Part shown: positions 1 through 64,000 of the stretch, piece by piece
How the letters are laid out: each line of letters begins with the position of its first letter
Position numbering within the stretch: position 1 is the first letter of the stretch
Source of the DNA: Arcticibacter pallidicorallinus
Lineage (GTDB): Bacteria; Bacteroidota; Bacteroidia; Sphingobacteriales; Sphingobacteriaceae
DNA length: 64,000 nucleotides
Assembly: GCF_003002875.1 (NCBI RefSeq)
Contig: NZ_PVTH01000013.1
Location: 1 to 64,000 of the forward strand
Direction: 5' to 3'
Translations under genes and position numbers: made by a program
The notes under the pieces: generated by a model
What the model was told of the DNA's origin: nothing
The model's input: the letters and a program-made list of their open reading frames with translations, nothing else
The model's database searches: none

Positions 1-62
1 TTCCTCTTTTCAATCTCTCACTTAGCCTTGCGCCTCGCTTTCCCTTGTTCGTTTTGGGACTG

Positions 63-93
63 CAAAGATGGGAACTTTTTGTATTCCCTGCAA
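63..93 (-). promoter_or_regulatory. Bacteroidota-type promoter candidate firing off the left edge
   Basis: On the minus strand the box CATCTTTG (70-63) is one mismatch from the Bacteroidota -7 consensus TAnnTTTG. It is preceded by TTG (93-91) at 20 nt, the usual -33 spacing. The transcript would leave the window to the left, so its gene is unseen; the GCAGTCCC that follows is reminiscent of strong Bacteroidota promoters such as those of rRNA operons, but that is a guess. Confidence 0.45.
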
Positions 94-748
94 GTGTTTA
101 AGGCTTTTATTTTCATCTACAGGGGCTTTTCGGGGCAGCAGAGAGGACAGCGGCTTTGAAATCAGAAGATTATAAAGTGAAATTTGATCAAACAATTTTT
201 AGGGGGTGTTTGTAAAGGGGGTCAAAAGGGTAAGTGGATAGGGTTTGAGGATATAATATTGGGAGCTATATGTGCGATCCAGGCTCTGAGCGAAGAGAAA
301 GGAACCTTCATCTGATATAGCCTGGAAAGGTTATAGATATATAAAGCTTACCGTGTATAACAAGAAACAATGATCAAAGCAGGCGATCAGCCAAACGGAC
401 GAACGGCGGCAGGTTTCAGCTCCTCGAGCTCCCCGTATAGAAAGCTCTTGTTATTAACCTGGGTGCCTATGTTCCTCGTATTTATTTACAGGGCCTGTAT
501 CTATAATACCATTAATAGCGCTGTAATACTTTAACAGCAAACTGGCAAACTTTGCTGTATAGACAAAGCAAAGGTCGGGGAATCTTCGCGTCCAAAGAAA
601 GAAACCGTTCAATACTGCTACATGTACTTTTTAAGATAGGCCCAAAAACAGATTCGATCTGCACCTTTTTATATCTCCTTTATATAAACTCAAATTAACC
701 TCCATACACCCCCCTACCAACTTCGGCTTTTCTTCGCATTTTATCGAA

Positions 749-770
749 GCTGGTACGACGCTGGTACGAC
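749..770. repeat. Two perfect tandem copies of GCTGGTACGAC
   Basis: GCTGGTACGAC occurs twice head to tail, followed by a related CGTAC unit and preceded by a small hairpin (CTTCG 732-736 with CGAAG 745-749). It lies in non-coding DNA. The unit resembles the GGTGG/CTGGT-rich arms of the inverted repeat at 40059-40196. Confidence 0.7.
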
Positions 771-797
771 TTTCGTACGGAGCTGACAAGGCATTGA

Positions 798-900
798 TTA
801 ACCGTGATCAGAAGTGAATCCGAACAAGATGTGAAGCATCCTGACCTCGGCTTAACCATGATACAAAGGGGATCCGGATAAGAAGCGAAGCATTCCGGCC
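798..900. repeat. Imperfect ~49-nt direct repeat, period 54
   Basis: Two copies (798-846 and 852-900) begin TTAACC, share an ATCCG core and a GAAGCAT block, and end in CC. Roughly 70% of positions agree by eye. Extragenic and probably a dispersed intergenic repeat family; function unknown. Confidence 0.55.
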
Positions 901-941
901 TTTTTTACGAAATCAACAAACAGCTTAAAAAACAATATCCA

Positions 942-976
942 AAGAAAAAGAGGAACCACATAATGCAATTCCTCTT
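942..976 (-). terminator. Intrinsic terminator after the CoA-binding gene
   Basis: AAGAGGAA (948-955) pairs with TTCCTCTT (969-976). Read leftward the stem is followed by a T-rich tract (947-942), as expected for a rho-independent terminator of the gene ending at 1014. Confidence 0.6.
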
Positions 977-1013
977 CAACTAAAACTTCTTATTAACTAC
1001 TAAAGGCAATTCT

Positions 1014-1373
1014 TTAGTATTGCCCTGTCGATAACATCACCAACGTACAACCTTCCACCGTTTCAATACCTCGCTCGCGCGCCATCTGTTCAAGCTCATC
1101 ATTTTCCGTACCCGGATTAAATATGATCCTCTTAGGATTAGTCCCTAATATATAATCATACAACGGTGGCTGATTGCGGGTACCTATATAAAGAGTTACC
1201 GTATCAACATCCTGATGAAGTTCTTTTGCTTCCTCAATAGGAACTCCGGCAACATCTCCTTTCTTAATACCCACATTGACAATTTCATGTCCATGTCTTA
1301 CTAACTTATTCGAAGCGAGATACGCGTAACGACTTGAATCAGGCGTAGCTCCTAGTACTAATGTCTTTTTCAT
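1014..1373 (-). CDS. CoA-binding domain protein
   Basis: This 119-residue protein is a single Rossmann-type CoA-binding domain (YccU-like family). It shows the N-terminal strand and loop TLVLGATPDSSRY (residues 4-16), where a nucleotide would bind, and the family's late block IIFNPGTENDEL near residue 83. It has no signal peptide, so it should be cytosolic. The physiological role of these stand-alone domains is not known; binding of CoA or acyl-CoA is inferred from the fold. It is transcribed leftward, 43 nt downstream of the FAD oxidoreductase gene and possibly with it, and ends at a terminator. Confidence 0.75.
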   Translation of the reverse strand: MKKTLVLGATPDSSRYAYLASNKLVRHGHEIVNVGIKKGDVAGVPIEEAKELHQDVDTVTLYIGTRNQPPLYDYILGTNPKRIIFNPGTENDELEQMARERGIETVEGCTLVMLSTGQY

Positions 1374-1416
1374 CTTTATATAATTTATCAGGAAATAGAC
1401 TATCTCCTCTAATTAG

Positions 1417-2964
1417 TTATTTATACATCTCATATACAGCATCTGCACAATTCATGCCATCAATAGCTGCGGACACGATTCCTCCGGCATACCCAGCTCC
1501 CTCCCCGCAGGGAAACAAACCTATAGCATCGGGATGTTGTAAACTTGCCTTATCTCTGGGAATGCGGACGGGTGAAGAAGTGCGGGATTCTACACCTACG
1601 AGAATGGCCTCATTAGTAAAGTATCCCCTCATTTTTTTACCGAACGCAGGCAGAGCTTTCTTCAGCCTGGTGTATACTAATTCAGGCAGAACTTCCGTCA
1701 GATCTGTACTCCTCGTTCCAGGAAGATAGGAGTTTACAGGAAGATCCATGGAGACCCGGCCTTCTGCGAAGTCGACCATGCGTTGTGCAGGGGCGACCAG
1801 ACTCCCCCCTCCTGCCTGGTAGGCCTTCCTTTCTGCGTCGGCCTGAAAAGCGAGTAGCCTGAAAGGATCGTCGGGAGATCCGGGGACATCTTCCAGATTG
1901 ATTTGCACCACTGTGCCGGAGTTGGCAAATGGATTATTTCTTTTGGAGGGCGACCACCCATTCACGACGATCTCATTGAAATCTGTCGAGCAGGGAGCGA
2001 TGATACCACCGGGACACATACAGAATGAGAATACGCCGCGGTCGTTTACCTGTTCCACCAAACTATAATAAGATGGCGGAAGATACGGATCGCGAACCTC
2101 GCAATGATATTGGGCTTTGTCTATGAGCTGCTGGGGGTGTTCAATGCGCACACCCAGAGCAAAAGGCTTGGCCTCGATCTGCAAATCATGCTCGCGCATC
2201 AGATAATAGATGTCGCGGGCTGAATGTCCGGTTGCCAGGATCAATGCGTCTGCTTCGTGATTAGCGCCATCAGCGGTCTTAACTCCTTTTATATGTCCGC
2301 TTTTGAGGATAAAGCCGATGACTTTGGTATCAAAAAAGATTTCTCCTCCAGCATTGAGAATAGACTCGCGCATGGCGGTGATGATTTGCGGGAGCTTATT
2401 GGTTCCGATATGCGGACGGGCATCTACCAGAATATCTTCCGTAGCGCCATGTGCCACGAACGCCTTGAGCACATACTGCACATCTCCACGCTTATTGGAA
2501 CGGGTGTATAGTTTGCCGTCGGAGTATGTCCCCGCCCCTCCTTCACCAAAACAATAGTTGGATTCGGGATTAATCAGTCCCTCTTTATTAATGGCTGCCA
2601 GGTCGCGACGTCTTTGCTTAACATCCTTACCTCGCTCGATGATGACGGGTTTTAAACCCAGTTCGATACACCGCAAGGCTGCAAAAAGACCGGCTGGCCC
2701 CGCACCAACGATTAAAACAGCTTTTTTGTCGCTGACATTCGGATAGTTAACTGAAAAAACTTCAGGTGCGGGCATTTCTTCGAGGTAGACCTGCACCTTC
2801 AGGCGGTAAACGACCTGTTTCCCCCTTGCGTCTATAGAGCGTTTATGAATTTTAACGTGTTTGAGCTTCTGGCGGTTCACCTTGAGGGCAGTAGCAACTT
2901 TGTTATAAAGTATGTCAGCATCTGCCGTTTCGTGCGGAAGTAGCACAATTTCAATTTCTTTCAT
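1417..2964 (-). CDS. FAD-dependent dehydrogenase (COG2509-like)
   Basis: A 515-residue NAD(P)/FAD-dependent oxidoreductase. After an N-terminal domain of about 80 residues it has the dinucleotide-binding motif GAGPAG (87-92), then an ERG turn that would contact the ribose. Late blocks include FFPCGEGAGYAGG-type sequence near the C-terminus, typical of FAD-binding flavoproteins of the BaiN/COG2509 kind. The substrate is unknown. I place the start at 2964 (MKEIEIVLLP), not at an in-frame ATG at 3000: the -7 promoter box lies at 2998-3005, so an mRNA would not include the upstream codon. The leader is short and contains a stem-loop. Confidence 0.8.
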   Translation of the reverse strand: MKEIEIVLLPHETADADILYNKVATALKVNRQKLKHVKIHKRSIDARGKQVVYRLKVQVYLEEMPAPEVFSVNYPNVSDKKAVLIVGAGPAGLFAALRCIELGLKPVIIERGKDVKQRRRDLAAINKEGLINPESNYCFGEGGAGTYSDGKLYTRSNKRGDVQYVLKAFVAHGATEDILVDARPHIGTNKLPQIITAMRESILNAGGEIFFDTKVIGFILKSGHIKGVKTADGANHEADALILATGHSARDIYYLMREHDLQIEAKPFALGVRIEHPQQLIDKAQYHCEVRDPYLPPSYYSLVEQVNDRGVFSFCMCPGGIIAPCSTDFNEIVVNGWSPSKRNNPFANSGTVVQINLEDVPGSPDDPFRLLAFQADAERKAYQAGGGSLVAPAQRMVDFAEGRVSMDLPVNSYLPGTRSTDLTEVLPELVYTRLKKALPAFGKKMRGYFTNEAILVGVESRTSSPVRIPRDKASLQHPDAIGLFPCGEGAGYAGGIVSAAIDGMNCADAVYEMYK

Positions 2965-2966
2965 CG

Positions 2967-3005
2967 AAAAAAGCCGGGTTTTTATCCCGGACGGTAACAA
3001 AGGTA
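2967..3005 (-). promoter_or_regulatory. Promoter and 5' hairpin of the FAD oxidoreductase gene
   Basis: Minus-strand TACCTTTG (3005-2998) matches TAnnTTTG exactly. The predicted RNA start is followed at once by the stem CCGGG (2990-2986)/CCCGG (2978-2974) and a run of six T before the ATG at 2964. A clear -33 TTG is not seen. Confidence 0.55.
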
Positions 3006-3053
3006 TGAATTTTGACGTCTTAGATCTGAATCAAAAAATTTAACTTTAACATT

Positions 3054-3632
3054 ATGAGAAAACTAGTCTATACAATTGCAGCTTTATTTGCAGTCCTTTC
3101 TTTTTCGTCGTGCGGCTATAACAGCATGGTTCAGCTGGATGAGCAGGTACAGTCTCAATGGGCACAGGTACAGAACGTTTACCAAAGACGCGCAGACCTG
3201 ATTCCTAACCTGGTCAACACGGTAAAAGGAGCAGCGAACTTTGAAAAAGAAACCCTGACTCAGGTAATCGAAGCACGTGCTAAAGCTACGTCTGTTAATG
3301 TTGATCCTGACAAGCTGACCCCAGAAAACATAGAGAAATTCCAAAGTGCCCAGGGCCAGTTAAGCTCTGCCATCGGACGTTTGTTAATGGTTACTGAAAA
3401 CTATCCTCAACTAAAAGCTAACGCTAATTTCCAGGAATTGCAGGCGCAGCTGGAAGGTACTGAAAACCGTATCACCGTTGAAAGACAGAAGTTCAATGAA
3501 GTAACTCAACAGTACAACTCCAAGATCAGAACTTTCCCGAACAACCTGACTTCAGGCATGTTTGGATTTGAGAAGAAGGGATATTTCCAGGCTGAAGCCG
3601 GATCTGACAAGGCTCCTAAAGTCGAGTTTTAA
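3054..3632 (+). CDS. lemA: LemA family lipoprotein
   Basis: This 192-residue protein starts with a lipoprotein signal (SFSSC, Cys20), followed by the LemA core: QLDEQVQSQWAQVQNVYQRR, then DLIPNLVNTVKG, the most conserved block of the family, in a long helical region. LemA proteins are membrane-anchored helical bundles of unknown biochemical role. The gene opens a five-gene rightward operon with two TPM-domain proteins (8-nt gap to the next). LemA-TPM-TPM is a recurrent arrangement in Bacteroidota, which suggests envelope quality control, but that is inference. Confidence 0.9.
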   Translation: MRKLVYTIAALFAVLSFSSCGYNSMVQLDEQVQSQWAQVQNVYQRRADLIPNLVNTVKGAANFEKETLTQVIEARAKATSVNVDPDKLTPENIEKFQSAQGQLSSAIGRLLMVTENYPQLKANANFQELQAQLEGTENRITVERQKFNEVTQQYNSKIRTFPNNLTSGMFGFEKKGYFQAEAGSDKAPKVEF

Positions 3633-3640
3633 CAATCGCT

Positions 3641-4081
3641 ATGGGCAAGAAACCAGATTTATTTACGGACTTTGAACAAGAGCAGATCCGTATAGCTATT
3701 GAAAATGCTGAGAAAAACACATCCGGTGAGATCCGGATTTGTGCTGAACGCAACTGCCCTGAACCAAGTGCATTTGATCGTGCTGCGAACTATTTCCTTA
3801 AAATTGGAATGGACAAGACATCCCAGCGCAATGGGGTGCTTATTTATATTGCGACAGATGATCATAAGTTTGCCATCATTGGCGACGAGGGTATCAATAA
3901 GCAGGTGCCTGAGGGATTCTGGGATAGCACAAAGGAACGGATGATCGGCAAATTCAGAACTGGCAGCCTTGCTTCGGGTATCATCGAAGGCATAACTGCA
4001 GCGGGTGAACAGTTGCAAAAGCTGTTTCCGGTGCAAGACGGCGACAAAAATGAATTATCAGATGACATCTCGTACATCTGA
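3641..4081 (+). CDS. TPM-domain protein, soluble
   Basis: A 146-residue protein carrying one TPM domain: it begins with FTDFEQEQIRIAIENAEKNTSGEIRI and continues with NGVLIYIATDDHKFAIIGDEGI, the two conserved strands of the fold. There is no signal peptide or membrane segment, unlike its downstream paralogue. TPM domains have been linked to photosystem repair in plants and to a phosphatase activity; the bacterial role is unclear. It lies between lemA and the second TPM gene with gaps of 8 and 7 nt, so it is almost certainly co-transcribed. Confidence 0.85.
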   Translation: MGKKPDLFTDFEQEQIRIAIENAEKNTSGEIRICAERNCPEPSAFDRAANYFLKIGMDKTSQRNGVLIYIATDDHKFAIIGDEGINKQVPEGFWDSTKERMIGKFRTGSLASGIIEGITAAGEQLQKLFPVQDGDKNELSDDISYI

Positions 4082-4088
4082 TAAGAGA

Positions 4089-4892
4089 ATGAACAACATG
4101 AATGTAAAACAAGGTATTTTAATTGCATTAGCCTTTCTTTTAGTCAGCACAGGCCTTTTCGCCCAGGAGCTTCCTCCGAGGTCTAATACACTGGTGACTG
4201 ATTATACAAACACACTTTCCCCGGACCAGAAGGCGCAGCTTGAGCGCAAGCTCGTGGCTTTTAACGATACGTCGTCTACTCAGATCGCCGTGGTGATGAT
4301 TAAGTCGGTTGGCGTTTATGACATCGCCGACTATACCGTCAGGTTGGCAGAGAGCTGGGGTGTAGGACAGAAGGGTAAAAACAACGGAGTGGTACTCCTG
4401 GCAGCTATCGGCGACAGGAAGGTAACCATCCAGACTGGCTACGGTGTGGAAGGAGCACTTCCAGATGCAATTACCAAGCGAATTATCACGAATGAAATAA
4501 GACCGGCGTTCCAGCGTGGTGACTATTACACTGGGCTTGAGCGGGCGACCGATGCGATCATCTCTTATACTAAAGGCGAGTACAAAAGTGACAAGCCTGC
4601 AAGTAAAAGGTCCGGATCTAAAGGATTCCCTGTCGGCTTAGTCATCCTGATCGTTATCGTTATCGCGGTACTGAACAGAAGAGGCGGCGGCGGTGGCGGC
4701 GGCCGGGTGATCGGAAGTCGCGGTGGCGCGGATTTGCTATGGTGGACTATGCTGTCCGGAATGGCAGGTCGCGGTGGCCATGGCGGTGGTGGCGGCGGCT
4801 TTGGAGGAGGTGGATTTGGTGGTGGCGGCGGCGGCTTCGGAGGTTTCGGAGGTGGAAGCTTCGGCGGTGGCGGTTCAAGCGGCGACTGGTAG
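4089..4892 (+). CDS. Membrane TPM-domain protein with Gly-rich tail (YgcG-like)
   Basis: A 267-residue protein: signal peptide (cut near FAQE), TPM domain (about 25-170, with STQIAVVMIKS and KNNGVVLLAAIGDRKVTIQTGYGVEG), a membrane helix (GLVILIVIVIAV) and a tail of more than 50 residues made almost only of Gly, Phe and Ser. The architecture is that of the YgcG family. I place the start at 4089 (or 4098); a longer frame from 4005 overlaps the preceding gene and lacks a signal peptide at its start. The domain should face the periplasm, tail inside or in the membrane plane. The Gly tract makes a GC-rich stretch at about 4680-4890. Confidence 0.85.
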   Translation: MNNMNVKQGILIALAFLLVSTGLFAQELPPRSNTLVTDYTNTLSPDQKAQLERKLVAFNDTSSTQIAVVMIKSVGVYDIADYTVRLAESWGVGQKGKNNGVVLLAAIGDRKVTIQTGYGVEGALPDAITKRIITNEIRPAFQRGDYYTGLERATDAIISYTKGEYKSDKPASKRSGSKGFPVGLVILIVIVIAVLNRRGGGGGGGRVIGSRGGADLLWWTMLSGMAGRGGHGGGGGGFGGGGFGGGGGGFGGFGGGSFGGGGSSGDW

Positions 4893-4922
4893 CACTACCC
4901 CTAATAAATTAACTCACTCAAT

Positions 4923-5333
4923 ATGATTAGAAAAGATTTTATAGAAGCCGAGATTCAGAAGCTGGCTCAGGTGTTAGCAAAAATACTGGGACTGAAGAAC
5001 GACGGAAACGTTGATGAAGGGATTGATACCGCTTTTGAAGCACTGTCTGAATCTTTCGGCTTGAGTCGCGAAGATTTAGAACAGACTTCAGTTGAAGACT
5101 TCCAGAGTCATCTGGCAAGCAAAGCATATTCTCCGGAGAAACTGAATTTGATGGCTCAGCTGATGTTTGAGACGGTCTACCCATTTCAGGAAGTAGCGGA
5201 AACATTCCTGATCCTCCATAAAACGGCTGCCGTTATTAACCTGCTGGAAACGGAACATCGTCAGCAAAGTTTCGAGAACTTAGCCCGTCAGGAACAGATC
5301 AATTCGTTCTTAAACAACAGACAGTATGAGTGA
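4923..5333 (+). CDS. Conserved protein of unknown function (DUF6483-like)
   Basis: A 136-residue, acidic, mostly helical protein without signal peptide or membrane helix. It begins MIRKDFIEAEIQKLAQVLAKILGLK and has a weak TPR-like ending (TAAVINLLETEHRQQSFENLARQ). The N-terminal helix resembles DUF6483 proteins, from memory only. It lies in the lemA operon, 30 nt after the second TPM gene, and overlaps the NUDIX gene by 8 nt, which argues for translational coupling. No function can be assigned. Confidence 0.65.
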   Translation: MIRKDFIEAEIQKLAQVLAKILGLKNDGNVDEGIDTAFEALSESFGLSREDLEQTSVEDFQSHLASKAYSPEKLNLMAQLMFETVYPFQEVAETFLILHKTAAVINLLETEHRQQSFENLARQEQINSFLNNRQYE

Positions 5334-5874
5334 TCTGAAATGGGATAAAATATCATCCCGTTATCTGGTGAGAGAAAAGTGGGCGACGCTGCGAGTGGAC
5401 ACTTGCAAAATGCCCGACGGCACTCTGATCGATGACTACTACGTTCTGGAATATCCTGATTGGGTGAATGCGGTTGCCTTTACTGAAGACGACCAGGTAC
5501 TGCTGATCAGACAGTATCGCCATGGAGCTGAAGAAGTATTCCTGGAGATTCCCGGCGGCTGCATAGATGAAGGCGAGACACCGGAAGAGGCTGTCGTACG
5601 CGAACTTTTAGAAGAAACCGGATATGCGTTTGATTCCATAGAGAAGGTTGGAGAGGTTTATGCCAATCCCTCTACCGCTGCTAACCTTTCACATGCATTT
5701 GTTCTTCAGGGAGGCAGGAAGGTTCAGGAGCAACACCTGGATGGACGTGAGGAGATAGAAGTTCTTACCGTAAGTATTCCTGAACTTAAGGAGTTGCTTC
5801 TAAAGAACGAAATCAAGCAGGCCCTCCATGTAAGCGGCATATTCTTTGCACTGGCTAAATTGGGGAAACTGTAA
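5326..5874 (+). CDS. NUDIX hydrolase, ADP-ribose pyrophosphatase type
   Basis: A 182-residue NUDIX protein. The NUDIX box is complete at residues 78-100: G, five residues, E84, then REL and EETGY, so the metal-binding glutamates are present. The preceding VLLIRQYRHGAEEVFLEIPGG is the usual entry of the ADP-ribose/GDP-mannose pyrophosphatase (NudF/NudK) branch. It would hydrolyse nucleoside diphosphate sugars such as ADP-ribose in the cytosol. It closes the lemA operon: its start overlaps the preceding gene by 8 nt and a terminator follows at 5894. Confidence 0.88.
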   Translation: MSDLKWDKISSRYLVREKWATLRVDTCKMPDGTLIDDYYVLEYPDWVNAVAFTEDDQVLLIRQYRHGAEEVFLEIPGGCIDEGETPEEAVVRELLEETGYAFDSIEKVGEVYANPSTAANLSHAFVLQGGRKVQEQHLDGREEIEVLTVSIPELKELLLKNEIKQALHVSGIFFALAKLGKL

Positions 5875-5893
5875 TAACCGAAATTCATTGACA

Positions 5894-5933
5894 CAAAAAA
5901 GGCTATCTTTTAATTGAGATAGCCTTTTTTGCT
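5894..5933. terminator. Bidirectional terminator between nudix and dnaA
   Basis: AAAAAAGGCTATCTTTT and its partner AGATAGCCTTTTTT form a stem around AATTG. A-run on one side and T-run on the other fit termination of both the rightward NUDIX operon and leftward dnaA, whose stop is at 5954. Confidence 0.85.
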
Positions 5934-5953
5934 TGGGTAAGACGAGGTAAGAG

Positions 5954-7381
5954 TTAGCTCATCTTTAATTTCTTTTGAATGTCCTGAACATAGTTCTTGA
6001 ACTTCTTGTCTGTGTCTATAAGATCTTCAACTGTCTGGCATGCGTAGATTACTGTAGAGTGATCACGACCGCCAAAGAACTGACCGATAGATTTAAGTGA
6101 CGTTTTAGTGTGGCTCTTAGCAAGATACATCGATATCTGGCGGGCCTGTACAATTTCTCTCTTTCGTGTTTTAGACTTAACCATCTCGACCGGAACTTCG
6201 AAATACTCACAAACAAGCTTCTGAATGTACTCCATAGAGATTTCTCTGGAAGTGTGCTTAATGAAGTTCTTGAGCATGGATTTGGCCAGTGCCAGGTCGA
6301 TGTCCTTCTTGTTCAGCGTCGATTGTGCAAGTAACGACACCATTGCTCCTTCCAGTTCACGAACGTTATTGTCAATATTGTGTGCTACATACTCAATAAC
6401 CTCAGCAGGAAGTTCAATACCATCGGCATACATCTTCTTCTTCAGGATGGCCATACGGGTCTCCAGATCAGGTACCTGAAGGTCTGCTGAAAGTCCCCAT
6501 TTGAAACGGCTTAGCAAGCGTTCTTCTAAACCTGCCAGATCTTTAGGTGCCTTATCAGAGGTTAAGATAACCTGTTTGCCAGATTGATGAAGGTGATTAA
6601 AGATATGGAAGAAAATATCCTGTGTCTTTTCCTTACCGGCGAAATTATGCACATCATCCATAATGATAACGTCCATCGCCTGGTAGAAGTTCACGAAGTC
6701 ATTGATCGTATTGTTCTTTAATGAATCTACGAACTGCTGACAGAACTTTTCACATGATACATAGATTACTAATTTGTCGGGACTAGTTCTTTTAATCTCA
6801 TTCCCGATAGCCTGACCCAGGTGAGTCTTGCCAAGACCAACACCTCCATAAAGTAACAGGGGGTTAAAAGACGTTCCTCCGGGTTTCGCAGCAACAGCAT
6901 ATCCCGCAGAGCGTGCAAGACGATTACAATCTCCCTCTATAAAATTCTCGAAACAATAATTAGGATTGAGCTGAGGGTCTACCTGCAGTTTTTTAAGGCC
7001 AGGTATTACAAAAGGATTTTTGATATCCTTGTTCAGAGTCACCGCTACCGGTATAGACTGGTATTTGGCTTCCGATCCATTGCCTGTAGAAGGCATGTTA
7101 GTCGTGTACGGTTTATTGCTTGACGACTTCTCAACAACGATATTGTATTCCAGCCTGCCTTCATCACCAAGTTGCTTTTTTACGGTTTTACGTAAAAGAC
7201 CAACATAGTGCTCTTCAAGCCATTCATAAAAGAATAAGCTTGGCACTTGTATGGTAAGCACATTTCCCTCAAGACGCAATGCTTTTATTGGTTCGAACCA
7301 AGTCTTATAGCTCTGTGTTGGAATATTGTCTTTTATGATCTGAAGACATTGATTCCAAACGTTCGTACCAGTTTTTTCCAT
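5954..7381 (-). CDS. dnaA: Chromosomal replication initiator DnaA
   Basis: A 475-residue protein with the full DnaA plan: domain I (VWNQCLQIIKDNIPTQSYKTWFEPI), a linker, the AAA+ ATPase with Walker A GGVGLGKT (179-186) and Walker B VIIMDDVH, and domain IV with the DNA-binding signature GGRDHSTVIYACQ. It opens DNA at oriC. The start is MEKTGTNVWNQ at 7381; an in-frame ATG at 7483 would add 34 residues outside the family and overlap the neighbouring stop codon. I see no cluster of TTATCCACA boxes beside it, so oriC is probably elsewhere, as is common in Bacteroidota. Confidence 0.97.
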   Translation of the reverse strand: MEKTGTNVWNQCLQIIKDNIPTQSYKTWFEPIKALRLEGNVLTIQVPSLFFYEWLEEHYVGLLRKTVKKQLGDEGRLEYNIVVEKSSSNKPYTTNMPSTGNGSEAKYQSIPVAVTLNKDIKNPFVIPGLKKLQVDPQLNPNYCFENFIEGDCNRLARSAGYAVAAKPGGTSFNPLLLYGGVGLGKTHLGQAIGNEIKRTSPDKLVIYVSCEKFCQQFVDSLKNNTINDFVNFYQAMDVIIMDDVHNFAGKEKTQDIFFHIFNHLHQSGKQVILTSDKAPKDLAGLEERLLSRFKWGLSADLQVPDLETRMAILKKKMYADGIELPAEVIEYVAHNIDNNVRELEGAMVSLLAQSTLNKKDIDLALAKSMLKNFIKHTSREISMEYIQKLVCEYFEVPVEMVKSKTRKREIVQARQISMYLAKSHTKTSLKSIGQFFGGRDHSTVIYACQTVEDLIDTDKKFKNYVQDIQKKLKMS

Positions 7382-7473
7382 GAAGCTTTTTCTTAATAAT
7401 TTGATTTCCAGACGCTGCAGCGAAGATTTCGCTGGCCGTTTTGGAACATCGAATATTCGAAAAATTTCCTGCT

Positions 7474-8412
7474 TTAAGAACAAAAATTTGAAATATATTT
7501 AACTGGCTCAACAGCAGAAGCATAGGTCATTTTGCCTGTTTTTTTACTTCCAAATGCAAAATCCAGGCGTCCGAGGTTAATGCCGGCGAAACCAACCTGG
7601 TTAATGATGACCTGTCTGCCAAGGGCATTTTTCACTTCTGTAGGTGTCGTTAAGAAGGTATGGGTATGTCCTCCAATGATAAGGTCTGTGTGTTGTGTAC
7701 TGGCAGCGAGCACATGGTCTGAAACCTTGTTATGATCGTATTTATATCCCAGGTGAGACAGGCAAATAATGAGATCACACTTCTCTTCGTTCTTTAGTCT
7801 TGATTCTATTTCTTGTGCCGTCTTGAGAGGATCAAGATATACGGTATTTCCATACTGTTGCTTATTCACCAGACCGTCGAGCTGAATGCCGAGGCCATAT
7901 ACACCAACCTTGATTCTGCCTTTCTGAAATATCTGATAGTTCTTTGTCTTCCCGTGCAGCGGAGTATCGCTGAAATCGTAGTTAGCCGTCAGGAAAGGGA
8001 AGTTGGCATGAGGAAGTTGCTTCTGGAAGCCTTCTATCCCGTTATCGAAGTCGTGATTACCCATAGTTCCCGCATCGTAGCCCATCGCAGACATCAGTTT
8101 TAATTCCGCCTCTCCTCCGTAGAAGTTAAAATAGGGTGTCCCCTGAAAGATATCACCTGCGTCGAACAGCAAAACATGTTCTTCTTCGGCCCTTATCTTT
8201 TTAATTAATGCAGCACGTGGAGCGACGCCGGCCATACCAGCATAACGCACGTCATCGGCAGGGAAAGGATCGATCCTGCTATGCACATCGTTCGTATGCA
8301 GGATCGTTAGCTTTTGAATATCCTCAGAAGCAAAAAGGTGCTGATGCTCTAAACCTAAGGCCAGAACTGCTGAACCGGTTAACGCATTCTTGATAAATTT
8401 CCTTCTGTTCAT
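7474..8412 (-). CDS. 5'-nucleotidase metallophosphatase domain protein
   Basis: A 312-residue metallophosphoesterase equal to the N-terminal half of UshA-type 5'-nucleotidases. It has a twin-arginine-like export signal (MNRRKFIKNALTGSAVLALG) and the metal-site motifs ILHTNDVHSRI, FDAGDIFQGT, MGNHDFDNG and IIGGHTHTF. The C-terminal nucleotide-binding domain is a separate gene directly upstream, overlapping by 4 nt. Together they should dephosphorylate nucleotides in the periplasm or at the surface. The 3' end lies 92 nt before the dnaA start and may carry dnaA promoter sequence. Confidence 0.88.
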   Translation of the reverse strand: MNRRKFIKNALTGSAVLALGLEHQHLFASEDIQKLTILHTNDVHSRIDPFPADDVRYAGMAGVAPRAALIKKIRAEEEHVLLFDAGDIFQGTPYFNFYGGEAELKLMSAMGYDAGTMGNHDFDNGIEGFQKQLPHANFPFLTANYDFSDTPLHGKTKNYQIFQKGRIKVGVYGLGIQLDGLVNKQQYGNTVYLDPLKTAQEIESRLKNEEKCDLIICLSHLGYKYDHNKVSDHVLAASTQHTDLIIGGHTHTFLTTPTEVKNALGRQVIINQVGFAGINLGRLDFAFGSKKTGKMTYASAVEPVKYISNFCS

Positions 8413-9182
8413 TTGCTGGTATCGTTATCGCTCTGTATTCTGTTATCCAATATGGAGGTGATGGCTTTGCCTTGCGCTTGTTGTTGTTTAATGTGACTCA
8501 GGATCGCATCGCGTAAGCGATAGGTACTATCAAACCTTCCAATTGCTCGCGTATACACTTCTGCTTTATCGCCCCCATTAGCCAGATAATCGATGGTGAG
8601 TACCGTGTAGTCTTTCGAGGGATCAAAGTCTGCACCGTTGATTTGTATATCTACTGCCTTACCATTTTTTATTTTAAATCGCGCCCCTGATACCGGATCA
8701 CCGTTTAACGCGGCAATGTAATTGAACAACTCCTGCACGTCTGTCCCTTTCAGGGTAACGGTTACGAAGTAGTTCTCAAAAGGCATCAATTCGTAGATCT
8801 TGGAGGCCTTGATGGGCCCGGCGGAGATCGAGTTCCGCAGTCCGAAGTAATTGGTATGCACAAAGTCGAAGCGGAGATCCGTGCGTTTGCCCTCCTGGTA
8901 CATGATGTCTGCCACCAGGTTGTTTAGCAAGCCCTCGGGCTTCTTACGTTCTAGATTTACAGCGGCCGCACCGATTATCGCATTCATCTGAGAATCGATA
9001 CTCAGTTTGTAAGGTCGGTAGAGGGCCAGCACAGCGGAATCTGCCGGAATACCTTTGATGTTATATAAGGCTGCATTCTGAGATGTCTGGTGCAGCTTGG
9101 GTGAACAGGCAGAAAGGACGATCAGTAACGAAAGGACTGCTATGCCCGACTGCCTGTTTAGGTATGATAATAACGTGTTCAT
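8409..9182 (-). CDS. 5'-nucleotidase C-terminal domain lipoprotein
   Basis: A 257-residue lipoprotein (SACSP, Cys26) made of the UshA C-terminal domain: NLVADIMYQEGKRTDLRFDFVHTNYFGLRNSISAGPIKASKIYELMPFEN covers the conserved core, and YTVLTIDYLANGGD follows. That domain normally supplies substrate-binding residues to the metallophosphatase half, here encoded by the next gene (stop/start overlap of 4 nt). The order, C-terminal domain first, is the reverse of the fused enzyme. Catalysis without its partner is unlikely. Confidence 0.85.
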   Translation of the reverse strand: MNTLLSYLNRQSGIAVLSLLIVLSACSPKLHQTSQNAALYNIKGIPADSAVLALYRPYKLSIDSQMNAIIGAAAVNLERKKPEGLLNNLVADIMYQEGKRTDLRFDFVHTNYFGLRNSISAGPIKASKIYELMPFENYFVTVTLKGTDVQELFNYIAALNGDPVSGARFKIKNGKAVDIQINGADFDPSKDYTVLTIDYLANGGDKAEVYTRAIGRFDSTYRLRDAILSHIKQQQAQGKAITSILDNRIQSDNDTSK

Positions 9183-9195
9183 TATGTAACGTATT

Positions 9196-9729
9196 TTAAA
9201 ACATTTGCTGCACGTCGCCTCTGATAACTTGCGTTGCAGACTCGTAGGGATTGCTTTCCAGGGAGGAAAGATGATTTAAAATCACCTTGCTTAATTCTAT
9301 CGCCGGTGCATCCGGAGAAAGTGATTGTGCGGCGTTATTAATCAGCACCAATGTATCCTCCTTTATTTTGCTGACAGTAGACCATGCGGAACCCGATACA
9401 TAAAGCTGTTGAGTGGTGTTATGCTGAAACTCGTTTCTAATCTCCGCCTTGAGTATGTGTTGATATTCGGCCAGGGTCAGTCCTGATGCATTGGTTCTTA
9501 ATAGAAGATTTACCGGGTTGATTCTTTCCACAAGCAGAATCAGGCGCTCATAGGCCTGAAGCCGCAAGGGCAGCAAGGTGCCCTGACTATCCTTTTTTAT
9601 ATCAAGTAAACGGAGCTTAAACTGCTGATCGAGATAAGGTCGAATAACCAGATAAGCGATAAAAAAAACGCAGATTCCAGAGAGGGAATACTTGACTATG
9701 TCGAGAAAAAAGAGGGAAATTGATGACAT
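9196..9729 (-). CDS. Conserved single-pass membrane protein, unknown function
   Basis: A 177-residue protein with one N-terminal membrane helix (about 10-30, YSLSGICVFFIAYLVI) followed by a charged, mostly helical cytosolic domain (LRLQAYERLILLVERINPVNLL). I start it at MSSISLFF (9729); a longer frame from 9804 would run into the divergent iscA-like gene. It sits 13 nt upstream of the 5'-nucleotidase pair and may be co-transcribed. Similar proteins seem widespread in Bacteroidota, but I know no function. Confidence 0.65.
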   Translation of the reverse strand: MSSISLFFLDIVKYSLSGICVFFIAYLVIRPYLDQQFKLRLLDIKKDSQGTLLPLRLQAYERLILLVERINPVNLLLRTNASGLTLAEYQHILKAEIRNEFQHNTTQQLYVSGSAWSTVSKIKEDTLVLINNAAQSLSPDAPAIELSKVILNHLSSLESNPYESATQVIRGDVQQMF

Positions 9730-9791
9730 CGGAATGTTTGTTGTCAAAGCGTCAAATCGCCTATATGTAAACAAAAATGATGAAATTACCT

Positions 9792-9799
9792 TATATTTG
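9792..9799 (+). promoter_or_regulatory. -7 box of the IscA-like gene
   Basis: TATATTTG matches TAnnTTTG. With a start about 4 nt later, the leader to the first ATG (9810) would be only about 7 nt. No good -33 TTG. Confidence 0.5.
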
Positions 9800-9809
9800 T
9801 GCAAATAAA

Positions 9810-10169
9810 ATGAAAGAAATGAGTATGGAGACTATATCACTTATACCGGTTTCTTTGACAGAGGGGGCAGCGAAGGAGCTCAGAAAGCTTAAACAACAAC
9901 AGGAGCTGAGCGACGATTTCGGACTCCGTATCGGTGTTGAAGGCGGGGGATGCTCCGGGATGAATTATATTCTGGGCTTTGATCAAAAGAAAGAAGGGGA
10001 TCAGGAATTTTTTCTTGACGGCATAAAAATATACATGCACAAAGCGCATGGTCTGTACCTGGCAGGAATGCAGATTGACTTCCAAGATGGATTGAATTCA
10101 AGAGGATTTACTTTTAACAATCCGAATGCATCCAGCACTTGTGGATGCGGAACATCGTTTGCAGTTTAA
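9810..10169 (+). CDS. IscA/HesB-family iron-sulfur assembly protein
   Basis: About 119 residues of the A-type Fe-S carrier family. It has VSLTEGAAKELRKL, GLRIGVEGGGCSGMNYIL with the first conserved Cys, and the C-terminal pair in SSTCGCGTSF, so all three cluster-ligand cysteines are present. It would pass Fe-S clusters to apoproteins in the cytosol. Start choice is uncertain: ATG codons at 9810, 9819 and 9825 all follow the -7 box; an earlier one at 9777 lies upstream of the promoter and is rejected. It stands alone and ends at a 50-bp palindrome. Confidence 0.9.
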   Translation: MKEMSMETISLIPVSLTEGAAKELRKLKQQQELSDDFGLRIGVEGGGCSGMNYILGFDQKKEGDQEFFLDGIKIYMHKAHGLYLAGMQIDFQDGLNSRGFTFNNPNASSTCGCGTSFAV

Positions 10170-10180
10170 CATTCTATAGC

Positions 10181-10230
10181 AAAATACGAGAGGCTGCGTC
10201 ATTTATAAATGACGCAGCCTCTCGTATTTT
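10181..10230. terminator. Perfect 50-bp palindrome, bidirectional terminator
   Basis: The two 25-nt arms are exact reverse complements, with AAAA at the left end and TTTT at the right. It lies between the convergent IscA-like gene (stop 10169) and lipoprotein gene (stop 10280), so it fits a two-way intrinsic terminator. Confidence 0.85.
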
Positions 10231-10279
10231 ATGCCTGTGGGTATTTATGTGAAGGCCACCATTTCAGGAATCTTGAGCC

Positions 10280-10717
10280 CTATTTTTGCTTAAGATCAGA
10301 AAGGAAAGCGTCCGACTCCTTGATCACGCCGGCGTAGGCGCTATCCAATCTCTTAATCTTCTCTTCCTCTTCTTTAAAGTAAGCAACCGCTTCGTCATTG
10401 GACTTATCGCCCAGCTCGGCATCAAAAGCACGCATCCAGGAATTCATTTGTTCGTCCGCACTGTCTAATCGGGCTCTCAGCACCGTGATTCTTTGTGACG
10501 CAGCTCCGGTATCCAATCCAGGCTTTACCTGTTTAAGGCTGTCGAGCTTTGAAGATAGGGTATCGAGCTTCATCCTGTTCCTTATAGCCTTTTCGCTATC
10601 GATCATAACCTTATCATGAAGCTCCAAGGCTTTTGCCCTTGCTTCTTTATAATCAGGCCCTGAACTGCAAGCCTGCATTACAAGCGGCAGTATCACTGCT
10701 ATAGCATATTTTTTCAT
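10280..10717 (-). CDS. Coiled-coil lipoprotein, unknown function
   Basis: A 145-residue protein with a lipoprotein signal (MQACSSG, Cys17) and then an almost wholly helical, charged body with heptad-like spacing (LHDKVMIDSEKAIRNRMKLDTLSSKLDSLKQ; LRARLDSADEQMNSWMRAFDAEL). It probably sits in the outer or inner membrane facing the periplasm. Similar proteins are often labelled viral A-type inclusion protein, a low-information name. I start at 10717 (MKKYAIAV), since the signal peptide begins there. A long palindrome lies 24 nt upstream. Confidence 0.7.
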   Translation of the reverse strand: MKKYAIAVILPLVMQACSSGPDYKEARAKALELHDKVMIDSEKAIRNRMKLDTLSSKLDSLKQVKPGLDTGAASQRITVLRARLDSADEQMNSWMRAFDAELGDKSNDEAVAYFKEEEEKIKRLDSAYAGVIKESDAFLSDLKQK

Positions 10718-10741
10718 CCTATATATGTTTAATTTGATCTG

Positions 10742-10770
10742 ATTCATGAAGGTAATGGAACTTCATGAAT
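10742..10770. promoter_or_regulatory. Operator-like palindrome before the lipoprotein gene
   Basis: ATTCATGAAG (742-751), nine nt, CTTCATGAAT (761-770): the 10-bp arms are perfect. It has no T-run, so it is more likely a protein-binding site or RNA hairpin than a terminator. Confidence 0.5.
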
Positions 10771-10783
10771 TTAACATATCTCA

Positions 10784-10822
10784 ACAAAAAAAATGCGTGA
10801 GCTGAGCAGTTCACGCATTTTT
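10784..10822 (-). terminator. Terminator after susD
   Basis: AAATGCGTGA (10791-10800) pairs with TCACGCATTT (10811-10820). Read leftward the stem is followed by a T-run, 20 nt after the susD stop codon. Confidence 0.8.
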
Positions 10823-10839
10823 AAATAAGTTAACGAATA

Positions 10840-12360
10840 TTAATAACCGTCATTTTGTGTATATAGGCCCTGCCGTACGTCCAGTTGGGACTGAGGAATT
10901 GGGTAGATTACATATTCTTTGATGAAGTTCTGCATTTGGTTCAGCACGTCCTCAGTTTCTATCCATGCTGGGATCTTCGTCTCGACCAGGCCGCTTCTCA
11001 CCAGATCATGCCATCTGCTTCCTTCTCCCGCAAACTCCTTTCTCCTTTCCTCCATCAATTGTGCGAGGGTAACGTTAGACAAAGGCGCTAACCTTGCTCT
11101 TGAACGCACCTGGTTCAAAATGGCGTCTACTTCAGCCTGCGTTCCCGGCGCACCATTCAGGATACACTCTGCCTTCAGCATCAGGATATCTGTGTATCGC
11201 ATAACGATGAAATTGATAGGCCAGTCGAGCCGGCTACTGGTCGGCACCTTAGATATATCGACATACTTCTTAAAGAAGGAGCGTGTTTCGGTTTTTCCAT
11301 TAAAAGTAAAGCCTGTCTGGATGGAGAAATTTCTCCGGATATCATTCGCTTCATACGAATTCAGCAGGTTTGTGGAAACCGGACGTATGGTTAAGCCGCC
11401 CTGGGTCGTTTTTCCTAGCGACTGGAACCATTCATCGGGTACCAGCACCCATGGAAAGGTTGCTCCCAGAACAGGATTCACACCGGTGATGTATTGAATG
11501 TCGAACACTACTTCGGCATTCCCTTCATTGGTATAGGAAAATATATCGCTATACGCCGTTGTCGCACTGCCAGTATTTGTCAGCATAGAATATTTACCGC
11601 TACCAATTATTTCGTTGAGTAGAGTCAGTGCATTACTCCATTCATTCAGCCCAAGTCCGGGACCCTTCACCCCATAAGTGGGACCAGAGCGGGTCATGTG
11701 AACCAGCGCAAGCAGGCCTTTAGCGGCAAACTTTGTTGCTCTGCCCTTGTCGACGGAAGCGTACTGTTCAGGAAGGTTCTCCTGGGCGAATTGTAAGTCT
11801 GATATAATAAACTGATACACCTCTTCAACAGGACTTCTTCCGACAGAGGTTGCCTCCTCTGCCAGCAATGGCCGTTCAATGATAGGCAGTGCACCAAACC
11901 ATCTCACCAGATCGAAGTAGAAGAATGCACGCAGGAACCTGGCTTCGGCAGACAGACGCGTCTTCAGGCTTTCATCTCTGATAACTGCCCCATTCTTCTC
12001 TATCTGATCTAATACCGTGTTGGCTTTCAATACTCCGTTGAAATTCTCCGACCATGCTTCGATGATATATGGATTACTCGCGATGGTTTTATGGAAGCTG
12101 TTTACCCCTTCCCAGTCACGGACTCCTCCGTCCGATGTGGCGTATAGATTGTCGGAACGCGTCTCTGACAAGTTTAATTGCCGGTCCGGATATGCCCTCA
12201 AACTGGCGTAGGTGGCATTCACGGCTTGCACAAAATCGTCGGGACTGTCGTAGAAGCGCGCCGTCGAGGCATCAGATATAGGTGCTTGATCCAGTTCTTT
12301 TTCACAAGACGCAAATAGAATGGAAAATGATATGATAGTGCTAAAAAGTATCTTTTTCAT
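10840..12360 (-). CDS. SusD/RagB-family nutrient-binding lipoprotein
   Basis: A 506-residue surface lipoprotein: lipobox FASC (Cys19), then the SusD N-terminal TPR-type region (DASTARFYDSPDDFVQAVNATYASLR; RLSAEARFLRAFFYFDLVRWFGALPI) and a C-terminal region ending in YPIPQSQLD. The block DILMLKAECILN is also typical. SusD proteins cap the SusC channel and bind the glycan or other ligand outside the cell. It lies 18 nt downstream of susC, so one mRNA is expected. The substrate is not deducible. Confidence 0.93.
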   Translation of the reverse strand: MKKILFSTIISFSILFASCEKELDQAPISDASTARFYDSPDDFVQAVNATYASLRAYPDRQLNLSETRSDNLYATSDGGVRDWEGVNSFHKTIASNPYIIEAWSENFNGVLKANTVLDQIEKNGAVIRDESLKTRLSAEARFLRAFFYFDLVRWFGALPIIERPLLAEEATSVGRSPVEEVYQFIISDLQFAQENLPEQYASVDKGRATKFAAKGLLALVHMTRSGPTYGVKGPGLGLNEWSNALTLLNEIIGSGKYSMLTNTGSATTAYSDIFSYTNEGNAEVVFDIQYITGVNPVLGATFPWVLVPDEWFQSLGKTTQGGLTIRPVSTNLLNSYEANDIRRNFSIQTGFTFNGKTETRSFFKKYVDISKVPTSSRLDWPINFIVMRYTDILMLKAECILNGAPGTQAEVDAILNQVRSRARLAPLSNVTLAQLMEERRKEFAGEGSRWHDLVRSGLVETKIPAWIETEDVLNQMQNFIKEYVIYPIPQSQLDVRQGLYTQNDGY

Positions 12361-12378
12361 GAGATTAGAATAGAAAGG

Positions 12379-15300
12379 TTAAAAAGTGAAGTTTACTCCG
12401 AGTATTAAAGACTTGGGTAGCGGAAGACCCCCATAGTCTCCTGCCTCAGGGAAGGTAGTGCTGCCACTTAGATTGGTATTGGTCGCTTCCGGATTGAACC
12501 CGCCTCCATAGCTATCGCGCCCGAAGAAGTTTTCTGCTGTCACGTAAATACGCGCGCCCTGTACCTGTTTGGTTTTGATTACCCTTCCGAGGTCATATCC
12601 AAAAGTGATGTTCCTGACCCTGAAGTAGTCTGAAGAATACAACCAGTCGGTGTTCTTAATCCTTCCAAATGTTGAATAGGCCTTACCGACTTCCCCATTT
12701 CCGGGATCAGCTTCAGACCTCCACCTGTCAGCCCATGTACCCAGCACATTATCTACGAGCCCCGTTCCAGTCCTGTTCACAGAACGACCAAACAAGGAAT
12801 AGATAGATCCTCCATTTTGTCCTTGGACCAGCACGCTAAGGTCGAAACCTTTATACCGGAAGCTATTCGTAATGCCCCATGAATATTTGGGAGTAGGCTG
12901 ACCAACAATTACACGGTCATTAGCATCTATGACACCGTCCCCGTTTGCGTCGACATACCTGGGGTCCCCGGCAGTTTGCGATCCATATCTGGCAACGTTA
13001 TTGTCAATATCCTGTTGACTCAAGATCCCCTGCTGCTGAACGACGTAAATACTATACATGGGCTCACCAACCCTTAGAATACTATGTTCAATGTCAAAAG
13101 ACGAAGGAATCAATATCTGGTTTTGCCCGTTGGGAAGCGAGACCACCTTATTTCTGTTATGACTCAAATTGGCCGTTGTGTTCCACTGAAAATCGCCCGT
13201 CAGGTTCCTTGAAGTAATTTCAAACTCCCATCCCTGGTTCTTTACTTCGCCCGTATTACCTAGCAAAGTGGAAAACCCTGTTGTTTGTGGAATGGGGATG
13301 TTCAACAACAGATTAGAATTATTCTTTGTATACACGTCAAAAGCACCGGTAATTCGGTTACTAAACAAGCCAAAGTCCACACCAACGTCAAAGGTGTTCG
13401 ATACTTCCCAGGATACATTCGGATTGACAAGACGGTTAGGTGCCTGCCCGATTACCTGCACCCCGTTAAAGGTATAGTTATAGTTTGCTAGTGTGGCGAT
13501 ACCGCTGTAGTCGCCCACATTATAGTTACCGGCTTTACCCCAGCTTGCCCTTAACTTCAGATCGCTGATCTGTGGTACTTCCCGGAGGAAATTCTCCTCA
13601 GATATTCTCCAACCGATGGATGCTGAAGGAAACCAACCCCACTTGGTGTTCTCACCAAATCTCGATGATCCATCACGTCTGATACTCGCTGAAAACAGAT
13701 ATTTAGAGTCAAAACCGTACTGTACACGCCCAAAATAGGATAGCAGCACATTTTTCGATTCCGTGGTGTTACCGGTAATTCCCGCAGCTTTATTCAGAGT
13801 AGTGACTACGTCGTTCGTAAAACCTCCGACAGAACTGAACTCGCCATTTTCAAACTTATCCGCATTATAAGAAGCCCCCGCCAGCAAGGCCAGGTCATGC
13901 ACCTTATTGAACTGCTTGTTGTAAGAAAGCGTATTCTCGTTCACAAAGGTCTGTCTCCTATACGTAGAATAACTTCCGGATGTGTTGGTTGTAAGCTGTG
14001 ACTGACGGCTGGACAAGGTACCCGTTATGGTATAAGGGGTGTACCGTTTAAAGTTGTTATCCGTATGATCCAGATTCAGGGTAGTCCTGAAGTTCAACCC
14101 TTCCATAATTTTATAATCTCCAAATACTGTCGCCAGCGTCCGGAACCGCTTTGTCTGCGCGGATGTATACTCCAGTTTGCCAATAGGGCTGTTGGGCGAA
14201 GTACTCCACCGATACTGACCAAAGTTGCCGGTGTTGGCATAAACACCCATCGTATCTTCTTGCACCGGAGTCATGCTCACCAACTGGTGGAGGATATTAT
14301 CCTTCCCTTCTACCCCGGGGTCGTCTGTAATCGAATAGGTAGGAGACAGATTAATTCCGAACTTCAGTTTGCTGTTGGCATTTACCTCAACGTTCGCTCT
14401 TGCTGAGTAAGAACGATAGCCCATATGCTTGACCATCCCTTCCTGGTCGGTAAGATTTCCGGAAACGAAGTAGTTGACGGCATCCGTAGCTCCGCTGGCA
14501 GAAAGCTGGTAATTCTGCGTAAGTCCTCTCTGAAACGCTTCATCCTGCCAATCAATGACGCGTAAGCCCGGGTAGCCAGGCTGTATCCAGCGATCATCTA
14601 TCATATAGTTGGTGTTGACATCGTTCGGTCCAAGCTGCTTGTCGGCCGCCAGCCCCGAGTTCAGCACCTGCCTTCTTTCAGCAGTGGTCTGAGCGGCAGT
14701 CCTCCCCGGCCCTGAAGCAACCCACTGCCCATTGATCACCTCAATAGCACGATCGATCCACTCCTCTCCCGTCAACATATCCAGCTTCTTACTACGTTCA
14801 ACAGAACCACCGTAGGCGTTGAAAGTAATCTTAGGCCTTCCTGTCTTACCCCTTCTGGTGGTGATCAGAACAACCCCGTTTGATGCGCGCGAACCATAAA
14901 TTGCCGCGGAAGATGCATCCTTCAAAACCTGAATAGATTCTATATCATTCGGATTGATATTATCCAGTGGATTGCCAGACGCATAGTTACCCGAGCCGTT
15001 AGGTGCCGCAGGCGCCAACGGAAATCCGTCAATTACATAGAGCGGTTCGTTTCCGGCAGAGATAGAACCGGTACCTCTCACCTGCACACTCATTCCCTTT
15101 CCCGGTGAGCCGGTTGTCTGCTTAACGTTCACACCGGCCATCTGGCCAACCATGGCCTGGTCCACCCGCTGAACAGGGCGTTCTTCGAGATTGTCGGCAT
15201 TGAATGTAGCCACAGCCCCGGTAAGACTCCCTTTCTTCTGCGTACCATAACCAATTACCACAACCTCTTCAAGACTCTTCGTGGAAGAAGTCATTTGAAC

Positions 15301-15594
15301 GTTGATGACCGGATTATTTCCCACAGTAACCTGTTGGGCATTGTATCCGATATACTTAAATATCAACACTTGTCCCGGAGATGCGTTTATCGAAAACCTG
15401 CCATCCGTATCAGTTGCCGTCCCCCCGGAGGCACCCTTAATGGTAACAGAGACTCCCGGCAAGGTTTCCTTATCACCCGCGTCGGAAACTTGCCCAGATA
15501 TTTTCGACTGGGCGTAAGAATTGAAATTTAGAAAAAAGATCATGAATAAGAACAGGCATACCCTATTCTTAGAAAAGCATAGAATCGCTTTCAT
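12379..15594 (-). CDS. SusC/RagA-family TonB-linked outer-membrane receptor
   Basis: A 1071-residue protein. After a signal peptide (FNSYAQS) comes a carboxypeptidase-regulatory-like domain (KISGQVSDAGDKETLPGVSV), a TonB contact and plug region (LEEVVVIGYGTQKKGSLTGAV, then VRGTGSI and LKDASSAAIYGSRASNG, both SusC hallmarks) and a long beta-barrel ending in ILGVNFTF. It imports bulky nutrients with energy from TonB-ExbBD. No extracytoplasmic sigma factor, anti-sigma factor or glycoside hydrolase lies next to it, so this pair is an orphan transport module; its regulation is not visible. Confidence 0.95.
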   Translation of the reverse strand: MKAILCFSKNRVCLFLFMIFFLNFNSYAQSKISGQVSDAGDKETLPGVSVTIKGASGGTATDTDGRFSINASPGQVLIFKYIGYNAQQVTVGNNPVINVQMTSSTKSLEEVVVIGYGTQKKGSLTGAVATFNADNLEERPVQRVDQAMVGQMAGVNVKQTTGSPGKGMSVQVRGTGSISAGNEPLYVIDGFPLAPAAPNGSGNYASGNPLDNINPNDIESIQVLKDASSAAIYGSRASNGVVLITTRRGKTGRPKITFNAYGGSVERSKKLDMLTGEEWIDRAIEVINGQWVASGPGRTAAQTTAERRQVLNSGLAADKQLGPNDVNTNYMIDDRWIQPGYPGLRVIDWQDEAFQRGLTQNYQLSASGATDAVNYFVSGNLTDQEGMVKHMGYRSYSARANVEVNANSKLKFGINLSPTYSITDDPGVEGKDNILHQLVSMTPVQEDTMGVYANTGNFGQYRWSTSPNSPIGKLEYTSAQTKRFRTLATVFGDYKIMEGLNFRTTLNLDHTDNNFKRYTPYTITGTLSSRQSQLTTNTSGSYSTYRRQTFVNENTLSYNKQFNKVHDLALLAGASYNADKFENGEFSSVGGFTNDVVTTLNKAAGITGNTTESKNVLLSYFGRVQYGFDSKYLFSASIRRDGSSRFGENTKWGWFPSASIGWRISEENFLREVPQISDLKLRASWGKAGNYNVGDYSGIATLANYNYTFNGVQVIGQAPNRLVNPNVSWEVSNTFDVGVDFGLFSNRITGAFDVYTKNNSNLLLNIPIPQTTGFSTLLGNTGEVKNQGWEFEITSRNLTGDFQWNTTANLSHNRNKVVSLPNGQNQILIPSSFDIEHSILRVGEPMYSIYVVQQQGILSQQDIDNNVARYGSQTAGDPRYVDANGDGVIDANDRVIVGQPTPKYSWGITNSFRYKGFDLSVLVQGQNGGSIYSLFGRSVNRTGTGLVDNVLGTWADRWRSEADPGNGEVGKAYSTFGRIKNTDWLYSSDYFRVRNITFGYDLGRVIKTKQVQGARIYVTAENFFGRDSYGGGFNPEATNTNLSGSTTFPEAGDYGGLPLPKSLILGVNFTF

Positions 15595-15917
15595 AGAGGT
15601 AAAATTTGGTTAAAAGATGTAGTAATTATCGGTAAATAATTTTCGTAGCTGTTTTCCTTATTGGTAGCTTTTATAAACATAGCAGATGCATTCCAAAAAT
15701 GCAACCTGTAGTATCCTGCTCGGGTGTTGCAACACTAAATTCTTTGGACGCCGTCAAATCGAGAGAATTCAAAACCAGAAACATATCCTCGTGTTACCTT
15801 TCCATAACTGCTGTCTATCAGATTCTTCAAAGACCTTGCCCCAACAACCGCATCAGCCTGCCTCTGTTATGTGGAAGTTACAGGTACGACGTTTGGAGAT
15901 GCCCAAGTATCAACACT
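15595..15917. other. Divergent intergenic region, susC and sugar dehydrogenase
   Basis: 323 nt between oppositely oriented genes; both promoters should be here, but I find no clear TAnnTTTG box. A small hairpin TGCATT/AATGCA lies at 15687-15703. A reading frame continues upstream of the dehydrogenase from 15699, but its residues do not look like protein of this family. Confidence 0.5.
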
Positions 15918-17486
15918 ATGAAAAACAGACTTCTCTACCTAAGCTCAGTGCTGTCAGCACAGCTCCTGTCCGCAGAAGCACAAACTGAATTACCTTTACA
16001 GGATGCTGCGTTCGAAATCCGCGTCGTAGCGGATAAGCTCAGTGATCCCTGGGAGCTTACCAATGGCCCGGATAATCATCTGTGGGTGACCGAATCGAAA
16101 GGCTATCGCGTCCTGCGAATCGATCCTGCAAGCGGAAAGAAACAGGTACTAGCAGACTTGAACAAAGAAAGAAAATTTCCACGATTTGATAAAGTTGCTA
16201 AAAAAGACGGAGGCATACCCTGGCCACAGGGGGGACTGATGGGGATGGCGCTACACCCATCATTACTCACAGGAAAGCCATTCGTTTACCTCGCATACAT
16301 CTATGACTACAAAGGCAATCCGGGTAATGTAAACGGTGGCCAGAGCGGAGGCGGACACAAGTTTCTGCAGCGTATTGTCAGATATACTTACGATCCACAG
16401 AAAGCGAAGCTTATTCAGCCTGTCATACTCTGTGATACGATCCCTGCAAGCAACGATCATAATGGCGGTAGGCTACTCATTGCACCGGTAAACGACAAGC
16501 ATTATCTATTCTTAAGCATAGGCGACATGGGTGCCGGACAGTTTTCTAACGGCGCGCGTCAGAATAAGGCTCAGAACCAGTATAGCTACGAAGGAAAGGT
16601 CCTTAGATTCAATCTGGAAGCAGACGAAGACGACTTGAAAGAAAACCAGTGGATTCCAAACGACAACCCATTTAACGCATCCGGACAAAATGCAGTATGG
16701 TCGACCGGACACCGGAATCCACAAGGATTAACCTATGCAGAAATTAATGGCGTAGAAAGAATATACGCCGTAGAGCACGGCCCCTATTCTGACGATGAAG
16801 TAAACCTGATTGAAAAGGGCAGCAACTACGGCCATCCCCTTGTAGTTGGATACGACGATGGCAACTATAACGGTCTTGCCGCGTCAGTCTCCGACAAGGA
16901 AGACTATCCCGGCGTTTGGAACACTAGCTATCCCCTGATCAAGGATGAAAAGGCCAATGCCCGTCAGATCGGCGCACCTTACAGAAATCCAGTAACCAGC
17001 TTCTATCCTACAGGCAACAAATTGCTCACCGAGCTCTACCAGAATATAAAAAAGGGCGGAGAAAGGCAGGAATGGCAGTCATTTGCACCGTCGAGCGTGG
17101 AGGTATATCAATCAGAGGCGATTCCTGGCTGGAAAAACTCCTTACTCATCCCTACGCTTAAGGGCTCCCGACTAATAAGAGTCAAGCTGGACAATAACGG
17201 AAAGGTAGCCAACAGCAACGTATATGAATATGTGAGAGGTCAGGTGCGCTACCGCGATGTTGCCGTATCAAACGACGGCTTGAAGCTCTACCTGGCTGTC
17301 GACAGTTCTGCAGTAAGCTCCGGACCGTCAAAAGCCGATCCAATGCAAGTTTCATACAGAGGCTGCATTTTGGAGCTAACCTATAAGTCCGAAACCGCCC
17401 ATTCCTACAATGGCACAAAGGAGAATCCTGCTTCATATCCACCTTCATTAGAAACTTTGCTCAGCTTTGAAAGGAAAAATATGTAA
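15918..17486 (+). CDS. PQQ-dependent sugar dehydrogenase-like (GSDH) protein
   Basis: A 522-residue exported protein: signal peptide MKNRLLYLSSVLSAQLLSAEAQ, then a six-bladed propeller of the glucose/sorbosone dehydrogenase family. Seen motifs are LSDPWELTNGPDNHLWVTE, DHNGGRL, GHRNPQGLTY and the metal/cofactor loop EHGPYSDDEVNLIEKGSNYG. Family members oxidise sugars in the periplasm with pyrroloquinoline quinone. Whether this one binds PQQ is not proven here, and no PQQ synthesis gene is in the window. The start at 15918 is chosen because the signal peptide begins there. It is divergent from susC, hinting at one nutrient. Confidence 0.85.
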   Translation: MKNRLLYLSSVLSAQLLSAEAQTELPLQDAAFEIRVVADKLSDPWELTNGPDNHLWVTESKGYRVLRIDPASGKKQVLADLNKERKFPRFDKVAKKDGGIPWPQGGLMGMALHPSLLTGKPFVYLAYIYDYKGNPGNVNGGQSGGGHKFLQRIVRYTYDPQKAKLIQPVILCDTIPASNDHNGGRLLIAPVNDKHYLFLSIGDMGAGQFSNGARQNKAQNQYSYEGKVLRFNLEADEDDLKENQWIPNDNPFNASGQNAVWSTGHRNPQGLTYAEINGVERIYAVEHGPYSDDEVNLIEKGSNYGHPLVVGYDDGNYNGLAASVSDKEDYPGVWNTSYPLIKDEKANARQIGAPYRNPVTSFYPTGNKLLTELYQNIKKGGERQEWQSFAPSSVEVYQSEAIPGWKNSLLIPTLKGSRLIRVKLDNNGKVANSNVYEYVRGQVRYRDVAVSNDGLKLYLAVDSSAVSSGPSKADPMQVSYRGCILELTYKSETAHSYNGTKENPASYPPSLETLLSFERKNM

Positions 17487-17557
17487 TTTAGAATAAGGCA
17501 GCGCCGAATCCTCCTGCCTTGTTCTCAATTACAATCAAACCTACCAAACTCAATAAG

Positions 17558-18127
17558 ATGGAAACTACTTTTCAGAGTCAAACCACGCTATCACAAGAGC
17601 AGGCTGAGGAAATCCTGCAGGTTTTCAAGGCCCGCTTCGAAAAAAACATGAACCGTCATGACAGTGTGGACTGGACCCGCGTGCAGAAGAAACTGGAAGC
17701 TTCGCCCGACAAGCTTTGGTCGCTCCATGAGATGGAAAGAACGGGTGGCGAGCCTGACGTTATCGGAAAAGAGGGCGACAACTACATCTTTGTTGATTGT
17801 TCAGCAGAAAGTCCGAAAGGTCGCAGAAGCATCTGTTACGATCGCGCAGCACTTGATTCCAGAAAAGAGAACAAACCCTGGAGTAACGCACTTGAAATGG
17901 CGGCGGACATGGGGATAGAGATCCTGAACGAAGAGCAATACAGGCAGCTGCAGCAACTCGGAAAATTTGATACGAAAACCTCCAGCTGGATAGAGACACC
18001 AGCCGATATAAGGAAACTGGGAGGAGCACTATTCGGTGACCGCCGTTATAATACCGTTTTCACTTATCACAATGGTGCTGATTCTTATTATGCAGCAAGA
18101 GGGTTTCGTGGAATGATCAAGATCTAA
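17558..18127 (+). CDS. DUF4256 domain protein
   Basis: A 189-residue soluble protein that I recognise as DUF4256: LWSLHEMERTGGEPDVIG, FVDCSAESPKGRRSICYD, and the terminal FTYHNGADSYYAARGFRG. No signal peptide. Its biochemical function is unknown. The start is placed at 17558 (METTFQSQ); a frame from 17519 would add 13 residues without support. It lies 71 nt after the sugar dehydrogenase gene, on the same strand, and may share its transcript. Confidence 0.8.
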   Translation: METTFQSQTTLSQEQAEEILQVFKARFEKNMNRHDSVDWTRVQKKLEASPDKLWSLHEMERTGGEPDVIGKEGDNYIFVDCSAESPKGRRSICYDRAALDSRKENKPWSNALEMAADMGIEILNEEQYRQLQQLGKFDTKTSSWIETPADIRKLGGALFGDRRYNTVFTYHNGADSYYAARGFRGMIKI

Positions 18128-18255
18128 GCCATAAGCAGATTCTGCATCCCAAGCTTAACTTCCTACCTGGTGGATTAAAACTTCCGATACATCAATCAGG
18201 TATAAAAATTTTGGCCGATGTGAATTTCTTAAACCAATAATGCTAATTTCATCAC

Positions 18256-19071
18256 ATGAATACAGCACAGCATTCCGGCATGCATCTGGAAAAACCCATC
18301 AGCAGTGGATACGCCTCCGTCAATGATACTCAGGTCTATTACCAAATATACGGTGAGGGTCGACCTATAATTTTATTACACGGTGCTTTTATGACTATTG
18401 AGACGAACTGGGGGGAGCTAATTTCGGAGCTGTCGAAAACAAGGAAAGTAATTGCCCTGGAATTGCAAGGACATGGTCGCACTCCGTTTTCAGATAGGCC
18501 CCTTTCACGCGCTACTTTAGCAAGCGATATTGAAGGCGTAATGGATTACCTGAACATTGACCGGGCCGATGTAGCAGGCTATAGCTTTGGTGGCTCTGTA
18601 GCCTACCAGTTTGCCGTACAGTACCCTGAAAGGTTGAGAAAATTGGCAATTATTTCTTCCGCCTATAAAACAGAAGGCTGGGCACCAGAAACAAACGCAG
18701 CCTTTAAAGCAATGAAGCCTGAATTCTTCTCCAATACCCCCATGCAGACCGCGTATAAAGCAGTAGCACCCGATAAAACAAAGTGGATCCCTTTCCTCGA
18801 AAAGATGATTGCTTTAGCCGGAGAACCTTATAACACAGGAGATGAAAATATCGCCAACATTACCTCTCCCATTCTGTTGATCGCCGGCGACAACGATGGA
18901 CTGAACAAAATAGAGTTGATCAAAACCTACGAATCGATTGCAGGCGCTACGAATCCCGACCCTGGCGTCATGCCTGAATCACAGCTCGCCATCCTACCCG
19001 GGCAGGGACATGTAAGTTTGATGTACCAAACACAAACAATTTTCAGCTATCTGGATAGCTTTTTAGGGTAA
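18256..19071 (+). CDS. Alpha/beta hydrolase
   Basis: A 271-residue alpha/beta-hydrolase fold enzyme. It has the oxyanion-hole block ILLHGAFM, the nucleophile elbow GYSFGGS (Ser in the middle), an acid in LLIAGDNDGLN and the catalytic His in PGQGHVSLM, so the triad is complete. There is no signal peptide, so it acts in the cytosol. The substrate (ester, lactone or epoxide-like) cannot be told. It is the last gene before the CRISPR array, whose distal end is 133 nt downstream. Confidence 0.88.
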   Translation: MNTAQHSGMHLEKPISSGYASVNDTQVYYQIYGEGRPIILLHGAFMTIETNWGELISELSKTRKVIALELQGHGRTPFSDRPLSRATLASDIEGVMDYLNIDRADVAGYSFGGSVAYQFAVQYPERLRKLAIISSAYKTEGWAPETNAAFKAMKPEFFSNTPMQTAYKAVAPDKTKWIPFLEKMIALAGEPYNTGDENIANITSPILLIAGDNDGLNKIELIKTYESIAGATNPDPGVMPESQLAILPGQGHVSLMYQTQTIFSYLDSFLG

Positions 19072-19204
19072 TCCGGAGCGGAAGAGGGGCAGGAACCCCA
19101 CAGCAGAATTGGACGAATTCGTATTAGCATGAAAGAGGGTGTACATTAAATTGCGATCGCCCTCTCTTGTGTTTGCCCCACTAAGTTTCGGCCATGTCAA
19201 ACCC

Positions 19205-19233
19205 GTTTCAATTCTTCGACAGTTCGATCAATG
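19205..19233 (-). repeat. Decayed terminal CRISPR repeat
   Basis: The sequence shares TTTCAATTC and then CGAT-AA with the array repeat, matching roughly two thirds of its positions, and lies one unit (61 nt) before the first clear repeat at 19266. It is best read as a degenerate repeat at the old end of the array. Confidence 0.55.
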
Positions 19234-19265
19234 TTACAAGATTAAACACATCAGCGTCTTATTGC

Positions 19266-20536
19266 ATTTCAATTCCTATATGGTGCGATTAACGGTTTTC
19301 GTACTCACTAAGCATCGTTCCAAAACTTCTATTTCAATTCCTACATGGTGCGATTAAGGACCTCATTCCCTGTTCTTTGCAACATAGGTCTAAGTATTTC
19401 AATTCCTACATGATGCGATTAAGGGAACATCCCATCAGCAGCTCTTAGTGTATTTACTTAATTTCAATTCCTACATGGTGCGATTAAGGGTTAATTTAAC
19501 GAGGTCGCGAGTAAACGCGTGCTGAAATTTCAATTCCTACATGGTGCGATTAAGGGTATATGGGCTTAAACTCTCCCAATATTGCAAACAAATTTCAATT
19601 CCTACATGGTGCGATTAAGGGACAACCCCGCCACGATCATGAAATAATATAGATTATTTCAATTCCTACATGGTGCGATTAAGGGGTGTAATGGGGGCGA
19701 ACGTGGGAGCCACAAGCGGCAATTTCAATTCCTACATGGTGCGATTAAGGGCCCGATAAGCAAATCTTTCAAAGGGTATCCACTTAATTTCAATTCCTAC
19801 ATGGTGCGATTAAGGGTAACAATAAATTCATTTGGTGGATGGAAGGTTAAACTATTTCAATTCCTACATGGTGCGATTAAGGGACAAAGCGCAACAGCAG
19901 CGCCAAATTTATTCTTTATTTCAATTCCTACATGGTGCGATTAAGGGTACCTACAATCTTCATACGTTAGCCCGCCGTCAAACGATTTCAATTCCTACAT
20001 GGTGCGATTAAGGGGCTACGCCCCACCCAGAGGTGTTAAGCTCTTAAAAAATTTCAATTCCTACATGGTGCGATTAAGGGTTAAATCCCATCTGAATAAC
20101 TGGCAAACCTGCGTATTTCAATTCCTACATGGTGCGATTAAGGGTTCCAATGAAAAGTCGAGGCTTAAACCCTCTCCGATTTCAATTCCTACATGGTGCG
20201 ATTAAGGGTGTATACGCATTATTATTTTTTATTTGAGGTTATCAATTTCAATTCCTACATGGTGCGATTAAGGGGGTGATCTATATATCTGTTGGATGTA
20301 ATATGAAAGATTTCAATTCCTACATGGTGCGATTAAGGGAGAGCTGATAATATACGACAAGCATCTTTCCGAGAATTTCAATTCCTACATGGTGCGATTA
20401 AGGGTTTATTCAAAATTTCACAATGACGCCACTTCAAGAGCATTTCAATTCCTACATGGTGCGATTAAGGGGGTCATAGGCGGTTGTGCCTTCCCCATTC
20501 AATTTTATTTCAATTCCTACATGGTGCGATTAAGGG
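19266..20536 (-). CRISPR. Type I-B CRISPR array, 20 repeats and 19 spacers
   Basis: Twenty 30-nt repeats start at 19266, 19331, 19396, 19461, 19527, 19592, 19656, 19722, 19787, 19854, 19918, 19985, 20051, 20115, 20179, 20245, 20310, 20375, 20442 and 20507. On the plus strand they begin ATTTCAATTCC and end GCGATTAAGGG. Spacers are 34-37 nt and all differ. The first three repeats carry one or two substitutions each; the other 17 are identical. Transcribed as the minus strand, each repeat ends in ATTGAAAT, the 8-nt crRNA 5' handle expected after Cas6 cleavage in type I-B. This puts the leader at the cas2 side and the oldest units at the low-coordinate end. Confidence 0.98.
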
Positions 20537-20742
20537 CCGTCGATTTACGTTTGTAAAAGTAGGCTTTTTTGCTAACCAAACAAGTTTCTTAACTCGGATT
20601 TCTAACCAAAGTTAGTCGTTCACGAATAAACAGATTTTATGCTGGAGATCGACAACCTCGTTCAACCACACTAGAGGCTGAATAATGAATGGAAATTAAA
20701 ATTTAACATGTCAAAGAACATTGCTTTCGTCTTCACCGACGA
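20537..20742 (-). promoter_or_regulatory. CRISPR leader
   Basis: These 206 nt between cas2 and the first repeat are AT-rich and contain no gene. On the minus strand TAACTTTG (20614-20607) matches the Bacteroidota -7 box; RNA would start some 65 nt before the first repeat. TTTGGTTAG occurs twice there (20610-20602 and 20580-20572), spaced 30 nt, and could be a site used in spacer acquisition or transcription. Confidence 0.7.
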
Positions 20743-21006
20743 CTAAATGAACGTATTGAGTTCATTCTTTTCATAACCAATGACCTCTTTTTCGAGCCAT
20801 TTTTCTTCTCGACTTTTGAATAGAATAATACTATCTTCATCCGGCCTGATAATAGTTTCAGCCCGACTAATCAGCTCTTTTAATTTCACCGGACTAATCT
20901 CCCCTTCGAAAACAGAGTTCTGGATCCAGTTCAAATATTGCCGGCACAACTTGAGCATCCTCTGCACGCGCCTTTCCTTAATATCGTATACTAAAATTAC
21001 ATACAT
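20743..21006 (-). CDS. cas2: CRISPR adaptation protein Cas2
   Basis: An 87-residue Cas2 with the ferredoxin-like start MYVILVYDIKERRVQRMLKLCRQYLNWIQNSVFEGE. The Asp8 after the first strand is the family's conserved acidic residue. The Cas2 dimer bridges two Cas1 dimers in the spacer integrase. It is the last gene of the leftward cas operon, 22 nt after cas1, and is followed by the leader and array. Confidence 0.97.
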   Translation of the reverse strand: MYVILVYDIKERRVQRMLKLCRQYLNWIQNSVFEGEISPVKLKELISRAETIIRPDEDSIILFKSREEKWLEKEVIGYEKNELNTFI

Positions 21007-21028
21007 AAAATTCTATCTAAAATGAGCA

Positions 21029-22033
21029 TTACCATCTTGCTTTGAACGGTTTGTATTCTTCAATTCCAAGGATATGTTTGCTAAGCTTATAACATTCTAA
21101 CTTGATCAAGTGCTTATAACTTACATTCCTACCAAGTTTCGGGTGTTTAAAGGTCTCATTTATTCGCTCTTCCCAAACTTTAACAAACGCCTTTTTACCT
21201 GCAGGGTTTAACAGGCAGCTGTTCAGATTCCTGACGAAGTCTTTCGACTGAATCTCTTTTTTATTCAACACCCTGAATATGGTGCGATCTACAATGATTG
21301 GCTTGAATATTTCTGCAATATCTAATGCCAGAGAATAGCGACGAAAACCAGGTTCATGCAAAAAACTAATCGTGGGATTAAGCTGCGTATGATAAATCTG
21401 GCCAAGACACAGCGAATAGCACATCATATTTCCGAAAGAGATAAGCGCATTGATTTCATTTTCAGGAGGCTGCTTCTTGCGCCCATCCATCGAGTGGCTG
21501 TTAATGATAGAGTCGAAGGCATGGTAATAAGCCTGGCGGATATTTCCTTCAATCCCCATTAATTCATTTACTGCCAAACACTGTGGAATAAGCTCCGAAT
21601 AACCCTCTATCGATCGCAGCTCTGCACTCACATCCTTTTCCCTGTTAAGATAATAGCGCAGGTTTTTGGACATATTGAAGGCTGCTCCGCTTACGAAATT
21701 CCTGGCTATCTTCATTCGCTTTTTTTTATCTGAGTAGTGCTGAGTTTGTGCAATCTGCATTTTACCGGCAAGCAGATATTCTTTCGGAAAGAAACTTCCG
21801 GTATAATGTTCATAATAATCAAAGAAATGAACAGCAATACCCGACTTCCCAAGGAAATTATATAGGGCGCTATTGGCGTCTAAACTGCCAAAACAGTAAA
21901 AATCAGAGACACCTTCAACAGGTATATACTTAGGCTGCCCCTCTCTCCCCTCCTCATCCACTGGTGTAAATTTCAGAGTATTGTCTTTTCGGCTCATGCG
22001 GCCGGGATTGAACAGGTAATAGGTTTTCTTCAT
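21029..22033 (-). CDS. cas1: CRISPR integrase Cas1 (type I-B)
   Basis: A 334-residue Cas1. The catalytic metal ligands are visible as E162 (in GIEGNIRQAYY), H226 (FLHEPGFRRYSLALDIAE) and E241 of the same block. The N-terminal beta domain starts MKKTYYLFNPGRMSRKDNTL, typical of the Cas1b group that accompanies type I-B systems. With Cas2 it cuts the leader-proximal repeat and inserts protospacers. It sits between cas4 and cas2; the gap to cas4 is 59 nt, the largest inside the operon. Confidence 0.97.
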   Translation of the reverse strand: MKKTYYLFNPGRMSRKDNTLKFTPVDEEGREGQPKYIPVEGVSDFYCFGSLDANSALYNFLGKSGIAVHFFDYYEHYTGSFFPKEYLLAGKMQIAQTQHYSDKKKRMKIARNFVSGAAFNMSKNLRYYLNREKDVSAELRSIEGYSELIPQCLAVNELMGIEGNIRQAYYHAFDSIINSHSMDGRKKQPPENEINALISFGNMMCYSLCLGQIYHTQLNPTISFLHEPGFRRYSLALDIAEIFKPIIVDRTIFRVLNKKEIQSKDFVRNLNSCLLNPAGKKAFVKVWEERINETFKHPKLGRNVSYKHLIKLECYKLSKHILGIEEYKPFKARW

Positions 22034-22092
22034 ACCGTTTGCTTTCAGATCGAATGTATGGGTTGTTTAAACATCTCAATTAAGGTTACAGG

Positions 22093-22602
22093 TCATGCAT
22101 CATCATTAATGTAGCAGAAATCATAATAGCTACAAGTTTTGCAAATGGGCCTATCTAACAGTGGCGGACAATTCTCTGATTTAACAATCTGATCAATACT
22201 CCGTTCCCAGTCTTCTATTTCTAAAATATCTGCAGGAGAAAGGCAAACCCGCTCGGTTTGTCGCATTTTAGGATATTCAATTACCCCGCTAACACCCTCT
22301 ACACCATTGCGCAGAAGTTTATAAATGTAGTATTTCACCTGAGCTATATGTGCCTTTTCTACTTTGTTAGACTTCTTAACTTCATGAACAACTTTGTTCC
22401 TGGCATCATAAAAATCAATTTTTATTCCATCTATCTCTACTTCGGTGTATTTCTCTGAACGGGAAGCATAAGAAGTCTCTCCGATCAGTTTGCCTTCGGC
22501 TACTGTTTCTGAGGTATGTTCCATGCGAATGCCGTTGGCATGCAGCCAAAGTTCGCGCTTACAGACATGGTAAAGGTTGATAAGGGTGGCGTTGATTTGC
22601 AT
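22093..22602 (-). CDS. cas4: CRISPR-associated Cas4 nuclease
   Basis: A 169-residue RecB-like nuclease. Four cysteines for the Fe-S cluster are in place: Cys14 and the C-terminal Cys154, Cys157 and Cys163. Between them lie IDFYD and HEVKKSNK, the acidic and lysine residues of the nuclease motif. Cas4 trims pre-spacers and sets PAM choice and orientation before Cas1-Cas2 integration. It starts 6 nt after cas3. Confidence 0.95.
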   Translation of the reverse strand: MQINATLINLYHVCKRELWLHANGIRMEHTSETVAEGKLIGETSYASRSEKYTEVEIDGIKIDFYDARNKVVHEVKKSNKVEKAHIAQVKYYIYKLLRNGVEGVSGVIEYPKMRQTERVCLSPADILEIEDWERSIDQIVKSENCPPLLDRPICKTCSYYDFCYINDDA

Positions 22603-22608
22603 AGCTTG

Positions 22609-25356
22609 CTAGATAAAGAAGGAATCACTAAAGGCTTTTGTATTGAGTCCGGCTTCCAAAGAATAAGGCCTACCATCGCTTCTTTCCTCATCCCAGTGTG
22701 AGAAATAAACATAGCCATATTCCTCGCGCCCAAAACCCTCCTGAATCTTTTTCACATCAGAAGAATAACTGATCAATGAGAAACAAAATTTTGACAGGAT
22801 ACTTTGCAAATGCTTAAAACGCGTTTTATCCTCAATGCTGAATCCCTGGGTTCGGTTATGAATGACCTCCTTATAAGCCTCCCAAACTAATTTACCATTA
22901 ACTTCAGCTTCGCCAAAATAGGCGTTCAGCCTACTCAATAAATCTAGATCGCATTTCGAAAATATAGCCTCAGTTGTCTCCTTTACCGTTATTTTCACAG
23001 GCAATGTAAGTGGCACAAATACCGAAACATTATCCTGATCAATAATCCTGAATTTTTTGTCGACGTCCTTATAGTTAAGTTTTGCTATGGAGGATTGATA
23101 GGAGGACAAGTTATCAGCGTAATTTCTATTATTTGACCTTATTATTTTGCTGATAACCTGATTGTAGAGATAGCCAAAATCTTTCTCTTTTAAGATTCTC
23201 TCATAGTCAGATCTGCCGATGTTTTCACGTGTTATTTTAAATCGCAGATCTTTATGATGAAGAGCTTTTGCATCATTATAATTAAAAAGATAAACTTCGC
23301 AGCCCGCTTTATTGGCATTTCTGTTGACACGACCGGCCAACTGCTCATCCGAATCAATCAAAGACCTATTTTTAAAACCCAGGTCCATATCAATATCAAC
23401 GCCAGCTTCAACAACCTGTGTTGTTATGAGAAGGATGTTTAATGTCTTATCTGATAATTTAAGTGTATTTATAATCTCTTTTCTCCTGGCTTCTAAAACT
23501 GTCCCGGATAATAGCAAGACCTGATCAAAGGGATGAGATAAATTCATAACAGCCTCGTAAAATTCTGAAGCTGACTTCTTAAAAATAAATTCGATTATAG
23601 TTCTTACCGATCCTGTTTCCGACTTCTCAATCCGGTATTCTTCAGATTTCCGAATTACAACTTCTGCTAATTCATCCAACGATATTTCCGCTTCAAAATA
23701 ATCAAACCGGAAATTCACCCGCTCACTGAAATTGGGATTTCGAAGATAGCGTGAAGCATTTGGAAGGAGTGATATGTATGTATTTTTGTAGTCCGAAAGC
23801 AGATCAATATCGCCGATCTTAGGCAAGGTAGCCGACATCAAGATAAAGCGGATATTAAAAAAACGGGAGTATTCAGAAATAAAGTACATAAGCTTGTCCC
23901 ATATTTCCGGATTATAAGACTGTAATTCGTCAACAACAACCACCGAATTCGCCAGCCGGTGAAGCAAATAGTTACTCTCCTTTTGATTCGTCTTAAGGAT
24001 ATCGAAAAATCGGATGTGAGATAATACCGTTACCGGATAAAAAGCAAAAAGTCTACTGATAAAATCCTTTTTAGCATCTCCGAAATAACCATCCGCATCA
24101 GCCTCACCGATATTACTGAACCCTGCTTTGGAATGGAGTTCAGCCAGCTCATTCTCTTCGAATCCAAAGGATGCTTTTAATGCTTGACAGGTTTGCGTAA
24201 TTAAACTGGTAAACGGAAAAACATAATATACTTTGTTGATTTCTGGATTCGCTCTCAACAGCTCAGATACCGCAATCATCGATAAATTTGTTTTCCCACC
24301 ACCTGTAGGCGCCTCAATATAAAACAAACGTTCCTTAAGGTTCTGACGCAGAGTCTGAATAAGTTCTGCTGCCATTTTTCGCCGGATAAGATTCAAATTG
24401 CTACTTGATTTTTCCATCGGAATAGCAAAGTGGTCAGCCTGTTCGGCATCCTTATATATTGCCTTATTGTGTTGATAGTTTTGTAAGTGATCAATAAGCT
24501 TCTCAACGCGTTCCCTGCTTTTGAATACTCCAAAATCATAGGTCGGACAGTCATTCACGTACTCATGCGTGGCAAGATAATCGGACGCTGTAAGTAGAGA
24601 AAAATTGAGTTTTAAAAGAGTAAAAAGAGGGAATCCAGACTTTAAAATATTATCTATCTGTGCTAAATAATTTCTTTCAAGGTTCAATGGTACAACTTCG
24701 GCAAGCCTTGGATCAATCCCCAATTGATAAATGCTGAGATATTTTTTTAGCTCACTTTCGTTGTTCCCAAAATTTATCTCCTGTTTCAGTGGCTCAGAAA
24801 GAGTTGGAGAGTGATGTTTGAAAATGCTATAAGAAAGGACTATCGAAAACGCATCTACAAACCGCTTCTCAATCGGAAGAAGAGAATTATCAGATTGGTG
24901 CTTTTGAATCTGTTTGAGAATAAAGAGATAGGCCCCTAATGTGGAATGATTGGAACCAAGTGGGTTTCCTCTAATTAGTTTGAATAGAGGATTATTCATT
25001 TTCAGAGGATCAGCCTGAAAGTTTATATTCACCTTCCCGAAATCATGAAAACATATCGTATAGGCAAATGCCTCCTTGAGATAGTTTCCTACAATCTCGA
25101 TGCTAATCTGGGGTATTTTATTCAGTTTTATTACTTCATGTATCAGGGCATCGATTGAATTATCCAAAAAATGCTCTTCAACGAGAATCGTGAAATAAGA
25201 ATTGACGAGACTGATGTGCTCATTCAACGTTTCAGATAACTTAGAGGATTTTGTATGCGCCAAATACTTTGATACATCAGGCAGCCATTCTGAAAGATCA
25301 GGAATGGCTGCCATTATCTGTCTGGTGCTTTTAAAGGAGCTGGACATATTTGTCAA
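22609..25356 (-). CDS. cas3: CRISPR-associated helicase-nuclease Cas3
   Basis: A 915-residue fusion. The N-terminal HD nuclease shows H47, the FHDFGK block (HD at 104-105), H137 and the HH pair 181-182. The superfamily 2 helicase follows: Walker A APTGGGKT (349-356), DELQ at 476-479 as the DEAD-type box, MSAT near 507-510, and QLAGRVNRNA as motif VI. It is recruited to Cascade-bound DNA, unwinds it and degrades it. Its 5' end overlaps cas5 by 26 nt from the first ATG; a second ATG at 25347 would still overlap. Confidence 0.97.
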   Translation of the reverse strand: MTNMSSSFKSTRQIMAAIPDLSEWLPDVSKYLAHTKSSKLSETLNEHISLVNSYFTILVEEHFLDNSIDALIHEVIKLNKIPQISIEIVGNYLKEAFAYTICFHDFGKVNINFQADPLKMNNPLFKLIRGNPLGSNHSTLGAYLFILKQIQKHQSDNSLLPIEKRFVDAFSIVLSYSIFKHHSPTLSEPLKQEINFGNNESELKKYLSIYQLGIDPRLAEVVPLNLERNYLAQIDNILKSGFPLFTLLKLNFSLLTASDYLATHEYVNDCPTYDFGVFKSRERVEKLIDHLQNYQHNKAIYKDAEQADHFAIPMEKSSSNLNLIRRKMAAELIQTLRQNLKERLFYIEAPTGGGKTNLSMIAVSELLRANPEINKVYYVFPFTSLITQTCQALKASFGFEENELAELHSKAGFSNIGEADADGYFGDAKKDFISRLFAFYPVTVLSHIRFFDILKTNQKESNYLLHRLANSVVVVDELQSYNPEIWDKLMYFISEYSRFFNIRFILMSATLPKIGDIDLLSDYKNTYISLLPNASRYLRNPNFSERVNFRFDYFEAEISLDELAEVVIRKSEEYRIEKSETGSVRTIIEFIFKKSASEFYEAVMNLSHPFDQVLLLSGTVLEARRKEIINTLKLSDKTLNILLITTQVVEAGVDIDMDLGFKNRSLIDSDEQLAGRVNRNANKAGCEVYLFNYNDAKALHHKDLRFKITRENIGRSDYERILKEKDFGYLYNQVISKIIRSNNRNYADNLSSYQSSIAKLNYKDVDKKFRIIDQDNVSVFVPLTLPVKITVKETTEAIFSKCDLDLLSRLNAYFGEAEVNGKLVWEAYKEVIHNRTQGFSIEDKTRFKHLQSILSKFCFSLISYSSDVKKIQEGFGREEYGYVYFSHWDEERSDGRPYSLEAGLNTKAFSDSFFI

Positions 25357-26128
25357 GATCTCTTAGGTAAAACAAACCAGGCAAGGTAATTCCTTCAGCA
25401 GTTAACAGATTAGAATAAGCAACTGGCTCTATTTTGTACTGGCTCAATATATTGTCAAAGCTTGTTGGTATCCTTTCAAAATACATGAATGTTTCAGGGC
25501 CTGGTTTTAGTTCGAACGGATTATATTCCTCCTCAACCGGTTCATTTAAATTGTGTTTGACAATAAAGCTCTTTCTGAAGGAGCCTGCAAATTCCTTTCC
25601 TGCAGAAGTTCTATTTATCCTTTCAAATTCATACTGCCTGAAACTATTCTCCCCCTCTTTGTCAATCCATGAAGCCTGATATTCGTTCTTACCTAGATAC
25701 GGAATATATTCTGCATTGCCATCCTGTAGATATCCATACAACTTCTTGTGCTCTAGCTCCTGAATGTTTAATAGCAGATAACACCTATACGCCGGCTTAA
25801 TAAGCATACTTTCCTCTATCAGCAAATTTCCATCCTGGTTAGCGTAACCAACCGTATTGGTATATTTTACTGAGGTCCTTTGAAAATTCCCTTTTTCGGT
25901 CCCGAGCGGTTCTATGCCTATGAGCAAATCCTTTAGTTTTTGATAGTATTCGGGCATCTCGCCCTTTTTTTCATACCCCTTTAATCCGATGATTGCTCCT
26001 AAGACTCCTAACAAGGCTGGTTTATGCAACAAATTATAAGAAAGGAGTAAGCCATCATTATAATCAGGTTTCTTAAAAAAGCCAAAATCTGCCCGCAAAT
26101 CAAACGAGACTAATTTTTGCGAATCCAT
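25331..26128 (-). CDS. cas5: Cascade subunit Cas5 (type I-B)
   Basis: A 265-residue Cas5. The N-terminal RAMP strand FDLRADFGFFKKPDYNDGLLLSYNLLHKPALLGVLGAIIGLKG is typical of type I-B Cas5, including the Gly-rich turn. Cas5 caps the crRNA 5' handle and contacts Cas8 in Cascade. It begins 1 nt after the cas7 stop codon and overlaps cas3, so the three genes are probably translationally coupled. Confidence 0.93.
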   Translation of the reverse strand: MDSQKLVSFDLRADFGFFKKPDYNDGLLLSYNLLHKPALLGVLGAIIGLKGYEKKGEMPEYYQKLKDLLIGIEPLGTEKGNFQRTSVKYTNTVGYANQDGNLLIEESMLIKPAYRCYLLLNIQELEHKKLYGYLQDGNAEYIPYLGKNEYQASWIDKEGENSFRQYEFERINRTSAGKEFAGSFRKSFIVKHNLNEPVEEEYNPFELKPGPETFMYFERIPTSFDNILSQYKIEPVAYSNLLTAEGITLPGLFYLRDLDKYVQLL

Positions 26129-26129
26129 T

Positions 26130-27062
26130 TTAATTCAAGTCAAAGATAATACTTCCTTCAGGACGATTAATTACGCTTGTTGCAGCCTCATTGAGATAGA
26201 TCTCAATAGTCTTGATCTCCTTTTTGATGTTTTCTTTTGATAGAATAGCGGCTATTTTACTCAGGTCGACTTCTTTGTTTTCATTCACAGAAATCAGGTC
26301 CACGAAAGATGGCAAAACCAATTTAGAACCTTTGTTTAGCTCCACCCAAAGCAGCAATTCATTTTCAACTCCTGCTTTCGACGATGAATCGTAAAACGTT
26401 GCTCCATTGCGCAAAGCTTCTTTCAGCTTGCTAATATCATCATTTGTTAAACCTTCATTACCCACCGCTTTGTTCATATCCTCCAGATTTCGTGGATTAA
26501 CTGAAAGGTGATGAACATAATGCCCTTCCTTCAATTTAAACTGTGTTCCCAGTGTCGTTTGCATAGAATCAGTGCTCTTCTCATTTGAGTTTCTGAAAGG
26601 AGAAGATATCTGCTCGGAATAAATGACGTTCTCGACAAATTTGTTTACACCATGAGTAAACTGAACCGTGCCATGCAATGAAAGATTTGCTCCCTCTTCG
26701 GCAAATGTCCCTCCGAATAGTCTCACATCAATGCATTTTAAAAGGTTTTCGAGCACTATTTTCCTAGCCTTAACAGGTTCCTTTTTATCCACCTTGGGAA
26801 ATTCGCCAAAGTTCTTTACATATGTTTCTTTCAAACTTCTTGGCTGCATCTCATCACTAATGCTTTTGAAATAAAATACTTTTTCTGAAGGATATTGTTT
26901 AACTAGGTAGTTACGGACCGTATATTTTAACGCTTTGTCTGTAGCATAAACGGTTCCGTCAGATAAAGTACGCGGCTGATGGGTGAAGTCCGCATTGTAG
27001 TTAGCATTGATGGCTTTTACAATTACACAGCCAAATACACGATTGTTAAATGGATTGCTCAT
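26130..27062 (-). CDS. cas7: Cascade backbone subunit Cas7 (Csh2-type)
   Basis: A 310-residue Cas7. The start NNRVFGCVIVKAINANYNADFTHQPRTL and the middle LKCIDVRLFGGTFAEEG-NLSLHGTVQFTHG are the hallmarks of the Cst2/DevR/Csh2 group that forms the crRNA-binding backbone of type I-B Cascade, several copies per complex. It lies 18 nt after cas8b and 1 nt before cas5. Confidence 0.95.
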   Translation of the reverse strand: MSNPFNNRVFGCVIVKAINANYNADFTHQPRTLSDGTVYATDKALKYTVRNYLVKQYPSEKVFYFKSISDEMQPRSLKETYVKNFGEFPKVDKKEPVKARKIVLENLLKCIDVRLFGGTFAEEGANLSLHGTVQFTHGVNKFVENVIYSEQISSPFRNSNEKSTDSMQTTLGTQFKLKEGHYVHHLSVNPRNLEDMNKAVGNEGLTNDDISKLKEALRNGATFYDSSSKAGVENELLLWVELNKGSKLVLPSFVDLISVNENKEVDLSKIAAILSKENIKKEIKTIEIYLNEAATSVINRPEGSIIFDLN

Positions 27063-27080
27063 GAGTGATGGGTTTTAGGG

Positions 27081-27485
27081 TTATTCTTCTGTTGTTTCTG
27101 ATTGTTGTTCGTCGTCTTTCTTATTCCCAAAAAGCTGATTGTCAGAGAAGAATCCAGCAAGTATCGTTGGAATAAAATCCCGCAAATTTGCTTTGGTTTC
27201 ATAGTCCATAATTTCCGCAAATGGCGTTCTGAAGTTTTTCGAGAAAACTTCATGCTTGTAGAGATCAAATAATCTGGCTACTGCTTTGTTCATTTCTTGT
27301 GATTTCACCTGTTGCAGAAAAGCTTCAAGCCGTTGATAACTTCTGTCGGCTGTTCTACTTTTAGAAAAGAGGTAATAGACAACCTGTCCGATTGTAAAAG
27401 CATACTCGTCATCAGTTGTTATCCCTGCCTGACTTTGTGTGAGTTGCTGCATAAATGCCCGATGGGCTTGTAGTTTACTCGCCAT
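27081..27485 (-). CDS. Candidate internal Cas11b small subunit within cas8b
   Basis: In the cas8b frame an ATG at 27485 (MASKLQAH) opens 134 residues that end at the cas8b stop. Type I-B, I-C and I-D systems are known to produce Cas11 by internal initiation in the large-subunit gene, and no separate cas11 is present in this operon. I see no strong ribosome-binding site before this ATG, so this is inference. Confidence 0.35.
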   Translation of the reverse strand: MASKLQAHRAFMQQLTQSQAGITTDDEYAFTIGQVVYYLFSKSRTADRSYQRLEAFLQQVKSQEMNKAVARLFDLYKHEVFSKNFRTPFAEIMDYETKANLRDFIPTILAGFFSDNQLFGNKKDDEQQSETTEE

Positions 27486-28952
27486 AGTAATATTGGGGTC
27501 TATATGTTTTTGGTTGAATTTTTCAGAAAGGCTGAACCATATATTGAGCTTTTGCCTGATATTAAGATTCTGGGAATGCTGATTGCCTTTGACCTCGTCC
27601 AGGCGAATATCGTCTAATACAACAGTCTGCATCAGACTATCGAAAACTTCAGCAGAGATAGCCTGCCGTTTTGATTTATAAATAAAATCATAGAACGCCT
27701 TTCGATGTGTCATTACCATCAGGTAAGTGTTGGCCGACTTACAGTATTTAGAATCTATTTCACCAAAGTATTTCCGTTGAAAATCACCGCTCTTCGTTTT
27801 CGTTATCAAAGCGTTATTCAGAACGGGAATAAGAACATGATATTCAAGATCAAAAACATTTTCTAAAGAACGGCGGTACTGAGCATTGAATAAATCTTCA
27901 ATGACCCAGTTTTCATTATCTCGTCCTTTTAATTCGTAGTCAAACTTGCTTACAAAATCAAAGTCTTTAATCTCTCCTTGTTGATAAAAGAGTAAATAAT
28001 AATTCTCAAACTCCCGCTTATGGTCGCTATAAAGCGTTTCAATAATTTGTTTATAACTAATCTTTTCGCCATCGTCTGCGTTTTTTTTGAATAAGGCGAT
28101 AGACTTACCCTTTAATTCATCATCGTAGATGAAGAGAGGAAGGGGCCTTGGCAGTATCCCCTTGCCTAATAAAGCCTTGAATTCAAATAAGGCTCTTGCT
28201 TCTCCTGATGTAATTCTTCCCGCAATATCAAAAGTTGCTGTTTGATGTAACAAAAACGGTTTTTTTGTTGGGAACCCATTAAAGAAATCGCTGGTGCCGT
28301 ATTTTACTTCATCAATGATTTCATCATACTCATTCGTATTAAAAAGCTTATCTGCCAGATACTTTGAATTCGCTTTTTCATAACTTTCAATTGGTTCATC
28401 CAGATAAAAAATTACATAATCGCTGTCCTTCAGTTCTGCATACTCGGGTATCCGATCAAGCCACTGATGAAAGTTCTGTTCTCCGTTTAAAGCCTGTTTA
28501 AAAATCTCCAACCGCTGCCTTTGATTTTCATCGTCGAGCAAGTCAAAGCCTTTGTTGAAATATGCCGAAATGCGCTCATAAACCTGCGACTTGTTGTCTT
28601 TCTTATTTAAGAGATATTTTTCTCCATTTATCAGATTCTCCCTCTTTAGAGCAATGCTGTAAGGTGAACAGGAGTGAATCGCTTTAACTGGCAGATCAAA
28701 ACACTTATTTGTGTTAACACACCAGGTTAGAGTAGTTAAGGTTGCAAAGTACTGAAGGAGCTTTACCTTTTCAGGTTCCTGATCTTTCTTTCGCGTAAAG
28801 GCCCAGCCGATCAATGAATTCTCATCTGAGAAGACCCTTTCATCCTCTTTCTGAATCCGTAAGAGAATGTGCAAACCTTCCTTCGGTTTCAGGCCCAACG
28901 TCTTAAAATCAGTATCGAGCGTGTCAATGAATTGAGCGATTTCTTTTATCAT
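27081..28952 (-). CDS. cas8b: Cascade large subunit Cas8b (Csh1/TM1802-type)
   Basis: A 623-residue protein in the position of the large subunit. It fits the Csh1/TM1802 family by length, by gene order and by blocks such as LGLKPKEGLHILLRI and GKGILPRPLPLFIYDDEL. Cas8 reads the PAM and starts R-loop formation. Family members are very divergent, so the call rests partly on context. The last about 134 residues (from an internal ATG at 27485) are helical and could be made separately as the small subunit Cas11. It follows cas6 by 27 nt. Confidence 0.88.
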   Translation of the reverse strand: MIKEIAQFIDTLDTDFKTLGLKPKEGLHILLRIQKEDERVFSDENSLIGWAFTRKKDQEPEKVKLLQYFATLTTLTWCVNTNKCFDLPVKAIHSCSPYSIALKRENLINGEKYLLNKKDNKSQVYERISAYFNKGFDLLDDENQRQRLEIFKQALNGEQNFHQWLDRIPEYAELKDSDYVIFYLDEPIESYEKANSKYLADKLFNTNEYDEIIDEVKYGTSDFFNGFPTKKPFLLHQTATFDIAGRITSGEARALFEFKALLGKGILPRPLPLFIYDDELKGKSIALFKKNADDGEKISYKQIIETLYSDHKREFENYYLLFYQQGEIKDFDFVSKFDYELKGRDNENWVIEDLFNAQYRRSLENVFDLEYHVLIPVLNNALITKTKSGDFQRKYFGEIDSKYCKSANTYLMVMTHRKAFYDFIYKSKRQAISAEVFDSLMQTVVLDDIRLDEVKGNQHSQNLNIRQKLNIWFSLSEKFNQKHIDPNITMASKLQAHRAFMQQLTQSQAGITTDDEYAFTIGQVVYYLFSKSRTADRSYQRLEAFLQQVKSQEMNKAVARLFDLYKHEVFSKNFRTPFAEIMDYETKANLRDFIPTILAGFFSDNQLFGNKKDDEQQSETTEE

Positions 28953-28979
28953 GTGATACGTTTTAGGTTTATAATCTCA

Positions 28980-29768
28980 TTAGCTATTCTTTACTTCCAC
29001 ACTCCCAAATCCCATCCCATTCAACATTCCCAATCCACAATCCATCAGGATATTAATCACCTTCCCCGTCCCCTTTACCACCAGTTCAAAGCCATAAAAC
29101 CCGCGTACCTTACTCTCTTCTTGCGTATTCTCCTTAATGGTAACTAATCGTGATCTTAATCTATCTGGAAAGAGATTCAAGCCGACTTCCAACCTATCTG
29201 AAGTTGGATCGCCGCCGATGGCCCGGATCTTCTCCCTTAAATTATTCTTCAGGAGCGGAATGAAATTCGCGTCTAATGGAGACAGGTAATTATAATACCC
29301 CCGTTCATTTTTCTCGCCAACTACTAATGGTGATATGGGCTTTAGTATGACAGTATGTAAAGAATCGTCAATGGGAGTAGGATTCGGCAGTAAAGAGACC
29401 TGCTGAACAACGAACCTCGCCGTCGCCCCGACGCCGCCAATGGAGACTTCCTGATTGATAAAAACGCCTTTAATCAGATGCTCGGCAAACTTCGGCATAT
29501 AGCAGCTAAGCTGGAAACTAAGTTCCTTGCTTTGCAGTCTGAGCGAATTATGTTCTATGCAAAAGTCCCCTTTTAAGTTAGAATAGGTGAATAGTTTGAA
29601 ATGCTTATTGCTTTCGATCTGGCTATATCCTCTTTCATGTAAAAAGCTGGCGTATTGCTCATCAGCTAAAGCCAGCTTTTTATAAATTACTCCTGAAAGT
29701 GCATACTGATAGGAGTAAGGCAGGAACGTTTTGCCCGGATTAGGAGATAAGGTAATTAGGAAACGCAT
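28980..29768 (-). CDS. cas6: CRISPR RNA endonuclease Cas6
   Basis: A 262-residue Cas6. The probable general-base His44 lies in FLHERGY near the end of the first RAMP domain, and the C-terminal glycine-rich loop GLGMLNGMGFGSVEV is the classic signature of the family. It cuts the array transcript within each repeat, leaving the ATTGAAAT handle. It is the first gene of the cas operon; a weak promoter candidate (CAAGTATA on the plus strand, 29831-29838) lies 60 nt upstream. Confidence 0.95.
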   Translation of the reverse strand: MRFLITLSPNPGKTFLPYSYQYALSGVIYKKLALADEQYASFLHERGYSQIESNKHFKLFTYSNLKGDFCIEHNSLRLQSKELSFQLSCYMPKFAEHLIKGVFINQEVSIGGVGATARFVVQQVSLLPNPTPIDDSLHTVILKPISPLVVGEKNERGYYNYLSPLDANFIPLLKNNLREKIRAIGGDPTSDRLEVGLNLFPDRLRSRLVTIKENTQEESKVRGFYGFELVVKGTGKVINILMDCGLGMLNGMGFGSVEVKNS

Positions 29769-29972
29769 AAGGTTTATAAAAAGGCAATATAGAGGTTATA
29801 TATAACTAAACAAAAAGGCTTTCCGGAATTCAAGTATAAATTTCTAAGGGGGCAAGGGTTTGCTAAACCCAAGGTTACGAGTAAGAGAAACTTGAATAAT
29901 TGGCTCGATATAAAAAGAAAAAAGCCTGCAAATTGAAAGATTTGCAGGCTTTTTTCTTTTTATAAAATTCAG
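29769..29972. other. Upstream region of the cas operon
   Basis: Holds the presumed cas promoter and the tRNA terminator. On the minus strand TATACTTG (29838-29831) is one mismatch from TAnnTTTG. A GGGTTT/AAACCC hairpin-like motif lies just before it (29860-29875). Neither is strong. Confidence 0.4.
29913..29960. terminator. Terminator after tRNA-Ser
   Basis: AGCCTGCAAA and TTTGCAGGCT form a 10-bp stem around TTGAAAGA, with a long A-tract on the left and T-tract on the right. It can stop both the leftward tRNA transcript and anything coming from the other side. Confidence 0.85.
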
Positions 29973-30060
29973 CGGAGAGGGAGGGATTCGAACCCTCGAT
30001 ACCCTTTTGAGGTATACACACTTTCCAGGCGTGCTCTTTCGACCACTCAGACACCTCTCC
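29973..30060 (-). tRNA. tRNA-Ser (anticodon GGA)
   Basis: The minus strand folds as an 88-nt cloverleaf. GGAGAGG at the 5' end pairs with CCTCTCC at the 3' end; the anticodon loop reads CTGGAAA, giving GGA. A long variable arm and the T-loop GGTTCGAATCC follow. The long variable arm and the anticodon both say serine (UCC/UCU codons). CCA is not encoded. It borders the CRISPR locus. Confidence 0.95.
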
Positions 30061-30072
30061 TTTAGTGGGACG

Positions 30073-30104
30073 CAAAACTAAGAATTTCTATCAGAACTAC
30101 CCAA
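30073..30104 (-). promoter_or_regulatory. Promoter of tRNA-Ser
   Basis: Minus-strand TAGTTTTG (30080-30073) matches TAnnTTTG, with TTG (30104-30102) 21 nt upstream. RNA would start a few nt before the tRNA 5' end at 30060. Confidence 0.65.
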
Positions 30105-30121
30105 GCTTTGCAAAATAAATC

Positions 30122-31168
30122 TTAAAATACCGTTTTAGACGCTACAGGCGACGATTTGCTCAACTCCCCACGCAAATTAGTTTCCAACAAGTGAGTGATT
30201 CGCTCGGCAGTAAAGCCCCGTCCCAACAGGAACATCAGCTTCGTAACCGCAGCTTCGTAACTCATATCAAAGCCACTTGCAACACCCATATCCTTCAGCG
30301 GGCGACTGGTTTCATATCTTCCCAGTTCCACCGTTCCGACCTTACATTGCGAAATGTCCAGAATAACCTTTCCATTATCAATAGCCGACTGCAGGCAGTT
30401 CAGGAACCATTCATCCGTAGAAGTATTGCCAGCACCAAAGGTTTCCAGGATAATCGCACTCGTTGCCGAATTTACAATCGCTTTGACTGTCTCCTGACTG
30501 ATACCTGGATACAATTTCAATACAGCAATGGAGTTATTCAGCTTCTTATGTACCCTAAAGATACACTCATCACATTTGCGTATGCTCGAATCATTATATC
30601 GTAGATGAACGCCAGCCTCTGCAAGCACAGGGTAATTAGGCGACCTGAAAGCTTCAAATTTCGCTGAGTTATATTTAAAAGCCCGGTTTCCCCTGAAAAG
30701 CTGAAAGTCGAAATAGATACAAACCTCCGGCACACGTGCCTTGCCATTCTGCTTCGCAGAAGCGATCTCAAGAGCCGTTATCAGGTTTTCCTTGGCGTCT
30801 GTACGAATCTCCCCTATTGGGAGCTGAGAACCCGTGAAAATTACCGGCTTATTTAAACCCTCCAACATGAAGCTCAAGGCAGAAGCCGTAAACGCCATCG
30901 TGTCAGATCCATGAAGAACTACAAAGCCGTCATACAAAGCGTAATTGCGCTCTATAATATCCGCAAGCTCTATCCAGACCTCCGGTGTCATGTTCGAAGA
31001 GTCAATGATCTCAGCGAAAGAGTGAACCGTTATCTCATAATTCAGACGCCTTAATTCCGGAACATTTTCAGTAATTAAATTGAAGTCAAGAGGCATTAAC
31101 GTACCCGTAACCTTGTCCTGAACCATGCCTATGGTTCCCCCGGTATAAATAATGAGTACCTTTGTCAT
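30122..31168 (-). CDS. ansA: Type I L-asparaginase
   Basis: A 348-residue asparaginase with both active-site loops: TGGTIG (9-14, first catalytic Thr) and HGSDTMAFTASAL (Thr90, with Asp89). The block PVIFTGSQLPIGEIRTDAKENLI is also characteristic. No signal peptide, so a cytosolic type I enzyme that converts asparagine to aspartate and ammonia. It follows tatD by 50 nt on the same strand and is probably co-transcribed with it. Confidence 0.92.
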   Translation of the reverse strand: MTKVLIIYTGGTIGMVQDKVTGTLMPLDFNLITENVPELRRLNYEITVHSFAEIIDSSNMTPEVWIELADIIERNYALYDGFVVLHGSDTMAFTASALSFMLEGLNKPVIFTGSQLPIGEIRTDAKENLITALEIASAKQNGKARVPEVCIYFDFQLFRGNRAFKYNSAKFEAFRSPNYPVLAEAGVHLRYNDSSIRKCDECIFRVHKKLNNSIAVLKLYPGISQETVKAIVNSATSAIILETFGAGNTSTDEWFLNCLQSAIDNGKVILDISQCKVGTVELGRYETSRPLKDMGVASGFDMSYEAAVTKLMFLLGRGFTAERITHLLETNLRGELSKSSPVASKTVF

Positions 31169-31218
31169 CCTAGCTCAGCTCTGTATTTTTTGTTAAAGAT
31201 AAAAAAGGAATGCATTTA

Positions 31219-31983
31219 TCATATACCAAATATTCTTTTTGAATTTTCAGTGGTGACAGCAGCGACCTCTTCGATCCGCAAATTTTTAATCGCAGCAACC
31301 TTTGCAGCGATGTACGGCAAATAGCTACTTTCGTTCGTTTTACCTCTGAAAGGAACCGGTGCCAAGTATGGAGAATCAGTCTCCAGAACAATATGACGCA
31401 GATCAATCTCTTGCACCACCTTATCGAGTCCCGAATTCTTATAGGTCAGTACTCCGCCAATCCCCAGATAAAAGCCTAGCTCCAGTATACGATGTGCCTG
31501 CTCCAGAGTTCCCGAAAAACAATGGAATATGCCCCTCAGCTTTTCGTCTTTTTCTTCAAGCAAAATTTGATAGACTTCATCAAAGGCTTCCCGGCAGTGT
31601 ATCACAATAGGCAGATCCAGCTCCTTTGCCCAACGAATCTGCTTCCGGAAAGCATCCTGCTGTTGAACAAGTGTCGTTTTCTCCCAATAGAGATCAATGC
31701 CAATCTCGCCGATCGCCACCACAGAAGGCAGCACACTGTTTTGAAGGAGCTTTAGCTCCTCCAGGTAATTCTCTTTGACATTACATGGGTGAAGTCCGAT
31801 CATAGGGAAACAATGATCAGGATATTCATTTGTTAAGCCAGCCACCAGTTCCAGTGACTCGCTGTCCACATTAGGCAGGAAAAGCCTCGTTACATCATTC
31901 TCAAAGCACCGATTCATTAACAGCTTACGGCTTTCCGTATCCGTTTCGTAGTAAAGGTGCGTATGCGTGTCCGTAAAAATCAT
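31219..31983 (-). CDS. tatD: TatD-family metal-dependent DNase
   Basis: A 254-residue TIM-barrel hydrolase. It has the metal motif DTHTHLY at the start, GEIGIDLYW, IVIHCREAFDEV, FHCFSG and the closing LETDSPYLAP. Members act as metal-dependent 3'-5' exonucleases on DNA and RNA. The first gene of a pair with ansA. A box GATATTTG (31996-31989) ends only about 6 nt before the ATG, so the leader may be very short. Confidence 0.93.
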   Translation of the reverse strand: MIFTDTHTHLYYETDTESRKLLMNRCFENDVTRLFLPNVDSESLELVAGLTNEYPDHCFPMIGLHPCNVKENYLEELKLLQNSVLPSVVAIGEIGIDLYWEKTTLVQQQDAFRKQIRWAKELDLPIVIHCREAFDEVYQILLEEKDEKLRGIFHCFSGTLEQAHRILELGFYLGIGGVLTYKNSGLDKVVQEIDLRHIVLETDSPYLAPVPFRGKTNESSYLPYIAAKVAAIKNLRIEEVAAVTTENSKRIFGI

Positions 31984-32009
31984 TAATGCAAATATCGTTC
32001 ATTAGAAAC

Positions 32010-32044
32010 AAAAAAGCCGCTTCAGTAAACTGAAACGGCTTCTT
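32010..32044. terminator. Terminator between dnaK and tatD
   Basis: AAGCCG-TTCAG pairs with CTGAA-CGGCTT (one mismatch) around TAAA; leftward it ends in a T-run of the plus-strand AAAAA. It follows dnaK (stop 32063). Confidence 0.75.
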
Positions 32045-32062
32045 AATGACATTATTATTGTA

Positions 32063-33973
32063 TTACTTAACTTCTTCGAAGTCAACATCGGTAACTGTAT
32101 CACCGCTGTTGCCTGCGTTTCCGCCAGTTGCTCCGGCACCTGGATTAGCAGCACCCTGTGCTCCCGGATCCTGAGTACCTTTGTACATATCTTCAGAAGC
32201 AGCAGTCCATGCAGTCTGCAATTCTTCCTGAGCTACATCGATATCAGCGAAGTTTTTAGCTGCATAAGCATCTTTCAATTTAGCCAGTGCAGTCTCGATA
32301 GGAGCTTTCTTCTCAGCAGGAACTTTATCACCGTATTCTTTCAACTGCTTTTCAGTTGAGAAGATCAGTGCATCAGCTGAGTTCAGCTTATCGATTTCTT
32401 CTTTCGCTTTTTTGTCAGATTCAGCATTTGCTTCTGCCTCTTCCTTCATCTTCTTGATTTCTTCGTCTGTCAGACCAGAAGAAGCCTCAATACGGATCTT
32501 CTGCTCTTTACCAGTTGCCTTGTCTTTAGCAGACACGTGCAGGATACCGTTTGCATCAATATCAAAAGTTACTTCGATCTGAGGCACACCACGAGGTGCT
32601 GGTGGAATTCCATCTAAGTGGAAACGACCAATTGTACGGTTCTGGTTAGCCATCGGACGCTCACCCTGAAGGATGTGGATCTCTACTGAAGGCTGGTTAT
32701 CAGAAGCGGTAGAGAAAGTCTCTGACTTCTTGCTAGGGATAGTTGTGTTAGACTCAATTAATTTCGTCATCACACCACCCATTGTTTCAATACCTAATGA
32801 AAGTGGAGTAACATCAAGAAGCAATACATCTTTCACTTCTCCTGTCAATACACCACCCTGGATAGCAGCACCAATTGCCACAACCTCATCCGGATTAACA
32901 CCTTTAGAAGGCTCTTTTCCAAAGAAAGCTTTAACAGCATCCACAATAGCAGGGATACGTGTAGAACCACCTACCAGGATGATCTCATCGATATCCGAAG
33001 TAGACAATCCAGCGTTCTTTAAAGCTGAACGGCAAGGATCAATAGTACGTTTGATCAGGCTATCTGCCAATTGCTCAAATTTCGCACGGCTTAATGTACG
33101 AACCAAGTGCTTAGGACCACTTTGGTCAGCTGTGATATATGGAAGGTTTACTTCAGTCTGAGTTGAACTTGAAAGCTCAATTTTCGCTTTCTCAGCAGCT
33201 TCCTTCAAACGCTGAAGAGCCATAGGATCTTTTGCAAGGTCCATTCCGTTCTCCGCTTTGAATTCTGCAGCTAACCAGTCAATGATCACCTGATCGAAGT
33301 CATCACCACCCAGGTGAGTATCACCGTCAGTTGATTTCACTTCAAACACACCGTCACCTAACTCCAGGATAGAAACGTCATGTGTACCACCACCGCAGTC
33401 AAATACCGCGATCTTCATATCCTTATGAGCCTTATCCAAACCGTACGCTAAAGCAGCAGCAGTTGGCTCATTGATAATTCTCTTAACGGTAAGACCAGCA
33501 ATTTCACCGGCTTCTTTCGTAGCCTGACGCTGAGCATCATTAAAGTAAGCAGGAACAGTGATAACTGCTTCTGTAACCTCATGACCTAAGAAATCTTCAG
33601 CAGTCTTCTTCATTTTCTGAAGAACCATTGCAGAAATCTCCTGAGGAGTATATTTACGACCGTCGATATCAACACGCGGAGTGTTGTTATCGCCTTTCAC
33701 TACTGCATACGGCACACGCTCTAATTCACGGGACACTTCATTGAAGCCATTTCCCATGAAACGCTTGATCGAATAGATCGTTTTTGTAGGGTTCGTGATA
33801 GCCTGACGCTTTGCAGGATCTCCAACCTTACGCTCTCCGTTTTCAACAAACGCCACAATCGATGGTGTTGTGCGTTTTCCCTCGCTGTTGGCTATAACTA
33901 CAGGCTCATTACCTTCCATTACGGCAACGCAAGAGTTTGTTGTTCCTAAGTCGATACCAATAATCTTTGACAT
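32063..33973 (-). CDS. dnaK: Molecular chaperone DnaK (Hsp70)
   Basis: A 636-residue Hsp70 with the ATPase signatures [28 protein letters not shown] and [13 protein letters not shown], the substrate-binding domain ([17 protein letters not shown]) and a C-terminal lid ending in the Gly-rich [23 protein letters not shown]. Note DCGGGTHD where many DnaK have DLGGGTFD. It stands without dnaJ or grpE beside it. The upstream region carries a candidate -24/-12 element (34019-34035). Confidence 0.98.
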
Positions 33974-34018
33974 ATTATATTCGCTATTAAATTCTTTAAA
34001 ATCAATACAACCTTACTT

Positions 34019-34035
34019 ATCAATGCTTATGCCAA
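34019..34035 (-). promoter_or_regulatory. Candidate sigma-54-like element before dnaK
   Basis: On the minus strand TTGGCATAAGCATTGAT keeps the GG of the -24 box and a TTG at the -12 distance, but the -12 GC is GA. It lies 46 nt before the dnaK ATG, with no TAnnTTTG match nearby. Confidence 0.35.
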
Positions 34036-34117
34036 GCTTTTAATCAACCACTTTGTCATAGCCCACAGGCATCAAAGCAGTAAAGATTTGGCGACAAATG
34101 ACAAGTTGACAGAAGTA

Positions 34118-35203
34118 TTATTTGTTTGATACGGCTGATGCCTTCTTTACCGGAGCTTTCTTGATAGGTGCTTTCAGCTTTGGCTTTGACGGCTTTGCCA
34201 CTGCAGGTGCCTTCTTCGGACCTTGCACCGCTTTCTTCACACGGTTTACCTTTACCAGTTCAACCTCGAAATCCAGGGTACTGAAGGGAGCGATGTCCTG
34301 ACCTGCCCCGCGTGGTCCGTACGCCAGGCTTGAAGGTATCAGAAAGCGTGCCTTCGCGCCCTCGTTAAGCAACAGCAATCCTTCGTCCCAACCCGGAATC
34401 ACTTCACCCTCGCCTACAACAAAGCTGATCGGCTCATAATCTCGTCCCGGTTGCTCCAGTCCGCCTTTCTTCGCTTCCGCCTCAATACTCGAATCAAACA
34501 GCTTTCCACTTAGCGTGCGACCTACATAGTTCACAAAAACAGTATCACCGGCAGCCGGTAAAGCTTTAGCCGAAGGGCGTAAGATTGCATATCTTAATCC
34601 GGATGGCGTAGAAGTCATCTTCAACTGGTTCTTCGAAATAAAAGCATCCAAACCTCCCAGCTCATTCACCTTCAGCGAGTCTGCCGTCTTTGCCTGCGCA
34701 TCAAGCATTTTCTGGCGTTCAGCCATCGCCTGCTCCATGGACTGCACTTTCTCCACCTTGATCACAAACTGCAGACTGCTTCCCACTGGGAAAAAAGCAG
34801 GACGTTCCATTTGCCCGTCCTTGAATAACGAATCAGCCGGGATCTTTACCAGCGCGCTGTCCTTCTCTGCCATTAAGGGAAAGAAATACATCAGGTCTGA
34901 AATATTACGGCTGCTATCTACTGCCAGGGTAACGGGCCTGCCGGCATCAAAAGAATTGAACAAGACAGAATCTTTATCCGTCTTCTGGATGAAGTTGAAG
35001 GTAATCACGTCCTTCATCTTTATTCTCTCGCCAGGGTTCTTCGTCAGGATCTCATATGAAACACCATTAGGCAGTGTCACTGCATTATTTTTTGGCTGTG
35101 CAGCTTCCGTTTTCTTAGCCTTAGCCGATTTCTTTTTTGATTGGGCAAATCCCTGTACCGACAATAACATCAGGAGGGCAATAATCACATTTTGCGATCT
35201 CAT
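34118..35203 (-). CDS. FKBP-type peptidyl-prolyl isomerase, exported
   Basis: A 361-residue protein starting at 35203 (MRSQNVIIALLMLLSVQGFAQS, a signal peptide). The C-terminal FKBP domain has GDTVFVNYVGRTLSGKLFDSS, FVVGEGEVIPGWDEGLLLLNEGAKARFLIPSSLAYG and PFSTLDFEVELVKV. A long N-terminal helper domain precedes it, and a Lys/Pro/Ala-rich tail (about 40 residues) follows. It folds exported proteins. It is the second of two tandem isomerase genes; the longer frame from 35269 would add residues before the signal peptide. Confidence 0.9.
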   Translation of the reverse strand: MRSQNVIIALLMLLSVQGFAQSKKKSAKAKKTEAAQPKNNAVTLPNGVSYEILTKNPGERIKMKDVITFNFIQKTDKDSVLFNSFDAGRPVTLAVDSSRNISDLMYFFPLMAEKDSALVKIPADSLFKDGQMERPAFFPVGSSLQFVIKVEKVQSMEQAMAERQKMLDAQAKTADSLKVNELGGLDAFISKNQLKMTSTPSGLRYAILRPSAKALPAAGDTVFVNYVGRTLSGKLFDSSIEAEAKKGGLEQPGRDYEPISFVVGEGEVIPGWDEGLLLLNEGAKARFLIPSSLAYGPRGAGQDIAPFSTLDFEVELVKVNRVKKAVQGPKKAPAVAKPSKPKLKAPIKKAPVKKASAVSNK

Positions 35204-35290
35204 AATAACAAGTAATAATAACAACTTATAATAAAAATCCGGCTGGGTACTAGCCAGCCGGATATACAATTTATAATTTAAAATGTCTGA

Positions 35291-36271
35291 TTAGTGTCCG
35301 TGACCGTCATCAGCAGAATGACCAGGAGCCATCGGAGCCGCAGGAGCTGCAGAACCAGGAACCGGCTTAATGATATCAAGCACTTCCATTTCAAACACTA
35401 ATGGCATGAACGGAGGAATGATCTGGCTTCCCTGCTCACCATACGCTAATTTCGAAGGAATGATGAACTTCACCTTGCTGCCTTTAGAAAGCAACAGTAA
35501 GCCTTCGTCAAAACCAGGAATAGTAGCGTTTACACCTGCAGGAACCTTCATAGGCTCATAAGGACGCATTGGGTTAAATAATCCAGGAGTTTTCTTCGCA
35601 GTTTCCAATACGCTGGTATCAAAAACTTTTCCTGTAAGGAAGCTACCTGTATAGTTCAATTTTACAGTATCACCAACAGCCGGTTTAGCACCTGTACCTT
35701 CTTTTTCAACCACATAATTCAATCCTGAAGCTGTAACGGTAGGCTTCAAATCATTTTTCGCCAGATAACCGCTTATCTTACCAGCTTCCTGGTCTTTTGC
35801 TTTCGCAACTTCCGCTTTCAGGTATTCGTCTACCTTACCCTGGAAAATACTGTCAGTCATCGTGCCTTTAGGAATAACCTTGTCCACTTTGAAAGTGAAG
35901 ATCATATACTTCCCTTTCGTGTTCTCCGGCTTAGGCATATTCATTTTAGCCTGAAGAGAATCCAGGTTGATTTTGAATGTAGCACTATCACCTTCACTCA
36001 GCATAGCAAGGGCTGCATAAATATCGCCCTGAAATGCAGACTTCTGCTGCGCAACAAACATAGGTCTGTCGTAATCGTATGAATTAGATAGAACCGAATC
36101 TTCTTCGGTCGTCTGAACAGCATGTAATGCAACGAAGTCACCTTCTTTGATTACCTCACCGTCTTTATCCTGGTGGATAATATACTGCATATCCCCCTCA
36201 CCTTTTTTAAACTGTTTGCAGCTAGTAAATGCTAACGCTGCAACTCCCAACATAATTAAGCTTTTGTTCAT
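35291..36271 (-). CDS. FKBP-type peptidyl-prolyl isomerase lipoprotein
   Basis: A 326-residue lipoprotein (FTSC, Cys18). A long N-terminal region of unknown fold precedes the FKBP domain with DTVKLNYTGSFLTGKVFDTS, ATIPGFDEGLLLLSKGSKVKFIIPSKLAYGEQG and PPFMPLVFEMEVLDI. It ends in a Pro/Ala/His tail. It is paralogous to the next gene and lies 12 nt downstream of nrnA, so nrnA and the two isomerases form one leftward operon. Confidence 0.9.
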   Translation of the reverse strand: MNKSLIMLGVAALAFTSCKQFKKGEGDMQYIIHQDKDGEVIKEGDFVALHAVQTTEEDSVLSNSYDYDRPMFVAQQKSAFQGDIYAALAMLSEGDSATFKINLDSLQAKMNMPKPENTKGKYMIFTFKVDKVIPKGTMTDSIFQGKVDEYLKAEVAKAKDQEAGKISGYLAKNDLKPTVTASGLNYVVEKEGTGAKPAVGDTVKLNYTGSFLTGKVFDTSVLETAKKTPGLFNPMRPYEPMKVPAGVNATIPGFDEGLLLLSKGSKVKFIIPSKLAYGEQGSQIIPPFMPLVFEMEVLDIIKPVPGSAAPAAPMAPGHSADDGHGH

Positions 36272-36283
36272 TTTATTTTGTGG

Positions 36284-37297
36284 TTACTGTATTAATAGAC
36301 TTTTATATTCAACGAGAATTTCTTTAAACTTGGTAACAGTCGCTTCCAATGATAAATCAGACTGGCCTCCTGCTGCGTTCCGATGCCCGCCGCCCTTGAA
36401 ATATTTCTTACATATTTCGTTAGCCGGGAAATCACCGGTAGAGCGCAACGACAGCTTCACCACATCCGGACGCTCAATAATAAGCGCCGCCAGGCGGATC
36501 CCGTTAATGGTCAGCGCATAATTCACCAAACCTTCAGAATCACCCGTTGTAATGGCGAACTCCTTAAGCTCCTCCGCCGATACATGGATAAGTGCAGCAT
36601 TATATTCTGGCAGTACTTCCAGCTTATTCAACAAGCAATGACCCAGGAACCGTAAACGGCTTTCGGAGAAGTTATCGTATACCAACTGATGTATTTTCCA
36701 ATTTTCTGCCCCCCTGGAGATCAGGTCCGCAACAATAATATGCACTGCAGGCGTAGTAGTTGGGAAGCGGAATGAGCCCGAATCGGTCATGATGCCTGTA
36801 TAAAGACAGGTAGCCACATCCTTATTGATCAGATCTTCCTCCTCCATCACCTTGCAGATGAATTCATATACGAGCTGAGCTGTTGAGCAAGCGTTGATGC
36901 TCCAGTATCGATAATCATCAAAATCCTGAGGCTCCAAATGATGGTCAATCATCACCTTTAACGCAGACGACTGTTCAACAGGCGTTGCCATATCATAGAT
37001 TCTGCTTAAGGCATTGAAGTCGAGGCAAAAAATAAGCTCAGCCTCAGCAATGTGCTTTGCACACAGCTCCACCTCATGCGGATAAACCAGCACCTCGGGG
37101 TTATTAGGCAACCATTGAAGAAAAATAGGATAATCAGAAGGGGTAATCACCTTAACATGGTGGCCTTTCTGAATCAGGTAGTTATAAAGTCCCAAAGATG
37201 AGCCCATTGCATCTCCATCAGGTTTGTGATGGGTGGTAATAACAATTCGCTTAGGGTAAGCCAATATTTCTTTGAGGGCGTTTATCTCTGGCATCAT
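36284..37297 (-). CDS. DHH/DHHA1 phosphoesterase NrnA-type
   Basis: A 337-residue DHH-family enzyme. It shows the first motif HHKPDGDAMGS (23-33), FCLDFNALSRI, the DHH signature MIDHHLEPQDF, and the DHHA1 ending GGGHRNAAGGQSD with its substrate-binding GGGH. Family members degrade oligoribonucleotides (nanoRNase) and dephosphorylate pAp in the cytosol. Why it heads an operon with two exported prolyl isomerases is unclear. The promoter at 37313-37342 is a strong match. Confidence 0.9.
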   Translation of the reverse strand: MMPEINALKEILAYPKRIVITTHHKPDGDAMGSSLGLYNYLIQKGHHVKVITPSDYPIFLQWLPNNPEVLVYPHEVELCAKHIAEAELIFCLDFNALSRIYDMATPVEQSSALKVMIDHHLEPQDFDDYRYWSINACSTAQLVYEFICKVMEEEDLINKDVATCLYTGIMTDSGSFRFPTTTPAVHIIVADLISRGAENWKIHQLVYDNFSESRLRFLGHCLLNKLEVLPEYNAALIHVSAEELKEFAITTGDSEGLVNYALTINGIRLAALIIERPDVVKLSLRSTGDFPANEICKKYFKGGGHRNAAGGQSDLSLEATVTKFKEILVEYKSLLIQ

Positions 37298-37312
37298 TTA
37301 TTTAAAGAAATG

Positions 37313-37342
37313 CAAAGCTATTAAAAAGCTCGACGTTACAAA
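37313..37342 (-). promoter_or_regulatory. Promoter of the nrnA-FKBP operon
   Basis: Minus-strand TAGCTTTG (37320-37313) fits the -7 box; TTTG (37342-37339) stands 18 nt upstream as the -33 box. Leader about 12 nt. Confidence 0.7.
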
Positions 37343-37420
37343 ACCCAATAATTTCATATGTTCCGCGCATGACCTCCGCTATTTACTTTTCCAAAATGTT
37401 TTATGCTCCGATTAAAATCA

Positions 37421-37428
37421 TAATTTTG
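37421..37428 (+). promoter_or_regulatory. -7 box of ndk
   Basis: TAATTTTG matches TAnnTTTG, 20 nt before the ndk ATG; no obvious -33 TTG. Confidence 0.55.
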
Positions 37429-37447
37429 CAGCAATATAAAAAAAACG

Positions 37448-37867
37448 ATGGCAACAAACAGAACATTTACTATGATTAAACCAGATGGCGTAGCAAACGG
37501 CCATATGGGAGCTATTATCGATGATATCACAAAAGGGGGATTCAAAATCGTCGCATTAAAGTACACCAAACTATCTGCCGAAACAGCAGGTGCATTTTAT
37601 GCCGTTCATAAAGAGCGTCCTTTCTATGCAGATCTTGTTTCTTTCATGAGTTCTGGCCCTATCATCGCAGCAATCCTGGAAAAAGACAACGCAGTAGAAG
37701 ATTTCCGTAAACTGATCGGCGCAACAGACCCTACTAAAGCAGAACCTGGAACTATCCGTAACAAATACGCAAAATCAATCGACGCGAACGCTGTTCACGG
37801 ATCTGATTCGGACGAAAATGCAGAGATCGAAGGAAGCTTTTTCTTCTCTCAGTTAGAGCGTTTCTAA
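37448..37867 (+). CDS. ndk: Nucleoside diphosphate kinase
   Basis: A 139-residue Ndk, normal family length. It opens with [20 protein letters not shown], and the phosphorylated His117 lies in [20 protein letters not shown]. It exchanges gamma-phosphate between nucleoside tri- and diphosphates in the cytosol. It is a single-gene unit between its own promoter and a terminator. Confidence 0.98.
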
Positions 37868-37892
37868 GAAATCTTAAATAAAAATCTTATGA

Positions 37893-37924
37893 GACCGCCT
37901 GGTAAAACAGGCGGTCTTTTTTTT
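37893..37924 (+). terminator. Terminator of ndk
   Basis: GACCGCCTG pairs perfectly with CAGGCGGTC around GTAAAA, followed by eight T. Confidence 0.9.
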
Positions 37925-38002
37925 CGCCGACCCAAATCCCCCTTTTACCGAAAACTTTCCTTTACTGACCTAATACAGGTTTTCATGCCGTGTTTTCTGT
38001 TC

Positions 38003-38010
38003 TACATTTG
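38003..38010 (+). promoter_or_regulatory. -7 box of the exported NTF2-like gene
   Basis: TACATTTG matches TAnnTTTG. The predicted RNA start (about 38014) leaves a leader of about 40 nt and excludes the longer frame that begins at 37990. Confidence 0.5.
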
Positions 38011-38055
38011 ATTCAACAAAACAGAACAAAAACTCAAAACTTAAAACTCACTGCC

Positions 38056-38481
38056 ATGAAAACCCTACAAACTCTGACCGTAGCATTCTTAATCACTTTG
38101 TCCATGAGCGCCTTCGCAGCCGGAGAGCCAAACAACAAAAGATTTATCATGAGCTACGCAGTCGAAACCTACATCGACGCCATGACAAACGGCGACATCA
38201 AAGAACTTCCGGCACTACTAGACGCAGACGTTAAATTCAGCAGTACACTGTCCGACAAGGTGGTAACGTTTAGCAAGCCAGCAATAGTAAGATCTTTAAA
38301 AGACATTGAAAATGTAAAACAGAATTGCGTAAGCAGCTACAAAATACTGGAGCAAAACCAGGTACAGGCCCTTATAAAAGTAAGCATGAAATACAAAGAC
38401 TTCACAAAGGTGAACTATATAACCATGGAAAACACCTCCGACGGCTGGAAAATCACGAACGTGTCCAGCTCCTACAACTAA
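38056..38481 (+). CDS. Exported NTF2-like (lumazine-binding-like) protein
   Basis: A 141-residue protein: signal peptide MKTLQTLTVAFLITLSMSAFAAG, then a small alpha+beta domain with SYAVETYIDAMTNGDIKELPALLDADVKFSS and a terminal VNYITMENTSDGWKITNVSSSYN. This layout is that of the NTF2-like/putative lumazine-binding families of exported Bacteroidota proteins. No catalytic residues can be named. It is followed by a hairpin and the convergent recF operon. Confidence 0.7.
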   Translation: MKTLQTLTVAFLITLSMSAFAAGEPNNKRFIMSYAVETYIDAMTNGDIKELPALLDADVKFSSTLSDKVVTFSKPAIVRSLKDIENVKQNCVSSYKILEQNQVQALIKVSMKYKDFTKVNYITMENTSDGWKITNVSSSYN

Positions 38482-38500
38482 TTCCCTCTCTATATATACG

Positions 38501-38528
38501 GCAAAGGCTTCTTCGCGGGAGCCTTTGC
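38501..38528. terminator. Hairpin between convergent genes
   Basis: GCAAAGGCT (38501-38509) and AGCCTTTGC (38520-38528) are perfect complements. No T-run follows on either strand, so termination is less certain than pairing. Confidence 0.5.
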
Positions 38529-38547
38529 TATGTACAGGAATTTCTTC

Positions 38548-38838
38548 TTACAGGAAGACGATTTCTTCGAGCACCTGGCTACCCGCCCGCTCATTCATTT
38601 TTTCCAAAATCTGCGAACGGATCATTACCAGCTCATTTTTCAAAACAGAAGATTCCACACGGATAAATAACTTCTTCTCACGAATGTAAAGCTGCCGCGT
38701 TCGGTTAGCTACAGCCGGACCCATCATTTCAGGCCAGGCAGCTACCAGGGCCGTCTCGTCAAACTTCCTTTTAAGTTTATAAACCTGCAACATTTGCTCA
38801 ATAGCTTCCTTGATCGGCTTATCGTTCGTTTTTCTCAT
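38548..38838 (-). CDS. DUF721 protein, DciA-like
   Basis: A 96-residue DUF721 protein: KLDETALVAAWPEMMGPAVANRTRQLYIREKKLFIRVESSVLKNELVMIRSQILEKMNE is the family core (KFDE in this protein). DUF721 includes DciA, the ancestral loader of the replicative helicase. The start overlaps the end of recF by 20 nt, which ties both to one mRNA. Its role as a helicase loader is inference from family and from the DNA-metabolism neighbour. Confidence 0.8.
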   Translation of the reverse strand: MRKTNDKPIKEAIEQMLQVYKLKRKFDETALVAAWPEMMGPAVANRTRQLYIREKKLFIRVESSVLKNELVMIRSQILEKMNERAGSQVLEEIVFL

Positions 38839-39934
38839 GGCTGACAGCTCCTTTCGACACTACAAAAGTAGTTAACTCCACACCGATTGCGGCAAATATT
38901 CCTTCAATTCGTGTTCTGCTGGTATCTGTGATAAATATCTGTCCGAAGTCATCATGTGAAACCATCGTCATCAGCTTCCTGATGCGTTTATCATCCAGCT
39001 TATCGAAGATATCATCCAGCAAAAGCAAAGGCTTATAACCCTTTTTCAACTGAAGAAAGCTATACTGCGCCAACTTCAATGCGATCAGGAAAGACTTTTG
39101 CTGACCCTGAGATCCAAACTTTTTCATCGGCATCCCGTGCACACTGAAGTTCAGGTCATCCTTATGAATACCCAGGGTAGTGCGCTGCAGAAAGCGATCA
39201 CGCTCAACGGAGCTTCTCAGCAGCTCATGAAAGTCATTGTCAAATAAAGGAGATTCATATTTCAGCTCTGCCTGTTCGGCGTCTTCGGTCAGGTACTGAT
39301 AATGCTTTTGAAAAACAGGAATAAACACTGCCATGAAATCTTTCCTTTTCTCAAAGATCTTTTGTCCGGATGCAACAAGCTGATCGTCCAAAATGGCGAG
39401 CAGCTCCGGATCATAGCTTCCCCGCTCGGCGATCGACTTAAGCATCGCATTCCGGTTCAGCAGGTTTTTATTATATACAATCAGCTCGTCGAGATATTGC
39501 GCATCGGTTTGAGAGATCACATTATCTATAAAACGGCGACGTTCCTCGCTCCCCTCTGTAATAATATTCACGTCATTCGGCGAAATCATTACCGAGGGGA
39601 AAAGGCCGATATGATCCGCCAGACGCTGATATTCCTTCTTATTTCTTCTGAACTGCTTTTTTTGGTTGCGCTTCAGCGAGCAGGAGACAACCTCCCTGGC
39701 ACTGTCTTTATCGAAAGAACCCTGCACCATGAAGAAATCAGCGTTGCTTCTTATTTGCTGGGTATCGATGGGGTTGAAATAACTTTTACATAGCGAAAGG
39801 TAATGGATGGCATCCAACAAATTGGTTTTTCCTGCTCCATTATCCCCTGTGAAAGCATTTACCGTCGGCGAAAGCGCCAGTTCTGCTTCTTCGTAATTTT
39901 TAAAATTTAGTAATGTTAGTTTCTCCAGCCACAT
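38819..39934 (-). CDS. recF: DNA replication and repair protein RecF
   Basis: A 371-residue SMC-like ATPase: Walker A GDNGAGKTN (30-38), signature KFGSQGQQKSFLIALKLAQ, and Walker B LLLLDDIFDKLD. RecF loads RecA at gaps and stalled forks. It heads the recF-DUF721 operon. The -7 box at 39946-39953 leaves about 8 nt of leader. Confidence 0.95.
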   Translation of the reverse strand: MWLEKLTLLNFKNYEEAELALSPTVNAFTGDNGAGKTNLLDAIHYLSLCKSYFNPIDTQQIRSNADFFMVQGSFDKDSAREVVSCSLKRNQKKQFRRNKKEYQRLADHIGLFPSVMISPNDVNIITEGSEERRRFIDNVISQTDAQYLDELIVYNKNLLNRNAMLKSIAERGSYDPELLAILDDQLVASGQKIFEKRKDFMAVFIPVFQKHYQYLTEDAEQAELKYESPLFDNDFHELLRSSVERDRFLQRTTLGIHKDDLNFSVHGMPMKKFGSQGQQKSFLIALKLAQYSFLQLKKGYKPLLLLDDIFDKLDDKRIRKLMTMVSHDDFGQIFITDTSRTRIEGIFAAIGVELTTFVVSKGAVSHEKNER

Positions 39935-39945
39935 ACGATCTGCTA

Positions 39946-39953
39946 CAAACCTA
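39946..39953 (-). promoter_or_regulatory. -7 box of recF
   Basis: Minus-strand TAGGTTTG (39953-39946) matches TAnnTTTG. Confidence 0.5.
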
Positions 39954-40337
39954 GATAAAATCAGAGTATATAAGAAGAGGCTATATCATTAATTAAATGC
40001 ACGCCGGCAGGAACGGGTCTCTGCTCTATACATCCGTTCATCATCAGTAAGTGACCAACTGGTGGCAAGCTGGTGGGTGTAGCTACAGTGATGCCACGGT
40101 GCAGCCACGTTGAGGCCACGTTTTTCCGGAAAAAGGTGGCCTCACCGTGGCCTCACTGTGGCCGCATGGTGGCATCACCCTCTAGCTTGCCACCAGCAAA
40201 CCTTAACGATACCACCAGCAAACCAAGCGCTCCATACCGAAGGTCTTCCAGAGCTGCCTGACGCCACTGATCAGGTACCAGCGCAAACCTATAATTTCAA
40301 CTTTCTAAAACAATTCCTCTTTTATTCCTCAGACCAC
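39954..40337. other. Intergenic region with a large inverted repeat
   Basis: No gene is supported here. It contains the 138-nt inverted repeat (40059-40196), a 13-nt direct repeat CCACCAGCAAACC (40190-40202 and 40212-40224) and, at its right end, the promoter of the TPR gene. Confidence 0.6.
40059..40196. repeat. 138-nt imperfect inverted repeat
   Basis: Two 69-nt arms meet at the self-complementary TTTTTCCGGAAAAA (40121-40134). The outer ends CTGGTGGCAAGCT match exactly for 13 nt; the inner 25 nt also match closely; the middle needs a small shift. GCCAC/GTGGC recurs about every 10 nt. It could form a long hairpin or cruciform. It is extragenic and of unknown function. Confidence 0.75.
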
Positions 40338-40367
40338 TTGACAGTAACCCTTAAAAATGTATTTTTG
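40338..40367 (+). promoter_or_regulatory. Promoter of the TPR gene
   Basis: TTG (40338-40340), 19 nt, TATTTTTG (40360-40367). Both boxes and spacing fit the Bacteroidota consensus; the ATG is at 40387. Confidence 0.75.
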
Positions 40368-40386
40368 CAAACTTTAACTAACGCAA

Positions 40387-41064
40387 ATGGCGACAAATCA
40401 AACGGATACTACAACTCAGTCTAACATGATGAACAACCCAGGAAGTTTTGTGCAGGAGAATAAGAAAAGTCTGGCCATCATTGGTGGAGCTATAGTAGCA
40501 CTTATATTACTGTACATCGGATATCAGCAATTCTACCTGGCACCTCGTGCAAAGACTGCTGCGAATGAAATGTTTAAGGCAGAAGAATATATAGCTGTTG
40601 ACTCTCTGGCAGACAGAGCGATCAAAGGCGACGGTTCTTATCCGGGATTTGAAAAGATCGCAGAAGAGTATTCAAGCACTAAATCTGCCAACCTGGCTAA
40701 CGCTTACCTTGGTGGATTATACCTGCAAAAAGGTGAATTTGAAAAAGCTATTGACGCTTTAGGAAACTACAGCAGCACGGGCAGTCCGGTTATCGACCCA
40801 TTGGTTTTAGGAATGATGGGAGATGCGCATTCAGAACTGAAGCAATACGATAAATCGATCACTTACTATAAAAAGGCAGCTGACAAATCAGACAATACCT
40901 TTACCGCTCCTCTTTTCTTAAAGAAACTGGGTTTGGTTTATGAAGAGCAAAAAGACTTCAAGGCAGCTGCAGAGTCTTACAAGAAGATCAAAGAAAAGTA
41001 TCCAACAAGCTATGAAGCATCTGTTGTAGATGCTTATATCGCTCGCGCAGAGGCTGCTTTGTAA
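40387..41064 (+). CDS. TPR membrane protein (YfgM-like)
   Basis: A 225-residue protein with one membrane helix after a short cytosolic head (SLAIIGGAIVALILLYIGYQQFYL, about 29-52), followed by TPR motifs (NAYLGGLYLQKGEFEKAIDALG; GMMGDAHSELKQYDKSITYYKKAAD; LKKLGLVYEEQKDFKAAAESYKKI). The order resembles YfgM, a helper of export and envelope assembly. Partner and role are unknown here. A terminator follows before ribH. Confidence 0.8.
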   Translation: MATNQTDTTTQSNMMNNPGSFVQENKKSLAIIGGAIVALILLYIGYQQFYLAPRAKTAANEMFKAEEYIAVDSLADRAIKGDGSYPGFEKIAEEYSSTKSANLANAYLGGLYLQKGEFEKAIDALGNYSSTGSPVIDPLVLGMMGDAHSELKQYDKSITYYKKAADKSDNTFTAPLFLKKLGLVYEEQKDFKAAAESYKKIKEKYPTSYEASVVDAYIARAEAAL

Positions 41065-41087
41065 TTTCAGAATTAAAAAACACACGA

Positions 41088-41116
41088 AATGGTTATCTTC
41101 AGGGTAACCATTTTTC
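41088..41116 (+). terminator. Terminator after the TPR gene
   Basis: AAATGGTTA and TAACCATTT pair around an 8-nt loop, followed by TTTT. Confidence 0.7.
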
Positions 41117-41142
41117 ATTTACAACGGTTTCATTAATACACT

Positions 41143-41634
41143 ATGGCAACTCAGCTGAAAAACCTTTCCGACTTTTCTCATACGACAATTCCCTCATCAG
41201 CAGACTTCAGGTTCGCGATTATTACCGCTCAGTGGAATGCTGAAGTTACAGGCGCTTTGTATCAGGGGGCTTATGATATGCTGATCCAGCAGGGCACTCC
41301 CGAAGACAACATTATATCTGTTGCCGTGCCGGGTAGTTACGAGCTGATTGCCGGAGCAGAGATGATGCTGAGCTCCAGGAAAGTAGATGCGGTGATTTGC
41401 CTTGGCTGCATCATCCAGGGAGACACGCCTCATTTTGATTACATCTGCAATGGCGTGGCCAACGGAATCGCTAACGTAGGAATCAAACACAGCGTCCCGG
41501 TAATTTTTGGGGTTCTGACAACCCTCAACCTGGAACAGGCACAGGAAAGAGCCGGCGGTAAACACGGAAATAAAGGCACTGAAGCTGCGGCTTCTGCAAT
41601 ACTAATGGCAGATCTTCAGCGTTCATTAAAATAA
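41143..41634 (+). CDS. ribH: 6,7-dimethyl-8-ribityllumazine synthase
   Basis: A 163-residue lumazine synthase: FRFAIITAQWNAEVTGALYQGAYDML, VPGSYELIAGAEMML, VDAVICLGCIIQGDTPHFDYICNGVANGI (with the catalytic His in PHFDY), VIFGVLTTLNLEQAQERAGG and NKGTEAAASAI. It makes the direct precursor of riboflavin. No other rib gene is in the window. A tiny lipoprotein gene follows 50 nt later. Confidence 0.97.
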   Translation: MATQLKNLSDFSHTTIPSSADFRFAIITAQWNAEVTGALYQGAYDMLIQQGTPEDNIISVAVPGSYELIAGAEMMLSSRKVDAVICLGCIIQGDTPHFDYICNGVANGIANVGIKHSVPVIFGVLTTLNLEQAQERAGGKHGNKGTEAAASAILMADLQRSLK

Positions 41635-41684
41635 ACAAAAGCCGAAGCCAGCTTGTTATTGATATTGTTTGACTTATTTTTCGC

Positions 41685-41798
41685 ATGAAAAGAATTTTTC
41701 TCGGCCTTGTGGTTTTAATCGTACTATCCACCTGCCTACAGTCGTGTTCCAACAAGTTATGTCCGGCTTATAACTCATATCCGAAGTCCCGAAGATAG
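41685..41798 (+). CDS. 37-residue lipoprotein (small ORF)
   Basis: ATG at 41685 opens 37 codons ending at TAG 41796-41798. The product starts MKRIFLGLVVLIVLSTC, a typical lipoprotein signal, with candidate lipidated cysteines Cys17 (LSTC) and Cys21 (LQSC), then NKLCPAYNSYPKSRR. It lies between ribH and ytxJ on the same strand. Short lipoproteins with a CPAY motif are, as far as I recall, common in Bacteroidota; function unknown. Confidence 0.65.
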   Translation: MKRIFLGLVVLIVLSTCLQSCSNKLCPAYNSYPKSRR

Positions 41799-41827
41799 CC
41801 AGGCGCTTCTTCATCAACACTTTTCCC

Positions 41828-42157
41828 ATGAACTGGATCCAACTAGAATCTATAAAACAACTACAGGACATTAAAAACGCTCCCGGTCATAGCATCATAT
41901 TCAAGCACAGCACCCGTTGCTCCATCAGCATGATGGCCAGAAAGAGGTTTGAGCTGGATGAAGATGCTATTCCTGAAGGTACGCCCCTGTACTTTCTTGA
42001 TTTAATCAGGCATCGGGACGTTTCCGGCGCAGTAGCGGAGCTTTTCAATGTTTATCATGAATCGCCACAGGTACTCGTCATCAAGGATGGCATCTGCATT
42101 TACCACGCATCACATGGAGAAATCTCCGGTGAAGTGGCCTCTGCACATATTTCCTAG
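41828..42157 (+). CDS. ytxJ: Bacillithiol-system redox protein YtxJ
   Basis: A 109-residue thioredoxin-fold protein with the YtxJ motif IIFKHSTRCSIS, active Cys31 in the TRCSIS loop and a cis-Pro-like ESPQVLVIKDG. YtxJ belongs to the bacillithiol system, in which it is thought to help reverse protein S-bacillithiolation. BshA, the first enzyme of bacillithiol synthesis, is encoded at 51481-52620. It is probably co-transcribed with the small lipoprotein gene (29-nt gap). Confidence 0.85.
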   Translation: MNWIQLESIKQLQDIKNAPGHSIIFKHSTRCSISMMARKRFELDEDAIPEGTPLYFLDLIRHRDVSGAVAELFNVYHESPQVLVIKDGICIYHASHGEISGEVASAHIS

Positions 42158-42235
42158 GCATCGTTTAAGTATCTTTATATCTAAGGAGATTGTCATTTCC
42201 ACTGCCCCGTAGCAGATATCTTAGATCTAATTAAT

Positions 42236-42243
42236 TACATTTG
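42236..42243 (+). promoter_or_regulatory. -7 box of lipA, almost at the start codon
   Basis: TACATTTG ends 4 nt before the lipA ATG at 42248. If it is the promoter, the mRNA would be leaderless. Confidence 0.5.
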
Positions 42244-42247
42244 TGCT

Positions 42248-43132
42248 ATGATTGAATTGCCGGTAATACCTGCCAACCAGGCTCAGCGGAGACCAAATTG
42301 GCTAAGGGTGAAACTACCCGTGGGAAAAGAATACGCGAATGTAAGAGGATTAGTGGATACTCATAAGCTTCACACGATTTGTGAAAGCGGCAATTGCCCG
42401 AATATGGGTGAGTGCTGGGGTGCTGGTACCGCTACATTTATGATCCTTGGCAATATCTGCACACGCTCCTGCTCGTTTTGCGCAGTGGCTACAGGACGCC
42501 CGCTGGCGGTTGACCTGGATGAGCCTAACCGCGTGGCGAATTCAATCAAACTAATGAGCGTTAAGCATGCGGTGATTACATCGGTTGACCGCGATGACCT
42601 GAAAGATGGAGGCTCGATTATCTGGGCTGAAACCATTCGTGCCATTCGCAGGGAAAGTCCGGAAACCACCATGGAAACGCTTATCCCCGATTTCAGAGGC
42701 ATCTGGGATAATCTCTACCGCGTTTGCGAAGAGCGTCCGGAAGTAATTTCGCATAATATTGAGACGGTAAAACGCCTCACCCGCGAAGTTCGTATCCAGG
42801 CGAAATACGATCGTAGCATGGAAGCGTTGAAGCGGATATCCGAGTTCGGCATACGCACCAAATCAGGCATCATGCTTGGTCTGGGCGAAACGGAAGCGGA
42901 TGTAATCGAGACCATGCAGGATCTTGCTGATACAGGAGTTCATATTCTGACTCTCGGACAGTATCTACAACCTACTAAAAATCACCATCCGGTAATTGAC
43001 TGGATCCACCCGGATCAGTTTGCTAAATACAAGGAAATTGGTCAGGATATGGGATTCAAGTATGTAGAAAGCGGACCGCTGGTTCGTTCTTCCTATCACG
43101 CAGAAAAGCATCTTTTTGATCAGGTAAGATAA
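42248..43132 (+). CDS. lipA: Lipoyl synthase
   Basis: A 294-residue radical-SAM enzyme with both clusters: the auxiliary Cys45, Cys50, Cys56 ([12 protein letters not shown]) and the SAM cluster Cys71, Cys75, Cys78 (CTRSCSFC). The C-terminal [14 protein letters not shown] carries the conserved RSSY. It inserts two sulfurs into octanoyl groups on lipoyl domains. Its 3' end overlaps the convergent nnr gene by 13 nt. Confidence 0.98.
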
Positions 43133-44613
43133 GCGGCGATCGTTGAGGGCAGCTTGCGCAGCAGATCTGATGCCGGAATAACGTAGTCGGGGGTCTTCTG
43201 ACCGATTGCTCCGTGCAGATATACACCAAGCATCGCGGCGTCTTCCGGCTTGTAGCCTTGTGCGATGAAAGAGGTGATAATCCCGGTCAGCACATCACCC
43301 ATGCCACCGGTCGCCATTGCGGGACTTCCCGTCGGATTAAACAGGCATGTTCCGTCGGGCAGAAAAATCACAGTATAGCGATTCTTCAGAACGATGGTAC
43401 AACCAAGAGTCATGGCCCTGTCGCGACCACTCTCTAAACGCTCCCACCAGGATTTATGTTCTCCAAACAGGCGATCGAACTCTTTCATGTGGGGCGTGAG
43501 TACGGAGCCTTCGGGAATGAGCTGCACCAGTTCATAATTGCTGGCGATCAGAGTCAAAGCGTCGGCATCCAAAACCATCGGTTTTTGGTAGGTCCGCATT
43601 ATCCGGGTAAGGAGCTTGAGACTGTTAGCTTCCGTTCCTAAGCCCGGACCAATCCCCAGAGAAGTGTATTTATCAGCGTTAAGGTCCAGTTCCTGAGCTC
43701 CAGTCCTGACGAGTGCCATTATTTCCGGTGCTCTGCTGTTCAGGGCAGTGAGCCCTTCCTCAGGTATACATGCGGTGGTCAGGCCTGCCCCGGAGTACAA
43801 ACATGCTTCTGCACTTAAAAGCGCTGCGCCCATTGTTTCTGCTGAGCCTGCTACCATCAAGGCATGTCCATAAGTTCCCTTGTGGCTAAAGTTGTCGCGC
43901 TTTACCAGGCGACAAGCGATATCTTCTTTTTCAATGAGCTTATAGGGAGAGTCAAGGGACTGTATATACGCCTCGTCGAGGCCTATATCTACTACGCGGT
44001 GTTCCCCGAGGAAAAAGGCCGATTCAGGCAGTAAAAAGTTGATCTTAGGTCGCTGGAATGTGATGGCTAATTTGGCATGAACAACACAATCATCTGCAGT
44101 CAAAGGCCCTTCGGCCCTGAATCCTGTCGGCATATCCACCGCTATAACTTTCTTATTCCAGAAATTTATCTTCTTCACGAGTGCCTCCCACTTCCCGCTG
44201 AGCGGCTTATTCAGGCCAGAGCCCAGCATAGCGTCTATCAAAAGCACCGCAGGCTCTTCCGTCAGTTCTGCGGCGTCGCGTATCTCCCGTACCGGGATCT
44301 TATAGGAGCTGAGCGCTTCCAGATTAGCAATAAAGTCTGCGCTGCTTTTTTCCGTAAATCGAACAATCTTGATGTCAAGCGCCTGAAAACCTTTGTCGTG
44401 AAGCATGCGCGCTATGGAAAGACCATCGCCCCCATTATTTCCGGTACCACAGTAGATCGCTATGCTATTGTACTTCTCAGAAAACTCGCTCATGAAAGAA
44501 CTTACAAACGCGCCGGCCGCCTTTTCCATCAGGTCAAGGGAGCTGATCTTTGCTGAATCGATCGTCTGCGCGTCTGCAGCACGCATCTGTTCCGTGTTGA
44601 GAAGATTTTCCAT
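43120..44613 (-). CDS. nnr: Bifunctional NAD(P)HX epimerase/dehydratase
   Basis: A 497-residue fusion. The N-terminal epimerase (YjeF-N) has [18 protein letters not shown] and [12 protein letters not shown]; the C-terminal ADP-dependent dehydratase has [46 protein letters not shown] and the nucleotide-binding [18 protein letters not shown]. It repairs hydrated NADH and NADPH. It lies 7 nt after uvrA on the same strand, so the two form one leftward operon. Confidence 0.95.
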
Positions 44614-44620
44614 AGCCTAT

Positions 44621-47464
44621 CTAACGTCGCATTTCCAGTTTCAGGAATTGTCCGGTAAAGCTCTTTTTTACTTTTGTCAGTCCCTCGGGAGTTCCTTCGA
44701 AGAGAACCTGTCCTCCGCCGGCGCCACCTTCAGGACCCAGGTCGATTACCCAATCTGCTACTTTAACCACATCGAGGTTGTGTTCAATTACCAAAATGGT
44801 ATTTCCATGATCTACCAGGCGGTTTAAAACCCCCAGCAAGACATTGATGTCTTCAAAATGGAGACCCGTGGTAGGTTCATCCAATATATAGAAGGTTTTT
44901 CCTGTATCTTTCTTGGAAAGCTCGGTAGCCAGCTTCACACGCTGTGCTTCACCACCCGAGAGTGTTGTTGACGATTGTCCGAGTTTGATATAGCCCAGGC
45001 CGACATCGTAGAGCGTTTTTATTTTCCGGTGGATGGAGGGAATCAGCTCAAAGAATTCTACCGCCTCTTCAATGCTCATATCCAGCACATCGCTGATGGA
45101 TTTTCCTTTATAGCGCACCTCCAGGGTTTCGCGGTTATAGCGTCTGCCGTTGCATTCCTCACAAGGAACCTGCACATCAGGCAGGAAGTTCATTTCAATA
45201 ATCTTCATTCCGGCACCCTGACAGGTTTCGCATCTTCCTCCTTTAACGTTGAAGGAGAAGCGTCCGGGTTTATATCCCCTGATCTTTGCTTCGGGCAGGC
45301 CGACAAACAGGTTGCGGATATCCGAGAACACGCCGGTATACGTAGAAGGATTGGAACGAGGCGTACGACCTATCGGCGTCTGGTCAATTTCGATCACCTT
45401 ATCAATATGCTCCAGACCTTCGATAGCCTTAAAAGGCATCGGTGTCTTCTTCGCTCTGAAGAAATGTTTGTTGAGTATAGGATATAGCGTCTCGGCGATA
45501 AGACTTGATTTTCCGCTCCCGGACACACCGGTAACACAGATCAGCTTTCCAAGAGGAAATGACACGGTTACATTACGCAGGTTGTTCCCCGTTGCATTCC
45601 GGAGAATCAGCTGCTCGCCGGTGCCTTTTCTTCTTTCGGCAGGTATGGCAATCTCTTTTTCTCCGCTGAGGTAGGCGTTGGTAAGAGTTTTTGCCAGTCT
45701 TACCTCTGAGGGAGTACCCTGAGCGACGACCTGACCACCGTGAACACCCGCTGCCGGCCCCATATCGATTACATGATCGGCTTCGAGGATCATGTCCTTG
45801 TCATGCTCTACCACAAGTACGGAGTTACCGATATCGCGAAGGTTCTTCAGTGCGGAAATAAGGCGTGCATTATCCCGCTGATGAAGTCCGATACTCGGCT
45901 CATCCAATATATAAAGCACATTAACGAGCTGCGACCCGATCTGGGTAGCCAGACGAATACGCTGCGCCTCTCCTCCGGAGAGGGTCCTGGCAGTTCTGTT
46001 AAGGGTCAGGTAGTTCAGGCCTACATCCAGAAGAAAGCCTAGTCTGGAACGGATCTCCTTTAGTATTTCCTTCGCGATAATACTCTGCCGCTCGTTGAGA
46101 CGGGATTCCACTTCATCAAACCAGAGGGACAGGCTGTTGATATCCATAGAGGCGAGCTCATAGATATTCTTTTCGCCAACCTTGAAATGGAGGGATTCTT
46201 TTTTAAGTCGGGCACCGTGACATACCGGACAAACCTTTAATACACGGAAGTCGTCCAGATCTTTCAGCATATCTTCTGCCTTTTTCTCAGACTGTTCCTC
46301 AAGCATCTTGATGATGCCATCAAATGTTACCTGATAATTCTGGACATTCCACTTATTATACTGAACCGGTACGGTCAACAGCTCATCAGAGCCGTGCAAT
46401 ATAATTTCCAAAATGTCTTTGGGTAGTTTCTCGATAGGATCAGACAAAGAAAACTCTTTCTTTTTGCTGAGGGCCTTCAGCATCTGGAAGATCCAGGTTT
46501 CCCTGAACTCACCTATAGGTGCCAGCCCCCCTTTCATTATACTCAGCTTTGGATCAGGAATAACGGATGATTCGTCGATCTCGTAGATGGAACCCAGGCC
46601 ATCACAGCGTTCGCAGGCCCCATAAGGAGAGTTGAACGAAAAGGTGTTAGGTTGAGGTTCATCATAGGAGATACCAGACTCCGGATCCATCAGGTATTTA
46701 CTGAAAAAGAACTCGTTATTGTCCTGGTCGGCGATCTTGATGATGCCCTTTGCGATTTTTAGTGCTGACTGGATAGAGCTGTAGAGGCGCTTTGAATCTT
46801 TCTCCGTTACGTTGAGCCTGTCAACGACCATCTCGATATCGTGGATGCGGTAACGGTCCAGTTGCATTTTTGGTGTGAGATCAACGATTTCCCCATCTAC
46901 ACGAACCTTCAGGTAGCCTTGCTTACGGATCTGTTCGAAAAGCTCACGATAGTGGCCCTTACGGCCTTTCACCACGGGAGCTAAGATATTGACAGCTTTA
47001 CCGTCAAACTGCTGTAGTATACTGCGGAGCATCTGATCTTCAGACATGCGCTCCATTTTTTTACCCGTTACATACGAATAAGCATCTGCCGTTCTTGCGA
47101 ATAAAAGACGCATGAAGTCATAGATCTCTGTTATGGTACCTACCGTAGAACGTGGATTTTTAGAGGTTGTCTTTTGTTCGATGGCGATGACGGGACTTAA
47201 TCCGGAAATCTTATCCACATCCGGACGTTCCATTCCACCGAGGAATTGTCTGGAATAGGCGCTGAAGGTTTCCATGTAACGTCTTTGCCCCTCCGCATAT
47301 ATCGTATCAAAAGCCAGCGATGACTTGCCACTTCCACTGAGGCCGGTAATGACTACCAGCTGGTTCCTCGGAAATGATACGTCGATATTTTTAAGGTTAT
47401 GAACCCTGGCTCCGTAAACCTCTACCTCACTTTGCTCGCCAAGATCTGGTGTGCTTTTATTCAT
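44621..47464 (-). CDS. uvrA: Excinuclease ABC subunit A
   Basis: A 947-residue UvrA: two ABC ATPase modules with Walker A GLSGSGKSSLAF and GVSGSGKSSLI, two signature blocks LSGGEAQRIRLATQIGS and LSGGEAQRVKLATELS, and zinc cysteines in CERCDGLGS, CPVCHGARL and CETCQGAGM/CEECNGRRY. It finds bulky DNA lesions and loads UvrB. Upstream I see no clear TAnnTTTG box. Confidence 0.98.
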   Translation of the reverse strand: MNKSTPDLGEQSEVEVYGARVHNLKNIDVSFPRNQLVVITGLSGSGKSSLAFDTIYAEGQRRYMETFSAYSRQFLGGMERPDVDKISGLSPVIAIEQKTTSKNPRSTVGTITEIYDFMRLLFARTADAYSYVTGKKMERMSEDQMLRSILQQFDGKAVNILAPVVKGRKGHYRELFEQIRKQGYLKVRVDGEIVDLTPKMQLDRYRIHDIEMVVDRLNVTEKDSKRLYSSIQSALKIAKGIIKIADQDNNEFFFSKYLMDPESGISYDEPQPNTFSFNSPYGACERCDGLGSIYEIDESSVIPDPKLSIMKGGLAPIGEFRETWIFQMLKALSKKKEFSLSDPIEKLPKDILEIILHGSDELLTVPVQYNKWNVQNYQVTFDGIIKMLEEQSEKKAEDMLKDLDDFRVLKVCPVCHGARLKKESLHFKVGEKNIYELASMDINSLSLWFDEVESRLNERQSIIAKEILKEIRSRLGFLLDVGLNYLTLNRTARTLSGGEAQRIRLATQIGSQLVNVLYILDEPSIGLHQRDNARLISALKNLRDIGNSVLVVEHDKDMILEADHVIDMGPAAGVHGGQVVAQGTPSEVRLAKTLTNAYLSGEKEIAIPAERRKGTGEQLILRNATGNNLRNVTVSFPLGKLICVTGVSGSGKSSLIAETLYPILNKHFFRAKKTPMPFKAIEGLEHIDKVIEIDQTPIGRTPRSNPSTYTGVFSDIRNLFVGLPEAKIRGYKPGRFSFNVKGGRCETCQGAGMKIIEMNFLPDVQVPCEECNGRRYNRETLEVRYKGKSISDVLDMSIEEAVEFFELIPSIHRKIKTLYDVGLGYIKLGQSSTTLSGGEAQRVKLATELSKKDTGKTFYILDEPTTGLHFEDINVLLGVLNRLVDHGNTILVIEHNLDVVKVADWVIDLGPEGGAGGGQVLFEGTPEGLTKVKKSFTGQFLKLEMRR

Positions 47465-47617
47465 TAATTTGTATCTCTAGAAATATGGACGATAAAGATC
47501 GGGTAATAGTCTGTAATTAACATCCTGTCTGTGTAATTTTAGGAGCAAAGGTCCTGACGCATATTTCTCCCCAGAAGTTAGCATCAGAACCTTCGCTCTT
47601 AAAAAATTAACAAAAAT

Positions 47618-48457
47618 CTAGAGGTCTTGTTTCCGGAGAAGATTAAGCGCATCGATGGCGTTGCGCTCGGTAACAGGATCGATAACCCGGTGTTTCGGCT
47701 GCTCCGTATCACGGGCAAGGAGGCTCTCTCCTCTTCTGGCAAATCCGTATTTAATTGGATTTTCAATTACTTCTTTCATGGAAGCCAGCTTGTAGACGTA
47801 GGAAGCTGTCTCCCTGTTTAACTTCAGCTTAAAGTAATTGTCATGTCCCTGGACCGCAATCTGTCTCTTTAAGCTATTCTCACCAACGTTATATGCAGCG
47901 GCGACAAGGGTCCAGTTATTGAACTCCTTATACAAGTCGCGCAAATATTTCGCGGCAGCAACAGTAGACTTTCTCATATTTTGTCTGTCGTCACGGGAAC
48001 GGTTAACCACCAGTCCGTAACTCCTTGCTGTTTGTGGCATAAACTGCCAGTAGCCGGACGCTCCTTTAGGAGATGTTCCTCCAACTAAGCCACTTTCAAC
48101 CAAAGGAAGATATTTGAAGTCTTCCGGAATGCCGTACTGCTTGAGTATCGGCTCGATTACAGGAAACCAGCGTGCAGCTCTTTGGTGCAACCGATTTGTC
48201 TGAATATGCTCATAACTGCTGGCTTTTAAATACTTTTCCATCCTCTGGGAAACCTTTACATGCTGTACCGGTATTTCCTCGCTGGCAAACTCAAATGAGA
48301 TGACAGGGGATGATTCTTTTTCGTCGCGGGGAGAAGGGACATCCACTTTTTGTGGAAACGACTTAACGTGTGTTACTGAAGTTTTGCTGACACCTACTTT
48401 TGCTAAAACGGTGATCAGAACAACTGCAATACACGCGATCAAATGTTTCTTAATCAT
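47618..48457 (-). CDS. Lytic transglycosylase (SLT domain)
   Basis: A 279-residue exported enzyme: N-terminal anchor MIKKHLIACIAVVLITVLAKVG, then an SLT goose-type domain with the catalytic Glu in KYLPLVESGLVGGTSPKGASGYWQFMPQTARSYGL and the AAYNVGENSLKR block. It would cleave peptidoglycan glycan strands to anhydro-muropeptides. No LysM repeats are visible. The start is 48457: the -7 box at 48492-48499 lies downstream of the longer frame's ATG (48526). Confidence 0.88.
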   Translation of the reverse strand: MIKKHLIACIAVVLITVLAKVGVSKTSVTHVKSFPQKVDVPSPRDEKESSPVISFEFASEEIPVQHVKVSQRMEKYLKASSYEHIQTNRLHQRAARWFPVIEPILKQYGIPEDFKYLPLVESGLVGGTSPKGASGYWQFMPQTARSYGLVVNRSRDDRQNMRKSTVAAAKYLRDLYKEFNNWTLVAAAYNVGENSLKRQIAVQGHDNYFKLKLNRETASYVYKLASMKEVIENPIKYGFARRGESLLARDTEQPKHRVIDPVTERNAIDALNLLRKQDL

Positions 48458-48491
48458 GCGTACCTTACTATGTTTATTATTAAAAAGACCA

Positions 48492-48499
48492 CAAAGGTA
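48492..48499 (-). promoter_or_regulatory. -7 box of the lytic transglycosylase gene
   Basis: Minus-strand TACCTTTG (48499-48492) matches TAnnTTTG; it gives a leader of about 30 nt to the ATG at 48457. Confidence 0.55.
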
Positions 48500-48631
48500 C
48501 GGAATATATATGTGATACACAAGCACTTATGTTTTATACCCTAAAAACCAGGGTGTTAATAACCATTTTTTCACACTTTTCGACCAAACTTATTAGCAAA
48601 CACTATACAGGTTTAATTGTTAAATTTTGAC

Positions 48632-48639
48632 TAACTTTG
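48632..48639 (+). promoter_or_regulatory. -7 box of the pseudouridine synthase gene
   Basis: TAACTTTG matches TAnnTTTG, 30 nt before the ATG at 48670. No -33 TTG at the normal spacing. Confidence 0.5.
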
Positions 48640-48669
48640 CCCCCCATTTAAATAGGTTAGCAGTATAAC

Positions 48670-50265
48670 ATGCCAAATAGTAACAATCGGAAAAGTCGCG
48701 AGGACAAGTCCTTCAATAACAACCGTTTCGACGCAAGTTCAAAAAACGATCGTCAGGAAAGGTCAAACACAGAAAACAAAAGAAAGTTTGACGGCGACCG
48801 CAAACAGTCGTACGGGGATCGCCCCACAAGGTCTGAAAGACCATCGTCAGACGAAAGAGGACAGGATCGCAGAACAAGCGGCGATCGTCCATTCGCAAAA
48901 AGACCATTCAGTCAGGATTCAAGAGAAAAAAGCCGTGATTCAAGATCAGGAGGAGAGCGTTCTTCCGACAGAAGATCATTTGGCGGAGACAAGAGAGAAG
49001 GATTTTCATCAGGCCGTCCGCAAGGAGACCGTCCTTATGAAAAGAAAGCTTTTGAAAGAAGACCATTTGGCGAAGACAAACGAGGAGGCGCTTCAGGCGG
49101 CCGCAGCACGGGAGACCGTCCGTTCGAAAAGAAATCATTCGACAGAAGACCGTCTGGTGATGACAGAAGATCAGGAGCAGCAGGCAGCAGACCACAAAGC
49201 GACCGTCCTTTCGAAAGAAAACCTTTTGGAAGCGACAGAAAGCCTTTCGGAGAAGATAAGAGAGAAAGGCGCCCATACGGTGATGACAGAAAGCCTTTCG
49301 GAGAAGATAAGAGAGAAAGACGCCCATACGGTGATGACAGAAAGCCGGGAAGACCGTCTGACAGACCGCAGTCTGAGCGCCCGTACGAGAAGAAGCCTTT
49401 TCGCACTGACGAGAGAAGAAGCGGCGACAGAAGACCTTCTGACCGCCGTGCAGATACCGGTGAGAACCGTACCTGGACCTCGGAAGAGCATGTTGGCAAG
49501 CCAAACATGCGTCTGCGGAAGAAGACAACAGCGCCCTCCGGAGTTTCAGACCTTATCCGTCTGAACAGATACATTGCAAATGCCGGCATCTGCTCACGCA
49601 GGAAGGCAGATGAGTTGATTGAAGCAGGCGTTATCAGCGTAAACGGGGAGGCCGTCACCGAGCTTGGTCACAAGATCAATCCGATGACAGACGTCATCCG
49701 TTATAACGGAGCAACTCTGAAGCGCGAAAAGATGACTTATGTGCTTCTGAACAAGCCAAAGGATTATATCACCACTACTGACGACCCTCAGGAACGCAGA
49801 ACGGTTATGCAACTGGTTGAGAAAGCTTCCAAGGAGCGGATCTACCCTATCGGAAGACTGGATAGAAACACAACCGGTTTGTTACTGATGACCAATGACG
49901 GTGATCTTGCTGACAAACTTTCTCACCCGCGTAATAATATCACCAAGATCTACCAGGTGGAGCTTAGTAAGAGCTTGAGTCAGGGAGACCTGAATAAGAT
50001 CGCTTTCGGCCTGGAGCTGGAAGATGGCCTGATCAAGGTTGACGAAATAAGTTATGTTGCAGGGGCAAGTAAAAAAGAAGTTGGCGTTCAGATCCATAGC
50101 GGTAAAAATCGTATCGTAAGAAGGATCTTCGAACACCTCGGTTATGAAGTAGTGAAACTTGACAGGGTTGTTTATGCCAACCTGACCAAGAAAGACCTTC
50201 CAAGAGGCCGATGGAGATATTTGGATGAAAAGGAAATCATCCAGCTTAAGCATCTGATAAAGTAA
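48670..50265 (+). CDS. RluB/RsuA-type pseudouridine synthase with long disordered N-terminus
   Basis: A 531-residue protein. Residues 1-about 290 are a disordered Arg/Asp/Ser/Gly/Lys region with repeats such as RPYGDDRKPFGEDKRE. Then come an S4 RNA-binding domain (RLNRYIANAGICSRRKADELI) and the RsuA/RluB catalytic domain with the catalytic Asp in GRLDRNTTGLLL. It should modify 23S or 16S rRNA uridines; the N-terminal extension, roughly half of the protein, is probably an RNA-binding or assembly arm and is often seen in Bacteroidota homologues. Confidence 0.9.
   Translation: MPNSNNRKSREDKSFNNNRFDASSKNDRQERSNTENKRKFDGDRKQSYGDRPTRSERPSSDERGQDRRTSGDRPFAKRPFSQDSREKSRDSRSGGERSSDRRSFGGDKREGFSSGRPQGDRPYEKKAFERRPFGEDKRGGASGGRSTGDRPFEKKSFDRRPSGDDRRSGAAGSRPQSDRPFERKPFGSDRKPFGEDKRERRPYGDDRKPFGEDKRERRPYGDDRKPGRPSDRPQSERPYEKKPFRTDERRSGDRRPSDRRADTGENRTWTSEEHVGKPNMRLRKKTTAPSGVSDLIRLNRYIANAGICSRRKADELIEAGVISVNGEAVTELGHKINPMTDVIRYNGATLKREKMTYVLLNKPKDYITTTDDPQERRTVMQLVEKASKERIYPIGRLDRNTTGLLLMTNDGDLADKLSHPRNNITKIYQVELSKSLSQGDLNKIAFGLELEDGLIKVDEISYVAGASKKEVGVQIHSGKNRIVRRIFEHLGYEVVKLDRVVYANLTKKDLPRGRWRYLDEKEIIQLKHLIK
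49234..49335 (+). repeat. 51-bp tandem repeat inside the RluB-like gene
   Basis: Two copies (49234-49284 and 49285-49335), almost identical, encode the 17-residue unit RKPFGEDKRERRPYGDD; a third copy breaks down after about 10 nt. An in-frame, expandable unit. Confidence 0.8.
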
Positions 50266-50304
50266 AAAACAAAACCCCGGAACAATTCGGGGTTTTGTTT
50301 TTTA
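50266..50304 (+). terminator. Terminator after the RluB-like gene
   Basis: ACAAAACCCCG and CGGGGTTTTGT pair around GAACAATT, followed by a T-run. It starts right after the stop codon. Confidence 0.85.
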
Positions 50305-50345
50305 TAGGAGTATAAAGTGTTTATCTTAGTGTATAACCCTGATAA

Positions 50346-51467
50346 ATGAAAAGAAATATCTTTATCCTGCTTATGGCATCTCTTACGATTGGAAACACGT
50401 ACGCACAAAAGCGAAATCTCGTTATTGGTACCTATACAAAGAACGGAAAGAGCGAAGGTATTTATGTTTATGAGTTCGATAGCCAGACAGGCAAAGCAAC
50501 CTATAAAAACAAGGCAACGGGGGTTGCTAACCCGTCTTACCTGGACATCAGCAAGGATGGCAAGTTTGTTTATGCAGCCAACGAAAATAAAGAGGGTGGC
50601 GTAAGCGCATTTTCTTTTGACCCTGTAACAGGAGCCCTGCAGCTTCTCAACAGTCAGCCGACCCATGGCAGCTCAGCCTGCTATATCGACATTGACAACA
50701 GCAGGAAATTTGTATTCTCCGCAAATTATGGCTCGGGTAACCTGGTTGTATATCCGGTGCAAAAAGACGGGTCACTGGCCCCGGCGGCTCAGGTGATTCA
50801 ACATACCGGTAGCAGTGCCGACCCAAACCGTCAGAAGTCTTCTCATGTACATTCGACAATCCTTTCACCAGATCAGAAGTTTCTGCTGGTGAGTGACCTC
50901 GGCACAGATAAGATTTCCAGCTACGCTTTCGATAACAAGAATATCAAAGAGCCCTTAAGACCGGCTGATCCTCCTTTTGCTACTGCGGCGCCGGGAAGCG
51001 GACCAAGGCACCTGGATTTTCACCCCAACAGCCGTTATGTTTATGCCCTGATGGAAATGACCGGGGATGTTATTGTTTATTCTTATAAGAACGGAAGCCT
51101 GAATGCCGTTCAGACAATTTCCATGCTTGCACCGGATTTCAGAGGAAAAACGGGAGCGGCGGACATTCATGTATCTCCCGATGGGAAATTTGTATATGCA
51201 TCTAACCGGGGTGACGCCAACGAAATCGTGATATTTAGCATTGACCAAAGCACTGGAAAGCTTACAGTTGCAGGCCGACAGTCAACACTTGGAAAAACGC
51301 CAAGGAATTTCGTTATCGACCAGGCAGGCGATTATCTTCTGGCCGCCAATCAGGACAGCGACCAGGTCGTGATATTTAAGAGAGACCAGCAGAGCGGGCA
51401 ATTAACGGATACGGGTGAAAGGATTGACGTAGGAATGCCCGTTTGTTTGAAACTTAGCGGAAAATAA
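50346..51467 (+). CDS. Exported lactonase (6-phosphogluconolactonase fold)
   Basis: A 373-residue seven-bladed propeller of the YbhE/Pgl lactonase family. Signal peptide MKRNIFILLMASLTIGNTYAQ, then NLVIGTYTKNGKSEGIYVYEF, DGKFVYAANENKEGGVSAF, KSSHVHSTILSPDQKFLLVSDLGTDKI and GPRHLDFHPNSRYVYALMEMTGDVIVY, all recurrent motifs. Because it is exported, cytosolic 6-phosphogluconate production is unlikely; a periplasmic sugar-lactone hydrolase is more plausible. It converges with bshA. Confidence 0.85.
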   Translation: MKRNIFILLMASLTIGNTYAQKRNLVIGTYTKNGKSEGIYVYEFDSQTGKATYKNKATGVANPSYLDISKDGKFVYAANENKEGGVSAFSFDPVTGALQLLNSQPTHGSSACYIDIDNSRKFVFSANYGSGNLVVYPVQKDGSLAPAAQVIQHTGSSADPNRQKSSHVHSTILSPDQKFLLVSDLGTDKISSYAFDNKNIKEPLRPADPPFATAAPGSGPRHLDFHPNSRYVYALMEMTGDVIVYSYKNGSLNAVQTISMLAPDFRGKTGAADIHVSPDGKFVYASNRGDANEIVIFSIDQSTGKLTVAGRQSTLGKTPRNFVIDQAGDYLLAANQDSDQVVIFKRDQQSGQLTDTGERIDVGMPVCLKLSGK

Positions 51468-51470
51468 AAT

Positions 51471-51503
51471 TCCGGTGTCACTATTGGGTTACCGGATTCT
51501 TTT
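51471..51503. terminator. Candidate terminator between convergent genes
   Basis: TCCGGT (51471-51476) pairs with ACCGGA (51491-51496), followed by TTCTTTT on the plus strand. It overlaps the last bases of bshA. Confidence 0.45.
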
Positions 51504-52620
51504 CTATTACTTCTCTGTAGTAATCTTCATAGATCGGAAGGATGAAGCTCAGGTCAAATTCTTTTGCTCTGGCCAGCGCATTGGCTTTAAATTCGGCCAG
51601 GCGCTCCCTGTCTTCAAGAATATAAACTGCGTTTCTCGCCATGTCTTCCACATCTCCGACATTGCTCATGAAGCCTGTAACACCCTGAATGTTCAGTTCA
51701 GGCAAGCCCCCTGCGTTTGAGGATATCACGGGTACCTGACAGGCCATCGCTTCCAGTGCTGCCAATCCAAAGCTTTCTGATTCTGAAGGCATCAGAAAGA
51801 GATCTGCAACGGAAAGAATTTCTTCTACTGCCTCTTGTTTTCCAAGATATCTTACATTGTCGCAAATACCCAGGTCGCGGCACAGCCTTTCACAGTTTGC
51901 ACGGTCTGGACCATCACCCACCATCAGCAGCTTGGAGGGAATAGTTTGGAGCACTTTATGAAACACGCGAACAACATCCTTTGCTCTCTTCACTTTGCGG
52001 AAGTTAGAAGTGTGGACCATTATCAGTTCATTGTTCGGCGCAATTGCCTTTTTGAAATGATCCTTCCGTTTTTGACTGAAGCGGGTAAGATCTATAAAAT
52101 TGGGAATCACTTTGATATCATTGGTGATTTCGAAATGGTCATAGGTATCTTTTCGCAAGTGTTCAGAAACAGCAGTTACTCCGTCGGACTTGTTGATGGA
52201 GAATGTCACAACCGGCTTAAAGGTCACGTCCTTCCCTACCAGCGTGATATCCGTTCCGTGCAACGTGGTTACTACAGGTATATTGATTCCATAGGTAGCC
52301 AGTATCTGCTTGGCCATAAAGGCAGCAGATGCGTGGGGAATGGCGTAATGCACATGCAGCAGATCCAGTTTTTCGAACCGTACCACATCTACCAGTTTGC
52401 TGGCCAGAACCAGCTCGTATGGCGGATAATCAAACAATGGATACTGAGAAACGGACACTTCATGGTAAAATAAGTTTTCCGAGAAGAAGTCTAGTCTGGC
52501 TGGCTGACTATAGGTGATAAAGTGGACCTGATGGCCGTTATCTGCAAGTGCCTTGCCCAGCTCAGTGGCCACTACTCCGCTTCCGCCAAATGTCGGATAG
52601 CATACGATTCCAATTTTCAT
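51481..52620 (-). CDS. bshA: N-acetyl-glucosaminyl L-malate synthase BshA
   Basis: A 379-residue GT4 glycosyltransferase typical of BshA: it begins MKIGIVCYPTFGGSGVVATELGKAL, then HVHYAIPHASAAFMAKQI, and the donor-binding ESFGLAALEAMACQVPVISS (with the E-x7-E pair). It joins UDP-GlcNAc to L-malate, step one of bacillithiol synthesis. The box TTATTTTG just before the ATG (52632-52625) is one mismatch from -7 and would give a near-leaderless mRNA. Confidence 0.93.
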   Translation of the reverse strand: MKIGIVCYPTFGGSGVVATELGKALADNGHQVHFITYSQPARLDFFSENLFYHEVSVSQYPLFDYPPYELVLASKLVDVVRFEKLDLLHVHYAIPHASAAFMAKQILATYGINIPVVTTLHGTDITLVGKDVTFKPVVTFSINKSDGVTAVSEHLRKDTYDHFEITNDIKVIPNFIDLTRFSQKRKDHFKKAIAPNNELIMVHTSNFRKVKRAKDVVRVFHKVLQTIPSKLLMVGDGPDRANCERLCRDLGICDNVRYLGKQEAVEEILSVADLFLMPSESESFGLAALEAMACQVPVISSNAGGLPELNIQGVTGFMSNVGDVEDMARNAVYILEDRERLAEFKANALARAKEFDLSFILPIYEDYYREVIEKNPVTQ

Positions 52621-52685
52621 TTTGCAAAATAAAAGGAAAAAGACGAAGATATTGTTTGGTTCGGGTAAATTAAATAGCTACCCGA

Positions 52686-54506
52686 CTATAAAACAGCCTT
52701 ATTAATTGCCTGATAAATGGCGTCCTGAATCTTTGGTCTTACCCGCAGGCTGCTGAGCTTGTTTGCAGGCTGCTCATAAAGCCGGTTTGACAGAAATATA
52801 TAGATGAGCTTACTCTTCGGATCTACCCATACACACGTTCCGGTAAAACCGGTATGTCCATAGGTTTGAGGAGATGCGAGTTCTGAAGGGTATCTGTTTA
52901 CCGGATCCGGATCCCAGCGGTCAAATCCAAGCCCCCTTCTACTAACATTGCTCTGTCTGCTGGTGAACATATCAATAGTTGAAGGCTGAAAGTACTGCTT
53001 GCCGCCGTAGATCCCCCCGTTCAACATCATCTGGAACAGTATCGCGAGGTCGTTTGCTGAGGAAAACAGCCCGGCATGTCCGGCAACTCCGCCAGCAAGT
53101 GCGGCCCCCTGATCATGGACATATCCCTCAATGAGGGTCTTTCTGAAATAAGTATCTTTCTCTGTAGGAACAATTTCCGACTTGTCGAAGCGCAGGCGGG
53201 GGGCGAAGCCAGCATATTTCATGCCCAGTGGTTTATAAAATTCGTTTTGCACGTACTGATCCATGGGTTCGGATGCTTGTCGTTCAATAATTTCTTTCAT
53301 AAAGTACATGCTCAGATCACTATATACGTACTTGCCTGGAGTACGTAATCCGCTGTTGAGCATTTTTGGCAACATGACATCATTGTAGTAATCGCGTTTT
53401 ATATAGTAGTTGTCGGCTACTTTAATCGGGAACACATCGGAAGAATCGCGACTGAACTCCCCCGGCTTAAGCGAATTATGAAATGGAATGTAAGATACCA
53501 GGCCTGCCTGATGAAGCATCAGGTCGCGAACGGGAATAGATTTTTTGTTGGTTTCCCTGGCAAGAGGCAGATAGTAGCCCATAGCAGAGTCAAGACTCAG
53601 CTTGTTTTGTTCGTAAAGGCGCATGGAAGCGATGGTTGTTGCAGCGATCTTGGATACAGAAGCCAGGTCAAAGATGTCATTCACACGCGTTTCCCTTTTT
53701 TTCTCGTAAGTGTGGGATCCATAAGCCTTGTCGAATATAACCCTGCCATCCTTCACTACCATTACAACAGCACCCGGTGTAACGCGCTGAGCAATAGCTG
53801 ATCTTACTATATTGTCTATTGGTCGCTCCAAGTCGCCGGAGTTGATTCCCAGTTCCTCAGGTACAGTGTAGGAAAGTCTGATGGTTGCGGTATGAAACCC
53901 GTCACCTGCCTTGAACTTCGGTGAAACGGTGGCGGGCAGCTTAGAGCTGGCCGCGGTTCCGCCAAATATAAGTTGTGCGGTAAAGCTTGCAGAGGACGGC
54001 GAATCCGAAGCCGACCATATCACGGGTGATTTCAGACTATCGAGATGTGCGAGAGTACTGGCAGTGCTATAAAGCACAACAATGAGCTGCTTGCTACGCT
54101 CCATATCTTGAAGGAATCTCAGGGTACTTTCCCTGTAGATAGCTTGTTGACTGACCTGAACGATAACCGCGTTATAGAGTTTCAGATCTGCACTCAGTGA
54201 ATTAAGATTTGGCTGGGATGAATAGGCCTCTGCAGAAAAACGGTCGACAGTTGTGTATTTATTCGCTATACTGTCAAACATTGTCGCGTTCTCTGATCCA
54301 ATATTCACACTCGCAAAGCGTTTCTTATCGAGATCGATAACAGGGACAAAGGAAGAGTCATTTTGTAATAAAACAGTTGATTGACGGCTTGCTCTCATTT
54401 GTTCCAGCCAGGTCAGCGATGGATTATGACAGGAAGATGCAAAGGAGCTTACGGTGATTAGCAGGGACAGGATAGATATAGAGGAATATATACAGTACTT
54501 GAACAT
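52686..54506 (-). CDS. Serine hydrolase with GH3-type C-terminal domain, no GH3 barrel
   Basis: A 606-residue exported protein. Residues 43-210 resemble the C-terminal domain of family-3 glycoside hydrolases (STVLLQNDSSFVPVIDLDKKRFASVNIG; LIFGGTAASSKLPATVS). The rest (about 225-600) is a class C-like beta-lactamase/esterase domain with S283-V-S-K286 as the SxxK motif and a YSD triad element near 395. Bacteroidota often have a three-part fusion, GH3 barrel, GH3 C-domain, hydrolase; here the barrel is absent and a signal peptide (MFKYCIYSSISILSLL...) begins directly before the middle domain. It probably acts on cell-wall material. Confidence 0.85.
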   Translation of the reverse strand: MFKYCIYSSISILSLLITVSSFASSCHNPSLTWLEQMRASRQSTVLLQNDSSFVPVIDLDKKRFASVNIGSENATMFDSIANKYTTVDRFSAEAYSSQPNLNSLSADLKLYNAVIVQVSQQAIYRESTLRFLQDMERSKQLIVVLYSTASTLAHLDSLKSPVIWSASDSPSSASFTAQLIFGGTAASSKLPATVSPKFKAGDGFHTATIRLSYTVPEELGINSGDLERPIDNIVRSAIAQRVTPGAVVMVVKDGRVIFDKAYGSHTYEKKRETRVNDIFDLASVSKIAATTIASMRLYEQNKLSLDSAMGYYLPLARETNKKSIPVRDLMLHQAGLVSYIPFHNSLKPGEFSRDSSDVFPIKVADNYYIKRDYYNDVMLPKMLNSGLRTPGKYVYSDLSMYFMKEIIERQASEPMDQYVQNEFYKPLGMKYAGFAPRLRFDKSEIVPTEKDTYFRKTLIEGYVHDQGAALAGGVAGHAGLFSSANDLAILFQMMLNGGIYGGKQYFQPSTIDMFTSRQSNVSRRGLGFDRWDPDPVNRYPSELASPQTYGHTGFTGTCVWVDPKSKLIYIFLSNRLYEQPANKLSSLRVRPKIQDAIYQAINKAVL

Positions 54507-54559
54507 ATGAAAATGGATAGATTATGACTTAAACGAAATTTTAAGAAATAATTGTCTTT

Positions 54560-54660
54560 AAAAAAAGAAAGCCCGGGGGATTCCCGGGCCTGGTTAGTTT
54601 GAGTGTTTTTCCCATCTCAAAGACAGCTCGGCTTCTGGCCAGCTTACGAGGCAAGCCATT
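54560..54660 (-). ncRNA. Candidate structured leader RNA or sRNA with terminator
   Basis: Read leftward, this region shows GGCTT/AAGCC (54657-54653 with 54634-54630), AGCT/AGCT (54644-54641 with 54628-54625), TTTGAG/CTCAAA (54621-54616 with 54603-54598), and then a strong intrinsic terminator: GCCCGGG (54589-54583), loop AATCC, CCCGGGC (54577-54571), TTTCTTTTTTT (54570-54560). The ATG of the serine hydrolase gene is 53 nt further on. It matches no riboswitch family that I can name. It could be an attenuator or a separate small RNA. Confidence 0.5.
54571..54589 (-). terminator. Intrinsic terminator upstream of the serine hydrolase gene
   Basis: Seven G/C pairs with a 5-nt loop, followed on the minus strand by a T-tract. 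No T-run follows on the plus strand, so it can only act leftward, ahead of the gene. Confidence 0.8.
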
Positions 54661-54820
54661 TAATGAAATTTAAAGCTGAGTGGTTAACTAAATATTAGTT
54701 GTTGATTAAGAGTTTGTAAACATGAAAGTCCGAAAAATAAATGAACAATACAAATATTACTTAACATTTTGTAAAATGACCGATACGAAGATGAGCAGGA
54801 TGATGCTGGTTTATTTTGAT

Positions 54821-54828
54821 TATTTTTG
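54821..54828 (+). promoter_or_regulatory. -7 box of mutL
   Basis: TATTTTTG matches TAnnTTTG, 12 nt before the ATG at 54841. This makes the in-frame ATG at 54826 unlikely. Confidence 0.55.
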
Positions 54829-54840
54829 CGATTAGAAATT

Positions 54841-56691
54841 ATGTCTGATATTATACAGCTTTTACCAGATTCCGTTGCCAATCAAATAGCCGCGGGCGAG
54901 GTAGTACAGAGACCTTCTTCGGCAGTCAAGGAACTTGTTGAAAATTCGATAGATGCGGGTGCCGGAAAAATCCAGTTGATCATTAAGGATGCGGGCAAAT
55001 CCCTCATTCAGGTTATTGATGATGGATGCGGCATGAGTATTACAGATGCCCGGATGTGCTTTGAGCGCCATGCGACCTCAAAGATCCGCAAGGCAGGGGA
55101 TCTCTTCGCCATTCGTACTATGGGCTTTCGGGGCGAGGCCATGGCGTCTATTGCTGCGATTGCACAGGTTGAGCTGAAGACACGCCGTCATGAGGACGAA
55201 CTGGGAACACACATCTGCATCGAGGGGTCAGAAATCGTGAAACAGGAGCCTGTATCCTGCAGTGCGGGTAGCAGCATCAGCATAAAAAACCTTTTCTTTA
55301 ATACACCGGCCAGACGCAATTTCCTGAAGGGGAATCCTGTGGAACTGCGCCATATCATAGATGAATTCCAGCGTATCGCTCTGGCTCATCCTGAAATACA
55401 TTTTACCTTTCATCATGATGGTAACGAAATGTTTCATCTGCCGAAGGCTAGTCTTAAACAGCGGATTGTTCATCTGTTCGGAAATGCCTACAACCAGAAG
55501 CTTGTTCCGATCGAAGAAGATACAAGCATCATTGTGGTTAAAGGCTTTATCGGGAAGCCTGAATTTGCGCGCAAAACGAGAGGCGAGCAGTTTTTCTTTG
55601 TAAACAAGCGTTTTATAAAGGACCCCTACCTGAATCACGCGGTGGTGACAGCCTATGAGGAGCTACTGCCTGAAGATAGCTTTCCGCTTTACGTCCTGTT
55701 TATCGACATCGACCCCGCTAAGATTGATATCAATGTACATCCGACGAAAACAGAAATCAAATACCAGGACGAAAAGGCTTTATATGCCATCATCAGGTCT
55801 GCGGTTAAGCGTTCGCTGGGGCAATACAATATCACTCCAACGCTCGACTTTGATCAGGAGACCGGCTTTAGCCACATGATCACACAGAAGGCTCCGGAAG
55901 AAATTGTGCCTCCACAGATCACTTTCAATCCGGATTTCAATCCTTTCCAGTCTGATAAAAAAAGCGCAAGGTCGTCCTCATACTCGCGCAACTTTGGAGA
56001 AGATCAGGGCGAGGTGAGCAAAAACTGGGGCTCTCTGTACGAAATTGTTGATGAAGCAAGGGACAGGCAGCAACAGACTATTCTGGAGATTGAGGATGCC
56101 GAGGCTGCCCAGATAAAAAAAGAAGGTCGTCATTTCTTTCAGCTTCACAGCAGATTGATTATCTCCCCTATTAAATCGGGCTTTATGCTGATCGACCAGC
56201 AGGCTGCGCATGAGCGGATTCTTTACGAGCGATTCCTGCATCAGCTGGAAAACCGCCAGGGTGCCTGTCAGCAAAGCCTGTTTCCGCAAACTGTTACGCT
56301 TAACGCGGCGGATTTTGAACTGGTAAAAGAGCTTTTGCCGGATATACAGTCCTTAGGTTTTCAGATCCGCGAGTTTGGTAAGAACACTGTCATTGTGGAG
56401 GGAATTCCTGCCGACATCAGCGCAAATGTGAGCGAAGTGGAAATGCTTGAGCACCTGATCGAAGGATTTAAAAACAATTTAACCCTACTGCGTTTGGATA
56501 AACGGGACAATCTCGCGAGAACACTCGCACGGAACGCAGCCTTAAAAGCAGGCACCCGCTTATCTCAGGAAGAAATGAACAACCTGATCGATCAGCTGTT
56601 TGCTTGTGAAAGACCTAACTCTTCTCTGACGGGTAAACCGGTAATCATTAAATACTCCATTGAGGAGCTTTTACAGAAATTTGAAAAATAG
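54841..56691 (+). CDS. mutL: DNA mismatch repair protein MutL
   Basis: A 616-residue MutL. The N-terminal GHKL ATPase has VANQIAAGEVVQRPSSAVKELVENSIDAGA, IDDGCGM and TMGFRGEAMASI. The C-terminal domain keeps the metal-dependent endonuclease motif in the form DQQAAHERILYE (usually DQHA-x2-E-x4-E) and ACERPNSS, so nicking activity is likely. It coordinates MutS with strand removal. Two rhomboid genes and an EEP gene follow closely. Confidence 0.97.
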   Translation: MSDIIQLLPDSVANQIAAGEVVQRPSSAVKELVENSIDAGAGKIQLIIKDAGKSLIQVIDDGCGMSITDARMCFERHATSKIRKAGDLFAIRTMGFRGEAMASIAAIAQVELKTRRHEDELGTHICIEGSEIVKQEPVSCSAGSSISIKNLFFNTPARRNFLKGNPVELRHIIDEFQRIALAHPEIHFTFHHDGNEMFHLPKASLKQRIVHLFGNAYNQKLVPIEEDTSIIVVKGFIGKPEFARKTRGEQFFFVNKRFIKDPYLNHAVVTAYEELLPEDSFPLYVLFIDIDPAKIDINVHPTKTEIKYQDEKALYAIIRSAVKRSLGQYNITPTLDFDQETGFSHMITQKAPEEIVPPQITFNPDFNPFQSDKKSARSSSYSRNFGEDQGEVSKNWGSLYEIVDEARDRQQQTILEIEDAEAAQIKKEGRHFFQLHSRLIISPIKSGFMLIDQQAAHERILYERFLHQLENRQGACQQSLFPQTVTLNAADFELVKELLPDIQSLGFQIREFGKNTVIVEGIPADISANVSEVEMLEHLIEGFKNNLTLLRLDKRDNLARTLARNAALKAGTRLSQEEMNNLIDQLFACERPNSSLTGKPVIIKYSIEELLQKFEK

Positions 56692-56712
56692 AACCTTACT
56701 TCAAGGAAACGA

Positions 56713-57435
56713 ATGAATAGTTACAGACAGTCACCTTTTTCCAATATTTCACCGGTAGTTAAAAACCTGCTGATTATTAACGCTATCTTCTATCTGGCTA
56801 CCATGCTGTTTATGAAGAATGGACAGTCGCAGCTTATTCCACTATTTGGTGTCTTTTACTTCGACTCTGAATTATTCAGGGCCTGGCAACCCGTAACCTA
56901 TATGTTTATGCATAGCGACCAGTCTTTCATGCATATCATGTTTAATATGTTTGCCTTATATAGCTTTGGATCTGCTTTGGAATATATTATGGGTTCAAAG
57001 CGGTTTTTGAACTTTTATCTCATCACGGGAATCGGCGCCCTGGCGCTGCAAATGATCATTCAAGCTATTGAAGTTCACTCTGTTGTGGGCAGCATTACGG
57101 CAGATATCCGGTCGTTTCCGTTTCAAAGTCAGGAAGACCTGAATAAAGTGGCATCAATATACCTGACACCAATGGTGGGTGCTTCGGGAGCTATTTTTGG
57201 CTTGCTTGTGGCATTCGGGCTGTTATTCCCTAATGCAGAATTATTTTTATTATTTATTCCCGTTCCGGTAAAAGCTAAGTATATTATTCCCGTTTATGTC
57301 GTTATAGAATTATTCCTGGGTGTGGGGCAATTTTCGGGCGACTCTGTCGCGCACTTTGCACACCTGGGTGGAGCGTTATTTGGTTTTATCTTAATAAAAT
57401 ATTGGAGGATTCACCGTCCCGGAGGTTTTATATGA
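56713..57435 (+). CDS. Rhomboid intramembrane serine protease, first copy
   Basis: A 240-residue six-helix membrane protein. The catalytic dyad is Ser158 (GASGAIFG) and His217 (FAHLGGALFGF); the HxxxN motif of the oxyanion region is at 74-78. It cleaves transmembrane segments. It is 21 nt after mutL and overlaps the next rhomboid by 4 nt. Confidence 0.93.
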   Translation: MNSYRQSPFSNISPVVKNLLIINAIFYLATMLFMKNGQSQLIPLFGVFYFDSELFRAWQPVTYMFMHSDQSFMHIMFNMFALYSFGSALEYIMGSKRFLNFYLITGIGALALQMIIQAIEVHSVVGSITADIRSFPFQSQEDLNKVASIYLTPMVGASGAIFGLLVAFGLLFPNAELFLLFIPVPVKAKYIIPVYVVIELFLGVGQFSGDSVAHFAHLGGALFGFILIKYWRIHRPGGFI

Positions 57436-58286
57436 AAAGATCGGCTGTCAGCGAATTATGGTATAAGGTGGCTCAATCAGGAAGCCGCATGAACTTATTT
57501 ATCGGAATAAACACCGCGATCTTTGTCATCGTTGGCTTCATCTCTGTAGCTGAATGGTTATTCACGCGCAACACGGCAACAGCAAATCTTATAAAAGAAT
57601 ATATTTCGATGCCCGCCTACCTCCCGGAGCTTTTGTACAAGTTCTGGACGCCGTTGACCTATATGTTCGGTCATTCGGGGTTTTTCCATTTTATATTTAA
57701 TATGCTATGGCTGTACTGGTTTGGTCAGATCTTCGAAGACTTTCTGAGTGCCAGGCAGCTCACATTTACATATTTGAGCGGAGGTCTGGCTGGTGCTATC
57801 CTCTTTATCGCCTTCTATAACATATTCCCGGCCTTTTCGGATATTCTGCCAGTGGCAACTTTGATCGGCGCTTCTGCAAGTGTGATGGCGGTCGTTGTAG
57901 CTACTGCTACGCTTTTACCAGACTATAGCATCCGCCTGCTTCTGTTTGGGAACGTAAAGCTGAAGTTTCTGGTTATCGCGTTCATTGTAATCGATATTAT
58001 CGGTATTGCAGAGCTGAACGCAGGTGGGAGCATTGCACATCTGGGTGGAGCGTTAATGGGCTTTATTTTCATTAAGCAGCTTCAGAACGGAAACGACTGG
58101 AGTAAGATCTTTGCCAGGAAGAAAAAGCTAAAGGTTGCTGCCACTAACTACAGTCACAAGGTTCCTGCCGGTCTCCCCGACCAGGAAGTGATCGACCAGA
58201 TACTGGATAAAATATCAAGATCCGGATATGACAGCCTGAGCCGCAAAGAGAAAGAAGAACTATTCAAAGCGAGCAATAAGGAATGA
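57432..58286 (+). CDS. Rhomboid intramembrane serine protease, second copy
   Basis: A 284-residue rhomboid: Ser148 in IGASASVMA, His203 in IAHLGGALMGF, HFIFN (86-90). Compared with copy one it carries an extra C-terminal cytosolic extension of about 70 charged residues (EVIDQILDKISRSGYDSLSRKEKEELFKASNKE), a motif seen in many Bacteroidota rhomboids. It starts at 57432; the start overlaps the previous stop (ATGA). Confidence 0.93.
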   Translation: MKRSAVSELWYKVAQSGSRMNLFIGINTAIFVIVGFISVAEWLFTRNTATANLIKEYISMPAYLPELLYKFWTPLTYMFGHSGFFHFIFNMLWLYWFGQIFEDFLSARQLTFTYLSGGLAGAILFIAFYNIFPAFSDILPVATLIGASASVMAVVVATATLLPDYSIRLLLFGNVKLKFLVIAFIVIDIIGIAELNAGGSIAHLGGALMGFIFIKQLQNGNDWSKIFARKKKLKVAATNYSHKVPAGLPDQEVIDQILDKISRSGYDSLSRKEKEELFKASNKE

Positions 58287-59410
58287 GGCGTAAGAAAAGG
58301 GTGAAAAGCTTGGGGTTTGCAAGAAGGTCAATGCTGTTCATAAACATCGCATTTGTGGTCCTTATGCTCCTCAGTTATCTCTCATCGGTTGTGAATCCAA
58401 CACATGTCTGGCCGATGGCATTCTTCGGACTTGCCTATCCGTTTCTCCTGTTTATACATGTGCTGTTTATCGCCTTCTGGATTCTTAGCAGGCCTGTCTT
58501 CGCACTTATTTCTTTGGCGACCATACTCTTGGGCTGGAAATTTTTGACGCTGACGATCGGCTTTCGTGAGTCGCAAGCTATAGAAGTACCCAAATCATCC
58601 AAGGACATGATCAGGATAATGACCTGGAATGTTCATGAGTTTAAGCCATTCGGCAGCAAGGCAGACAAGCCGGTAAGGGATCAAATGCTGGAAATCATCA
58701 GGAATGAGCAGCCAGACATTCTCTGTATGCAGGAATACTATTCCAAGCGTCGGGGCGAGTCGAATATCAAAAAAATGATCACCGAAATCATGGCTGCGGA
58801 GCACTATCATGTGCGCGAGGATTTCGGAAACCCCTGGGAATTGAAGGGTATGGTCATATTTTCGAAGATTCCGTTCACGGACACCGGATCGGTCGTTTTC
58901 CCGAACTCACCTGGAAGTAATGAAACGATATATGCAGACTTTGAATACGATAAAAAGAAGTTCAGAGTCTATAATGTTCATTTACAATCTATCAACTTTA
59001 AGCCGGAAGACTATAAATATATTAAGACGGTTAAAGAAGAAATCAATACCGATGTTCAATCATCAAGACGCATTGGGAGCAGGCTAAAACGCGCTTTCAT
59101 CAAAAGAAGTGAACAGGTTAACTACCTTTCTAAACATATAAAAGCTTATCCGGGGCCGGTAATTATAGCCGGCGACTTCAATGACACCCCTGCGTCCTTT
59201 GCGGTAAATAAGCTATCTTCGGGCATGAGGAACGCGTTCCGAGAGAAAGGAAGTGGCTTTGGGATTACTTATAATGGCGAATTTCCGAACTTCCAGATTG
59301 ACTATATTTTAGCTTCTAAAGATTTCGAAGTAAAAAGCTACCTTACTGTCAATAAAAAACTTTCGGATCATTATCCTGTTAGAAGCGATTTAGAATTCCG
59401 GACTCCATAG
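58283..59410 (+). CDS. Endonuclease/exonuclease/phosphatase (EEP) family protein
   Basis: A 375-residue protein with hydrophobic helices near the N-terminus (about 15-90), then an EEP domain: RIMTWNVHEFKPFG, DILCMQEYYS, VYNVHLQS, IIAGDFNDTP and SDHYPVRSDL, so the Asn, Glu, Asp and His of the active site are present. The substrate is unknown; membrane-bound EEPs can act on phospholipids, nucleic acids or phosphoesters. It overlaps the second rhomboid gene by 4 nt (ATGA). Confidence 0.88.
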   Translation: MRRKKRVKSLGFARRSMLFINIAFVVLMLLSYLSSVVNPTHVWPMAFFGLAYPFLLFIHVLFIAFWILSRPVFALISLATILLGWKFLTLTIGFRESQAIEVPKSSKDMIRIMTWNVHEFKPFGSKADKPVRDQMLEIIRNEQPDILCMQEYYSKRRGESNIKKMITEIMAAEHYHVREDFGNPWELKGMVIFSKIPFTDTGSVVFPNSPGSNETIYADFEYDKKKFRVYNVHLQSINFKPEDYKYIKTVKEEINTDVQSSRRIGSRLKRAFIKRSEQVNYLSKHIKAYPGPVIIAGDFNDTPASFAVNKLSSGMRNAFREKGSGFGITYNGEFPNFQIDYILASKDFEVKSYLTVNKKLSDHYPVRSDLEFRTP

Positions 59411-59424
59411 AATATACAATTTAT

Positions 59425-59432
59425 TAAGTTTG
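59425..59432 (+). promoter_or_regulatory. -7 box of cysS, 4 nt before the ATG
   Basis: TAAGTTTG fits TAnnTTTG and is followed by CACA and then the ATG at 59437. If used, the mRNA starts at or beside the ATG. Confidence 0.5.
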
Positions 59433-59436
59433 CACA

Positions 59437-60897
59437 ATGACTAACAACCTGGTTGTTTATAATACGTTATCAAGAAAAAAAGAGCCTTTTGAGCCGATAA
59501 ATGCCCCGTTTGTGGGAATGTATGTTTGTGGACCTACCGTATACAGCGATGTTCATCTGGGCAATTGCCGGACGTTCGTATCTTTTGATTTAATATACAG
59601 GTACCTGACGCACCTGAAATATAAAGTGCGTTATGTTAGAAATATAACGGACGCAGGGCACCTCGAAGGTGACCGCGACGAAGGGGACGATAAATTTTCA
59701 AAAAAGGCCCGCCTGGAGCAGATTGAGCCTATGGAAATTGTTCAGCGATACACCATCGGATTTCATGATGTAATGAGGGTGTTCAATACACTACCTCCGA
59801 ATATCGAGCCTACGGCAACCGGTCATATTGCTGAGCAAATCGAAATGGTCAAGGAGATCCTGGCAAACGATTTCGCTTACGAAGTAAACGGCACTGTTTA
59901 TTTTGATGTGGAGAAGTATAGTAAAGATCATAATTATACTGTACTGACCAACCGGAACATCGACGAACTCATTGCAAATAGCCGCGATCTGGGAGGTCAG
60001 GATGAGAAGAAGGGAAGACTTGATTTTGCCTTGTGGATCAAAGCGAAGCCAGAACATATCATGCGCTGGCCGTCGCCATGGGGATGGGGCTTTCCGGGAT
60101 GGCATATTGAATGCTCCGCAATGAGCAGTAAATATCTTGGTGATTCCTTCGACATTCACGGTGGAGGAATGGATCTTGCTGCAACCCACCACACCAATGA
60201 GATCGCGCAGTCTAAAGCATGCAACCATAAAGAGCCAGCCAAGTACTGGCTTCATACCAATATGCTGACCGTTAACGGCACGCGTATGTCGAAATCGGCT
60301 GGAAATGGCTTCTTACCTCATGAACTCTTCACCGGGAACCATCCTTTGCTTACAAGAGGATTTTCTCCAATGACAGTTAGATTTTTCATGCTTCAGGCTC
60401 ATTACCGCAGTACACTCGATTTCTCTAATGAAGCACTTGAAGCGTCGGACAAAGGCTTTAAGCGCTTAATGAACGCCTGTGCGCTCCTGCCAAAGCTAAA
60501 GGCATCGGATAAGTCAGACTTTGATATCCAACAGATCATTCATCGCTGCTACGAGGCTATGAATGATGATTTCAACAGCCCTGTGGCAATCGCGGAGCTC
60601 TTTGAAGCGGCAAGGATAATTAACAGCGTACATGACGGAAAGGGTAGCATTACTCAGACCGATCTGGAGGCCCTGAACTCCTTGGTAAATGATTTTATCT
60701 ATGACGTACTTGGCTTAAAGGAAGAGACTGCTCAAACGGACGAGATTGGACCGCTTATCGACTTCGTAATCAATTTACGTCTGCAGGCAAGAGCTTCCAA
60801 AGACTATGCGACATCTGACAGAATCAGAAATGGTCTGCTTGAACTGGGTATTCAGTTAAAAGACAACAAGGAAGGCACATCCTGGAGTAAATTATAA
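59437..60897 (+). CDS. cysS: Cysteinyl-tRNA synthetase
   Basis: A 486-residue class I synthetase: Cys31 in [12 protein letters not shown]-type HLGN (40-43), zinc-site blocks GWHIECSAM and HHTNE, and the KMSKS-type RMSKSAGN. It charges tRNA-Cys. It is a separate unit after the rhomboid-EEP genes, with its own -7 box. Confidence 0.97.
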
Positions 60898-60947
60898 CAA
60901 TCTGCGCATATACAGGGCTGTACTTAACAACAAAACATCAAAATTTA

Positions 60948-61802
60948 ATGAAATTCGCTTTATCGGTAATCTGCTTTATCACTGTGTGGTCACCCGCATT
61001 TTCGCAAACTCCTGAGGGAGTGCAGCAGCTAATAGCAGCAGAGAATTATTTCAATTTAAAGGTCGAGGAAAAAGGGCTTAAAAAAGCTTTTTTGTCAGTA
61101 TCTGACGACTATACCATTGCATTCAGACCCGGACCTGTTTCGGCGAAGAAGTTCTACAAGGAACAGCCAGACAGCATCGGCCATTTAAAACTTCAGCCTG
61201 TACTGGCGAAAATATCCAAGAGTGATGACTGGGGCTTCACTGCAGGACCCTATACTTTCAAGCAGAGTCCATCATCGCCTCAGTCATTCTATGGTACTTA
61301 CCTGTCTGTATGGAAGAAGAATAAGCGGGGTATCTGGAGACTGGCTATGGATGCGGGAGTTGCGCACAAAAAGCCAACAACAAAGCTCAAGAACTCTTTC
61401 ATGACGCCGAGCGATAAGGACTACATACATCAGAAGTCGGACAAACGCCTGCAACAGAGAGAAGATATCGTACTTAGCTCTGACAAGCTGATGTCTACCA
61501 TCATGAAGGCTGACAACCGCATTGCACAGACAGAGTTCTTAACAGATGACAGCTGGTTGCTATTCCCGGGATATGAGCCAATGACCGATAAGAAGAGCAT
61601 TATGGCCTTCTGGAAGACAAAAGGCTATAAAGCGCTTACCTATCCGGTTAAGGCCGACAGATCTCTAAGCGGTGAGATTGCCTACACGTATGGCAATGCG
61701 ACAATTCTCGCAAAAAAGTATAACTACATTCGTGTTTGGGAAGTTCAGCCTTCTCATAAATGGAATGTCATTGCAGAGGTGTTTACGGAAGAGCTGCCGT
61801 AA
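60948..61802 (+). CDS. Exported protein with two NTF2-like parts
   Basis: A 284-residue protein with a signal peptide (MKFALSVICFITVWSPAFSQ). It seems to hold two weakly similar halves, each with an AEN-type helix start (QLIAAENYFNLKVEEKGLKKAFLSV and LMSTIMKADNRIAQTEFLTDD) and a tryptophan-rich strand (SVWKKNKRGIWRLAMDAG; YNYIRVWEVQPSHKWNVIAEV), in line with tandem NTF2-like (DUF4440-like) domains. No catalytic site is evident and function is unknown. Confidence 0.65.
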   Translation: MKFALSVICFITVWSPAFSQTPEGVQQLIAAENYFNLKVEEKGLKKAFLSVSDDYTIAFRPGPVSAKKFYKEQPDSIGHLKLQPVLAKISKSDDWGFTAGPYTFKQSPSSPQSFYGTYLSVWKKNKRGIWRLAMDAGVAHKKPTTKLKNSFMTPSDKDYIHQKSDKRLQQREDIVLSSDKLMSTIMKADNRIAQTEFLTDDSWLLFPGYEPMTDKKSIMAFWKTKGYKALTYPVKADRSLSGEIAYTYGNATILAKKYNYIRVWEVQPSHKWNVIAEVFTEELP

Positions 61803-61825
61803 AGTTTGCATCACTTGCTACACAT

Positions 61826-61854
61826 AAAAAAGTCCTGCAGTAAACTGCAGGACT
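61826..61854 (-). terminator. Terminator after the iron alcohol dehydrogenase gene
   Basis: AGTCCTGCAG (61831-61840) pairs with CTGCAGGACT (61845-61854); read leftward it ends in a five-T run. Confidence 0.8.
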
Positions 61855-61897
61855 ACACAACACCAAATCCCGGGGATTAAAGGCGGGCAAACTTCAA

Positions 61898-63055
61898 TTA
61901 GCCCCGGAAAGCCTTTAAATAGATAGCCTGAATATCGGCTACAGTAACGTCTCTCGGATTGCCGCCTGTACATACATCGGCAAAGGCCTGAACAGACAGC
62001 CTTTCTACATCAGCAGGATTGAAGGAGGTATCTTTTAATAATGGGATGTTCAACTTCACTGCCATTTCTTTCAGAGCCTCAATAGCCTCGTTTTTAGCCT
62101 CTGTAACTGTCAGACCATCAATGTTTCTTCCGAGAGCCTGTGCAATATTTTTAAATTTATCTTCGCAGACGACAGAGTTAAACTCTTCTACATAAGGAAG
62201 CAGCAGTGCATTCGCGACGCCGTGTGGAAGGTCATACTCAGAGCCAAGCTGGTGAGCCATAGAATGAACAATTCCCAGTCCGGCATTGGAGAAAGACAAT
62301 CCTGCGATATAAGATGCCCACGCCATTTTAGAGCGGGCTTCGAGGTTCTTTCCATCTTTGACCGCGTCTTCAAGGCTCTCGCCGATCAGACGGATAGCTT
62401 CCAGAGAAAGCGTGTCGGAGAGTCTGAATGCTCCCTTAGTGATATATGATTCGATCGCATGTGTCAGCGCATCCATACCTGTAGCAGCAGTAAGGCCTGC
62501 CGGCTTATCTATCATAAGCTCTGGATCGTTTACGGCTACACTTGCCAGAGAGTTGGGATCAACGATGACCATTTTGATCTTCCTCTCCTCATCAGTTATG
62601 ACATAATTGATGGTTACCTCGGATGCCGTGCCTGCTGTAGTGTTTACTGCCAGAATAGGTACAGACTTTTTCTGCGACTTACCGATTCCTTCATAGTCGG
62701 GAACTTTACCTCCATTCGTCTGCAAGATGCCGATGGCCTTGGCTGCATCCTGAGGAGAGCCTCCGCCTATTGATAATATCCCGTCACAGCCAGATGATTT
62801 ATACATGTCGAGCCCGCTATAAACGTTCTGCGTAGTTGGGTTAGGTTTAACATCGTCAAAAACTACATAGGATATGTTATCAGCATCAAGCACATCTGTC
62901 ACCTTCTTCACTACGCCAATGGATTGTAACATCTTATCTGTTACTACCAGAAGTTTCTTAAGTTCTAGCTTTTTAATTTCTATTGCAATCTCTTTGACTG
63001 CGCCGGGTCCTATTAGGTTAATGGCCGGAAAGTAAATTCTTCTGAAGGGTTCCAT
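61898..63055 (-). CDS. Iron-containing alcohol dehydrogenase
   Basis: A 385-residue group III alcohol dehydrogenase. It has the NAD-binding GILSIGGGSPQDAAKAI, the metal site in MDALTHAIESYI and GIVHSMAHQLGSEYDLPHGVANAL (His ligands), and a normal family length. It would oxidise short alcohols or reduce aldehydes with NAD(P). The promoter box TAGATTTG (63095-63088) gives a leader of about 29 nt. Confidence 0.93.
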   Translation of the reverse strand: MEPFRRIYFPAINLIGPGAVKEIAIEIKKLELKKLLVVTDKMLQSIGVVKKVTDVLDADNISYVVFDDVKPNPTTQNVYSGLDMYKSSGCDGILSIGGGSPQDAAKAIGILQTNGGKVPDYEGIGKSQKKSVPILAVNTTAGTASEVTINYVITDEERKIKMVIVDPNSLASVAVNDPELMIDKPAGLTAATGMDALTHAIESYITKGAFRLSDTLSLEAIRLIGESLEDAVKDGKNLEARSKMAWASYIAGLSFSNAGLGIVHSMAHQLGSEYDLPHGVANALLLPYVEEFNSVVCEDKFKNIAQALGRNIDGLTVTEAKNEAIEALKEMAVKLNIPLLKDTSFNPADVERLSVQAFADVCTGGNPRDVTVADIQAIYLKAFRG

Positions 63056-63087
63056 ACAATACCGAATGATTAGATATGTGTTCTACA

Positions 63088-63095
63088 CAAATCTA
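63088..63095 (-). promoter_or_regulatory. -7 box of the iron alcohol dehydrogenase gene
   Basis: Minus-strand TAGATTTG matches TAnnTTTG. No clear -33 TTG. Confidence 0.5.
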
Positions 63096-63174
63096 CCTTT
63101 AACAACGGTCTGCAAAAATGATGGCTGTTACTTAAAGGGATGACATGTCGCATGCCTGTCCACCAAAAAAGGGT

Positions 63175-64000
63175 TTAAAAAAGGCTCCTGATGATATCGT
63201 CGGCACTCAAGCCTTCGGCTTCCGCCTTGTAATTCCGGACGACTCTATGCCTTAGGATTTGCATCGCGACTGCCTGTACATCTTCAATATCAGGAGAATA
63301 TTTGCCGCTTATGGCGGCATGACACTTGGCTCCCAGAACCAGATACTGAGAGGCGCGGGGACCCGCTCCCCAGCTAAGGTACTTATTGACTTGAGGCGTT
63401 GCGAGTTCTGTTCCCGGTCTGGTCTTAGCCGACAGAGAAACTGCATATTCAAGAACATGATCGGTAATGGGTACATTCCTGATCAGGCGTTGGAAATACA
63501 ATATCTGTTCGGCCGTAAGGACTTTGTGTAATTCTGGCCGGGTATTGGTTGTAGTGCTTTTTACGACTTCTATCTCGTCTCTGAAAGACGGGTATGAGAG
63601 CGTCACATTAAACATAAAACGGTCTAGCTGTGCTTCTGGCAGCGGATATGTCCCTTCCTGTTCAATGGGGTTCTGAGTTGCCAGTACGAAGAAAGGACTT
63701 GGCAGGGGGTAGCTTTTGCCGCCTACCGTGACGACCTTCTCTTGCATGGCTTCAAGCAGTGCCGCCTGCGTTTTGGGAGGAGTGCGATTGATCTCATCAG
63801 CCAGAATAATATTAGAAAATACCGGCCCCTTCAAAAATTTAAAGGACCGGTCTTCCCCCAGAATCTCGGATCCGACGATGTCAGACGGCATCAGATCGGG
63901 TGTAAATTGCACTCTATTGTAGCTCAGGTCGATGACCTGAGCTACAGTATTCACGAGTAATGTTTTCGCTAATCCAGGCACCCCGATAAGCAGGCAGTGT
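63175..64000 (-). CDS. MoxR-family AAA+ ATPase, cut by the window end
   Basis: The C-terminal part of a MoxR ATPase. The frame stays open to the last base; at the edge it reads HCLLIGVPGLAKT, the Walker A region. Then follow RVQFTPDLMPSDIVG, Walker B ILADEINRTPPKTQAALLEAMQE (ADEINR), ATQNPIEQEGTYPLPEAQLDRFMF (sensor and arginine region) and a lid ending at 63175. MoxR ATPases act as chaperones for VWA-domain partners. The N-terminus lies beyond 64000, so the start is not in the window; the GTG at 63981 is not the real start. Confidence 0.93.
   Translation of the reverse strand, partial: HCLLIGVPGLAKTLLVNTVAQVIDLSYNRVQFTPDLMPSDIVGSEILGEDRSFKFLKGPVFSNIILADEINRTPPKTQAALLEAMQEKVVTVGGKSYPLPSPFFVLATQNPIEQEGTYPLPEAQLDRFMFNVTLSYPSFRDEIEVVKSTTTNTRPELHKVLTAEQILYFQRLIRNVPITDHVLEYAVSLSAKTRPGTELATPQVNKYLSWGAGPRASQYLVLGAKCHAAISGKYSPDIEDVQAVAMQILRHRVVRNYKAEAEGLSADDIIRSLF

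Follow-up and report, generated by a model that had tools for sequence, protein, structure and literature searches.

A conserved inverted repeat in the leader of a type I-B CRISPR-Cas locus of Arcticibacter pallidicorallinus as a candidate docking site for the spacer integrase

Organization of the locus

The window, a 64-kb (64,000-nt) stretch of Arcticibacter pallidicorallinus DNA, carries a complete, ordinary type I-B CRISPR-Cas system. Its genes lie on the minus strand in the order cas6-cas8b-cas7-cas5-cas3-cas4-cas1-cas2, every reading frame is open, and the operon is followed by a leader and a repeat array:

28980..29768, minus strand: cas6 (262 aa); PADLOC, NCBIfam and Pfam models
27081..28952, minus strand: cas8b (623 aa); PADLOC PDLC01507, E 1.3e-99
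26130..27062, minus strand: cas7b (310 aa); PADLOC and Pfam Cas_Cas7
25331..26128, minus strand: cas5b (265 aa); PADLOC and generic NCBI Cas5 domain
22609..25356, minus strand: cas3 (915 aa, TTG start), HD nuclease and helicase; NCBIfam
22093..22602, minus strand: cas4 (169 aa); PADLOC, NCBIfam and Pfam models
21029..22033, minus strand: cas1 (334 aa), type I-B Cas1b; exceeds the NCBI cut-off
20743..21006, minus strand: cas2 (87 aa); PADLOC, NCBIfam and Pfam models
20537..20742, minus strand: leader, from the cas2 stop to repeat 1
19266..20536, minus strand: CRISPR array, 20 repeats (30 nt) and 19 spacers; repeat scan
19205..19234, minus strand: strongly decayed 21st repeat copy at the leader-distal end; 20 of 30 matches, 61 nt from its neighbour

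The earlier note had described the type I-B gene set as present and intact, and matches to PADLOC models for all eight open frames, accompanied for all but Cas8b by NCBIfam or Pfam matches, bear this out. Cas6, Cas4, Cas1b and Cas2 occur together in the single operon, with Cas1b scoring 446.8 bits (NCBI cut-off 304.1), and the NCBIfam models cas3_core and cas3_HD both exceed their cut-offs, so that Cas3 has both its HD and helicase parts. The Cas8b large subunit is present (residues 1-615 of 623 aligned) and is recognized by PADLOC alone, being unmatched by the Pfam and NCBIfam models. Cas5b and Cas7b are identified by PADLOC (E 1.5e-25 and 1.7e-47, respectively) and, above cut-off, by the generic NCBI Cas5 domain and Pfam Cas_Cas7; the NCBI I-B models give 88.4 bits for Cas5b, under the cut-off of 97, and 47.8 bits for Cas7b, under 171.55, and Cas5 has no Pfam match. 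The locus thus shares with known type I-B systems (Cas1b lineage, Cas8b PDLC01507) the gene order, a Cas1b above the NCBI cut-off, Cas4, Cas6, the ATTGAAAT handle, and an array placed after cas2. Compared with the NCBI I-B models, Cas8, Cas5, and Cas7 of the window are divergent, with no essential difference otherwise. Cas8b is scarce in close kin: with the window's own genome counted, it occurs in one of six genomes of the genus and in four of the family's 399.

Residues of catalytic type in Cas1, Cas3, Cas4, and Cas6, which the earlier note had already seen, are at least 97% invariant among aligned relatives (80 for Cas1, 80 for Cas4, 27 for Cas3, and 50 for Cas6). They comprise E162, H226, and D238 of Cas1, H104-D105 and D476-E477 of Cas3, E74, K76, and four cysteines of Cas4, and H44 of Cas6, positions that we take to be catalytic from family knowledge. 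Judged by its sequence, the system is probably functional. By analogy with its family, Cas6 would cut each repeat of the minus-strand transcript so that ATTGAAAT becomes the 8-nt 5′ handle of the crRNA. Targets would be located by the Cas8b-Cas7-Cas5 complex and degraded by Cas3, and Cas4-Cas1-Cas2 would add new spacers at repeat 1.

Repeat array and polarity

The 20-repeat array of the earlier description was recovered, together with the decayed 21st copy at which the interval given there (19205-29768) begins. Repeats are spaced 64-67 nt apart by spacers of 34-37 nt (n = 19); the 17 leader-proximal repeats are perfect, and the three at the low-coordinate end carry two, one, and one mismatches. 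Elsewhere in the window the best match to the repeat is 19 of 30, occurring twice on the plus strand, and no further copies with up to three mismatches exist in the rest of the 4.12-Mb genome. The minus-strand repeat ends 3′ in ATTGAAAT, the leader side adjoins cas2 as among relatives, and decay at the cas-distal end recurs in several of them, including L016, L026, L027, and L049. The polarity proposed earlier therefore stands, and minus-strand transcription of the array, as predicted from these features, is supported. The spacer order, newest at 20472-20506 and oldest at 19296-19330, fits both the leader side and the distal decay. An array detected by one script lies downstream of cas1 in 71 of the 80 fetched Cas1 relatives.

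Comparison of the spacers with phage and plasmid sequences, which had been suggested as a check, gave matches at chance level and no convincing target: the whole array reached at best E 1 among 50,697 phage records and E 4 among 72,556 plasmid records. Exact 21-27-nt pieces of eight of the 19 spacers each had zero matches in viral contigs, no PAM was derivable from these protospacer searches, and no self-target was found in the genome (best partial match E 0.73).

A phased dyad in Bacteroidota leaders

The unusual part of the locus is a conserved inverted repeat (dyad) in the leader, which the earlier note did not mention:

20611..20656, minus strand: leader inverted repeat (dyad), starting 120 bp before repeat 1
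20649-20656, minus strand: dyad arm 1, GTTGTCGA
20625-20627, minus strand: dyad inner ATT
20611-20618, minus strand: dyad arm 2, CGACTAAC
20554..20561, minus strand: candidate weak promoter, a -7-like site TACTTTTA found by eye, with no exact TAnnTTTG

Its consensus is roughly GTYGTCGA, a gap bearing a fixed ATT(G), and then TCGACRAC. The dyad occurs in every one of the 71 leaders that could be read (those of 70 relatives and that of the window), with the best motif window 107-121 nt before repeat 1. An ungapped matrix fits 69 of them; in the other two, the window and L087, the arms are separated by one additional base. A further 2.5 million positions of the same loci yield only 20 windows of 12 bits or more, of which seven are sites after cas1 that the leader count had overlooked or left out and 13 are leader sites read on the reverse strand. 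The 71 do not include ten of the 80 Cas1 loci, namely L063, with a run of N in its leader, and nine without a script-detected array. The motif is still present in seven of the ten (L020, L038, L062, L063, L071, L084, and L091) and absent from three (L034, L053, and L075), all of which are short contig ends. The array of L020, missed by the script, is visible in a separate array listing. Alignments A1 and A2 hold 65 and 64 sequences, short of the full 71.

The distance from dyad start to repeat 1 is quantized. In 81 of 94 unique leaders (the 13 without four resolved repeats being omitted), it is 97 bp (4 leaders), 106-109 bp (22), or 117-121 bp (55), with none between. These classes lie 11 bp apart, in steps of a helical turn, so that the dyad keeps a fixed phase relative to the repeat. 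On a Cas1 tree of 75 of these leaders (six had no usable Cas1), the distance class switched five times, some of the changes sitting among long branches of unsure placement. The dyad is found alongside four different Cas8b families.

Two models were used to search for further copies: R1, with the window in its training set, and R2, built from Bacteroidota alone with the window left out. R1 scores the window dyad at E 1.6e-7, and under R2 it outranks every other place in the genome (E 7.2e-4 vs 1.9 for the runner-up), even though it is irregular, with one extra base, several mismatched inner pairs, and a negative ungapped-matrix score. R1 marked 31 distinct places in two overlapping draws covering 395 genomes, and 26 of these are accompanied by an array at the expected distance; the other five have none, one of them being 163 nt away from the end of its contig. 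The L119 and L151 loci, scanned for repeats over their full length, showed no array. Because only 14 candidates per genome were scored when R1 was run across the phylum and the class, genomes without a match prove nothing. Three genomes have a second dyad copy at an array with no nearby gene similar to the window's Cas proteins, and additional arrays without detected cas genes likewise carry it. On plasmid loci, R1 gave significant leader matches in two of 11, both Bacteroidota.

Type I-B leaders outside Bacteroidota

The dyad recurs, by pattern, in 12 of 13 haloarchaeal type I-B leaders, and in nine of the 12 ATTG precedes GAC by exactly 10 nt. In GC-rich haloarchaeal DNA, GTCG/CGAC pairs are not uncommon, up to 67 of 292 control windows containing the pattern. 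R2 finds nine distinct places in the 13 haloarchaeal loci, seven of which are the leader dyad; the best has an E-value of 9e-5 and the others 0.03-2, most single matches being weak. Six of the 13 leaders, those of H. hispanica and H. mediterranei included, are not listed by R2, and with R1 the H. hispanica leader scores no better than E 4.4. By pattern, the dyad is absent from the type I-B leaders of Salinibacter, Thermus, Arcobacter, Sulfurospirillum, and Haloarcula sinaiiensis.

In Clostridioides difficile, two conserved inverted-repeat motifs are described upstream of all arrays of one strain (PMC8406132), so that these type I-B leaders have inverted repeats as those of Bacteroidota do. That they are the same element was considered and dropped, as the three fetched Clostridioides phage arrays (one clear, two degenerate) lack GTCG-N26-34-CGAC; in one of them, L177, a wide TGCAGTGA/TCACTGCA pair is seen by eye in place of the GTCG/CGAC dyad.

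Proposed role in spacer integration

The leader dyad is probably (roughly 65%) a docking site of the spacer integrase that marks where new spacers are inserted; both a dyad-binding protein and a part for the dyad in integration are inferred here. A two-fold symmetric Cas1-Cas2, perhaps together with Cas4 or a DNA-bending protein, would grip both arms on a folded leader, and these contacts would bring the leader-repeat junction into the integrase active site, making insertion leader-specific.

A broader version, which we hold tentatively and put somewhat below an even chance, is that many bacterial and archaeal type I-B systems share one docking dyad of about 38 bp, GTCG-N21-ATTG-N5-CGAC, placed in Bacteroidota whole helical turns (97, 108, or 119 bp) from repeat 1 and read by Cas1-Cas2 (Cas4) rather than by IHF, which archaea, to our knowledge, lack. 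The window's genome has one HU/IHF-family match. If this version holds, the shared dyad would mark arrays still able to learn, distant cas-free arrays included. The dyad could also help to tell live from dead arrays and to orient type I-B arrays by sequence alone, and its geometry, common to Bacteroidota and haloarchaea, makes the proposal directly testable in the existing model Haloarcula hispanica. If its function differs, for example in transcription, it would still be a conserved, unexplained part of the leader. The type I-B leader dyad may already be in print.

Leader signals of other subtypes

Phased, subtype-specific leader motifs, with helical phase mattering for adaptation, were reportedly described by Santiago-Frangos et al. 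in 2021, and Buyukyoruk et al. are said to have catalogued subtype-specific leader motifs in 2025. In type I-F, Cas2 contacts inverted repeats of the leader with IHF bending (PMC12259127). That arrangement and the type I-B dyad are alike in having two inverted leader half-sites that a symmetric integrase could grip; however, the I-B dyad core recurs in archaea, and the likeness is one of layout. For Sulfolobus islandicus type I-A, it is reported that Cas1 binds a stem-loop at the leader-proximal end, which is single-stranded DNA bound without sequence requirement within the last 40 bp of the leader, and that few species encode IHF, so that other leader signals must exist (PMC9456107). The I-A stem-loop and, as proposed here, the I-B dyad would both be leader structures for the integrase, but the dyad differs in being conserved in sequence and about 50-121 bp distant.

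Alternative explanations

The dyad could instead be bound by a transcription regulator, Cascade, or a Cas protein, which would thereby govern the array promoter, and have no part in integration. It lies upstream of candidate Bacteroidota promoters, and helical phasing is typical of regulator sites too. Yet in the 120-bp class the promoter motif TAnnTTTG takes three positions (about -58, -51, and -25), whereas the dyad, near -120, remains at a constant distance from the repeat, and haloarchaea, whose promoters are unrelated to those of Bacteroidota, carry the same dyad core. This explanation appears unlikely.

Less probable still is that the window's system, otherwise ordinary, no longer adapts, its dyad having drifted and its array being a frozen record. 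The irregular dyad, an array of 20 repeats when some relatives have more than 100, and the lack of protospacers in phage, plasmid, and viral-contig searches would fit. However, the cas genes are all open, the leader-proximal repeats are perfect, and the dyad keeps its 120-bp distance as well as the cores of its two arms. The window's GTCG-to-CGAC length of 39 is shared with four of the 12 haloarchaeal dyads, shorter arrays exist among relatives (13 repeats in L016), and protospacers are commonly missing where phages are unsampled.

The docking interpretation also has to be weighed against intrinsic termination of cas-operon transcripts at the dyad, by a hairpin and U run in the RNA, which is very unlikely and is rejected as the sole function of the dyad. 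The inner stem covaries (94 double-change cells vs 39.5 in shuffles), a T run follows many copies, 66 of 70 loci have 87-107 nt between cas2 and the dyad, and T.G exceeds C.A at pairs 2/41 (18 to 0) and 8/35 (8 to 0), but not at inner pairs 9 to 12. Against a terminator tied to the operon, the dyad occurs at arrays in whose fetched surroundings (7-18 kb) no gene product resembles the window's Cas proteins, at the L145 array, where the cas genes point the opposite way, and after cas4 instead of cas2 (L129); its outer arms and inner ATT are conserved in sequence. This wobble test was mixed. The RNA-hairpin reading was set aside because of the arrays without cas genes and the quantized distances. 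The window dyad shows no RNA fold signal (z about -0.2), and an Rfam scan of 18800-30400, taken up to E 1, has no match in the leader. Across that interval a tRNA upstream of cas6 is the one family to exceed its gathering score, all other matches falling below theirs.

Type I-B locus and array

The type I-B CRISPR-Cas locus at 19205-29768, described as complete in an earlier note, is correctly reported and in itself ordinary. Its eight cas genes are all open and run on the minus strand toward the array in the order cas6-cas8b-cas7-cas5-cas3-cas4-cas1-cas2. Cas1 scores 446.8 bits, above the NCBI Cas1b cut-off of 304.1, and Cas2, Cas3, Cas4, and Cas6 are recovered by their NCBI models. The sole match of Cas8 is the PADLOC Cas8b profile PDLC01507 (E 1.3e-99), while Cas5 and Cas7 match I-B profiles with scores below the NCBI I-B cut-offs. 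The class, read from these genes, is type I-B, and activity is predicted. Catalytic residues had been said to be visible in four of the proteins; the residues listed below, which we take to be catalytic from knowledge of the families, bear this out.

Near-invariant residues among relatives of the Cas proteins
Cas1: E162, H226, D238
Cas3: H104, D105, D476, E477
Cas4: E74, K76, C14, C154, C157, C163
Cas6: H44

The array contains 20 repeats at 19266-20536, as counted before, spaced 64-67 nt apart. Of these, 17 show no changes, whereas the final three, toward low coordinates, have 1, 1, and 2. A 21st copy at 19205-19234, 61 nt from the neighboring repeat, keeps 20 of 30 letters. The repeat was not found elsewhere in the 4.12-Mb genome, and the spacers have no convincing match in their own genome. 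The proposed polarity holds on three agreeing features: the minus-strand repeat ends in ATTGAAAT, as in many relatives; comparison with relatives places the leader at the cas2-adjoining end; and the decayed copies lie at the opposite end, as in several relatives (loci L016, L026, L027, and L049). The array should therefore run from its newest spacer, at 20472-20506, to its oldest, at 19296-19330, and the 19205 copy should be older still.

On its own strand, cas6 is preceded at about 200 bp by a tRNA gene (29973-30060, minus; Rfam 56.4 bits, gathering threshold 29). Between the two, at 29909-29964, are hairpin-like Rfam matches that fall below threshold. The cas locus may have inserted behind this tRNA.

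Searching 84,980 species genomes for Cas1 relatives gave 463 encoding stretches, from which 80 loci with 67-84% identity were kept. All named organisms are Bacteroidota, except one record labelled Calditrichota, in which just 277 nt follow cas1. Of the 80 loci, 71 have an array no more than 2.3 kb from the cas1 stop; the distance is 463-581 nt in 61 of these and 492 nt in the window. Cas8b is sparse, occurring, with the window's own genome included, in 1 of 6 genus and 4 of 399 family genomes.

A conserved inverted repeat in the leader

Leaders (the stretch between the cas2 stop and repeat 1, the adjoining array repeat) set side by side reveal an inverted repeat that is absent from the earlier note. 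This dyad approximates GTYGTCGA, a gap with ATT, and TCGACRAC, and in the window reads:

20656-20611, minus strand: leader dyad, GTTGTCGA, gap with ATT at 20627-20625, CGACTAAC

With each leader scored by a position matrix that excludes it, the best matrix window falls 107-121 nt before repeat 1 in all 71 leaders (70 relatives and the window). The core positions T1, G3, T4, C5, A28, G38, A39, and C40 are each conserved in 69-71 of these leaders. The ungapped matrix fits 69 leaders; in the window and L087 the arms are one base farther apart, and these two leaders score below 0, yet are correctly placed. Among 2.5 million other positions in these loci, just 20 further matrix windows reach 12 bits: seven are sites after cas1 that were overlooked in or removed from the leader count, and 13 are leader sites read on the opposite strand. 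ATT stands 10 nt before the second GAC in 50 of the 71 Bacteroidota leaders, and ATTG in 31.

The arms covary. In an alignment of 65 dyads, 76.9% of the cells at 13 pairs are paired, double changes number 94 vs 39.5 in shuffles, and sliding the pairing partner abolishes the signal. A covariance model trained with the window included (R1) finds the leader alone in the window genome (E 1.6e-7; next place 6.7). When training excludes the window (R2; 64 Bacteroidota sequences), the leader match weakens but still ranks first in the genome (E 7.2e-4; next 1.9). In two overlapping draws of 395 genomes, R1 matches with E of at most 0.001 occur in 22 and 12 genomes. An array lies just downstream at 26 of 31 distinct places; none was found downstream at L115, L118, L119, L149, or L151, and the L119 contig ends 163 nt past the match. 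No RNA fold signal was found in the window dyad, which has one extra base and mismatched inner pairs; it may work less well or be a tolerated variant.

Between dyad and array, the window leader carries TTTGGTTAG twice (20602-20610 and 20572-20580, minus strand, 30 bp apart), an element not seen by eye in L014, the nearest relative. Thirteen of 71 leaders, mostly of Chitinophagaceae and Flavobacteriia (L029, L030, L031, L035, L036, L042, L045, L047, L049, L058, L061, L074, L090), have a third GTYGTC half-site 15-17 nt ahead of repeat 1; in L056 it stands at -12. Many third-half-site leaders show, by eye, a small AAGCC..GGCTT hairpin and a T run between promoter and array.

Helical phasing, promoter, and gene context

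Distances to the leader-repeat junction were taken from 81 non-identical leaders, each with at least four resolved repeats. The dyad starts 97 bp (4 leaders), 106-109 bp (22), or 117-121 bp (55) upstream, and 98-105 and 110-116 bp are empty. Mapped on a Cas1 tree covering 75 of these leaders, the three classes need 5 changes, a number also forced by the 106-109 class alone; some fall on long branches, where placement is unsure. Thus, shifts of about one helical turn seem to have occurred several times, with other shifts not retained. By a rough estimate that is not tool output, if steps of 3-25 bp are equally likely, five independent changes of 9-13 bp have a probability of (5/23)^5, about 5 in 10,000.

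The Bacteroidota -7 promoter motif is TAnnTTTG. Exact copies, which are consensus matches rather than mapped starts, lie between dyad and repeat in 35 of 81 leaders vs 4.3 expected from shuffles. The 34 positions in the 120-bp class are -56 to -59 (15), -50/-51 (6), -23 to -26 (9), and elsewhere (4). The dyad-to-repeat distance is constant whichever site the motif occupies; judged from these positions, the dyad is not tied to the promoter.

A reading of the dyad as the cas-operon terminator would agree with the cas2-to-dyad distance of 87-107 nt in 66 of 70 first-set loci, and is made unlikely, as the only function, by arrays with no window-like Cas genes nearby and by altered gene contexts. 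Genomes G630, G581, and G402 have two dyad matches each, one adjoining cas genes and the other at an array with no gene like the window's Cas proteins in the 14-16 kb covered. Four more dyad-bearing arrays lack window-like Cas genes nearby (L138, L139, L140, L141). The last gene ahead of the dyad is cas4 in L129, the cas genes of L145 have the opposite orientation, and the dyad starts 2 nt past the cas2 stop in L133 and L135. Four Cas8b families accompany the dyad: PDLC01507, PDLC01204 with Cas11b, PDLC01511, and PDLC01387. In locus L129 (G402, 9836-16553), no window-like interference genes were found beside a cas6-cas1-cas2-cas4 cluster, and PADLOC profiles match none of the neighboring ORFs of 121, 171, 560, and 893 aa.

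Occurrence in plasmids and beyond Bacteroidota

Cas1 relatives in named plasmid records give 23 loci, one without an array after cas2 and one of type I-D. Of 22 leaders, 12 have GTCG-N29-31-CGAC no farther than 200 nt from repeat 1; the expectation, taken from other parts of these loci, is 0.92. Near versions occur in four of the ten misses: Hymenobacter L164 (R1 E 4e-7), Salarchaeum L168, Natrinema L169, and Halocatena L173. Pattern and near-version tests found none in Salinibacter, Thermus, Arcobacter, Sulfurospirillum, Haloarcula sinaiiensis, or the Thiothrix I-D leader. Flammeovirga has an R1 match (E 1e-6).

By a looser pattern that carries no chance control, a dyad is present in 12 of 13 haloarchaeal leaders, where it is 37-40 bp long and starts 91-95 bp upstream of the array. 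Two of the 12 start ATCGA, not GTCGA, and in nine ATTG precedes the second GAC by exactly 10 nt. As an independent check, the Bacteroidota-trained R2 finds nine distinct places in the 13 loci, seven of which are the leader dyad (E 9e-5 in L176; 0.03-2 in L165, L166, L167, L170, L173, and L175). GTCG-N30-CGAC lies farther from the array in Lactobacillus intestinalis (170) and an unannotated Acetoanaerobium record (175), and R2 has a match ahead of each Lactobacillus array (E 0.0045 and 0.28).

No such dyad was found at three C. difficile phage arrays, one clear and two degenerate. The phiCDKH02 leader upstream of 1136 (L177) shows by eye an inverted repeat that is wide and differs from the dyad, TGCAGTGA ... 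TCACTGCA; it may be among the motifs mentioned in PMC8406132. Both array leaders of Salinibacter ruber pSR66 (L156) have, by eye, an inverted repeat of similar size in other letters (CGTCACCC ... GGGTGACG and CGTCGCCC ... GGGTGACG), possibly a divergent version of the dyad. In the Hymenobacter sp. BRD67 plasmid (L164, NZ_CP053907.1), a PLSDB-predicted 'BES-1 beta-lactamase' at 12074-12232 looks like a false annotation because it lies inside a CRISPR array (about 9471-15485).

Proposed role and precedents

The near-constant arm spacing, whole-turn distances, attachment to arrays instead of genes, and presence in hosts with unrelated promoters suggest that the dyad is recognized by some part of the adaptation machinery and is probably a phased docking signal for I-B integration. 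Related leader features have been described. In type I-F, conserved leader inverted repeats are contacted by Cas2 while IHF folds the leader (PMC12259127); in type I-A, Cas1 binds a stem-loop at the leader end (PMC9456107); C. difficile I-B leaders have two conserved inverted-repeat motifs (PMC8406132); and in H. hispanica, inverted repeats inside the first repeat, plus the leader end, matter (as summarized by Van Orden et al., PMC5382924). This dyad motif was not met in the portions of the literature searched; absence from print is not claimed. The dyad is a known kind of element whose geometry, for subtype I-B, is without description in those portions. By analogy, it would be the counterpart of the I-F inverted repeats, with a presumed binding protein and presumed folding of the leader. 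HU/IHF-family proteins have one match in the window genome.
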